Assembly (NCBI GenBank): GCA_014376985.1
Contig: JACMQM010000034.1
Span: 1-35,328 of the forward strand
DNA from: Cytophagaceae bacterium
GTDB lineage: Bacteria; Bacteroidota; Bacteroidia; Cytophagales; Cytophagaceae
DNA length: 35,328 nucleotides
Reading direction: 5' to 3'
The notes beneath the pieces are model-generated. The model did not search any database, was not told the origin of the DNA, and saw only the letters and a list, made by a program, of their open reading frames with translations. The position numbers were made by a program, and so were the translations under genes. Position 1 is the first letter of the stretch. Each line of letters starts with the position of its first letter. Shown piece after piece: positions 1 through 35,328 of the stretch.

Positions 1-1
1 A

Positions 2-1156
2 AGAGTCATCGACTGGCACATCAAAGATCCTTTGTTGAAAAGTGTGCTCAACATACAATGCGGAGATTATGGTTTACCTCCCTTCAAAGCAAGTTTTCCT
101 GTGCATTGCGTGTTGATGAATCATTATGCCGAAGGAGGCTTCTATCCTATGGGCGGAGGGGCAGGAATTGTCAAAGCTATGACCAATGCCTTAAAGAAAC
201 ACGGTGGCGAAATACAGGTAAAACAAAAAGTAAAACGCATCGTCATTGAAAACAAAAAAGCGACAGGCGTTGAACTGGCAGATGGCACCATCATCAAAGC
301 CAAACATATCATCTCTAATGCTGATCCTGCCAAAACTTACCTGAACATGGTAGGAAAAGAAAATCTTAGCGCAGGTTTATTAAAGAAAATTAACAAAACA
401 AAATATTCCGTTGCTTCCCTGATCTTGTTTTTAACACTAGACATGGATGTCACCCAGGCTGGACTTGATTCGGGTAACATTTGGTCTTTACGAAATGAAA
501 ACATAGATGACATCTACCATGACTTGAGTCAAAACAATCCGGCGGATGGAACGGAATTTCCGGCTGTGTTTATCAGTTGCACGACATTGAAAGATCCTGC
601 TTCTTTTAATGGGCGTTACCATAGTTTTGAAGTCGTAACCTTTATTGAGTTTGAAAGTTTCAGATGTTACGATGTATTGGATTACCACTCTCCTGCTTAC
701 GAAGAAAATAAAAATAAAATCATTGCGAAGTTTTTGAACAATGTGGAGAAAGTAATTCCCGGAGCCAAGCAACATATTATACAAGCAGAACTGGGCACAC
801 CAAAGACAAATGAATATTTTGTACAAACAACAGATGGAAGTGCGTACGGTACAGAAAAATCCTTTACTCAAATCGGACCTTTTGCTTTCAAGATCCAATC
901 CGAAATTGAAAACCTTTACCTTTGCGGAGCCAGCACGATGGCGCATGGCGTGACAGGTGCTAGTTATTCTGGCGTGGAAACAGCAGCTAAAATATTAAAA
1001 ACTACTTCCGAAGAGATTCTAAAAAATAAAGCTGATCAAGAGCTTCGTGTATACGATGCAGAAGACAGCAGCGAATGGCCTTCCTGGATCACTCAAAAAA
1101 TTGACCTTCGAAAAAAACGTTTCAAAGATTTAAAAGAAGAAATAGAGGAAGAATAA
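2..1156 (+). CDS. FAD-dependent phytoene desaturase / carotenoid isomerase-like oxidoreductase, 3' part
   Basis: The reading frame is open from base 2 with no stop, and residues before the first possible TTG start (RVIDWHIKDP) already look coding, so the gene begins outside the window and the N-terminal FAD-binding glycine motif is missing. What remains is the substrate and C-terminal FAD part of the CrtI / carotenoid isomerase / retinol saturase superfamily. The segment YPMGGGAGIVKAMTNALKKHGG followed by a V-x-x-I-x-x-x-x-x-x-GVxLADG strand is the usual family core, and ENLYLCGASTMAHGVTGASYSG near the end is the C-terminal FAD-contact motif. The tail is charged (KKRFKDLKEEIEEE). Members desaturate, saturate or isomerise polyenes such as carotenoids; the exact substrate cannot be read from this fragment. 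No carotenoid genes follow it here. An AGGGTATG hairpin and a 44-residue gene lie just downstream. Confidence -1.
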   Translation, partial: RVIDWHIKDPLLKSVLNIQCGDYGLPPFKASFPVHCVLMNHYAEGGFYPMGGGAGIVKAMTNALKKHGGEIQVKQKVKRIVIENKKATGVELADGTIIKAKHIISNADPAKTYLNMVGKENLSAGLLKKINKTKYSVASLILFLTLDMDVTQAGLDSGNIWSLRNENIDDIYHDLSQNNPADGTEFPAVFISCTTLKDPASFNGRYHSFEVVTFIEFESFRCYDVLDYHSPAYEENKNKIIAKFLNNVEKVIPGAKQHIIQAELGTPKTNEYFVQTTDGSAYGTEKSFTQIGPFAFKIQSEIENLYLCGASTMAHGVTGASYSGVETAAKILKTTSEEILKNKADQELRVYDAEDSSEWPSWITQKIDLRKKRFKDLKEEIEEE

Positions 1157-1163
1157 ATTCAGG

Positions 1164-1189
1164 CATACCCTTTGAATAACCAGGGTATG
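1164..1189 (+). other. Hairpin overlapping the start codon of the next small gene
   Basis: CATACCCT (1164-1171) and AGGGTATG (1182-1189) are a perfect 8-bp inverted repeat with a 10-base loop. The right arm contains the ATG (1187-1189) of the 44-residue gene. There is no following T-run, so it is not a standard intrinsic terminator; it could end the upstream transcript inefficiently or mask the start codon. Confidence -1.
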
Positions 1190-1321
1190 GCAAAAGCAAA
1201 ATCACTCAAAAAAAAGAAAGTATCCAACAACCCCTGCTGGAAAGGATACATAAAACTGGGAATGAAAATAAAAAAGGGGAAAAAGGTTCCTGATTGTGTA
1301 CCTGCTAAAAAGAAGGCATAG
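1187..1321 (+). CDS. Small basic protein of the W-x-GY-x-x-x-GMKxKxGKKVPxCVP type (44 aa)
   Basis: ATG to TAG gives 44 residues, starting MAKAKSLKKKK and containing NPCWKGYIKLGMKIKKGKKV followed by PDCVPAKKKA. Fourteen or so lysines and two cysteines make it strongly basic. From memory, the core pattern (Trp-x-Gly-Tyr, Gly-Met-Lys-x-Lys, Val-Pro-x-Cys-Val-Pro) recurs in short proteins and in the C-termini of phage structural proteins, and in many small Bacteroidota proteins; its function is unknown to me. The ordered motif argues against a chance open frame. It starts 31 bp after the upstream oxidoreductase stop, with its ATG inside a hairpin arm. It has no signal peptide or membrane segment. 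Nucleic-acid binding would fit the charge but is only inference. Confidence -1.
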   Translation: MAKAKSLKKKKVSNNPCWKGYIKLGMKIKKGKKVPDCVPAKKKA

Positions 1322-1345
1322 ATATTCTTAACCTACAATTTAAAA

Positions 1346-1367
1346 TCTCCTACCAGTGGTAGGGAGA
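1346..1367. other. Short hairpin upstream of the SDR promoter
   Basis: TCTCCTACC (1346-1354) pairs with GGTAGGGAGA (1358-1367), with one bulged G and a three-base loop. It lies between the 44-residue gene and the SDR promoter and has no T-run. It may protect the 3' end of the upstream transcript; no specific role can be shown. Confidence -1.
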
Positions 1368-1399
1368 GCGAATTTAGTCTCCAATTCAAAAATAACTTG

Positions 1400-1407
1400 T
1401 ACTTTTG
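1400..1407 (+). promoter_or_regulatory. Bacteroidota -7 element directly in front of the SDR gene
   Basis: TACTTTTG is a perfect TAnnTTTG match and ends only 5 bases before the ATG at 1413. With the usual geometry the transcript would start at or within a few bases of the start codon, so the mRNA would be leaderless or nearly so. No clear TTTG -33 element is seen at the expected distance. Confidence -1.
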
Positions 1408-1412
1408 TTCCT

Positions 1413-2186
1413 ATGAGCTATATCGTCATCACAGGAGGAAGTAAAGGAATAGGTAAAGCTTTTGCCTATGAATTGGCCGCTAAAAAAAATAACCTTTTTC
1501 TCATTGCCCGTTCGGAAAACGAACTGAATATCTTGGCAGATGAATTGAAAAATCAATACGGCATAGAGGTAATAACCCTCGCACTTGACCTGTCTACAGC
1601 CGACTCCGCGCAATGTATAGCAGACTATATTACAGAACGAAAATTAGCCATAGACACATTGATTAACAATGCAGGCTATGCCGTTTGGGGAAATTTTGAA
1701 AGCAATAGTATGGAAGAGCAAAACCGTATGTTGTGGCTGCACATACAAACGGTGACCAACCTCACTTATCTATTGCTTCCTATTTTAAGAAAAGAAAAAC
1801 AAGCCTACATCCTCAACATAGCCAGTACCGCTGCCTACCAGGCTGTACCTACGTTGGCTCTTTACGCTGCCAGCAAATCCTTTGTACTTTCTTTTTCCCG
1901 CGCACTATGCTTCGAACTTCGTCATTCTAATGTGTCGGTCACTTGTGTAAGTCCCGGGCCTGTCAATACCAACTTTGTGAACCGCGCCGGAATGCATGCC
2001 ATAGCGGAGACCGCAGAAAAATTCGGAATCAGTCCCACGGAGTTGGCTCAAAAAGCATTGAAAGCACTATACAATCGCAAAACAGAATATGTACCCGGTA
2101 TTTCTAATAAATTAGGCGTCCTTTTTGCCACTCTTTTTCCTAAAAAGTTAGTAGAAACGGTGGTATCTACTTTTTATAAGCATTAA
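1413..2186 (+). CDS. Short-chain dehydrogenase/reductase (SDR), DltE/YqjQ-like
   Basis: A 257-residue classical SDR, NAD(P)-dependent and cytosolic. From the ATG at 1413 the landmarks are the Rossmann motif TGGSKGIG (residues 7-14), NNAG (85-88), the catalytic Ser in NIAST (about 138) and YAASK with Tyr151 and Lys155. SPGPVNTNF follows the active site, as in classical SDRs. An upstream in-frame start at 1356 would add 19 residues with no SDR similarity and would place the TAnnTTTG promoter inside the gene, so I prefer 1413. Arg33 (IAR) after strand beta-2 suggests NADP preference. The substrate is not predictable. The gene stands alone: 226 bp upstream is a FAD oxidoreductase and 261 bp downstream a PhyH-like gene on the same strand. 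Confidence -1.
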   Translation: MSYIVITGGSKGIGKAFAYELAAKKNNLFLIARSENELNILADELKNQYGIEVITLALDLSTADSAQCIADYITERKLAIDTLINNAGYAVWGNFESNSMEEQNRMLWLHIQTVTNLTYLLLPILRKEKQAYILNIASTAAYQAVPTLALYAASKSFVLSFSRALCFELRHSNVSVTCVSPGPVNTNFVNRAGMHAIAETAEKFGISPTELAQKALKALYNRKTEYVPGISNKLGVLFATLFPKKLVETVVSTFYKH

Positions 2187-2242
2187 AAAACAGCTTAATT
2201 CTTTCAATTTCTCGCTTTAGTTGTATGTTTCCCAATTGTTAT

Positions 2243-2273
2243 TTTGAAATTAAAGTTAAATAAACTATACTTG
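2243..2273 (+). promoter_or_regulatory. Bacteroidota-type promoter, -33 TTTG and -7 TATACTTG
   Basis: TTTG (2243-2246) and TATACTTG (2266-2273, one mismatch to TAnnTTTG) are separated by 19 bases, the usual spacing for Bacteroidota primary sigma factor promoters. Transcription would start near 2276-2280, giving a leader of about 170 bases before the PhyH-like gene that includes a 28-codon open frame. Confidence -1.
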
Positions 2274-2295
2274 TTCTATAGAATTAGTATAATAT

Positions 2296-2382
2296 ATGAA
2301 ACAAGTAAAAACCATAGTCCACTTTTCAGAAACAGCAAAACGAAGCACACAGACTAATACAGCCTATGGTTGTTGTAGTTAG
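2296..2382 (+). CDS. Possible 28-residue leader peptide or small protein
   Basis: ATG to TAG encodes 28 residues beginning MKQVKTIVHF and ending AYGCCS. It starts about 16-20 bases after the predicted transcription start of the promoter at 2243-2273 and ends 65 bases before the PhyH-like start. The Lys/Thr-rich sequence with a terminal Cys-Cys matches nothing I recognise. It may be a small peptide, an upstream open frame, or chance; the only support is its position after a good promoter. Confidence -1.
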   Translation: MKQVKTIVHFSETAKRSTQTNTAYGCCS

Positions 2383-2447
2383 TTCCTATCCATTTGTCTT
2401 TAGAGGCTGTATCTACTCAATCACTCACATTAAATAAGCATTATACC

Positions 2448-3248
2448 ATGACGAATTACCCTACTTTCACACTCGGAGAAAAAATTACAGCAGAACAATT
2501 AGCTTTCTTCAACCAACATGGATTTATTCATTTCAAAAAATTCATTCACCAGGAAGCGATCGACACGTTGGTAAATGGTTCCAAAAAAGTAGAACACGAA
2601 TGGGTCAGCAAGAATCGTTTAAAAGCGAATGGTGTACCCATTAAATATGGAAAGGACCTGAATGGAAGTACCATTGTGCAACGCTTTGCTTTTATCAATC
2701 AACACAATCCTGTGTTTTCAGAAGTACTCTTCGACCCCAGGTTTGAAGCTTTGACTCAAATTGTACCGGGATCAAGAATCGGCGATCAGGAAAAAGACGG
2801 TATGGTACTGAACCATTACATCAATGGACCTGAAAGTAAATTCACTCAAATGGGCTGGCATACGGACGGTCTTAGAGACTTATTCTACGGTACCTTGCCT
2901 TTGCCTATGTTAAATGTAGGCATTCACCTGAGCACGCTTAAACCAGAAAATGGAGGATTAAGAATTTTACCGGGCACACACAAGCAAGGTTTATTCAAAA
3001 CCATTTTTAGAAAAAAATACTTCCTAGATACGAGACCGGACAAAAACGAAATCGCTATCGTACCGGAGGCGGGCGACTTAACGGTACACGACGGAAGGCT
3101 ATGGCACAGGGTCGCTAAGTCTACCATAGCTGGAGAAGAAAGCAGAAGAAGGGTAATTTATGTTCCCATCATTACAGGTAAAGTGGACGTTAAAACGGAA
3201 AGTAGTCCTACTCTCTTTTACCAAAAACTGAATGGATTGGTAAAATAA
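2448..3248 (+). CDS. Phytanoyl-CoA dioxygenase (PhyH)-family Fe(II)/2-oxoglutarate oxygenase
   Basis: A 266-residue cytosolic protein with the PhyH fold. Iron ligands are visible as WHTDG (His138, Asp140) and a distal His in HDGRLWHRV (His214 or His220); the Arg cluster ESRRRV (about 233-235) would bind the 2-oxoglutarate carboxylate. The N-terminal block LAFFNQHGFIHFKKFI is typical of the family, and GGLRILPGTHKQG is the conserved strand between the iron ligands. Members hydroxylate varied substrates, from acyl-CoAs to small metabolites, so the substrate is unknown. The ATG at 2448 starts right before the conserved block; an upstream alternative start (2394) adds 18 unrelated residues. A nested hairpin with seven Ts follows the stop. 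Confidence -1.
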   Translation: MTNYPTFTLGEKITAEQLAFFNQHGFIHFKKFIHQEAIDTLVNGSKKVEHEWVSKNRLKANGVPIKYGKDLNGSTIVQRFAFINQHNPVFSEVLFDPRFEALTQIVPGSRIGDQEKDGMVLNHYINGPESKFTQMGWHTDGLRDLFYGTLPLPMLNVGIHLSTLKPENGGLRILPGTHKQGLFKTIFRKKYFLDTRPDKNEIAIVPEAGDLTVHDGRLWHRVAKSTIAGEESRRRVIYVPIITGKVDVKTESSPTLFYQKLNGLVK

Positions 3249-3257
3249 TTTTTCCTG

Positions 3258-3319
3258 CTGCCTGGCTTGGTTGCTGACCTATGCGAGAAGGTCAAACAAA
3301 AAAGACAGGCAGTTTTTTT
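3258..3319 (+). terminator. Nested-hairpin intrinsic terminator after the PhyH-like gene
   Basis: Outer arms CTGCCTG (3258-3264) and CAGGCAG (3306-3312) enclose a second hairpin TGACCT (3275-3280) / AGGTCA (3289-3294). The outer stem is followed at once by seven Ts (3313-3319). Confidence -1.
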
Positions 3320-3349
3320 ATGTATTAAAATCTAAATTCAGATTAAGCT

Positions 3350-4195
3350 ATGATAATGAAATCTCTTCTTATTGGATAGACACTCCTAACCAACCCTACT
3401 ACTTTGGAAAGACTTACACCAGATCCGAAACAACTGCTTACGAAAATGATTGCTCAGATCAATCAAACCAAATCGTTGAGTTATACTTTCAAAAAGAGAG
3501 AACGCGTACAGCACGGATTCTCGACCGCAGAGCAAGACATTAAACTCGTCACTCAACCGATGAAGGCATACATTTACGTGCATCAGCCTAATAAGGGAAC
3601 CGTGGCGGTATGGGCAGAGAATGAAAACAACGGAGAGGTAAAAGTCTCTCCGGGATGGCTGCCGTTTGTTACGATCAACTTATCTCCGGAGTCAGATGAG
3701 TTCAGAAAAAAAAACCACCACTCTATTCAGAAAGTGGGCTTTGAATTTCTAGCCGATATTGTGAACAATAGTTTACAAAAACACGACTCCAAACTAAAAG
3801 ACATTTTACATTATGGAGGACAATATGTAGTCAACAATAGATTATGCTATAAGGTCACCATTGATTTCAAGGAATATAAATATTCTTCTTATACCATAAA
3901 GCCCAATGAAAACTTATTTTAAATTGCCGATAAACTAAAAGTAAATGAATTCATGTTGCTGCTCAACAACCCGCACATTAAGAGCTTTAGAGAAGTAAAG
4001 GTCGGACAAATTATTCAGGTTCCTACAGAATACGCCAAAACTACGGAGTTGTACATCGACGTAGAAAACATGATGCCTATTGTACAAAATATGTACGATG
4101 AAAAAGGTCTGTTTGAACACTATGAATTCAAAAACTTACAGTACAATCCCACCTTCCATACCAATCTCTTTTTGACCAGTGCCAGTACTAATTAA
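3350..4195 (+). pseudogene. DUF1571-LysM protein gene interrupted by two in-frame stops
   Basis: One continuous frame from ATG 3350 to the stop at 4195 encodes a typical Bacteroidota DUF1571 protein of about 281 residues, but it has a TAG at 3377-3379 (codon 10, inside MIMKSLLIG-stop-TLL, a short signal-peptide-like start) and a TAA at 3920-3922. The second stop falls in a LysM-like domain: KPNENLF-stop-IADKLKVNEF, where the family normally has a residue such as Lys (AAA to TAA is one change). After it the homology continues in frame (LLLNNPHIKSFREVKVGQII, then YIDVENMMPIVQNMYDEKGL). No frameshift is needed. A TTG at 3404 could give a shortened product without a signal sequence. The best explanation is a recent pseudogene; sequencing error in two places is the alternative. 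Family function is unknown; members are secreted or periplasmic. Confidence -1.
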
Positions 4196-4254
4196 TAATT
4201 TACTAAATTTGAAGGGTATTTCATGATGCAGAAAAGCATCTGGCTATTTATCGA

Positions 4255-4914
4255 ATGGCAAACCTGAAATCAAACTGGAAGCAAGCCTTGCAAATTCCAG
4301 CTTTCCGAATACATGCTATCGCTGCATTGCTTGCGGGTATACTAATCGCCCTCTCTGCTCCCGGGTTCCTTGGCTTTATACAAACCGTCCAAGGAACTCC
4401 TTTACAAGATATGTTATTGAATCATATACCAGCTCATGACATGTCCTGGTATATTTTCGCTCTGCTTTACACACTCATTATACTTGTTGTCGTGCAGCTA
4501 GCCTCGCAACCTGTTCTATTGTTAAAAGGTCTGCAAGCTTATATCCTGTTGAACCTTATGAGAGCTTGCTGTATTTATTTTTTCCCGCTTGAACCAGATC
4601 AAAACATCATTCCATTAGTAGATCCTATTATCGATCATTTCTTTTACCAAAAGATTGTCATCACCAAAGATCTTTTCTTTTCAGGACATGTATCTGTCCT
4701 GACTTTACTTTGTCTGATCAGCCCTTCTACTTTCACAAAAAAAATAGCTGTTATTTTTACTTCATTGGTCGCTGCTTTTATACTAGTGCAACATGTTCAT
4801 TACACCATCGACCTCTTGGTAGGAACTGTAGCGGCCTGGTTGGCTCATTACATCGTTTACTCATACCTCGCTTCTATCCTTCCCGATCCTGAAAGAGCAT
4901 ACACGAAAGTTTAA
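4255..4914 (+). CDS. PAP2 / sphingomyelin-synthase-like integral membrane phosphatase or transferase
   Basis: A 219-residue polytopic protein with about five or six hydrophobic segments (around 20-40, 65-83, 85-110, 143-158, 163-180, 186-208). The catalytic residues of the PAP2_C / sphingomyelin-synthase group are visible: DLFFSGH (Ser143-Gly-His145) and VHYTIDLLVG (His182, Asp186), in the right order and spacing on the last helices. Family members act on lipid phosphates or transfer phospho-head-groups at the membrane surface. The substrate here is unknown; a phosphosphingolipid or phospholipid is likely because many Bacteroidota make sphingolipids. The gene converges on the RND operon and the two stop codons share the TTAA at 4911-4914. 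Confidence -1.
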   Translation: MANLKSNWKQALQIPAFRIHAIAALLAGILIALSAPGFLGFIQTVQGTPLQDMLLNHIPAHDMSWYIFALLYTLIILVVVQLASQPVLLLKGLQAYILLNLMRACCIYFFPLEPDQNIIPLVDPIIDHFFYQKIVITKDLFFSGHVSVLTLLCLISPSTFTKKIAVIFTSLVAAFILVQHVHYTIDLLVGTVAAWLAHYIVYSYLASILPDPERAYTKV

Positions 4915-6383
4915 CGTTTCCAGCCCCCACCTAAGGCTTTATACAAATAAATGTTAGTTAACGTTTTTCGGTAATGGATATCCAATAATTCTATCTGAGA
5001 GCGAAGGTAGTTTTGTTGTGCCGTAATAATCTCCAGATAGGATGCTCTATTGTAGGCAAACAAATCTCTAGACGTACTGACAGACTTCTCTAATACCTTT
5101 ACTTGTTCGCTTTTTAATCCTTGCATTTCTTTGTAATTGTCCAGCTGTTGAGTCAACTGAAACACTTCTGTGAAAGATTTCAAAATTGTTTTTTCATAAT
5201 TAAGATAGGCCTCTCTTTGCGAAGCTTTGCTTAGCATCAAGTCAGCTTTCAATGCTCTCCTATTCAGCAAAGGCATCAGTAATCCTCCCGCTACATTATA
5301 AGCAATCGATGCAGGAGTTTCAAATAAGAACGCGGCATTGAATGACTGATAACCTAAGTTTCCATTTAATGTAAGAGAAGGATAAAATGCAGCCTTGGCA
5401 GATTTAACATCTGCACGTTGTGCTTTTAGTTCGTACTCTGCCGCTTTGATATCTGGCCTGTTACTCAACATATCGGAAGGAATGCCTGTATCGGGCATTT
5501 TGCTGATCTCTTCATTGTTAATGAAAGACGAACGAGGAACAGGCATAGGATAACGGCCCAATAAAAAATTAAGTTTGTTCTCTTCCAAAATAATAACTTG
5601 CTTCACTTCCAATGAAAGAGCCTTTGCATTCAATACTTGTGAAGAAATAAGTTCTATCGCCAACGCATTGGACTTACCCGTTTCTTTCTGTGCTACTACA
5701 ATCTCCAGTGCATTTTCCTGCAACTGAAGATTTTCCCGGATGATTAGTAGTTCCTGATCAAGGACCATAAGTCTATAATATGCCGAACTGATCTCCGCAA
5801 TCAAATTGGTTACCACTAAATTTCGACCTTGTTCTCCTGCAAAAAATCTTGCCAATGCTGCCCGTTTTTTATTTTTCAATCGTCCCCATAAATCTATTTC
5901 CCATGTGGAATATACACCGGCGTAAAAATCTGGAATCGGGTTAGGCAATTGTTGCTTTTCATTCACATTAGGAGAAAACTGCGTATCATAATTTCCAACT
6001 CCATCAATCGTGTAGTCTCCATACTTTCGTTGTCCTGCAGACAAGTTAAGCCCCAGGTTTGGCATGCGGATGCCTTTCGTAAATTGTACACCCGATCTGG
6101 CTTGCATCACTTTTTGATGGGCTATCTGCAAATCGAAATTATTTACCAGCCCTGAATCTATCAATTGAATCAGGATGGTATCGCTAAAGAAGGTTTTCCA
6201 ATTTTCAATCTCTGCAACCTGCTCACGATTGACATGGTCTATATTTACCTTTTCCTTAGCTCGATATCCTACAGGAATTTTAATGCTCGTTTGCAATGCT
6301 TTTTCCTTTACACTACAAGAACAAAGGCAGAGTAACGAAGCTGCGATGATCGCTATTATCGCAGGTACAAAATAAGTCCTCAT
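4911..6383 (-). CDS. TolC/OprM-type outer-membrane efflux lipoprotein (NodT family)
   Basis: A 490-residue outer-membrane factor of a tripartite efflux pump. The N-terminus is a hydrophobic signal followed by LCSC, so Cys23 is the probable lipidation site (the Cys at the -2 position is unusual). Two OEP repeats follow: AHQKVMQARSGVQFTKG and the NLIAEISSAYYRLMVLDQEL helix in the first half, and DIKAAEYELKAQRADVKSAKA in the second, with the sequence SNRPDI that is typical of the family. The C-terminus ends TNIYLYKALGGGWKR, the usual end of NodT-type proteins. It is last in the MFP-RND-OMF operon; its ATG overlaps the RND stop as ATGA. It forms the outer-membrane exit channel. Confidence -1.
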   Translation of the reverse strand: MRTYFVPAIIAIIAASLLCLCSCSVKEKALQTSIKIPVGYRAKEKVNIDHVNREQVAEIENWKTFFSDTILIQLIDSGLVNNFDLQIAHQKVMQARSGVQFTKGIRMPNLGLNLSAGQRKYGDYTIDGVGNYDTQFSPNVNEKQQLPNPIPDFYAGVYSTWEIDLWGRLKNKKRAALARFFAGEQGRNLVVTNLIAEISSAYYRLMVLDQELLIIRENLQLQENALEIVVAQKETGKSNALAIELISSQVLNAKALSLEVKQVIILEENKLNFLLGRYPMPVPRSSFINNEEISKMPDTGIPSDMLSNRPDIKAAEYELKAQRADVKSAKAAFYPSLTLNGNLGYQSFNAAFLFETPASIAYNVAGGLLMPLLNRRALKADLMLSKASQREAYLNYEKTILKSFTEVFQLTQQLDNYKEMQGLKSEQVKVLEKSVSTSRDLFAYNRASYLEIITAQQNYLRSQIELLDIHYRKTLTNIYLYKALGGGWKR

Positions 6384-9300
6384 GATGCGATAGTTTTAGA
6401 ACGAATGGAAGCAAATATAAAATACAATCCAGGAATGATGACGACTCCGAAAATTGTACCGAATAACATACCTCCGGCGGCGGCTGAACCAATTGTTTTA
6501 TTACCAATAGCACCTGCGCCTGAAGCCATCATCAGTGGAATTAATCCTGCCGTGAATGCAAAGGAAGTCATCAGAATGGGACGCAAACGTGCCACGGCAC
6601 CGTCTATAGAAGCTTGTAACACAGTACGGCCTTCTGATTGTTTCAGAATAGCAAACTCTACAATGAGTATGGCATTCTTACCCAACAATCCAATCAACAT
6701 GATCATGGCCACCTGTGCATAGATGTTGTTCTCTAGTCCAAATATATAAAGAAAGAAAAGCGACCCGAAAATACCGATCGGCAAAAACAACAATACAGAA
6801 AGCGGTAATAGAAAACTTTCGTATTGCGCTGTTAGTAAAAGGTAAACGAACAACAAACAAACGGCGAAAATATAAAATACCTGATCTCCTGAAATGATTT
6901 CCTCACGCGTCATACCTGACCATTCGTAATCATAGCCTCTTGGAAGATGCGTCTTCGCGGTTTCCTCAATGGCTTCAATTGCATCTCCGCTGCTGTAGCC
7001 GTCGGCAGCCTGTCCATTCAACATAGAAGACACATACATATTATAACGCGTCAATTGTTCCGGTCCGAAAATGCGCTCAATACGAGTAAACGAACTATAA
7101 GGTACCATCTCTCCATCTGCATTTTTAATGCGAAGATTAAGCAAGTCATCCGGTTGCGAACGATACTTTGGATCGGCTTGCACCATCACTTTGTACAATT
7201 GACCGTAACGAATAAAATTGGTAGCATAGTAACTTCCAATCAATATCTGCAAATTAGATAAAGCCATGTCAGCGGTGATTTTTTTCTTCGCTGCAATGTC
7301 CTGATCAATATGAATCAGGTATTGAGGAAATGAAGGATCGAAGCTGGAGAAGGCTTCTTTGATTTCAGGACGCATCTTCAGAGCCACTAAGAAATTATCT
7401 GTGACATCAGCCGTTTCCTGTAAATTTCCTTTTCCTGTTTTATCCAGTATACGAAATTCAAATCCATTGGCATTCCCAAAGCCAGGAACAGCTGGCGGTG
7501 GAAAGAATTGTATATCCGCATCTTTGATATGACTTGTTTTTTCCAGCAGTGCATCAATGAGTTCATTGGCATCCCGGTCTCTGTCGTGCCAGGGTTTTAA
7601 GTTGATGGTACTCATGCCGAAAGAAGAGCCCACTCCTTCTGTCATCATGCTGTATCCTGAAAGACTGGAAATTGATTCTACTTCTGTAAACGTTCTAGTG
7701 ATGCGGTCGATCTCGTCCATCACCGTTTCTGTTCTTTCCAATGTGGAGCCCACCGGTGTAGTGACGTTGACATATATTGTTCCCTGATCTTCCGTTGGAA
7801 TAAAACCTGTTGGGAGTATGTTGCCTATACCAAATGCCAGTACTACAAATACCAGTAAAACTCCTATGGTAATCATTTTTCTATTGACAATGATTCCTAA
7901 TAAATGTTTGTACTTACCGGCAATCTGTTCATAACGGTAATTGAAGATATCAAAAAAGCGTTGTATTTTCGTTTTCTTCGCATGTCCGTCAATGGGCTTA
8001 AGTATGATCGCACACAAGGCAGGCGTGAGCGTCAAGGCATTCACCGCTGAGATCACAATGGCAATAGCCATGGTCACAGAAAACTGACGGTAAAAAACGC
8101 CGACCGGTCCGGATAAGAAAGCAACTGGAATAAACACCGCAGACATCACCAATGTAATCGCTAAAATCGCTCCTGTGATTTCCTGCATCGCTTCGATGGA
8201 AGCAGATTTAGGATCCAAGTGTTTATCGTGCATCTTGGCATGCACAGCTTCCACTACCACAATGGCATCATCCACCACAATACCGATGGCCAATACCAAA
8301 GCAAACAACGTCAATAAATTGATTGAGAATCCGAACAATTGCATGAAGGCAAATGTTCCAATAAGGGATACTGGCACGGCCAGTATAGGAATCAAGGTAG
8401 AACGTACATCTTGTATGAACAGAAAAACAACGAGTGCGACCAAAATAAAAGCTTCGATCAATGTCTTGATGACCTCATGAATCGATGCATCCAGAAAACG
8501 TGATACGTCGTAACTGATGGTGTAATCCATGCCCGGAGGGAAAGTTTTCACTTTCATTTCCGCCAGACGTTTCTTTACCTCTTCAATGACTTTACTCGCA
8601 TTAGAGCCTGGTCTTTGCTTCAATACAATGGCAGCGGAAGGACTGTTATTTTCTTTAGATAACACATCGTACTCCACCGAACCGAATTCTACATCGGCTA
8701 TATCTTTTAATCGCAGCATCTCACCGGTCGGGGTAACCTTGATGACGACGTTTTCATACTGTTCCTTTTGTGTAAGCTTACCTGTGTAACGCAAGACATA
8801 TTGCATGGATTGAGACTTTCTTCCTGAGCTCTCGCCAATCTTGCCCGGCGCTGCTTCGAGGTTTTGCGCTCTTAATGCTGCTACAACTTCTTCCGCAGAG
8901 AGCTCGTAGTCATCCAGTCTTTGAGGCTTTAGCCATATACGCATAGCATACTCTCTATTGCCAAGGATGTCTGCAAAACCAACTCCTTCAATTCTTTTCA
9001 ACTCCGGCATCACGTTGATGTCGGCATAATTATAAATGAATTTTTCGTCAAAGGATTTATCGCTGCTCTTAAGGTTGATGTACAAGAGCATGCTGTTGAT
9101 TTCTTTTTCAGTGGAAACACCGGCTTTGATTACCTCTTCCGGTAATTCATCCAATACCGTAGCTACCCTATTCTGCACATTGACAGCAGCCTGGTCAGGA
9201 TCGGTACCTACTTTAAAATAAATTTGAATGACACTCGTACCATCGTTTCCAGAAACAGAACTCATGTAAGTCATGCCAGGTACCCCATTGATGGCTCGTT

Positions 9301-9496
9301 CGAGTGGAGTCACTACCGCTTTGGAACACACTTCTGCATTGGCTCCGGTATACTTGGTAATGACAGATACAGCAGGAGGTGCAATATCCGGATACTGTGT
9401 GACTGGCAAAGTAAACATAGCCAGCAATCCCAACAGCACAATAAAAACGGAGATAACCAGCGACAGTATCGGTCGCTCGATAAATTTTCTAATCAT
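6380..9496 (-). CDS. RND multidrug efflux permease, AcrB/HAE1 family
   Basis: Full-length 1038-residue inner-membrane pump, driven by proton motive force. The N-terminus MIRKFIERPILSLVISVFIVLLG is the standard RND first helix. Proton-relay residues are present in helix 4 (VLAIGIVVDDAIVVVEAVH, Asp409 and Asp410, matching AcrB Asp407/Asp408). The duplicated 6+6 helix layout with two large periplasmic loops and the YPDIAPPAV and VAMIMLIGLLGKNAILIVEF blocks place it in the hydrophobic/amphiphilic efflux group and not the heavy-metal (CusA) group. It lies 46 bp after the MFP gene and overlaps the outer-membrane factor gene by 4 bp, so the three are co-transcribed. The drug or metabolite range cannot be predicted. 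No dedicated local regulator is seen. Confidence -1.
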   Translation of the reverse strand: MIRKFIERPILSLVISVFIVLLGLLAMFTLPVTQYPDIAPPAVSVITKYTGANAEVCSKAVVTPLERAINGVPGMTYMSSVSGNDGTSVIQIYFKVGTDPDQAAVNVQNRVATVLDELPEEVIKAGVSTEKEINSMLLYINLKSSDKSFDEKFIYNYADINVMPELKRIEGVGFADILGNREYAMRIWLKPQRLDDYELSAEEVVAALRAQNLEAAPGKIGESSGRKSQSMQYVLRYTGKLTQKEQYENVVIKVTPTGEMLRLKDIADVEFGSVEYDVLSKENNSPSAAIVLKQRPGSNASKVIEEVKKRLAEMKVKTFPPGMDYTISYDVSRFLDASIHEVIKTLIEAFILVALVVFLFIQDVRSTLIPILAVPVSLIGTFAFMQLFGFSINLLTLFALVLAIGIVVDDAIVVVEAVHAKMHDKHLDPKSASIEAMQEITGAILAITLVMSAVFIPVAFLSGPVGVFYRQFSVTMAIAIVISAVNALTLTPALCAIILKPIDGHAKKTKIQRFFDIFNYRYEQIAGKYKHLLGIIVNRKMITIGVLLVFVVLAFGIGNILPTGFIPTEDQGTIYVNVTTPVGSTLERTETVMDEIDRITRTFTEVESISSLSGYSMMTEGVGSSFGMSTINLKPWHDRDRDANELIDALLEKTSHIKDADIQFFPPPAVPGFGNANGFEFRILDKTGKGNLQETADVTDNFLVALKMRPEIKEAFSSFDPSFPQYLIHIDQDIAAKKKITADMALSNLQILIGSYYATNFIRYGQLYKVMVQADPKYRSQPDDLLNLRIKNADGEMVPYSSFTRIERIFGPEQLTRYNMYVSSMLNGQAADGYSSGDAIEAIEETAKTHLPRGYDYEWSGMTREEIISGDQVFYIFAVCLLFVYLLLTAQYESFLLPLSVLLFLPIGIFGSLFFLYIFGLENNIYAQVAMIMLIGLLGKNAILIVEFAILKQSEGRTVLQASIDGAVARLRPILMTSFAFTAGLIPLMMASGAGAIGNKTIGSAAAGGMLFGTIFGVVIIPGLYFIFASIRSKTIAS

Positions 9497-9542
9497 ACGA
9501 ATGAAGATGAAGTAACGGTGTTTGTTAAGAAATTCCTATCGC

Positions 9543-10661
9543 TTAAAAAGCAGATAAGTCCTGAATGATATCATTCATGGAAACAAATTTAGAAACTACC
9601 TTCATCCCATCACTTGCCGTCTGAGTACCTTCGTATATAATTTTATCTTTAATGCCAATGCCGTTTGAAATCATGAACAAATGTGGCACTCTGGCCATGA
9701 TCTCTACCTGACGCATTCTGGCTACACCATTTTCATCGATGACAAATACAAAGACACGGTCCTGAATTTCGAAGGTTGATTTTTGAGGAATCACCATCGC
9801 GTCTTTAAAATCTTTTTCTATTCTGATCTTGCCGCTTGAACCGTGTTTCAATAATTTGCTGGTGTTTTTAAATCGCGCGCGAAAAGCGATGTTACCTGTC
9901 TTATCATCGATTTGACCATCCATGGTTTCTATGACACCAATATCCTGATGTTGTTGTCCATTGGCCAAAATCAATTTCACTTCTCTTTCGTCTTTATCCT
10001 TTCTTGTAAATTTAGACATGAAATCAAGGTATTCTTTTTCCGACACATCAAAGTAAGCATAGACTTCATCGTTGTGAGACAAGTTTGTGAGCAATGCTCC
10101 TTCTTCCAACAAGCTTCCTATTTTTTGAGGAATACGGTTGATTGTACCGCTGAATGGCGCTCTGATGGAGGTGTATGAAAGCATTTGCTTGGCGTGAGCT
10201 TCCTGAGATAAGGCTTCGTCTACTTTTGCTTTCGCTGCCTGAAATTTATTCTTGGCAAATTCGTATTCTATGTTTGATATAATTTTTTTATCGACCAATA
10301 TTTTAGTGCTTGCCATTTCAAGTTCCGCACTTTTTGCTTCTGTACGTGCGATCTTCAATAACGCTCTGGTTTTTGATAGTGCTTCTTCGTACTCGCGGTC
10401 ATTGATGCTGAACAGCAATTGTCCTTCTTTTACAAAAGAGCCTTCATCTACATGAACTTTCTCAAGATATCCAGTCACCTTAGTGCGTACATCTACATAT
10501 TGCACGGCACAAAGATCCGCTACATAATCGACATATGTATTGGTATCTACCAGTATAGGAGATGTAACAGGATACGATTCCGCACTTTGTGCAACTTGTT
10601 TGTTGCTGCATGAATACAAGGAAGCTGAAAATACGAACAGGAATACAATACAGTATTTCAT
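9543..10661 (-). CDS. RND efflux periplasmic adaptor (membrane fusion protein, AcrA-like lipoprotein)
   Basis: A 372-residue adaptor with a signal peptide and lipobox LYSC (Cys18). The order is as in AcrA: barrel-sandwich half (VTGYLEKVHVDEGSFVKEGQLL, about 60-82), a coiled-coil hairpin (about 90-150, ALSKTRALLKIARTEAKSAE and onward), the second lipoyl half (SIRAPFSGTINRIPQKIGSL) and the beta-barrel (around 210-290) with the membrane-proximal domain at the end (VFVIDENGVARMRQVEI). It couples the RND pump to the outer-membrane factor. It is first of the three core pump genes. A 116-codon frame on the same strand lies 44 bp upstream and may be part of the operon. Confidence -1.
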   Translation of the reverse strand: MKYCIVFLFVFSASLYSCSNKQVAQSAESYPVTSPILVDTNTYVDYVADLCAVQYVDVRTKVTGYLEKVHVDEGSFVKEGQLLFSINDREYEEALSKTRALLKIARTEAKSAELEMASTKILVDKKIISNIEYEFAKNKFQAAKAKVDEALSQEAHAKQMLSYTSIRAPFSGTINRIPQKIGSLLEEGALLTNLSHNDEVYAYFDVSEKEYLDFMSKFTRKDKDEREVKLILANGQQHQDIGVIETMDGQIDDKTGNIAFRARFKNTSKLLKHGSSGKIRIEKDFKDAMVIPQKSTFEIQDRVFVFVIDENGVARMRQVEIMARVPHLFMISNGIGIKDKIIYEGTQTASDGMKVVSKFVSMNDIIQDLSAF

Positions 10662-10705
10662 AATGATAGTTAGTTAATTAGTTATTCTTTATTCTCAAAT
10701 GAATA

Positions 10706-11056
10706 TTAGGCGAGATGCCAGGGAGGAGGACCCAGAATTTCTAAATACACATACAATGCATTACAAGGGCAAGCTATAGGGTTTTTAACCGCTTGTTCCT
10801 TTATATAAGGAGAAGCTACCAAGCCTGCTGAAAAAATATCAAAACAAACCACTTCTAATTTTTCTATTTCCGCTTCTGATGCAATCTGATCGTCCCAAAC
10901 TTCATAATGTGCTTGCAAACTGATGAATTGAGCCACTTGCTGGAATAAGTAGCTGCAATTACGGAAAGCAAAAAACATCAGGAAATAGCATAGAAAGCTC
11001 AGGCTCCATATTTGGAACAGGTTTGAAAAGCTTCTATGGAAGTTTATTGTTCTCAT
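10706..11056 (-). CDS. Unknown 116-aa single-pass membrane protein upstream of the RND operon
   Basis: Starts MRTINFHRSF; a hydrophobic stretch at about 17-32 (IWSLSFLCYFLMFFAF) would be a signal anchor. A soluble segment follows, with a possible helix (QIASEAEIEKLEVV), then VCFDIFSAG and a striking C-terminus, NPIACPCNALYVYLEILGPP then PWHLA. Cysteines include a Cys-Pro-Cys. I do not recognise the family. It shares strand with the efflux operon, has a plausible TAnnTTTG element (11124-11131) upstream and only 44 bp to the adaptor gene, so it may be an accessory or regulatory small subunit. It could still be a lineage-specific orphan; confidence that it is a real gene is moderate, based on non-random C-terminal composition. 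Confidence -1.
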   Translation of the reverse strand: MRTINFHRSFSNLFQIWSLSFLCYFLMFFAFRNCSYLFQQVAQFISLQAHYEVWDDQIASEAEIEKLEVVCFDIFSAGLVASPYIKEQAVKNPIACPCNALYVYLEILGPPPWHLA

Positions 11057-11123
11057 TTAAATCCAATTTAGTAAAAAAAAGGCAAATACAAGTATAAACA
11101 TCATTAATATGTAAAAATAGGTG

Positions 11124-11131
11124 CAAATTTA
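11124..11131 (-). promoter_or_regulatory. Putative -7 element for the efflux operon
   Basis: On the minus strand the bases read TAAATTTG, a perfect TAnnTTTG. It would start a transcript near 11121, about 65 bases before the 116-aa gene. The rest of 11057-11333 is AT-rich DNA with no gene that I can support. Confidence -1.
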
Positions 11132-11333
11132 ATGGTCTTTTATTATAAATATAATTATTAATGAAAATATAGGCTTAAAAGTAATAGCATAAACGATAAA
11201 ATTAATATTTTAATGCTATTGATTAAATCTACAAAAAACGCATAAAATTAAAATAATACAATATTCTAGCACAATAGTGATGGATATTGTACCACATATT
11301 CTTTCAATTTTCATTCTTGAAATAGTAAAATAA

Positions 11334-11363
11334 AAAAGGGGCAAACCAATGTTTGCCCCTTTT
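11334..11363 (-). terminator. Strong intrinsic terminator of the lipoprotein gene
   Basis: A perfect 13-bp stem, AAAAGGGGCAAAC (11334-11346) and GTTTGCCCCTTTT (11351-11363), with loop CAAT. On the minus strand the GC stem is followed by a run of Ts. The stop codon of the lipoprotein gene is 21 bases upstream. The symmetry may allow it to work in both directions. Confidence -1.
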
Positions 11364-11384
11364 CCATGATGATTAAATAAGAAA

Positions 11385-12332
11385 TTAATAAACGTCAACG
11401 GCTGTTTTCGTGCTACCGTCAACTCCCAACCAAGTCATTTTAACGCCATAGGCACAAGTAGCAGATGTTACTTCTTCCCCGTTGCTATCTACTCCGTATT
11501 TAATGGTTACTGTTCTCAACAAACCTTGTATACTGGCTTCTCCTGATACAGGGACAAATGAACAGGAAGCAGAAATCCACGTGATTGGATTGTTATCCGG
11601 AATTACTGTGTAAAAGCTTGTTCCAAATCTGGTGGTGCCCCATGCTGCAACGTGATGTGTTGCATCTCCATGTGCCTCTATCGTGGTATCACCCATTGTT
11701 TTGACCGTGTAGGCACTTCCTATAAGTTGACAAGTAATGGTTCTCGTTTTAGCAATGCTCCAATTTCTTTGCGAACCATTGGCAAAAATAACTTCCATAT
11801 TAGAACTGCGAACTCTACGCGTTCTGGTATCTAAAGCAGTCATTGTTGCAACGGAACCTCCACTGGTGTTAGTGATCTTAGTCGTGCCATTTAACGTGAT
11901 CGTTGTACCATCGTTTACACGAGTAGATTTGTAACTGTTATAAGTTAAAGTCATAACGGTATTCTGATCGCTCCAATGTGCTCCCGAAGTCAACTGCACA
12001 ATAATGCTGCCTGATCTCTTACGCCCACCAACATTGGTAGTACCATCGTAGTTAATTACTAATTTCTTTTCAGAAGCGGCTTTAGATTCGTCTATTGAAG
12101 CTCCCATTATAATATCAGCTGTTGTTCTTTGAGTAGAACTATTGGATGACATCGCTATTTCAGCGTCTGTTGCACCTGATTCATTTTCATTTTGTGCTCT
12201 AGTATCATCAGAACCCGCTGTTTTTTGATTCTCACTTTTTGGTGTTACATCTCCATCAGATGTTTTACATGCAGTTAATGCAAGCCCAGCACAAAAGAAG
12301 AGCATAGAAATTTTAAAGAATGTTTTTTTCAT
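11385..12332 (-). CDS. Unknown secreted lipoprotein (315 aa)
   Basis: The N-terminus MKKTFFKISMLFFCAGLALTACK is a lipoprotein signal peptide with lipobox LTAC (Cys22). A low-complexity Ser/Asn/Glu/Asp linker (about 25-70) leads to a beta-rich domain: LVINYDGTTNVGGRKRSGSI, NTVMTLTYNSYKS, GTTITLNGTTKITNTSGGS and later CAYGVKMTWLGVDGSTK at the end. This looks like a repetitive beta-sheet protein on the cell surface or periplasmic face. I know similar unnamed lipoproteins in Bacteroidota but no function. It is monocistronic, with its own terminator and a 209-bp gap to the histidine kinase gene upstream on the same strand. Four cysteines after the lipidation site are not in an obvious motif. Confidence -1.
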   Translation of the reverse strand: MKKTFFKISMLFFCAGLALTACKTSDGDVTPKSENQKTAGSDDTRAQNENESGATDAEIAMSSNSSTQRTTADIIMGASIDESKAASEKKLVINYDGTTNVGGRKRSGSIIVQLTSGAHWSDQNTVMTLTYNSYKSTRVNDGTTITLNGTTKITNTSGGSVATMTALDTRTRRVRSSNMEVIFANGSQRNWSIAKTRTITCQLIGSAYTVKTMGDTTIEAHGDATHHVAAWGTTRFGTSFYTVIPDNNPITWISASCSFVPVSGEASIQGLLRTVTIKYGVDSNGEEVTSATCAYGVKMTWLGVDGSTKTAVDVY

Positions 12333-12515
12333 GGTAATTATTTAAGGATTTTTGGTTTGTTTCGTCATCTCGTTAATGACTTTGCTTCTTGTCTTTGACA
12401 ACAACCAAACCAAACGCTTTCATCTATTTTTAGAGGCTTTTAAAAAAAAATACGCAGAGAACATTACTCAACTTGAGTATTAAAAGCTCAAATTATTTGA
12501 TTACTGATTACTAAA

Positions 12516-12554
12516 AAAACAGTATGATCTGACTGAACATCTTAATACTGTTTT
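12516..12554 (-). terminator. Intrinsic terminator overlapping the end of the histidine kinase gene
   Basis: AAAACAGTAT (12516-12525) and ATACTGTTTT (12545-12554) form a 10-bp stem; the left arm runs into seven As, so on the minus strand it ends with seven Ts. The right arm overlaps the last codons of the kinase gene, whose stop is 12542-12544. Confidence -1.
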
Positions 12555-14818
12555 ACTGTTTCTTTTTGACTTGTTACTTCCTGCAACTGAAGGGCAATAT
12601 TTGGCAATTCTATGACAAACTCAGAACCTTGACCAGGCGTAGAGATCAATTGAATAGAACCATTTAATTTCTCAATTATGCCTTTCACAATATACAAACC
12701 AAGCCCGGTGCCCATGGAATCTTCTGATGCACGGTAAAACATATCAAAAATCTTTGAATGAAATTTCTCGTCTATGCCTCTTCCATTGTCTTTCACTCTG
12801 ATCTCGACATGTGTAAAACTGTTCTTTACTTCTAATAAAATATAAGGATTAGATTGATCAATGCAATGATAAAGAATAGCATTAGAAATCAAATTATTAA
12901 ACAATGTCTTTAAGCGTAAGGCATCCGAATAAAACACAGTGGATTCATCGGCTTTGATATCAAAATTAATCTCTGAGAAATTTTTGATGTGACTATATGA
13001 AAGTATCGATTCCTGAATAATCTCTTTAAAATCAATTTTCTCATGCTGTATTTCAAGTCTTGCATTCCTTGAAAAGTCCGTTAAGTCTTTGATGACATCA
13101 AGTAGTTTTCTGACACTCGCATCGATCATATCCATATAACTTAGTTTGGCATCCATGCTTGGCTCTAGTTTGGACACCAACACCATTCCCAGAATGGAAG
13201 CTAATGGTGCCTTTAAGTCATGAGATGCGCTGTATACAAATCGATCCAATTCTGAATTGATCAATTGTAGTTCTTTATACTGTTCGTCTATTTTTAATTC
13301 GCTATTTTTTCTGCTGGTTATGTCTCTATAATTTGTAATGATGCTTTGAATGTTAGGTTCATGAAGTAAATTAGCGGAATAACCATCCACCCACCTCCAG
13401 CTGCCATCCTTGTGCAAAATCCTGAATTGTATGTACACGATTGCTCCTTGAGATAAAGTAACTTCAGCGAATTGGATAATTAAATTCCCTACATCATCCG
13501 GATGAACCAGATCGTTTGTTGTTCTTCCTAACAATTCTTCCGGCTCATAGCCAATGATGCGGGAAGTTGATGGACTGGCATATGTAATTTTACCTTTCGC
13601 ATCTGTCAGTGCAATGGCATCATTGCTATTTTCAATAAGCGCTCTAAACTTTTTTTCCTTTTCCTCTAGATTTTTTTCATTCTCTTTCACTTCCTGTATG
13701 TACGCATGAATTTGATTATTCATCCAAATAAAATTCATGATAAGTTGGCCCATTTCACTCTTAGCATCAATGTAGGAAAAATTTACATTTGCGGAAAAGT
13801 TACTTTTCACAACCGCTTTAATAGAATTTGACAACTCTCTTATTGGTCTGGTGAAAGAATTAGAAAACAAAAAACTAAGCACTATGCTTAAAATAATAGA
13901 GAGTATAATCGCTGAAATAAAAAACTGTTTATTCTCTACGCCAAGATTGTCATCATTTTGCTCTGATATTTGAACGAGTTGATTTGTTATCGTTTCGAAA
14001 GCTTCATCGTGCTTTTTCATTTTTTGAGACAATCCGTTTCCCTGATCCAATCCCAACTCTTTATCTACTATTACCCATTTATCGAAACAAGTCTTGTATT
14101 GATCCAACAAGGAAACAATACTCCATTTGCCTTGTTCAGATAAATGCGCATCGTTTAATATCTCCTCGCGTAATACGTCTGTATTCAGCGTATGTAAAGA
14201 GATGTAATTCTCATCCTTGCGAAGTATGTAATCCTTCTCATTCCGTCTTACGGTGAGCAGCAATACCATGTTAATAGAATCCTGATAGGTTTCTACATCA
14301 TGAATATATTTTCTCATTTGCCCCTCCAGTCCAAAATCTCTAAATCCTCTTTCATGTAACTTTAGAACAAAGAAATTATAGTCCTTCTGATACTCTTTCA
14401 ATTCTGACTTTAACTTTATTAAGTTTTGTTCAGGTATGATGTTATTATTGTTTTTAGAAAGTTCATCTAGTTCAAGGTCGATTGTTTCAAACAATTGATC
14501 ATTCTTTTGGAGGTATTCGTTTTCGGAAGTTTTATAAAAAAAATTATTCTTAGCATCGTACAGTAAAAACTGCATCCTGATTTTACTAAGCAATAAAATT
14601 TTTGATGAGTTGCTGTGGATCATGTTCTTAAACTCAGAACTTCTTTCGCGTGCCTGATAAATCGAATAACAATACACAGATACTATGGTAGTGATGAGTG
14701 TAAAGACACTAAATATGAGCAACAGTTTCGTTCTAAGGGTGTGAAAAATTCCAGGCCGCATGTCTACTTTCATTTGGTAGATGGTACGTTTATTTGAATT
14801 AGTTGGATGAACATGCAT
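12542..14818 (-). CDS. Membrane-bound PAS sensor histidine kinase, orphan
   Basis: A 758-residue hybrid-free kinase. Domains in order: TM1 (about 31-51), a large helical extracytoplasmic sensor (52-298) containing RRNEKDYILRKDENY, typical of four-helix/HBM-type sensor bundles; TM2 (about 300-318); HAMP (320-372); a short coiled coil (373-392, NEKNLEEKEKKF); PAS (about 390-502, ending WRWVDGYSANLL and ITNYRDIT); DHp with H-box SASHDLKAPLASI (His533); HATPase with NNLISNAILYH, DNGRGID and GTGLGLYIVKG. All catalytic boxes are intact. There is no receiver domain and no response regulator in the neighbourhood. A start at Met17 or Met20 is also possible because the first 16 residues are poorly conserved in type. 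It is followed by its own terminator. Confidence -1.
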   Translation of the reverse strand: MHVHPTNSNKRTIYQMKVDMRPGIFHTLRTKLLLIFSVFTLITTIVSVYCYSIYQARERSSEFKNMIHSNSSKILLLSKIRMQFLLYDAKNNFFYKTSENEYLQKNDQLFETIDLELDELSKNNNNIIPEQNLIKLKSELKEYQKDYNFFVLKLHERGFRDFGLEGQMRKYIHDVETYQDSINMVLLLTVRRNEKDYILRKDENYISLHTLNTDVLREEILNDAHLSEQGKWSIVSLLDQYKTCFDKWVIVDKELGLDQGNGLSQKMKKHDEAFETITNQLVQISEQNDDNLGVENKQFFISAIILSIILSIVLSFLFSNSFTRPIRELSNSIKAVVKSNFSANVNFSYIDAKSEMGQLIMNFIWMNNQIHAYIQEVKENEKNLEEKEKKFRALIENSNDAIALTDAKGKITYASPSTSRIIGYEPEELLGRTTNDLVHPDDVGNLIIQFAEVTLSQGAIVYIQFRILHKDGSWRWVDGYSANLLHEPNIQSIITNYRDITSRKNSELKIDEQYKELQLINSELDRFVYSASHDLKAPLASILGMVLVSKLEPSMDAKLSYMDMIDASVRKLLDVIKDLTDFSRNARLEIQHEKIDFKEIIQESILSYSHIKNFSEINFDIKADESTVFYSDALRLKTLFNNLISNAILYHCIDQSNPYILLEVKNSFTHVEIRVKDNGRGIDEKFHSKIFDMFYRASEDSMGTGLGLYIVKGIIEKLNGSIQLISTPGQGSEFVIELPNIALQLQEVTSQKETVKQY

Positions 14819-14925
14819 AGTTAATTAACAATTATTTAACACGATAAAACTCTGTAAGAGCCCTCATTTTAATGCAGGTAATTTATTAACAATAGCTTAA
14901 CTTCGAATAATTTGAATCCCCCGCT

Positions 14926-14933
14926 TATCTTTA
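14926..14933 (+). promoter_or_regulatory. Putative -7 element for the hydrolase-galactose operon
   Basis: TATCTTTA matches TAnnTTTG at all but the last base. It sits 27 bases before the ATG at 14961, giving a short leader. There is no clear -33 TTTG at 19-base spacing. Confidence -1.
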
Positions 14934-14960
14934 TAACTAAGTGTCTAATTAACTTTCATC

Positions 14961-15968
14961 ATGAAAGCAATCAAATGGGCAGGAGTAATACTGATAGTTC
15001 TCACATTGATCTATATATCAGGGGCACATCCTGCGCATTTAGTCATCAACAGTACTCCCATTTCTTATTCTACTATACTGCTACAGAAACTGGAGCAAAA
15101 TATTACTAATGATGAACACCAGATAAAAGATTTAAAAGCCGGTAATGAGGCGAAAATTATTTGGGTAGACACTATTCATAAAACCAAAACACCCTATGCT
15201 ATTGTTTATCTTCATGGATTCTCAGCTTCTCAGGCAGAAGCGCATCCTGTGCACTATAACATTGCCATGCGTTATGGTTGCAACTTATTTCTTCCGCGAT
15301 TATATGCTCACGGATTGAATGAACCAGAACCTTTATTGTCGTTGACTGCAGAGAAATTAATCCATTCTGCAAAACAAGCCATTGCTGTGGGAAAGCAAAT
15401 TGGTGAAAAAGTAATCCTGATGTCCACTTCTACAGGTGGTACATTATCTCTGTTGCTAGCAGGGTCTGATCCTGATGTTGCCGGTCTTATTTTATACTCT
15501 CCCAATATTGCTCTTTACGATAGTAAATCTGTACTCCTCACCCAACCCTGGGGATTGCAATTGGCCCGAACAGTTGTTGGAAGTAAGTATTATACCTTTC
15601 AAGCGCCGGATGCAGCCAAACCATACTGGAACACAAAATATAGAATCGAAGCGCTGATTGAATTAAAACGCATGCTGAATGCTTCTATGAATAAGAATAC
15701 ATTTCGTTCCATTCATCAACCACTCTTCCTTGGATACTATTACAAAGATCAAGATCATCAAGACGATGTTGTGTCCATACCGCGTATGTTGGAAATGTAT
15801 GATGAACTGGGTACAATACCTGCGTTAAAAAGAAAAGAAGCATTTCCTGAGGCAGGCTTCCATGTGATTGCTTCGTCTTACTGGAGTAAAAACACATCCG
15901 TTGTACAGGAAAAAACCGAAGCATTTCTGGAACAAGTCATGAAACTAACACCTGTAAAATCAAACTAA
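14961..15968 (+). CDS. Membrane-anchored alpha/beta hydrolase
   Basis: 335 residues. An N-terminal hydrophobic segment (about 5-21) would anchor or export the protein. The alpha/beta-hydrolase core begins at IVYLHGFSAS (oxyanion His-Gly, 85-86). The nucleophile is Ser157 in STSTGG, where the usual first Gly of GxSxG is Ser. Candidate acid residues are in YKDQDHQDDV (263-269), and the catalytic His is His301 in AGFHVIAS. Members are esterases, lipases or peptidases; the substrate is unknown. It ends one base before the nucleotidyltransferase gene (15970) and heads a tightly packed plus-strand operon with galactokinase and epimerase genes, so an ester or acyl-sugar substrate is conceivable but not shown. 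Confidence -1.
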   Translation: MKAIKWAGVILIVLTLIYISGAHPAHLVINSTPISYSTILLQKLEQNITNDEHQIKDLKAGNEAKIIWVDTIHKTKTPYAIVYLHGFSASQAEAHPVHYNIAMRYGCNLFLPRLYAHGLNEPEPLLSLTAEKLIHSAKQAIAVGKQIGEKVILMSTSTGGTLSLLLAGSDPDVAGLILYSPNIALYDSKSVLLTQPWGLQLARTVVGSKYYTFQAPDAAKPYWNTKYRIEALIELKRMLNASMNKNTFRSIHQPLFLGYYYKDQDHQDDVVSIPRMLEMYDELGTIPALKRKEAFPEAGFHVIASSYWSKNTSVVQEKTEAFLEQVMKLTPVKSN

Positions 15969-15969
15969 C

Positions 15970-16719
15970 ATGTCGATCGCTTTGATACTCGCCGCAGGTA
16001 AAGGTACACGCATGCGCTCCCTTTTGCCAAAACCTCTTGTTCCTTTTCACGGACAAGCCATCGTGTCGCACCTCGTGAATAGTTTTAAGGAAGCAGGTAC
16101 ATCAAACATCTTCCTCATTGTAGGTCACGAAGCGGAATTAGTAAAACATGTCATGGGCAACAAGGTTCTATACATCGATCAGCCGGAACAAAGGGGCACT
16201 GCTCATGCCGTAATGCAGGCAGCAGAAATCATCGACTGGGCAAATAAAAATGTATTTGTCTTTGTAGGCGACAGTCCCTTGATCAGCGCTGATACCATAT
16301 CCTGGCTGGAAGAACACCATAAGCTGACACAAGCAAGCTGCACTTTCCTTACGGCTGATTTTCCAATTGATCTTCCTTACGCACGGGTATTGAAAAATGA
16401 AGCAGGCATGCTGACAGGTTGTATCGAAGAAAAAAATGCTTCTCTAGAACAACTTAAAATTCGTGAACTCCTTTCTTCTCATTTTATTTTCAAAGGAGAA
16501 GACTTATTCGCTAATCTACATGAAATCAAAGCAGACAAAGACAATGGAGAATTTTACCTCACCGATATCATTACGCTGCTCCTCCATAAAGGACTTCGTG
16601 TAGAAGCGTTGAAAATAGACGACTACCAGGAACTGGTCGGATTAAATACACCGGAAGACATTCAGTGGGCGGAGCAATTTGTCCAATCATCAAAAAATAA
16701 TCAGCCATGCAAACATTAG
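15970..16719 (+). CDS. GlmU/RmlA-like sugar-1-phosphate nucleotidyltransferase, single domain
   Basis: A 249-residue cytosolic nucleotidyltransferase. The signature LAAGKGTRM (residues 7-15) with downstream Lys21 (LLPKPLVP), QRGTAHA (74-80, the uridine-recognition loop of GlmU-type enzymes) and GDSPLI (100-105, metal-binding Asp) are intact. The acetyltransferase left-handed helix domain of GlmU is absent. The gene overlaps galK by 13 bp and is followed by galM, while no galT is seen. A likely role is to make UDP-sugar from the galactose-1-phosphate produced by the neighbouring kinase, replacing GalT; UDP-GlcNAc or UDP-glucose synthesis are alternatives. Sequence alone does not settle the sugar specificity. 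Confidence -1.
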   Translation: MSIALILAAGKGTRMRSLLPKPLVPFHGQAIVSHLVNSFKEAGTSNIFLIVGHEAELVKHVMGNKVLYIDQPEQRGTAHAVMQAAEIIDWANKNVFVFVGDSPLISADTISWLEEHHKLTQASCTFLTADFPIDLPYARVLKNEAGMLTGCIEEKNASLEQLKIRELLSSHFIFKGEDLFANLHEIKADKDNGEFYLTDIITLLLHKGLRVEALKIDDYQELVGLNTPEDIQWAEQFVQSSKNNQPCKH

Positions 16720-17894
16720 AAGAACAACTAGAGATCTCCAGAGATCATTTTATTACACACTTCGGTGAGGTGCCGACATTTATAGCTCATGCGCCTGGTA
16801 GGATTAATCTTATTGGAGAGCATACCGATTACAACCTTGGGCTGTCTCTGCCCTGCGCCATTAATAATTGGATCATGGTCAGTATCAAACCCAGAAACGA
16901 TAAAAAAATTCATGTAGTCAGCGAAGACTTTCATGGAGAAATGCAGCTTGAGTTGGCAGAATCCTTCAAACCTTGTGCATCCTGGCAGCACTATATTTAC
17001 GGTTGTCTCACGCTGTTTCAAAAAACGACACCGCTGCATACCGGTTTTCAGGCAGTGATCTCTGGCAATGTACCTATTGGTTCCGGTATTTCTTCTTCTG
17101 CCGCATTGGAAGTAGCCTTCATGAATGCGTTAAACCATACAGTAGGTGATCCACTTGATCCTATGACACTGATTAAATTGTGTCAGCAAACAGAACATCA
17201 ATACCTCAATGTAAAAAGCGGTCTGCTTGATCAATATGCTTCTCAGTTTTCAAGAGCAGATCAAGCGATGATTCTCGATTTCAATAGTTTGTCACACCAA
17301 TACATCACCGCAGATACATTAGACTATGTATGGGTATTGTGCAACAGCAATGTGCAGCGTACCTTATCAGGAAGCAAATACTCGGAGCGTGTACGTGAAA
17401 CTCACAATGGCTTTCTAACCTTGCAGGAACAATTTCCTGAATTAAAAACCATTAGAGAGGTAGAAGAGCAACATCTTCCATTCCTTGATCACGTAGTACA
17501 ACAAAAAAGAATCCGACACTACCTTTCCGAAAATCAACGGGTATTGGATACGGTAAAAGCCTTCTCTGAAAATAACATCCAACAAGTGGGTCGTCTGCTC
17601 ACCGCTTCTCATAAGTCTTTAAGATACGATTACGAAGTCAGTTGTCCTGAACTCGACTACCTGGTAGAAGAGGCGCTCTCATCTGGCTATTGTTTGGGCA
17701 GCCGCATGATGGGCGGAGGTTTTGGTGGATGCACCATCAATCTTGTTCACAAAGATAAGATCGATGAGTTCCGCGATACACTGGAAGCGTCTTACTTTAA
17801 ACAGTTCAATAAAGAAACAGAAATCAACAGTTACCAAACCGTAGACGGAGCAGGCGTTTCTCCTGTAACTAAAAATGTTTCACATCGTATTTGA
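16707..17894 (+). CDS. galK: Galactokinase
   Basis: A 395-residue GHMP kinase that phosphorylates galactose with ATP in the cytosol. The galactokinase signature APGRINLIGEHTDYN is at 29-43, the ATP loop PIGSGISSSAAL at 123-134, the catalytic Asp in SGLLDQYASQF (Asp175), and the C-terminal GHMP motif MMGGGFGGCTINL near 340. Length and motif order are full for GalK. It begins inside the end of the nucleotidyltransferase gene (13-bp overlap) and its end overlaps galM by 20 bp, so translation is probably coupled. The assignment to galactose and not N-acetylgalactosamine rests on the GEHTDYN signature and the adjacent mutarotase. Confidence -1.
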   Translation: MQTLEEQLEISRDHFITHFGEVPTFIAHAPGRINLIGEHTDYNLGLSLPCAINNWIMVSIKPRNDKKIHVVSEDFHGEMQLELAESFKPCASWQHYIYGCLTLFQKTTPLHTGFQAVISGNVPIGSGISSSAALEVAFMNALNHTVGDPLDPMTLIKLCQQTEHQYLNVKSGLLDQYASQFSRADQAMILDFNSLSHQYITADTLDYVWVLCNSNVQRTLSGSKYSERVRETHNGFLTLQEQFPELKTIREVEEQHLPFLDHVVQQKRIRHYLSENQRVLDTVKAFSENNIQQVGRLLTASHKSLRYDYEVSCPELDYLVEEALSSGYCLGSRMMGGGFGGCTINLVHKDKIDEFRDTLEASYFKQFNKETEINSYQTVDGAGVSPVTKNVSHRI

Positions 17895-18822
17895 GAATTT
17901 TCACGGAACCGAAAAAATCAAACTGATCAATACTCGATCGGGAGAATTTCTTTCGGTAATACCGGCTTACGGAGGAAACATTAATGAACTCGTACTCTAC
18001 AAAAACGATGAACTTCATGCTGTGATAGCCGGTGACAGCAATATGGAAGAACTGTCAGGCAAACCCAGCAATGCTTACCGCGGAGCAAAGCTTAGTCCTT
18101 TCGCTAATAGAATTAAAGAAGGGGCTTATGTCTTTAATGGAACACGCTATACCTTTTCTAAAAATGACAACATACATGCCCTACATGGTTTAGTCTGGAA
18201 CGTACCATTTCTGATCAAAGAAAAAATCGTAACCACTCACGACGCCAAGTTAATTCTGTCCTGGCATTATCAAAAAGCAAATCCGGGATTTCCTTTTGAC
18301 TATAAAATAGAAATTGAATACGCTTTAAAAGAAGGAGAATTCAGCTGTCAGACGATCATCACCAATCATTCTCCTGTAGCCATTCCCATAGGCGATGGAT
18401 GGCATCCTTACCTGTCTACAGGTTCCCCCATCAATGAACTCAAACTAAAACTTCCTTCTGTTAAGAAAATAGAAACAAATCAATCCCTAATTCCTACAGG
18501 CCGTTATATTCGTGATAATTCTTTTGCATTGGCAGCTTTGATTCAGGATAGTCAGCTGGATGATTGTTTTGAATTAGATCCCATCAAACGGATTGTAGAA
18601 ACACTTCTGATCGATGAGCGTAAAAATTTAACACTCGTACTTTGGCAAAAAACAGGTGTCTATGGTTATAACTTTGTGCATGTGTATACTCCACCTCATC
18701 GCCGGTCTATCGCTATAGAACCGACTTCCTGTGCACCTGATGCGTTTAATAATAAAAATGGATTGATGGTGCTCGATCCTTTGGAATCTGTCGAATTGAT
18801 GTTTGGTATTCGATTAGAATAG
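17875..18822 (+). CDS. galM: Aldose 1-epimerase (galactose mutarotase)
   Basis: A 315-residue epimerase that interconverts the alpha and beta anomers of galactose or glucose. Family landmarks are FANRI (about 76-80), HALHGLVWN (His101, His104), the catalytic His in GDGWHPYL (His177) and the catalytic Glu in IEPTSCAPDAFNN (Glu282). The family-specific strand LSWHYQKANPGFPFDYKIE is present. No signal peptide, so it is cytosolic. It is last in the operon and overlaps galK by 20 bp; together they form the entry to a Leloir-type route that lacks galT and galE in this window. Confidence -1.
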   Translation: MFHIVFENFHGTEKIKLINTRSGEFLSVIPAYGGNINELVLYKNDELHAVIAGDSNMEELSGKPSNAYRGAKLSPFANRIKEGAYVFNGTRYTFSKNDNIHALHGLVWNVPFLIKEKIVTTHDAKLILSWHYQKANPGFPFDYKIEIEYALKEGEFSCQTIITNHSPVAIPIGDGWHPYLSTGSPINELKLKLPSVKKIETNQSLIPTGRYIRDNSFALAALIQDSQLDDCFELDPIKRIVETLLIDERKNLTLVLWQKTGVYGYNFVHVYTPPHRRSIAIEPTSCAPDAFNNKNGLMVLDPLESVELMFGIRLE

Positions 18823-18863
18823 AAGTATAGAACATCTATCTAAACTTAAAATACTTATTACAT

Positions 18864-18944
18864 GGGCTGTCCACTGACAGACCATTTGCATACATAACAA
18901 ATGCTTTTGTTACAGAAACATTTAGGCCTGTCAGGGGACAGGCC
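18864..18944. repeat. Two related short palindromes with a third hairpin between them
   Basis: GGCCTGTC-AGGG-GACAGGCC (18925-18944) is a perfect 8-bp hairpin. The element at 18864-18883 (GGGCTGTC-CACT-GACAGACC) is the same pattern with one mismatch. Between them CATTTG and CAAATG form a small inverted repeat (around 18883-18903). All lie in the gap between the convergent galM and nuclease genes. They may end transcription from both sides, though neither has a long T-run; the relation of the two GC-rich palindromes suggests a small interspersed repeat. Confidence -1.
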
Positions 18945-19005
18945 GGGGAGATGGGGCATCTCTTTATTCATACTCTTTGTCTTTTAGAATTAATATTAAG
19001 TCGAA

Positions 19006-22000
19006 TTATTTTTTCACCATCTTGTAATGCTTCTCTTTGCATTCAACTGTATAGATACCGGATAGCAAAGCAGATAGGTCCAACGAAGTTAGTTGATGAT
19101 CTGCTATTCCCTGCCAAACAACGTGTCCAAGATTATCCCTTACTTTAATGACGTCACCTTGATTTGTTCCTGCTAGATGAACAACTGATTCGGTTGGATT
19201 AGGATATATCTTCAATGCAGCTGTAGCCTCACCATCTTCGATGCCTGTTACAGTAGCTGTAAATTCTAATCCTACTAATAAAGGATCATGGTCAGAACTT
19301 CTGAATGCATTAGCTTGATAGACATACGCTAGATTAAACTCTGTATTGTAATCGAGCGCTCTCGGCTCGGCAGCGTTGATGTGCCATTTCTCTGCGCCTG
19401 TTACATGACTCTCCATTTCTGCATTCACAAAAGCATGATCCAACGAGCCTGCAGCTCCATTAAATACAAAGGAGTAAGAATGATTGATCAAATTAATGAA
19501 TCCTGAAGCTCTTAAAGCATCAATAGGATCTTCCTGTTCATAGGCATTGTAATCACCTACACTGAGTACTTTATCTGTTGTTGTACTTGTCAATGTGGCA
19601 TCAATAAATGCCGCCAGTGCTGCTGCCTGATTCTTTCTTTTTTCATTGTAACAACTTTGTCCGTCGTTCTGATCCAAATCATTTCCGGTTGCCTCTGTGC
19701 AGCCTTTTGATTTGAAATGATTCACGATGAAAATAAATTGTTTATCTGTAGTTAAAACATGAAAGACTTGTGCCACCGGTGGTCTTGAAAACACCGGATT
19801 CGTGCCCGAAGAAGAACTTCCTACTATTTCCAATTTATCTGTTTTAAAAATGATGGCACATTTTATTTCATCTGTTCCTATAAAAGAAGGATCTGCTACT
19901 ACAGCATAAGTTCCATTCATTCCGGTCTTTAATAAAATATATTGGTTCAATCCGGCGGAAAACTGAGTGATAGCGGATGAACTGCTGTTCCCATCGTTCT
20001 CCATTTCCATCAAACCGACGACATCCGCATTCATCGCATAGAGAGCGGCATAAATTTTTTCTGTTTGACGCATCAGTTCATTACTATTCGTTGCTCCTCT
20101 TGATGTTGGAAATCCACCTCCCAGACCATTGCCATTAAAAAAATTCAATACATTCATGCTGGCAGCTACAATATTCGCGGTCTCAAATTGTGGTACTTCA
20201 GGACGTTCTGCATACTCAATACTGTAATCAAGCGGCTGTATTCTGTAGACCCCGAAAGCATAATCCAAAATTCCTGTATTAAACTGAAAAGAAGAACCAC
20301 CGCGCAACGTATGATCAATCGCATCAATAAAAGGAATAAGACCTGGATTTTCCACATTACTTCCATCATCTAACAAAATAGATCTCAAACTATCCAATTT
20401 AAAACGGTTCTTCAAAGATAAAATATTAGACGTGCCGCTAAAGGTATTTCCATCAGCCGGATCATCGTTGAGGTCAATGAAATTGGTCGGATTGACTAAA
20501 AAGGAATCAGCGGCTAAAAGCACTTCTCCATAACGAGCCAGGTTATAATTTTCAGATACATAGAGTGGCACAGCAATCTTGATCAGCATACCTTCAAATG
20601 CTTCTCTGCTTTGCAAAGCTGCTATAGCAGGCATAGGCAATACAACTGGAGTCAATTCATGACCGGAAGACAAAATAGCGATGCTGGAAATAGACTCCAA
20701 CTGAGTACGGCCAAAAGATTCTTTTACCGTACCGTATACTCTTACTTTATCACCGGCTGCGACGTGGTAACTACTTAAGTTATCATACACGAAAATTGCA
20801 TCTGATGTCAACGCATTACCATCTCCATCCTGATCCTGCAGGTAAAAACCTTTCAATTGATTTGCAGCTTGGAAGTCTGCGGTAACAATGCCTTCTGTTA
20901 CAACCAGCTGATTGATATATGTGCTTGAAAACGCATCTCCTTGAATCTCATAAATCGATATAAGCTCTAAGGTTGCACCATCAAGTTCTAAGTCTTTCTC
21001 TGCTAAACCTGAAACGTGATGTATCGATCCTTCATGAGGGCCTGCAGTTATTGGATGGTAACGAACGTAAACCGTTTGCCCTGCCATAGCTTCGGAAGCT
21101 GCTACGTTGACCGCATTTGTAAAAGGACCGGTAGCAGAAAGCGACAATTCAAAAGGATCTTCTGTAGTCAACACAGCATCACTTGTCAGCATGTTACCTG
21201 AAAGTGTATAATTTTTCACTTCAGATGATTGGTTGATCAAAGTAGAAAAAACTAAAGAAGATGGACTAACCAAAAGTTCTTCAGCATCTCTTCCGCCTAA
21301 TGTAATAGAAGTTGTATTGTCCGTAAAAGAACTGCTGCAAGCAAATGTTCTTGCTGTAGTGAATGTATGGGAAGTAACGTTGTAAGTACCCGTCGCCACC
21401 AGGTACACCGCTGAAGCAAGATCCGTAGCTAAGAACGAAGTAGATTGCAATTTACCTCCACTGTACAAATCATTCACTGGAAGTTCATAACCAGCAGTGC
21501 CAGAACTTACCAAAGCAGAACCAATTGCTGTTCCATAAAAAATCGCATCAATGGGAACAGTACTTGAAATAATAGAAGCAACAGGAAGATTAAATACCGC
21601 GATACCATCTGCATTGCCTCCTCCATTTCCGAATACACCGGAAGCCTGAGCATTTCCTATTGATCCATCACCAGCAGTTGTGACTGTATTGATCGTTCTT
21701 AGTTTAGCACCGGTAACAGTGATTGAAGAACCTCCCACATATACCACATCACCTTTTACTACATTTCCTGTATTAATTTGAAAGGCATAAGATAAGGTAT
21801 TTCCAGTAATCCAGCCGTTTACATTTGCAGTACCGTTATTACTGACGATCACAGTATAAGGAGTGACGCTGAAATCAATCGTTTGAGTAGCGGTTAATTC
21901 AACAAATTCAAAAGGAGAATCAGTGCCTGCCGGGTTTGCCAATATTTCAGAAATAATTAATCCTGATTGTGCATGCAACGATTGAATGCATACAAAAAAA

Positions 22001-22038
22001 CAGGCAATTGTCAGTATAAATAATTTAGTAAATTTCAT
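19006..22038 (-). CDS. T9SS-secreted ExeM/NucH-type extracellular nuclease
   Basis: A 1010-residue exported multidomain protein. Signal peptide (about 1-23, cleavage near LHAQSG); lamin-tail-like domain (SGLIISEILANPAGTDSPFEFVELT, about 24-180); an immunoglobulin-like linker (around 265-355, VSPSSLVFS); an OB-fold region typical of ExeM/NucH (about 365-480, GIVTADFQAANQLKGFYLQD); and an endonuclease/exonuclease/phosphatase domain (about 640-925). Active-site blocks are ASMNVLNFF, VGLMEMEN, VNHFKSKG, SVGDYNAYEQEDP and SSDHDPLLVG. The last 75 residues (KIYPNPTESVVHLAG, then LSGIYTVECKEKHYKMVKK) are a type A T9SS sorting domain. It degrades extracellular DNA, for nutrition or matrix turnover. 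It is monocistronic with its own promoter. Confidence -1.
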   Translation of the reverse strand: MKFTKLFILTIACFFVCIQSLHAQSGLIISEILANPAGTDSPFEFVELTATQTIDFSVTPYTVIVSNNGTANVNGWITGNTLSYAFQINTGNVVKGDVVYVGGSSITVTGAKLRTINTVTTAGDGSIGNAQASGVFGNGGGNADGIAVFNLPVASIISSTVPIDAIFYGTAIGSALVSSGTAGYELPVNDLYSGGKLQSTSFLATDLASAVYLVATGTYNVTSHTFTTARTFACSSSFTDNTTSITLGGRDAEELLVSPSSLVFSTLINQSSEVKNYTLSGNMLTSDAVLTTEDPFELSLSATGPFTNAVNVAASEAMAGQTVYVRYHPITAGPHEGSIHHVSGLAEKDLELDGATLELISIYEIQGDAFSSTYINQLVVTEGIVTADFQAANQLKGFYLQDQDGDGNALTSDAIFVYDNLSSYHVAAGDKVRVYGTVKESFGRTQLESISSIAILSSGHELTPVVLPMPAIAALQSREAFEGMLIKIAVPLYVSENYNLARYGEVLLAADSFLVNPTNFIDLNDDPADGNTFSGTSNILSLKNRFKLDSLRSILLDDGSNVENPGLIPFIDAIDHTLRGGSSFQFNTGILDYAFGVYRIQPLDYSIEYAERPEVPQFETANIVAASMNVLNFFNGNGLGGGFPTSRGATNSNELMRQTEKIYAALYAMNADVVGLMEMENDGNSSSSAITQFSAGLNQYILLKTGMNGTYAVVADPSFIGTDEIKCAIIFKTDKLEIVGSSSSGTNPVFSRPPVAQVFHVLTTDKQFIFIVNHFKSKGCTEATGNDLDQNDGQSCYNEKRKNQAAALAAFIDATLTSTTTDKVLSVGDYNAYEQEDPIDALRASGFINLINHSYSFVFNGAAGSLDHAFVNAEMESHVTGAEKWHINAAEPRALDYNTEFNLAYVYQANAFRSSDHDPLLVGLEFTATVTGIEDGEATAALKIYPNPTESVVHLAGTNQGDVIKVRDNLGHVVWQGIADHQLTSLDLSALLSGIYTVECKEKHYKMVKK

Positions 22039-22067
22039 AGCGTGCGGTTATAGCCTCGTGAGCATTA

Positions 22068-22075
22068 CAAAATTA
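22068..22075 (-). promoter_or_regulatory. -7 element of the nuclease gene
   Basis: Minus strand TAATTTTG, a perfect TAnnTTTG, 29 bases upstream of the ATG (22038). Predicted transcription start near 22065. Confidence -1.
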
Positions 22076-22124
22076 CAACCGATAAAAAATCCAGGTGTTA
22101 CGCGTTTATTAAGTTATCGTGTAT

Positions 22125-22172
22125 AAAATCAGGAAAGAGAAAGAGTAATCCCGCTTTCTCTTTCCTGATTTT
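22125..22172 (-). terminator. Long intrinsic terminator between the beta-helix and nuclease genes
   Basis: A perfect 19-bp stem (22125-22143 with 22154-22172) containing CAGGAAAGAGAAAG and its complement, loop of 10 bases, flanked by A/T. It lies 11 bases after the stop of the beta-helix gene and insulates it from the nuclease gene. Confidence -1.
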
Positions 22173-22183
22173 CAATATAATAA

Positions 22184-23476
22184 CTATTTAGAGACAACGA
22201 TGGTTTTAGCACCAATGAATTTCAGATCGGGATAAATCTTATTATTAATATCAATAAACAGCTCCGTTGGCTTAGCATCGGACAAAATATTCTTCACCGG
22301 CTGAATTTCTAACTGCTTTCTTAGTTCTTCTGCATTATTACCATTGAACAAACTACTCATTCCATTGAACGAATTATTTTCAATGCTGACAATTCCTTTC
22401 ACAAGATCATCCTTATAAGCAGCATTTTTTACTTTGAAAATGTTAGTAAAACCTGATACCGTAGAATTGGAGAGAGAGACCTGACAGTCCGGACCAATTT
22501 GAACGGCCTCTGCACAAAAAGATGTTTTGTTGTTGCCGTTAAGATCATATTGAATCAACGTGAAATTATATGCCTTTAATTTTGTTATCCTTTTGTTGGG
22601 ATCAAATCCTTTCTTATCAGAATTGTAACTATCAATTTCAAAACAACGAGAACCGGAAAAATCTCCAATTAAAGGGTTTCGGAACGCAATGCCTTGCTGC
22701 ACTTTTCCCTGATACCCGTAATTGAAGTCAAAGTCATCGTCATTGCATTTGTAAGAAATAATATTATTCAGTTCTACCGATCCACCGTACGACTCGAAGG
22801 AATCATCATTGGAATAACTAATTTGCACATGATCAATAATTGTATGTTGTCCAATAGCAGCTAAAGTAAGACCGTTAAATTCTTCGTCTATTTTTATTTT
22901 ATTGCCTGGATATTCTACACGTACATAACGGATAATACCTGAATTGTCTTCATCATTGTCACCACCATACTGTGTATACTTAGTATCCAGCCCCCAGTCA
23001 ATGGCACTCATGCCTCCTATATGATTGGTCGTTCCATTTCCAATCAATATAATTCCGCCCCAATCACCGGACTTTCTTTCTCCGACAGATTTGTTGGAAG
23101 TGAAAATAATAGGATCTCTTTCCGTTCCTGATGCTATGATCTTAGAACCTTTTGTGATAACCAAAGTACCACACGTTTCAGATTCTCCTCTGATGACTGT
23201 TCCAGGCTCGATGGTCAAAACAGCTTTATTGGTTACATATACAGCACCTGACAAAAGGTATGTATTCTTATTGCTCAAAGTTAAATCCTTATCGATGATG
23301 CGAGGAATGATCAAATTATGAGCCATGTAATGATTGCCGTTAGGAGCAAAACTTGTCCAGTTTTTTGTCCAGTCCTGCTCTCCGATTGCACCTCGGTATC
23401 CATCTATGTCAGGCTGTTGAGCCCATGAAATAGTCCCTACAAAAATAAATATCATTAAATAATAGCTGGTTTTCAT
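22184..23476 (-). CDS. Secreted right-handed beta-helix protein
   Basis: 430 residues with a signal peptide (about 1-19, ending ISWAQ). The body has a parallel beta-helix pattern: repeated short strands with Ile/Val/Gly turns, LTIEPGTVIRGESETCGTLV, GDWGGIILIGNG, IRYVRVEYPGNKIK, LNNIISYKCNDDDFDFNYGY. The IEPGT and GDWGGI phrases are typical of Bacteroidota secreted proteins that often lie near phosphate-starvation or outer-membrane receptor genes. Unlike those, I see no T9SS C-terminal sorting domain; the chain ends KFIGAKTIVVSK. Enzymatic residues are not evident; a carbohydrate- or surface-binding role is possible. The small secreted protein upstream is 22 bp away, so the two are probably one operon. 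Confidence -1.
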   Translation of the reverse strand: MKTSYYLMIFIFVGTISWAQQPDIDGYRGAIGEQDWTKNWTSFAPNGNHYMAHNLIIPRIIDKDLTLSNKNTYLLSGAVYVTNKAVLTIEPGTVIRGESETCGTLVITKGSKIIASGTERDPIIFTSNKSVGERKSGDWGGIILIGNGTTNHIGGMSAIDWGLDTKYTQYGGDNDEDNSGIIRYVRVEYPGNKIKIDEEFNGLTLAAIGQHTIIDHVQISYSNDDSFESYGGSVELNNIISYKCNDDDFDFNYGYQGKVQQGIAFRNPLIGDFSGSRCFEIDSYNSDKKGFDPNKRITKLKAYNFTLIQYDLNGNNKTSFCAEAVQIGPDCQVSLSNSTVSGFTNIFKVKNAAYKDDLVKGIVSIENNSFNGMSSLFNGNNAEELRKQLEIQPVKNILSDAKPTELFIDINNKIYPDLKFIGAKTIVVSK

Positions 23477-23498
23477 TTTCTATCGCATTAAGAGTGTA

Positions 23499-23948
23499 TC
23501 AATTGTCTTTACCAAGCAATAATTTTCTAATCATTTCCTCGTATAATAAAATAGACCAGATGATATTATCACTGTCTGCGTAAGCGATAAAATTATCTAA
23601 TGTCACGCTAAACGCTTGATTCAATTGTTCAGTTGCTTTTGCTTCTTTTTCAATCAAAGATTTATTCTCGGAATTTTCAGGAACACCTAACACGCTGAGT
23701 GTAACGCCAGGCTTATTGGAAAGCGCAGTGTAAGGCAATAGATAAGTAATGACTTTGAAGCGATCCTTATAGATGGCAATCAATTCACCTTTGTTCTTGC
23801 TTTTCAAATCAGACATCGTATGAAATTTATCGACACTGGCATCTGCATTGACCAATACAATCTCTTTGTTGTTCTTACTCTGTGCCTGTGTCTCCTCGCC
23901 CCCAGCCAGCAAACAAAAAATGCTTATACTTAACAATAACCTCTTCAT
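23499..23948 (-). CDS. Small secreted protein of unknown function (149 aa)
   Basis: The better start is the ATG at 23948, beginning MKRLLLSISIFCLLAGGEE; the longer frame adds seven residues (MYEKVKG). A signal peptide (about 1-22, ending ETQAQ) directs it to the periplasm or outside. The mature part is mixed alpha/beta: KEIVLVNADASVDKFHTMSD, ELIAIYKDRFKVITYLLPYT, then a helical tail with LDNFIAYADSDNIIWSILLY. No family recognised. It is co-oriented with and 22 bp from the beta-helix protein. A weak -7 element (TTGCTTTG on the minus strand, 23967-23974) lies just upstream. Confidence -1.
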   Translation of the reverse strand: MKRLLLSISIFCLLAGGEETQAQSKNNKEIVLVNADASVDKFHTMSDLKSKNKGELIAIYKDRFKVITYLLPYTALSNKPGVTLSVLGVPENSENKSLIEKEAKATEQLNQAFSVTLDNFIAYADSDNIIWSILLYEEMIRKLLLGKDN

Positions 23949-23974
23949 TCCTTTTACTTTTTCGTACAAAGCAA

Positions 23975-24516
23975 ATCAAATTAAGTTGCCCAGACCGAAA
24001 ATGTAAATTATCAAATTGTAATGATTTGGAAGTTTATATTAAAATAATGATGGTTGTTGAGACAAATAAAAAGAGAATCCGATCATCGTCCCTCCAAACT
24101 GGCATTCCCTCTACACTTGGGTTGTTATTTTGGTCTAGTTTAATATAGAGGCTTTCGATCAATAACAAAAGTAATGCACAATTATCAAAATCTGAAAGTA
24201 ATAAACAGATTGCAGGGGTGCCAAAGTGAAAAAGATTGTGCGGCGGCATGTGCGTTAACTTTGGCACGCCTGCGGCCTCTTAATAGAAAGTAATAGGTTC
24301 AGCGTAGCAGCTGACCGACCGGAGGAATGCGGGCTGTAGAAATTGGACATCCAGTGTAATTTAAAACTTGTCGTAGAGTACTAAATAAATTGCAAGAGTT
24401 CAACAAAGTATTATCATTTGGGGAGACCGCTTATGCTATACTAATAAAAATAGTATTCACAAAGACCTCATTTGAAATGATTAGCAAAAGTGCATTGTAA
24501 TATGTTGTTTTTTACA
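23975..24516. other. Intergenic boundary with GC-rich patch and inverted repeat
   Basis: About 540 bases without a gene I can support. GTGCCAAAGT (24218-24227) and ACTTTGGCAC (24258-24267) are perfect 10-bp inverted arms around a 30-base GC-rich spacer. The following bases to about 24350 (GCGGCCTC, AGCAGCTGACCGACCGGAGG) are much richer in GC than either side and read like a decayed repeat element. The 77-codon minus-strand frame here is low in coding character. The remainder is AT-rich spacer. Base composition drops after this point, so it may be the left edge of an acquired segment. Confidence -1.
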
Positions 24517-24582
24517 TTGATAAAAATCAACTATTACAACCTCCTATGATTAATAATAGGTTTTGCTGGCGAGTTATCTTTG
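24517..24582 (+). promoter_or_regulatory. FNR-type box and -7 element of methyltransferase cassette 1
   Basis: TTGATAAAAATCAA (24517-24530) is a perfect TTGAT-N4-ATCAA palindrome. The -7 element TATCTTTG (24575-24582) starts exactly 58 bases after the box starts. If the -7 element spans -10 to -3, the box is centred near -61.5, the class I activator position. There is no TTTG at -33, which fits activator dependence. The gene starts at 24621, 38 bases downstream. Confidence -1.
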
Positions 24583-24620
24583 TACCTCTAGTAATTGTGG
24601 TTGTAACAAGATTTGAAAGT

Positions 24621-25256
24621 ATGATAATTGAAAACCTAAAAAAGCAAAAACAATCTATATTAAATGGCGATTTCGAACTTGTTTATTCTACTGAAATAAT
24701 GGCATTGTCCAATCAGCATTGGACACCAAGCGATGTAATAAAAGAAACTCTGAATTTTCTCTGCATTAAAGAAAACTCTAAAATCATAGATATTGGAAGT
24801 GGTGTTGGGAAATTTTGTATTAGCGGAGCTGTTTTAAAACCCAAATGTTCCTTTTATGGTGTAGAGTGTAGAGAGAAATTTGTCGACATTTCAATTAAGA
24901 TTAAAGATGATTACCGCATTGATAATTCATATTTTATTAATAGAGATTTTTCAGCTATAGATTTCAATAATTTCAATGGAGTTTATTTCTTCAATTCCTT
25001 CCAAGAAAATATCGATGACAAAGCGGTAATTGATGAATTAAGTCAGCTTTCATATGACTTATACTGTAGGCATAATCAAAATCTGTATCTAAAATTAAAT
25101 AATATGCCTGAAGGTACAAGGTTAGCAACTTATCAGACAAACGATATTTTTATTCCAAATTCTTATAAAATCACAGAAAACGGCTTTGAGACTAAATTGA
25201 AATTCTATGTCAAAAATAATGATGTAGATAAAAACACTTCAATCTATGAAAACTAA
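24621..25256 (+). CDS. Class I SAM-dependent methyltransferase, island paralogue 1
   Basis: 211 residues from the ATG at 24621. The frame stays open 25 codons further upstream, but that part overlaps the promoter, and the paralogue at 28104 starts at the same relative point (both 16 residues before DFxLVYS). SAM-binding motif I is KIIDIGSGVGKFCISGA (about 54-70), followed by the acidic FYGVECREKFVDIS. A family-specific block, GVYFFNSFQENID, and MPEGTRLATYQ near the C-terminus are shared with the other island copies. The NSF block occupies motif IV, where N/D-PPY occurs in amino-methyltransferases, so the target group is not predictable. It heads an operon with three or four genes and overlaps the next by 11 bp. 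Confidence -1.
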   Translation: MIIENLKKQKQSILNGDFELVYSTEIMALSNQHWTPSDVIKETLNFLCIKENSKIIDIGSGVGKFCISGAVLKPKCSFYGVECREKFVDISIKIKDDYRIDNSYFINRDFSAIDFNNFNGVYFFNSFQENIDDKAVIDELSQLSYDLYCRHNQNLYLKLNNMPEGTRLATYQTNDIFIPNSYKITENGFETKLKFYVKNNDVDKNTSIYEN

Positions 25257-25458
25257 GCATGAATTATTAAGAGAAGGTGTTACTAAAGTCAAAGACATGG
25301 GTTTTAGAATGGTGGACACCGAAAATATATATTATGATGAAGTCTATAGTGCTTATTTCCATAATATGCTAATTCAAAAGAAAGGGACTAGCAGATACTT
25401 AGACGAAGTAATTGATGAAATTATAAAAGAAATAGAATTTAAATCAAATCCAACATGA
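25246..25458 (+). CDS. Unknown 70-aa protein between methyltransferase and LMW-PTP-like protein
   Basis: Starts MKTKHELLREGVTKVKDMGF; acidic, probably mostly helical, with YYDEVYSAYFHNMLIQKKG and a C-terminal helix YLDEVIDEIIKEIEF. It overlaps the methyltransferase gene by 11 bp and the next gene by 4 bp (ATGA), so it is certainly translated as part of the operon if the operon is. No family recognised. The second cassette has no counterpart: there the methyltransferase and phosphatase-like genes are separated by only 28 bp. A partner or antagonist of either neighbour is possible. Confidence -1.
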   Translation: MKTKHELLREGVTKVKDMGFRMVDTENIYYDEVYSAYFHNMLIQKKGTSRYLDEVIDEIIKEIEFKSNPT

Positions 25459-25889
25459 AAAAAAAAACAATACTTGTAGTGTGCGATGACAACGTCATTT
25501 ACAGTAAACTTGCTGAAGCATATCTTATAAAATTTGCAGGGCACTGGAAAAATACTTTTAGCGCTGGTATAAACATTACAGATAAAAAAGTATCTCCAGA
25601 TCTCAAAATTATATTAACAGAAGATCAATTAGAAAACAGTATAGCATATTCATTAAAGAATATTAAAGATTTTGAAATAAACTCTTATGATTACATACTT
25701 GCATTAACTCCAAATGCTCATGAGTATTGCAAAAATAATATCCCGAAAAAAGAAATCGCCTTATTAACGATTAATTCACTCAAGACTGAACAAGTAGAGT
25801 CCGTATATGAAGTTAGCAAAGAAATAAAATCAGAATTATTGAAATTTGTTAAAAATGGTCCCATCAAAAGATGGATAGAATTTAACTAA
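25455..25889 (+). CDS. LMW-PTP/ArsC-fold protein lacking the signature Arg, copy 1
   Basis: 144 residues with the fold order of low-molecular-weight protein tyrosine phosphatase or arsenate reductase: KTILVVCDDNVIYSKLAEAY matches VCxGNxCRSxMAEA, then FSAGIN (the SAG strand) and SYDYILALTPNA. The nucleophile Cys10 is kept, but the C-x5-R Arg is Tyr16, the second Cys of the P-loop is Ile, and no DPY/F general-acid loop is recognisable near the C-terminus. The extra cysteines of thioredoxin-type ArsC are also missing. It may bind a phosphorylated or other anionic ligand, or act as a Cys-based sensor, but classical phosphatase activity is unlikely. The C-terminus NGPIKRWIEFN is nearly identical to that of copy 2. 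Confidence -1.
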   Translation: MKKKTILVVCDDNVIYSKLAEAYLIKFAGHWKNTFSAGINITDKKVSPDLKIILTEDQLENSIAYSLKNIKDFEINSYDYILALTPNAHEYCKNNIPKKEIALLTINSLKTEQVESVYEVSKEIKSELLKFVKNGPIKRWIEFN

Positions 25890-25937
25890 TCTAAAGGATT
25901 AAAAATCCTCCATGACCTATAAAAATACTAATTACAA

Positions 25938-26540
25938 ATGGATATCATTTACATTCTTGATTTAATAGGAACATTTGCATTTGCAGTTAGCGGAACGATA
26001 TCAGGTACAGAAAAAAAACTGGATCTATTTGGAGGGGCAGTTATCGCTTTTGTAACGGCGATTGGCGGTGGAACCCTACGGGATCTTCTTATAGGTAGTA
26101 GGCCAGTTCATTGGATTACGGACCTCAATTACTCATATGCAATTTTTCTGGCGATCATACTGAGTTACCTTTTAAAAGCCTCCATTCTAAAGTATAAAAA
26201 AACAATGTTCTTATTCGATGCGATTGGAATTGGAATTTTCACAATTATAGGTGTACAAAAAACATTATCATTCGGGTTAATGCCTATTATAGCTATAATG
26301 ATGGGTACAATATCGGCTGTATTTGGAGGTGTTATTAGGGATATACTATGTAATAGGATTCCGAGTATTTTAAGAAAAGAAATATATGCGACGGCATGTG
26401 TAATAGGAGCAATTTTATTCTTAATTCTTGATTGCTTCTTACTAAATATGAATGTTACCATTTCGATTACTATTTTAACTATCATAGTAATTAGAATATT
26501 TGCGATAAAAAAAGGTTGGTCATTACCCGTCTTATATTAA
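25938..26540 (+). CDS. TRIC-family (UPF0126, YicG-like) membrane channel
   Basis: 200 residues, about seven hydrophobic segments arranged as two repeats. Repeat 1 has DLIGTFAFAVSGTISG and AIGGGTLRDLLIG with PVHWI; repeat 2 has DAIGIGIFTIIGVQK and VFGGVIRDILCNRIP. These are the hallmark glycine and Arg-Asp motifs of prokaryotic TRIC channels, trimeric inner-membrane cation (K+) channels. It follows the phosphatase-like gene by 48 bp and precedes the SpeE-like gene by 24 bp on the same strand, so it probably belongs to the FNR-box operon. Physiological role in this context is not known; charge balance during membrane energy changes is one possibility. Confidence -1.
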   Translation: MDIIYILDLIGTFAFAVSGTISGTEKKLDLFGGAVIAFVTAIGGGTLRDLLIGSRPVHWITDLNYSYAIFLAIILSYLLKASILKYKKTMFLFDAIGIGIFTIIGVQKTLSFGLMPIIAIMMGTISAVFGGVIRDILCNRIPSILRKEIYATACVIGAILFLILDCFLLNMNVTISITILTIIVIRIFAIKKGWSLPVLY

Positions 26541-26564
26541 TTTCTAAAAAATAATTCGGGATAC

Positions 26565-27221
26565 ATGATTTCTACTATTAAAAAAAAACTTAGTTATATT
26601 TATCCGATTACACAAACAGTAAGTTCTTTGTATAATGGGACTCTCGAGATAACATATATAAACGGCAAAAAAATATTAAATACCCAAAACACTAATTACT
26701 CCTTTGGGAGCTTGCATAAAGTAATGCAGTTCTCATTAAACCGAATCATTATAAAAGGAGACTCTCCTATACTTTTACTAGGACTAGGCGGAGGATCTGC
26801 GGTAAAAATTATACGAAGTGAATTCTTAAAGAAAAACCACATCGATATCGTAGATATTGACTCGGTAATGATAGAAATTGCCAGAAAGGAATTTGGGTTA
26901 AACGATTATTCTGATCTAAAAGTATATTGTCAAAATGCATCTTCTTTTGTAGAAGAAACGAATAACAAATATGGACTCGTTATTATAGACTTGTTCATCG
27001 ACAAAATCACTCCAGAATATTTTTATGACAGCATTTTTTGGACAGATGTGCTTATGCTAACTAAAAAGAAATGCTGCATAATATTTAATACATTAACCGC
27101 TAATAATTTTACAGATAAGATTAATTGTATTAACAAGATGTTAATCGATGCTAAATTCGAAGTGTATAGTTATAAAGAGATAGAATTATCAAACACTGTT
27201 TTGATTGCAAAAAGAAGATAA
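26565..27221 (+). CDS. Spermidine-synthase-like SAM-binding protein
   Basis: 218 residues with the C-terminal fold of the SpeE family. ILLLGLGGGSAVKIIRSEF is the nucleotide-binding loop, HIDIVDIDSVMIEIARKEFGL the acidic strand and helix, and YGLVIIDLFIDKITPEYFY the substrate-side segment. The short N-terminal tetramerisation sheet of true SpeE is reduced (GTLEITYINGKKIL). The DAxD polyamine-gate motif of genuine aminopropyltransferases is replaced by DLFID, as in the many SpeE-like proteins of unknown substrate. It could be an aminopropyl- or methyltransferase. It is the last plus-strand gene of cassette 1 and ends 13 bp from the convergent regulator gene. Confidence -1.
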   Translation: MISTIKKKLSYIYPITQTVSSLYNGTLEITYINGKKILNTQNTNYSFGSLHKVMQFSLNRIIIKGDSPILLLGLGGGSAVKIIRSEFLKKNHIDIVDIDSVMIEIARKEFGLNDYSDLKVYCQNASSFVEETNNKYGLVIIDLFIDKITPEYFYDSIFWTDVLMLTKKKCCIIFNTLTANNFTDKINCINKMLIDAKFEVYSYKEIELSNTVLIAKRR

Positions 27222-27234
27222 AGGAAATCCAATT

Positions 27235-27957
27235 TTAAATCCCTCTATGGGGGAATTGATAATTAGACTCCTTTATAAGTTCTTTAACATTATTGATTAC
27301 AATGCTTCTTCCACTTACGGTAATAATATCAAGGGTTTTAAACTCATGTAAAAGCCTGACCAAATTTTCTTTCGCAGTACCTACAAGCGCCGAAAGATCA
27401 TCCCTACTAATATTAATTTGTGTTTTAACAGTTGAATCTGGGGATTGCAACTTCTCCTTTAAAAGTAGTAAATGTAATGCTAATCGCTGTCTAACTGACA
27501 TCTGAGAAATGATAGTCAATGTGTTTATCAAAACGCCGAATTCATGACTAATATTTTTCAATAACAAGTTTGACAGCTGCGGTGATTTTTCAACTAACTC
27601 AATAAATATACTTTTTGGAATAAAACAAATAACGGAATCTTCCATTGCAGCGGCAGAATCAGGATAGTTTTCATCGCTTAAAATGGCATGGTAGCCTATA
27701 ATATCAGCCGTTTTAGATATGTAAAATATTTGTTCTTTACCATCATTTCCTGTTTTGTACTTTTTTACTAAGCCTTGTTTTATATAGTAAATTCCTGTTG
27801 CAGGACTATCTTCGTAAAAGATGACTTGTTTTTTTTTATAAAGTCTAGTTTTAAGATGAGAATTCAAATAATCCAAATCTTTTTCACTTAAACCACTGAA
27901 AACTGAATCTGAATTGAAGTGAAATTTACTAAAAGAAAATTGATCTAAGGTTTTCAT
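27235..27957 (-). CDS. Crp/Fnr-family transcriptional regulator
   Basis: 240 residues. A cNMP-binding-like sensor barrel (about 20-130, with KKKQVIFYEDSPATGIYYIK), a dimerisation helix (about 128-165) and a winged helix-turn-helix (about 181-222). The recognition helix GTAKENLVRLLHEFK keeps Glu197 and Arg201 at the FNR Glu209 and Arg213 positions; FNR Ser212 is Val200. The N-terminus has no Cys cluster and only Cys111 is present, so it is not a 4Fe-4S FNR; a cyclic nucleotide or haem/NO-type ligand cannot be read out. It shares an intergenic region with methyltransferase 2, holding a perfect TTGAT-N4-ATCAA box. The best candidate regulator for the four island boxes, and possibly autoregulated. 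Confidence -1.
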   Translation of the reverse strand: MKTLDQFSFSKFHFNSDSVFSGLSEKDLDYLNSHLKTRLYKKKQVIFYEDSPATGIYYIKQGLVKKYKTGNDGKEQIFYISKTADIIGYHAILSDENYPDSAAAMEDSVICFIPKSIFIELVEKSPQLSNLLLKNISHEFGVLINTLTIISQMSVRQRLALHLLLLKEKLQSPDSTVKTQINISRDDLSALVGTAKENLVRLLHEFKTLDIITVSGRSIVINNVKELIKESNYQFPHRGI

Positions 27958-27990
27958 TAAGGGGACACCATTGAAGTGATATTTGTAAGG

Positions 27991-28067
27991 TATGCTAATT
28001 ATTGATATAAATCAATTATTAGCATATCGTATGCTCAATTAGCATTTCCTAATTCTACTTAACTTTA
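27991..28067 (+). promoter_or_regulatory. Extended palindrome with FNR-type box, and -7 element of cassette 2
   Basis: TTGATATAAATCAA (28002-28015) is the core of a 36-bp near-perfect palindrome (27991-28026, 18-bp arms with two mismatched pairs). The -7 element TAACTTTA (28060-28067, one mismatch) begins 58 bases after the box start, the same spacing as in cassette 1 and the 33.2 kb copy. TCAATTA at box+33 is also shared with the 33.2 kb promoter. Further AGCAT/ATGCT half-sites follow to 28045. The divergent regulator gene starts at 27957, 34 bases from the palindrome edge. Confidence -1.
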
Positions 28068-28103
28068 CTTAAATATGTATACACATTCTTCGCTTATATA
28101 AAG

Positions 28104-28724
28104 ATGGTACTAAACAACCTTATAAAACCAATAGACTTGATCACAGATAAAGATTTTGATCTTGTCTATTCGCCAGCAATTAGAGCTTTATCTAGTCGAC
28201 ATTGGACATCTATCAAAATTGTAAAAAAGGCTGTTAACTTTTTGTGTTATAAAGAAAATACTAAGATACTCGACGTAGGCAGTGGAGTAGGTAAATTCTC
28301 TATTCTTGGAGCTCTGTTAAAAGCTAGTAATTTTTTTTACGGAGTTGATTTCAGAAAGGACTTTATTGAGATTTCAGATAACCTTAAAAAAGAGCACCGA
28401 ATTGAAAATGTGTTTTTCTTACACAACTATTTTGACAAAATAGATTTTAATAATTTTGATGGCATATATTTTTTCAATTCCTTTCATGAAAGAATTGATA
28501 AGGATACCGTGATCGATGAATTGAGTGAGTTTTCATATGATTTATATAAAAAATATACTCAAGAGTTTTTTCTAAAGATTAATTCTATGTCAGAAGGTAC
28601 ACGATTAGTTACATACCATACTGAAGATATCCATATCCCTTACACATACCGAATTGTTGATATGCATTTTGAAGGCAAACTTAAATTCTATATCAAATGT
28701 TTGGATGAAGGAGATCTTGAATAA
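28104..28724 (+). CDS. Class I SAM-dependent methyltransferase, island paralogue 2
   Basis: 206 residues and clearly paralogous to the 24621 gene over its whole length: DFDLVYSPAIRALSSRHWT, KILDVGSGVGKFSILGALL, FFYGVDFRKDFIEIS, GIYFFNSFHERIDKDTVIDE, MSEGTRLVTYHTEDIHIPY. The SAM motif DVGSGVGKF is intact. Conservation is strong at motif I, YFFNSF and EGTRL-TY; the N-terminal 15 residues and the C-terminus are divergent, as expected where partner or substrate differ. It has its own FNR-type promoter and is followed 28 bp later by the second phosphatase-like gene. Cytosolic; the substrate is unknown. Confidence -1.
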   Translation: MVLNNLIKPIDLITDKDFDLVYSPAIRALSSRHWTSIKIVKKAVNFLCYKENTKILDVGSGVGKFSILGALLKASNFFYGVDFRKDFIEISDNLKKEHRIENVFFLHNYFDKIDFNNFDGIYFFNSFHERIDKDTVIDELSEFSYDLYKKYTQEFFLKINSMSEGTRLVTYHTEDIHIPYTYRIVDMHFEGKLKFYIKCLDEGDLE

Positions 28725-28752
28725 ATAAAAAATCAAATAAATAATAACAAAG

Positions 28753-29184
28753 ATGAAAAAAAACATACTTATAGTCTGCGATAACAATACGCTTTACAGC
28801 AAGCTGGCAGAGGCATACTTCAAGAAATATGCCGGACATTGGAAAAACATATTCAGTGCTGGAATTAACATTGATAGCGTGTTGGTATCTGAAACGCTAA
28901 AGGTAATACTAGCAGAAGATAATTTAGAATCAACAATAGATTATACACTAAAAAGTGTAAAGGAGTACAATCTTAATTCGTTTGATTACATCATTGCTTT
29001 GACAGAACAGTCATTCAACGATTTGAAAAAGGAATTACCTGAGGACCGGATTATATTGGTAAATATTGAAACCATAAGAGGACAAAAAATGAATTCACTA
29101 GAAAGTATCAATGACAAAATAAAATTAGAATTGTTTGAATTCGTTAAAAAGGGGCCTATAAAAAGGTGGCTGGAGCTAAACTAA
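28753..29184 (+). CDS. LMW-PTP/ArsC-fold protein lacking the signature Arg, copy 2
   Basis: 143 residues, paralogue of the 25455 gene. ILIVCDNNTLYSKLAEAYF keeps Cys9 but has Tyr15 where the C-x5-R Arg belongs, so the same substitution occurs in both copies and is not random decay. FSAGINI and SFDYIIALTEQS are also shared, and the end is KKGPIKRWLELN. No DP general-acid motif. It lies between methyltransferase 2 and the DUF983 gene (33 bp), the same place relative to the methyltransferase as copy 1. The constant pairing suggests a functional complex or ligand shared with the methyltransferase. Confidence -1.
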   Translation: MKKNILIVCDNNTLYSKLAEAYFKKYAGHWKNIFSAGINIDSVLVSETLKVILAEDNLESTIDYTLKSVKEYNLNSFDYIIALTEQSFNDLKKELPEDRIILVNIETIRGQKMNSLESINDKIKLELFEFVKKGPIKRWLELN

Positions 29185-29217
29185 TTACTTAACAATATAA
29201 CCTTCTATGCGGTAGAT

Positions 29218-29604
29218 ATGAAACCCGATTTCGTTCTTTTGGCCATGTTAAAATTAAAATGCCCTCAATGCCGAAAGGGAGATATGTTTTTGTACTCTAA
29301 TATGTATAGTTTTAAAAAATTTGCAGCTATGCCTAGAAATTGCACTTGCTGTGGTTTAAACTTAATGCCCGAACCTGGCTTTTATACCGGTGCAATGTAT
29401 ATCAGTTATGGCTTGAATGTGGCATTATTTACACCAGGATTCATCATAACAGCAACCTGCAATTTATCTTTTACAAAGTTCATTTTGCTATATTTTTTTC
29501 TAGTCATAGGAGCATCCGTTTATATATTCCGACTGTCGCGGGCGATATACTTGTATATTTTCATTGACTATAATCCCAAATTATCAAATTGTAATAATAA
29601 ATGA
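29218..29604 (+). CDS. DUF983 small membrane protein with two Cys pairs
   Basis: 128 residues. LKCPQCRKGDMFLYSN and CTCCGLNLMPEPGFYTGAMY are the two CxxC halves of the DUF983 zinc-ribbon-like motif, followed by two hydrophobic helices (about 62-80 and 84-104) and the family end IYLYIFIDYNP. In Bacteroidota the family is common and unassigned; in Alphaproteobacteria it is often near respiratory oxidase genes. The last eight residues (KLSNCNNK) are not typical of the family and are encoded by a stretch that shares an 18-base identity with 24005-24022. It is in line with cassette 2. Confidence -1.
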   Translation: MKPDFVLLAMLKLKCPQCRKGDMFLYSNMYSFKKFAAMPRNCTCCGLNLMPEPGFYTGAMYISYGLNVALFTPGFIITATCNLSFTKFILLYFFLVIGASVYIFRLSRAIYLYIFIDYNPKLSNCNNK

Positions 29605-29671
29605 GGGCATTTCAATTGATATAAAACTAATAAAAAATATTACACAGAAGCTTACTCTATATTAAAAACGT

Positions 29672-31084
29672 ATGTATAATTTAATTCTAGTTATACTTAT
29701 CCCAGTTATTGCTTTATTATTCTTGCCAATTAAAAAAAACAATCGTCCACTGTTTTTTTTAATGTTAATTGCCTCTGCAATAATTTGTATTGGGTTATCC
29801 TTTAATATTTCCTTAAACACAAGGATATCCTTACCATCACTTGGGATTATTTTAATAGTTGATAAAATTTCCAGGGTATTTTTAATCCTAATTTCTTGTA
29901 CTTGGTTAATTTCTATAATTTATAATTATGACTATGGGAAATATAATTTCAAAGAAAAACAAACACAATTCTTCTTATACCTGAATGTTTTATTATCAGT
30001 TGTCATGATAAACGCCTGTGCTGGTAACTTGATAACTTTATTCATTTTTTATACTATAGGCATACCATTGACATATCCATTAATTAATATCAGAAACACA
30101 GAAGAATCTCAACAGGCAGCATCTGGATTTATTAAACAAACCCTCTTACCTGCCTTTTTTATTTTTTTACCGGCTATAATTATTACGCAGATTATTTTGG
30201 GCCATATCGATTTTAATAGCACATCAACTCTTGGTTCAAACAAGATTAACCCCTTAATCGGTGGTGGGTTGTTATTTATGTATGTGATTGGTATTTCAAA
30301 AAACTCTATTTTCCCATTCAGCACATGGCTGCCAGGCACTAGTTCGGCTCCAGCTCCAGTTAGTGGGCTCATACATTCCGTTGCTACCGTGAAAACAGGA
30401 TCAATAGCATTAATGAAAATTGCAATTTATATATTTGGATTAGACTATATTCATAAACTTACTTCAAATTTCATTACCGGTGGCTGGCTTACGTATTTAT
30501 GTGGATTCACGGCAGTTTACACGGCCTATAAAGCATTAAAGACAGATGATTTAAAACAAAGATTTACCTACTCTACAGTAGGACAATTATCCTATATCAT
30601 TTTAGCCATATTAATAGGAACAAAGACCGGTATTATAGCTGGGTTATTGCATTTGGTGACTCATGCCATTGCAAAATCTTGTCTTTTCTATGTCGTGGGT
30701 TTTTATGGCAGTGTATATGGCACCGTTTCTGTAAGGAAAATAGGTGAAATAATTCCTTCAACCAGGTTTATCGCATTTGTAATAGCTGTATGTGGATTAA
30801 GTATTACGGGATTCCCATTCTTAGCAGGCTATTATAGTAAAGATATGATGCTAATTGAAGAATGGAATAATCATTACTATGCCTCCGCTATCTTTTTAGT
30901 TATTGGAGCAATTATAAATCTGTTCTATATTATTGGTCCTATAAAAAATGCATTCAAAACTCCTTCAGTAGATCTAAAAATAAAACCTGTGCCAAAGTCA
31001 ATGATGATAGTATTTACCATATCCATTTTACTTCTGATTGGTGCTAATTTTTACATGTCATTTCTGACATTAATTATTAAATAA
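29672..31084 (+). CDS. Stand-alone proton-translocating membrane subunit, NuoL/NuoN/MrpD-like
   Basis: 470 residues, about 13-14 hydrophobic helices, with the Proton_antipo_M core. KNSIFPFSTWLPGTSSAPAP and VSGLIHSVATVKTGSIALMK (split across about 209-248) correspond to the FPxHxWLPxAxxxPxPVSALIHxAxMVxAG block, with the His replaced by Ser in IFPFSTW. DLKQRFTYSTVGQLSYI and HLVTHAIAKSCLFYVVG (Lys in the helix-8 region) are further family motifs, and the discontinuous-helix end SITGFPFLAGYYSKDMM is present. It is shorter than NuoL and has no long lateral helix. No other complex I, Mrp or DabA gene is nearby, so it may be a single-subunit or orphan transporter. It is 67 bp after DUF983 and probably the tail of cassette 2. 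Confidence -1.
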   Translation: MYNLILVILIPVIALLFLPIKKNNRPLFFLMLIASAIICIGLSFNISLNTRISLPSLGIILIVDKISRVFLILISCTWLISIIYNYDYGKYNFKEKQTQFFLYLNVLLSVVMINACAGNLITLFIFYTIGIPLTYPLINIRNTEESQQAASGFIKQTLLPAFFIFLPAIIITQIILGHIDFNSTSTLGSNKINPLIGGGLLFMYVIGISKNSIFPFSTWLPGTSSAPAPVSGLIHSVATVKTGSIALMKIAIYIFGLDYIHKLTSNFITGGWLTYLCGFTAVYTAYKALKTDDLKQRFTYSTVGQLSYIILAILIGTKTGIIAGLLHLVTHAIAKSCLFYVVGFYGSVYGTVSVRKIGEIIPSTRFIAFVIAVCGLSITGFPFLAGYYSKDMMLIEEWNNHYYASAIFLVIGAIINLFYIIGPIKNAFKTPSVDLKIKPVPKSMMIVFTISILLLIGANFYMSFLTLIIK

Positions 31085-31150
31085 AAGATGTGTTCATCAA
31101 CAAAATAAATTAAATCATAAAACTATTAGCAACAGATTCTTAATCCGCAC

Positions 31151-31759
31151 TTAAATCAAACTGGATTTGTCTTTTATCCATAATTTTAGTTGATGGTTAA
31201 AAGAGGTCTGATAGACCGTATAGCAAGAAGGTATATCTCTCACAATACAACAATATGTCGCTAATCTAGTCCCTATAGGAGCTTTAAGAAGTTGTAAACA
31301 CATATAATCTCGATACTGTTGGTAGTGTAGATTGGAGGTTGTGACACTACAATCCATCATCCTGCTTTTTTCTATGTTTTCATAAAATGAATTGAAAAAA
31401 TAATAAGAATTGTAAGCTAAAAAATCAATATCGATTATATTTGAATGCAATATTTTCACATTATGTACATGATGATCACTAATGATTTGTCTTGAAATAT
31501 CAACTAGCTCCTTTCTTTGTTCTACGCCATAAAAAACTCCCAAAGTAGTTAAAGCTCCTACAATACAAAATTTACCAACGCCACTTCCTATGTCTAAAAC
31601 TTTTGTATCACTACTTTGTACCAAAAAAGACGCTGCCTTTTTTGCAACCTCTATAGAAGTCCAATGCAGTTCAGATAGACTTTGAATGTAAGGTGAATAT
31701 AACTTATCAAAATCAATATCAGAAATCGGTAGATCGTATCGAATAGATTGTATTATCAT
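31151..31759 (-). CDS. Class I SAM-dependent methyltransferase, island paralogue 3
   Basis: 202 residues on the opposite strand from copies 1 and 2. Shared landmarks: DFDKLYSPYIQSLSELHWTS, KVLDIGSGVGKFCIVGALT, VFYGVEQRKELVDIS, YFFNSFYENIEKSRMMD, APIGTRLATYCC. It is more divergent than copies 1 and 2 in the middle and lacks an adjacent phosphatase-like gene. It ends convergently with the NuoL-like gene (66 bp). A near-perfect FNR-type box (31862-31875) lies 103 bases upstream; on this strand a weak -7-like TAAATTCA starts 57 bases from the box. The substrate is unknown. Confidence -1.
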   Translation of the reverse strand: MIIQSIRYDLPISDIDFDKLYSPYIQSLSELHWTSIEVAKKAASFLVQSSDTKVLDIGSGVGKFCIVGALTTLGVFYGVEQRKELVDISRQIISDHHVHNVKILHSNIIDIDFLAYNSYYFFNSFYENIEKSRMMDCSVTTSNLHYQQYRDYMCLQLLKAPIGTRLATYCCIVRDIPSCYTVYQTSFNHQLKLWIKDKSSLI

Positions 31760-31861
31760 AGGATGTTATATTACAATTGTCTTATTCAATTAAACTATAA
31801 TTATTGGATTGAATTTATTTTGCCGGTCTCATAAATATAGGTTAATAATAGAATATACCTA

Positions 31862-31926
31862 TTGATTAAAGTCAACTTATAGATTGATTAAACAGCTATA
31901 AAAATGCTATTAATGTGGTATCTTAG
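31862..31926 (+). promoter_or_regulatory. FNR-type box between methyltransferase 3 and a small membrane protein
   Basis: TTGATTAAAGTCAA (31862-31875) matches TTGAT-N4-ATCAA with one changed base. On the plus strand TATCTTAG (31919-31926, one mismatch to TAnnTTTG) starts 57 bases after the box start, serving the 41-residue gene at 31981. On the minus strand TAAATTCA (31818-31811, two mismatches) is equally spaced for methyltransferase 3. A single box may therefore drive both directions. Confidence -1.
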
Positions 31927-31980
31927 TTATCATTGATAACTATATAATCCATATCTAAAATACAAGATCAATTATACCTT

Positions 31981-32106
31981 ATGACACGCTATTTTAAATC
32001 CATCCGTCGATTCTACAAAAAACATGAAGCATACATGAAAATAGATTTGATCATGTATGCTACATTCATCGTAGCATTCGTCATTTTTTTTATATTCTTT
32101 GCGTAA
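31981..32106 (+). CDS. 41-residue single-pass membrane protein
   Basis: ATG to TAA gives 41 residues: a basic amphipathic start (MTRYFKSIRRFYKKHEAYMK) then one hydrophobic helix (about 22-40, LIMYATFIVAFVIFFIFF) ending at the membrane. The positive-inside rule puts the N-terminus in the cytoplasm. Short proteins of this shape are found as accessory subunits of respiratory oxidases and of transporters, but I do not recognise this one. It has a plausible FNR-type box and -7 element upstream (31862-31926) and is 29 bp from the convergent FabH-like gene. It is too short for usual gene calling. Confidence -1.
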   Translation: MTRYFKSIRRFYKKHEAYMKIDLIMYATFIVAFVIFFIFFA

Positions 32107-32135
32107 TCGCTAAAGTAAACCGAATTGACACTACT

Positions 32136-33107
32136 TTATACTTCAATAATTATCCCTGCAAAGGTTAATCCTCCACCAAAACCTAGAAGCAATAATTTGT
32201 TGCCTTTTTTCACCTTTCCTGCTTTTATCCCAAGATCCCAGGCGATTGGAATAGAAGCTGCTGAAGTATTTCCATATTGTTCAATACTTGTCAGCATTTT
32301 ACTTAAAGGATAATCGAGAGCTGCAGCAACAGCTTCAATGATCCGCATGTTAGCACTATGTAGAATTAACCAATCTAAGTCCCCAAGTTTCAAATTATTC
32401 CTCTCTAGCAATTCTTTAACTTTAAAGACCATATTTTGTACGGCCCATTTAAATACAACCTTACCGTTTTGATGAATTTTACCATTGGCTATTATTTCTT
32501 CATTATTGATAATACTATTACCATGCGATAAGTATAAATCTTTTCCATGACTACCATCCGTACCCGTTATTCCATTAAATATTTTCGCATCACTAGATGG
32601 TTCTATCAAGACTACGCCTGCTCCATCACCAAACAATATACAAGATGAGCGATCTGTATAGTCTGTAAATTTAGATAACGTTTCAGCTCCAATTACCAAT
32701 ATTTTTTTATGTGTTTTCGCAGCAATTAATCCCTTGGCTAATATCATTGCATATACAAAACCGGCACAGGCTGCCATCACATCTATGCATCCTGCATTAG
32801 TAATATTTAGTTTGTGTTGTACTTGGCTTGCTGTATTAGGCATGATCTGATCAGCAGTGGTCGTAGCAACAATAATGAAGTCAATACCTTCTAAGCTAGT
32901 ACCATGATTTTCCTTTAATAAGTTTTGTACTGCTTTTACCGCTAATTCACTTGTGTATTCATATTTAGAGGCAACTCGTCTTTCTTTAATTCCTGTCCTG
33001 CTCTGAATCCATTCATCATTGGTGTTAATGATATTTTCAAACCATGTATTTGGAATAACATTTTCAGGAGTATAGACCCCAATTGCAGAAATTTTAGAAT
33101 TCATCAA
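32136..33107 (-). CDS. Beta-ketoacyl-ACP synthase III-like (FabH family)
   Basis: 323 residues, full FabH length, cytosolic. The thiolase-fold landmarks are the N-terminal NDEWIQSRTGIKERR, the catalytic Cys114 in MAACAGF, His250 in LILHSANMRI and Asn280 in YGNTSAAS, so the Cys-His-Asn triad is intact. The usual HQAN (ACP-binding) reads HSAN. FGDGAGVVLIEPS is also typical. It starts fatty-acid or a polyketide-like chain by condensing an acyl-CoA with malonyl-ACP. It is a lone copy here with no fab or acyl-carrier gene beside it, which suggests an accessory and not the housekeeping enzyme. It is divergent from the methyltransferase pseudogene, with a FNR-type box in the shared upstream region. 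Confidence -1.
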   Translation of the reverse strand: MMNSKISAIGVYTPENVIPNTWFENIINTNDEWIQSRTGIKERRVASKYEYTSELAVKAVQNLLKENHGTSLEGIDFIIVATTTADQIMPNTASQVQHKLNITNAGCIDVMAACAGFVYAMILAKGLIAAKTHKKILVIGAETLSKFTDYTDRSSCILFGDGAGVVLIEPSSDAKIFNGITGTDGSHGKDLYLSHGNSIINNEEIIANGKIHQNGKVVFKWAVQNMVFKVKELLERNNLKLGDLDWLILHSANMRIIEAVAAALDYPLSKMLTSIEQYGNTSAASIPIAWDLGIKAGKVKKGNKLLLLGFGGGLTFAGIIIEV

Positions 33108-33201
33108 TGATAGTTTTAATTAGCGGTAATCAATACTTTATATCCAGCCTTCCAGCTGAATAATGCGAGGCCTAATTTACTGAAAATAAAAAAAAGTAAT
33201 A

Positions 33202-33267
33202 TTGATAAAAATCAACAATTATACTTATCCAAGTTCAATTAATATACTCATCAGACATTTATATTTG
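33202..33267 (+). promoter_or_regulatory. FNR-type box and -7 element upstream of the methyltransferase pseudogene
   Basis: TTGATAAAAATCAA (33202-33215) is the same 14-mer as at 24517. TATATTTG (33260-33267), a perfect TAnnTTTG, begins exactly 58 bases downstream of the box start. TCAATTA occurs at box+33 as in cassette 2. The promoter is intact although the gene behind it is broken. The divergent FabH-like gene starts 95 bases to the left. Confidence -1.
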
Positions 33268-33268
33268 A

Positions 33269-33595
33269 CAACGGAAAAAATCAAACGTCTTTATCAAAAA
33301 GAAGAATAAAACAAAGGAACAGATACAGAATACGCTGGATGAAGATTTTGACTTAATATATTCTGATAAAATCAGGAACTTTTCAAAACGTAACTGGACA
33401 CCTATTAGAATAATAAATGCAGCTGTCGATTTTCTCTGTTATAAAAAAAATCTAAAAATACTTGACACAGGAAGTGGAGTTAGTAAATTTTGCATCATCG
33501 CTGCTTTACTTGATTGCAAGAATTATTTTTATGGCGTAGATTATTGAAAGGATATATAGCAATTTCAAATAACCTGAATTTGCTATATAAAATTG
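33269..33595 (+). pseudogene. Fourth methyltransferase copy, decayed
   Basis: The frame open from 33269 to the TGA at 33545-33547 encodes the N-terminal half of the same family: EDFDLIYSDKIRNFSKRNWT, FLCYKKNLKILDTGSGVSKF, CKNYFYGVDY. There is no ATG: the codon aligned with the start of copies 1 and 2 (33296-33298) is AAA. The G-x-G motif has GVSKF for GVGKF. The TGA falls where copies 1 and 2 have Arg (CREKF, FRKDF), as from CGA to TGA. After it the similarity continues in a shifted frame (AISNNLNLLYKI, compared with EISDNLKKEHRI) to about 33595 and then stops. The remaining 100 residues are gone. From 33596 to 33741 I see nothing further. Confidence -1.
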
Positions 33596-33741
33596 GACGC
33601 ACCGATGAAATTAACCACCGTTTGTCGAAATAGATGTTAAAAAAAAAGTCCTAGAGTGCAGTATTACCTATACTACCGTATTGAAGTCTAGACGTTTAAA
33701 AAAAGGTATCGTTAAAAAGTTTTACACAGCGCTTTAAAACT

Positions 33742-34776
33742 CTACTTTATATTTTTGATCATTGCCAAAAGTATATCTTTAACCGCTTGTTTGGTGGCAT
33801 CTTCCACATGATAATATTTGCTTTGCAAACTTCCGAAAGACATATATTCCATTTTTTTAGAGCAGAATGTTTTACTAATGGCCTGCAATACATCTTGCTG
33901 AACCTTATTAACTGTAACTCCAGAGGTATACATGAGCTTCATGAGGTAAGCTATTTGTGCGACAGACAAGCTAGTTTCTACTTTGCACTGCTTGGATGGG
34001 AATAAACCTAATTGATCAGATGAAAAAGATTTTATCCTTTTCATGCATACTTTGAGTTCATTTTTTAGCCATTGTTTTAATATGTCTTTGATTGGTTCAA
34101 AATCGGATGAAAATGAAATAGAAGCACAGGAAGATATGCAACTGAGTTGATCAAGATAAAGTTGAAGAATGTTAGCTTGATTGTTTAGATCATCTGCATT
34201 CTTAAGTTTGACCTTGATCTGATGGGTTAGGTATTCGAAAAACCCAGGTAAATTGTAATTGTAGGTAATTAAAAATAAAATAAGCAATTCTTGATGTCTG
34301 TCAACATCTTTTTCAGAATAGATAAACTCGTTATTCCAACGGTTACAAAAAGTGTCGAGGTAGTGAATATAATGTAGCGTACTACTTATTAATGGGAAAC
34401 AAAGAGGCTTTAATGTTTTTTGAAAATCTTCGTCCATCTCGCTTATCAGTACCCGGAGTTCTACGACAACAAAATTTGTTTTAGTACGAACATCTCGGAA
34501 GCCTAAGTCTGATACTGGCAATGAATGATCTAAATAATCCCAAAAATGAGTTTCTAAAAAGTATAGGACTTGATCGCACTTTAACCTGATATTTTCATGC
34601 CGTTTATGCTGTAGCAATGCTATCTGATGGTTTTTAATAAGAATTGCAATCGCTTCCTTCGTTGGTTGATTGAATGCATTTACTTTTATCTCATTAATGA
34701 CCGACAAAGTTTCTATTTCTTCTTTGTCTTCGCCATGTCCAATCTGCTCATCAAATGATCGAAGGCTATACTTCAC
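33742..34776 (-). CDS. RteC-like mobile-element protein
   Basis: 344 residues. The start is GTG at 34776 (MKYSLRSFDE); no in-frame ATG lies between it and an upstream stop. The sequence is helical and rich in Lys, Leu and Ile. The C-terminal block SLSVAQIAYLMKLMYTSGVT, then KTFCSKKMEYMSFGSLQSKY, then VEDATKQAVKDILLAMIKNI resembles the conserved end of RteC and related proteins from Bacteroidota conjugative transposons, in which RteC controls excision. I base this on recognition of the block and cannot run a search. It is transcribed away from the integrase remnant. A GGTTA/TAACC inverted repeat lies just upstream (around 34788-34799) and could be an operator. Confidence -1.
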   Translation of the reverse strand: MKYSLRSFDEQIGHGEDKEEIETLSVINEIKVNAFNQPTKEAIAILIKNHQIALLQHKRHENIRLKCDQVLYFLETHFWDYLDHSLPVSDLGFRDVRTKTNFVVVELRVLISEMDEDFQKTLKPLCFPLISSTLHYIHYLDTFCNRWNNEFIYSEKDVDRHQELLILFLITYNYNLPGFFEYLTHQIKVKLKNADDLNNQANILQLYLDQLSCISSCASISFSSDFEPIKDILKQWLKNELKVCMKRIKSFSSDQLGLFPSKQCKVETSLSVAQIAYLMKLMYTSGVTVNKVQQDVLQAISKTFCSKKMEYMSFGSLQSKYYHVEDATKQAVKDILLAMIKNIK

Positions 34777-34931
34777 TCTAGAAATAGGTTATGTAACCTT
34801 ACACGTTAAATCGGGAGTGATACTTGAAAAGAGTAATCTGATAAAAGTAACCGATGATATGTGTAAAATTAGCTATTGAACTTGTTACCGATTTGTAAAC
34901 GATGGATTCTTATTAATGGGTATATGTAAAT

Positions 34932-34980
34932 GAAGAAATAAATATTTTTTCATTTATTTCTTCTTACACTAAGCGCTTAG
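34932..34980. repeat. Hairpin and 12-bp palindrome between RteC-like gene and integrase remnant
   Basis: GAAGAAATAAAT (34932-34943) and ATTTATTTCTTC (34952-34963) form a perfect 12-bp stem with an 8-base loop. Next to it is the perfect palindrome CTAAGCGCTTAG (34969-34980). The 327-base gap 34777-35103 has no gene I can support. Such structures are common near recombination sites, but no duplicated att sequence was found by eye. Confidence -1.
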
Positions 34981-35016
34981 GTATTGTATTTAAACATTAA
35001 ATGTTGCTTTGCTTAA

Positions 35017-35047
35017 AAAAAAGTGAAGCGGTAAGCTTCACTTTTTT
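35017..35047 (-). terminator. Intrinsic terminator next to the integrase remnant
   Basis: GTGAAGC (35023-35029) and GCTTCAC (35035-35041) with a 5-base loop, extended by As on the left (35015-35022) and Ts on the right (35042-35047). It can end transcripts from either side; it lies 57 bases after the integrase remnant's stop codon. Confidence -1.
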
Positions 35048-35103
35048 AATATTTTTACTAATGCTCATCCTGTAGATCTTTCTTCTGATTTGAAAGCCAT
35101 TTT

Positions 35104-35328
35104 TTAAAGTAACGTGTTCATATCACGGCTTGTCTTTTTAAAGACCGGTTTGAATTGAGCGAAGGGATCTTTTGTCAACCATTCATACTTCACAGCCATG
35201 TTCATGATCTTTCTGAAACGTTCGATGTGTTTCATGGCTGTATTTTGTCCGCAGGGTTTTTGATGGTCCTTCGGTTTATGTGATTTTAAGAATAGTTCGA
35301 AGTCTTTGATGAACTTGTAGTTTAACTG
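35104..35328 (-). pseudogene. Tyrosine recombinase core-binding domain, truncated remnant
   Basis: An open frame runs from the right window edge to the TAA at 35104-35106 (74 residues in view). LNYKFIKDFELFLKSHKP, then MKHIERFRKIMNMAVKYEWL and TKDPFAQFKPVFKKTSRDMN match the SAM-like core-binding domain of Bacteroidota site-specific integrases. In intact proteins the catalytic domain follows with a Leu-Thr/Ser-x-x-E-L motif; here the frame ends MNTLL-stop, so the catalytic R-H-R-Y region is absent. The N-terminus lies beyond the window. A broken integrase, with no downstream continuation seen in any frame to 35048. Confidence -1.

Follow-up and report, generated by a model that had tools for sequence, protein, structure and literature searches.

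The 35,328-nucleotide stretch of Cytophagaceae DNA analysed here (the window) appears to carry an expanded version of a module conserved in Bacteroidota, in which an Fnr-like class I activator would control operons of methyltransferase (MT) and transport genes with a probable role in inorganic-carbon or anion supply and in ion or pH balance. We give this reading a probability of roughly 0.68. The sites, their spacing, their linkage to the regulator gene and the recurrence of cargo genes are evident from sequence comparison. We infer that the Fnr-like protein, which has no N-terminal [4Fe-4S] cysteines, binds NTGAT-N4-ATCAN palindromes 57–59 bp before TAnnTTTG, so that their centres would lie at about -61.5 to -63.5, and activates transcription from a class I position. 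The output in the window would be at least two operons, MT1-X70-PTP-TRIC-SpeE and MT2-PTP-DUF983-NuoL, each with a class I SAM methyltransferase as its first gene and carrying membrane transport genes; the pair of small ORF and MT3 is probably also driven, and the fourth copy has decayed. Such a regulon would most likely adjust inorganic-carbon or anion supply together with ion or pH balance.

Table 1. Features of the putative module in the window (positions count from the first nucleotide of the window)
Feature	Position	Strand	Basis or comment
FNR-type box TTGATAAAAATCAA, MT1 operon	24517..24530	+	perfect palindrome, 58 bp before TATCTTTG
-7-like element TATCTTTG, MT1 operon	24575..24582	+	exact TAnnTTTG, 58 bp from box start
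MT1, class I SAM methyltransferase	24621..25256	+	Pfam Methyltransf_31; 53% identical to MT2
X70, small conserved protein	25246..25458	+	homologues beside MT/regulator in G143, G221, G310, G460
LMW-PTP/ArsC-like protein 1	25455..25889	+	PF01451; CDDNVIYS, no CX5R
TRIC/Gly_transporter-type membrane protein	25938..26540	+	PF03458, 158.9 bits
SpeE-like protein	26565..27221	+	PF01564; homologue at equivalent position in G310
Crp/Fnr-family regulator, without N-terminal Fe-S cysteines	27235..27957	-	PF00027 and PF13545; FNR subfamily best
FNR-type box TTGATATAAATCAA, MT2 operon	28002..28015	+	perfect, 58 bp before TAACTTTA
-7-like element TAACTTTA, MT2 operon	28060..28067	+	one mismatch to TAnnTTTG
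MT2, class I SAM methyltransferase	28104..28724	+	Pfam; sequence alignment
LMW-PTP/ArsC-like protein 2	28753..29184	+	PF01451; CDNNTLYS, no CX5R
DUF983 membrane protein	29218..29604	+	PF06170
NuoL/MrpD-like proton-antiporter-family subunit	29672..31084	+	PF00361, 124 bits; closest NCBIfam PRK06589
MT3, class I SAM methyltransferase	31151..31759	-	52–53% identical to regulator-adjacent MT of G008; model pLDDT 88
FNR-type box TTGATTAAAGTCAA	31862..31875		one mismatch
41-aa membrane ORF	31981..32106	+	short ORF, from translation only
FNR-type box TTGATAAAAATCAA, MT4 remnant	33202..33215	+	perfect, 58 bp before TATATTTG
-7-like element TATATTTG, MT4 remnant	33260..33267	+	exact TAnnTTTG
MT4 remnant, truncated MT pseudogene	33311..33565	+	MT profile positions 6–90 of 206; 2 internal stops

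The first-pass annotation of this DNA had described three perfect TTGAT-N4-ATCAA palindromes (24517, 28002 and 33202) and a fourth with a single change (31862), lying 58 bp, or 57 bp at the fourth, before a TAnnTTTG-like element. All of these were confirmed, with distances counted from the start of the box to the -7-like element. The 57 bp of the fourth box applies to the plus strand, where it leads to TATCTTAG (one mismatch) ahead of the 41-aa membrane ORF; on the minus strand, towards MT3, 58 bp separate it from a poor TAAATTCA (two mismatches). Class I Crp/Fnr-dependent promoters have their site centred near -61.5 or whole turns further upstream. A spacing of 57–59 bp would put the box centre at -61.5 to -63.5, depending on the -7 register. 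The earlier placement at exactly -61.5, where class I FNR sites lie (PMC4886647), is supported as a class-I-like distance but only tentative as an exact value, which would become approximately -63.5 if the Bacteroidota -7 box occupies -12 to -5 (PMC9723704). Pattern searches of the 3.88-Mb source genome found 33 perfect palindromes, only 7 of them outside ORFs, and 3 of these 7 fall within a 9-kb stretch of the window. Three other intergenic palindromes were rejected as additional targets, two (C207a and C337) as terminator-like stems and one (C225) that abuts the 3' end of an ORF. The same searches found a box followed at 30–60 bp by an exact TAnnTTTG three times in the genome, twice in the window and once on a terminator-like stem. 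The window boxes are more than chance.

The box and its distance from the promoter recur before MT genes of other genera and families, and so does the adjacency of this MT family to a close homologue of the window regulator in other Bacteroidia; the suggestion that the Crp/Fnr gene among the cassettes is their likely regulator gains support from this linkage. NTGAT-N4-ATCAN was found 57–59 bp before TAnnTTTG at 18 of 22 regulator-linked lead MT genes, counts that are not independent because many loci come from one genus (g142). Offsets from 45 to 71 outside this range gave one lone match, and dinucleotide shuffles of the same upstream regions a mean of 0.03 and a maximum of 1 of 22. In G008 the box is perfect yet is not followed by TAnnTTTG at 58 bp, and the arrangement is absent from G310, G628 and G711. 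Among MT genes not adjoining the regulator, the arrangement was present at 3 of 43 (window MT1, G631 and G697), and all three genomes carry the regulator elsewhere, a distribution that favours a regulator acting in trans. Spacer identity was 35% (shuffled, 27%) as against 97% in the TGAT/ATCA cores, indicating that the spacing is kept but the spacer sequence is not; the outer half-site base also varies (C, T or A before TGAT). A comparison of 395 Bacteroidia genomes gave nine top-scoring homologues of the regulator at 323–405 bits, with the next at 269; seven of their genomes also contain the MT, adjacent in six and approximately 3 kb away in G221. Finally, the annotation had named equal frequency of box and spacing at unrelated promoters as grounds for refutation. 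The strict pattern occurred 10 times in 18 genomes, with no match to the reversed control, and 7 of the 10 lay at an MT/regulator locus, so the claim was not refuted; one preceded a universal stress protein gene paired with PEP synthase (G466), and two inside ORFs (G485 and G390:C7) were rejected as targets.

The regulator belongs to the Crp/Fnr superfamily, with a cNMP_binding domain (PF00027, 69 bits) and a Crp-type HTH (PF13545, 41.5 bits), and is 41–54% identical to MT-adjacent regulators elsewhere. Its sole cysteine is Cys111. None of nine regulators examined has N-terminal Fe-S cysteines and no cysteine is common to the nine homologues; since an O2-sensing FNR sensu stricto is recognized by N-terminal cysteines ligating a [4Fe-4S] cluster, the protein would fall outside that class. 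In the recognition helix, ExxVR replaces the ExxSR of FNR: E197 and R201 are invariant, and the serine position holds Val or Ile. The matching glutamate and arginine contact the TGA core in FNR and CRP. The stretch corresponding to the phosphate-binding cassette of CRP reads IIGYHAILSDENYPDSAAAMED and, compared by eye with the CRP motif, lacks the CRP-like E and RS. A search for the regulator on plasmids returned distant Crp/Fnr proteins only (best 41%), and this location was rejected.

Genes for SulP, DUF983, DabA/DabB, carbonic anhydrase, bestrophin, Hyf/NuoL-like and X70/SpeE-like proteins recur at 21 of 24 regulator loci and at 0 of 37 others, a descriptive count as the queries were picked from regulator loci; DUF983 alone was present at 9 of 24 versus 0 of 37. 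Cargo is thematically narrow, and its arbitrary attachment is not supported. In G460, where the MT is missing, a box precedes X70-u96-DabA (PF10070, 699 bits)-DabB-DUF983, and in G697 DUF983-SulP and MT-MT each have a box of their own. SulP, bestrophin and DAB are inorganic-carbon systems (PMC8438413, PMC13144422), although the SulP proteins may carry sulphate rather than bicarbonate. Homologues of DabAB, BicA-type SulP, bestrophin and carbonic anhydrase lie behind boxes or beside the regulator in relatives, but here they are found in Bacteroidota with an Fnr-type regulator and usually a leading MT, and the window itself holds only a NuoL-like subunit of these systems. Among the window genes tested, none matched SulP, bestrophin, carbonic anhydrase or DabA (PF10070); a DAB pump is defined by DabA together with DabB, and these genes would not make up one. 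The NuoL-like, TRIC, SpeE-like and PTP-like genes of the window are as compatible with ion or pH balance as with carbon. Both LMW-PTP-like proteins do have the PF01451 domain and their best PDB matches are arsenate reductases, but unlike these enzymes they lack the catalytic arginine of CX5R and are therefore probably non-catalytic or binding proteins. The FabH-like gene proposed as further cargo has no matching promoter at the required spacing towards it. Searches of the open-access literature for a Bacteroidota Fnr regulon with SulP or carbonic anhydrase, or for one in Mucilaginibacter, returned nothing relevant, which does not prove absence.

The main rival signal is low oxygen. The regulon may respond to low oxygen or nitrosative stress, with redox state, NO or O2 sensed through a ligand other than [4Fe-4S] (e.g. 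haem); fermentative adaptation would then be served by PEPCK, PEP synthase and the stress protein as well as by the transporters. We regard this as a serious contender, albeit at less than even odds: the closest solved relatives of the regulator are FNR proteins, the box has the FNR consensus sequence, the helix C region includes an invariant His138, and the targets or neighbours include the universal stress protein-PEP synthase pair and PEPCK (G631 and G625). Against it stand the missing Fe-S cysteines in all nine regulators, the dominance of transport genes in the cargo and the lack of recognizable cbb3 oxidase, Hmp, Nos or Nor genes in the listed loci on inspection.

The remaining explanations concern the boxes themselves. 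Five HTH_Crp_2 matches above the cut-off in the source genome, the window regulator included, leave room for another Crp/Fnr protein to read the boxes with the neighbouring gene as a passenger; this is unlikely, as the boxed MT genes of different genera and families are linked with this one regulator subfamily and boxed unlinked MT genes are restricted to genomes with that subfamily. The spacing could be a relic of a copied promoter and MT unit, free of functional constraint, as the sister relationship of MT1 and MT2 and the 21-bp similarity around the boxes might suggest. We consider this very improbable and already contradicted, because equal spacing persists across diverged genera whose spacers show near-random identity and precedes the non-MT genes DUF983-SulP, X70-DabA and universal stress protein. 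Chance palindromes in an AT-rich island (30–33% GC in the region versus approximately 39% nearby) are hardly credible, and are likewise contradicted by shuffles reaching at most 1 of 22 and by the absence of reversed-control matches in 18 genomes.

Under the preferred reading of an Fnr-like activator of MT and transport operons, one tentative and rather doubtful extension is that the regulator senses a non-oxygen signal, plausibly CO2/bicarbonate or intracellular pH/ion state, and acts from a fixed position as a class I switch of a dedicated MT and of inorganic-carbon and ion transporters, the MT modifying a partner such as a transporter, RNA or ribosome component. The circuit resembles class I FNR/CRP promoters of Escherichia coli in its TTGAT-N4-ATCAA box, probable position near -61.5 (PMC4886647) and Crp/Fnr-fold regulator, but differs in the lack of N-terminal Fe-S cysteines, the variable outer half-site base, the Bacteroidota TAnnTTTG -7 element and an apparently local rather than global regulon. 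This local MT/ion-transport circuit appears to be present in the window host and many other Bacteroidota, and we found no description of it. Little of the regulation in Bacteroidota has been mapped, and for few regulators are the site, its position and the targets known; here the regulator subfamily, site, promoter geometry and narrow target set are readable from sequence in many genomes, making the circuit directly testable. If the inorganic-carbon reading is true, CO2/bicarbonate supply would be under dedicated transcriptional control by an Fnr-type protein, and the orphan MT family, DUF983 and the X70 family would gain a biological context.

The MTs are class I SAM-dependent methyltransferases with a Rossmann-like MT fold and motif I: Pfam Methyltransf_31 was detected in 26 of 26 family members and the motif DxGxGxGK is present. 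A likeness to DOT1-like lysine methyltransferases is possible, in that 8 of 26 weakly match Pfam DOT1 (MT1 at 22.8 bits, cut-off 23) and the predicted MT3 fold matches bacterial DOT1L (9ne1; Z 16.6, 14% identity). Reading a substrate from the fold was rejected, however, because the tRNA methyltransferases Trm11 and TrmN, aKMT and others tie with DOT1L. Open-access literature searched for bacterial DOT1 gave nothing relevant, which is no proof of absence. A defence or phage cargo was also rejected, PADLOC giving generic methyltransferase-domain matches only (mads_2) and PHROGs nothing informative. The four MT cassettes originally counted are three intact genes and one truncated pseudogene with stops (33311-33565). 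Copying of a promoter and MT unit is partly borne out: MT1 and MT2 are sister copies, but MT3 is nearer to a relative's copy and the window promoters are alike over only approximately 21 bp around the box. The MT is often duplicated in relatives.

The methyltransferase (MT) genes, their FNR-type boxes and the Crp/Fnr-family regulator gene form a real, conserved regulatory module, probably of a known type, Fnr-type class I control. The first-pass annotation had placed three perfect TTGAT-N4-ATCAA palindromes and one single-mismatch copy before members of one MT family or their neighbours (four cassettes), with 58 bp (57 bp at the fourth box) to a TAnnTTTG-like -7 element. A check of the window reproduced every box and every distance; read towards MT3, the 31862 box also precedes a weak element. 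Three of the four MTs are intact, but the fourth is a pseudogene (profile positions 6-90, two stops).

Coordinates of features in the window
Feature	Position	Strand	-7 element (start-to-start distance)
Dehydrogenase/dioxygenase-like pair	1356-3248		
Left-flank genes	22187-23948		
Perfect box, MT1 operon	24517	+	TATCTTTG (58 bp)
MT1	24621-25256		
Regulator	27235-27957	-	
Perfect box, MT2 operon	28002	+	TAACTTTA (58 bp)
MT2	28104-28724		
MT3	31151-31759	-	
One-mismatch box	31862	+	TATCTTAG (57 bp)
One-mismatch box, towards MT3	31862	-	TAAATTCA (58 bp, weak)
Perfect box, MT4 remnant	33202	+	TATATTTG (58 bp)
Tyrosine recombinase fragment	35104-35328		

Judged by its sequence, the regulator is of Crp/Fnr type; FNR is its nearest relative in both PDB and NCBIfam, and the Fe-S cysteines are absent. 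Its recognition helix retains Glu and Arg and carries Val/Ile in place of the FNR Ser, a residue that contacts the half-site in its outer portion; among the sites of the homologues, the outermost base, which precedes TGAT, can be C, T or A. All window MTs are class I SAM methyltransferases, the intact ones sharing 41-53% identity with MT2, and Pfam matched Methyltransf_31 in 26/26 family members and DOT1 weakly in eight. The best structural match of the MT3 model (pLDDT 88) was bacterial DOT1L (Z 16.6, rmsd 2.8, 165 residues), tied with tRNA methyltransferases, and we therefore claim no substrate. The LMW-PTP/ArsC-like pair in the window is without the CX5R arginine.

The MT family has a patchy distribution in Bacteroidia (17/395 genomes of a class sample; 26/251 of one family that includes Pedobacter), and in a subset of genomes the MT has a window-regulator homologue as its neighbour, usually in divergent orientation. 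We tabulated 65 lead MT genes, 22 beside a regulator and 43 not, and scored NTGAT-N4-ATCAN at 57, 58 or 59 bp before TAnnTTTG, allowing one mismatch at most in box and -7 element together. This arrangement was carried by 18 of the 22 regulator-adjacent genes, with a single match (at 68) at any other offset from 45 to 71, and dinucleotide shuffles averaged 0.03 and never exceeded 1. It was also present in three of the 43 others (window MT1 and genes in G631 and G697), all in genomes with the regulator elsewhere, which suggests that the regulator acts in trans. Across ten diverged promoters, identity was 35% in the spacer (27% shuffled) versus 97% in the TGAT/ATCA core; thus the distance is kept and the intervening sequence is not. 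In a class sample equal in size to that of the MT search, the nine best regulator homologues scored 323-405 bits and the next 269; seven of these nine genomes have an MT, and in G460 and G442 the box and spacing occur upstream of other genes. A second TGAT half-site recurs ~22 bp (about two helical turns) downstream of the first in the promoters of L138, L178, L180, L182, L184, L188, L203 and L241, possibly a weaker second site.

Within the window's own 3.88-Mb genome, 33 perfect palindromes were found, 26 within ORFs. The seven others comprise three in the window, two terminator-like hairpin stems, one abutting an ORF 3' end and a single promoter-like site on contig C207, where the spacing differs. 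A box followed after 30-60 bp by an exact TAnnTTTG occurs three times genome-wide, twice in the window, and relaxing the core to TTGA-N6-TCAA at 41-48 bp added no matches genome-wide. The C207 site (L066, 6279-6322) lies 36 bp before TACTTTTG, a class-II-like spacing, and possibly marks a second Crp/Fnr regulon. The gene downstream of it weakly resembles F420 oxidoreductases, and genes for a LigB dioxygenase and a YceI-like protein are close by.

FNR class I sites are centred at -61.5 (PMC4886647), and the -7 element was mapped at -12 to -5 in Flavobacterium (PMC9723704). With a 58-bp spacing the box centre falls at about -63.5 in the Flavobacterium register and at -61.5 in that of the first-pass annotation, and either predicted position would fit an upstream class I contact. 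The sequences themselves show the sites, their spacing, the linkage and the recurring cargo. We infer binding of the boxes by the window regulator, activation of the genes downstream and the physiological role considered below.

Behind boxed MTs or their own box lie SulP permeases, DUF983, the small conserved protein X70, SpeE-like, PhnA, bestrophin and DabA-DabB genes; Hyf/NuoL-like pump subunits are nearby, followed in two genomes by an aminotransferase, PEPCK and a glycine-cleavage gene, and carbonic anhydrase is also nearby in two. G697 is an informative case, as its DUF983-SulP and MT-MT genes each have a box of their own, at 58 and 59. At regulator loci versus MT loci without regulator we counted SulP in 11/24 versus 0/37, DUF983 in 9/24 versus 0/37 and any of SulP, DabA, carbonic anhydrase, bestrophin, Hyf or DUF983 in 21/24 versus 0/37, counts that are descriptive, as the regulator loci supplied the queries, one genus accounts for many of the loci and locus lengths differ. 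The cargo may be read as serving inorganic carbon because SulP (BicA) and bestrophins, like DAB, have been described as inorganic-carbon systems (PMC8438413, PMC13144422). The window's own cargo of this sort is limited to DUF983, a TRIC-type protein and one subunit of NuoL/MrpD-like type, and ion or pH balance therefore fits it equally well. The module is of interest because it is so clear-cut and because it unexpectedly brings together a regulator, a methyltransferase and inorganic-carbon/ion transport; no description of it was found in the open-access literature searched.

The MT stretch has a GC content of ~30-33% versus ~39% nearby, three congeners show no MT, and the left-flank genes have other neighbours in G001 and G002. 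The stretch is probably an island specific to this lineage, perhaps an acquired one, in which the module has expanded. In the tree, MT1 and MT2 are sisters and MT3, with moderate support for its exact position, lies next to the G008 MT; in that genome, too, the regulator is divergent. An N-terminal tyrosine recombinase fragment (Phage_int_SAM_5), cut by the contig end, lies beside the low-GC island.

Other loci gave further observations. In G631 (L177-L178), two MT pairs flank a Hyf/complex-I-like gene set (PF00361 several times, PF00420, PF00346, PF01058). At L242 (G340:C10), where there is no MT, Hyf-like pump genes are divergent from a more distant regulator (~50% identity). A 58-bp-spaced box outside MT loci precedes universal stress protein and PEP synthase genes (L208, G466:C8, 2909-3845). 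Finally, a short-chain-dehydrogenase-like gene with a phytanoyl-CoA-dioxygenase-like gene behind it (both named by eye) lies 21 kb from the window MTs, and the same pair is directly beside the MT-regulator pair of Pedobacter sp. HMWF019 (L021, 377-2211).
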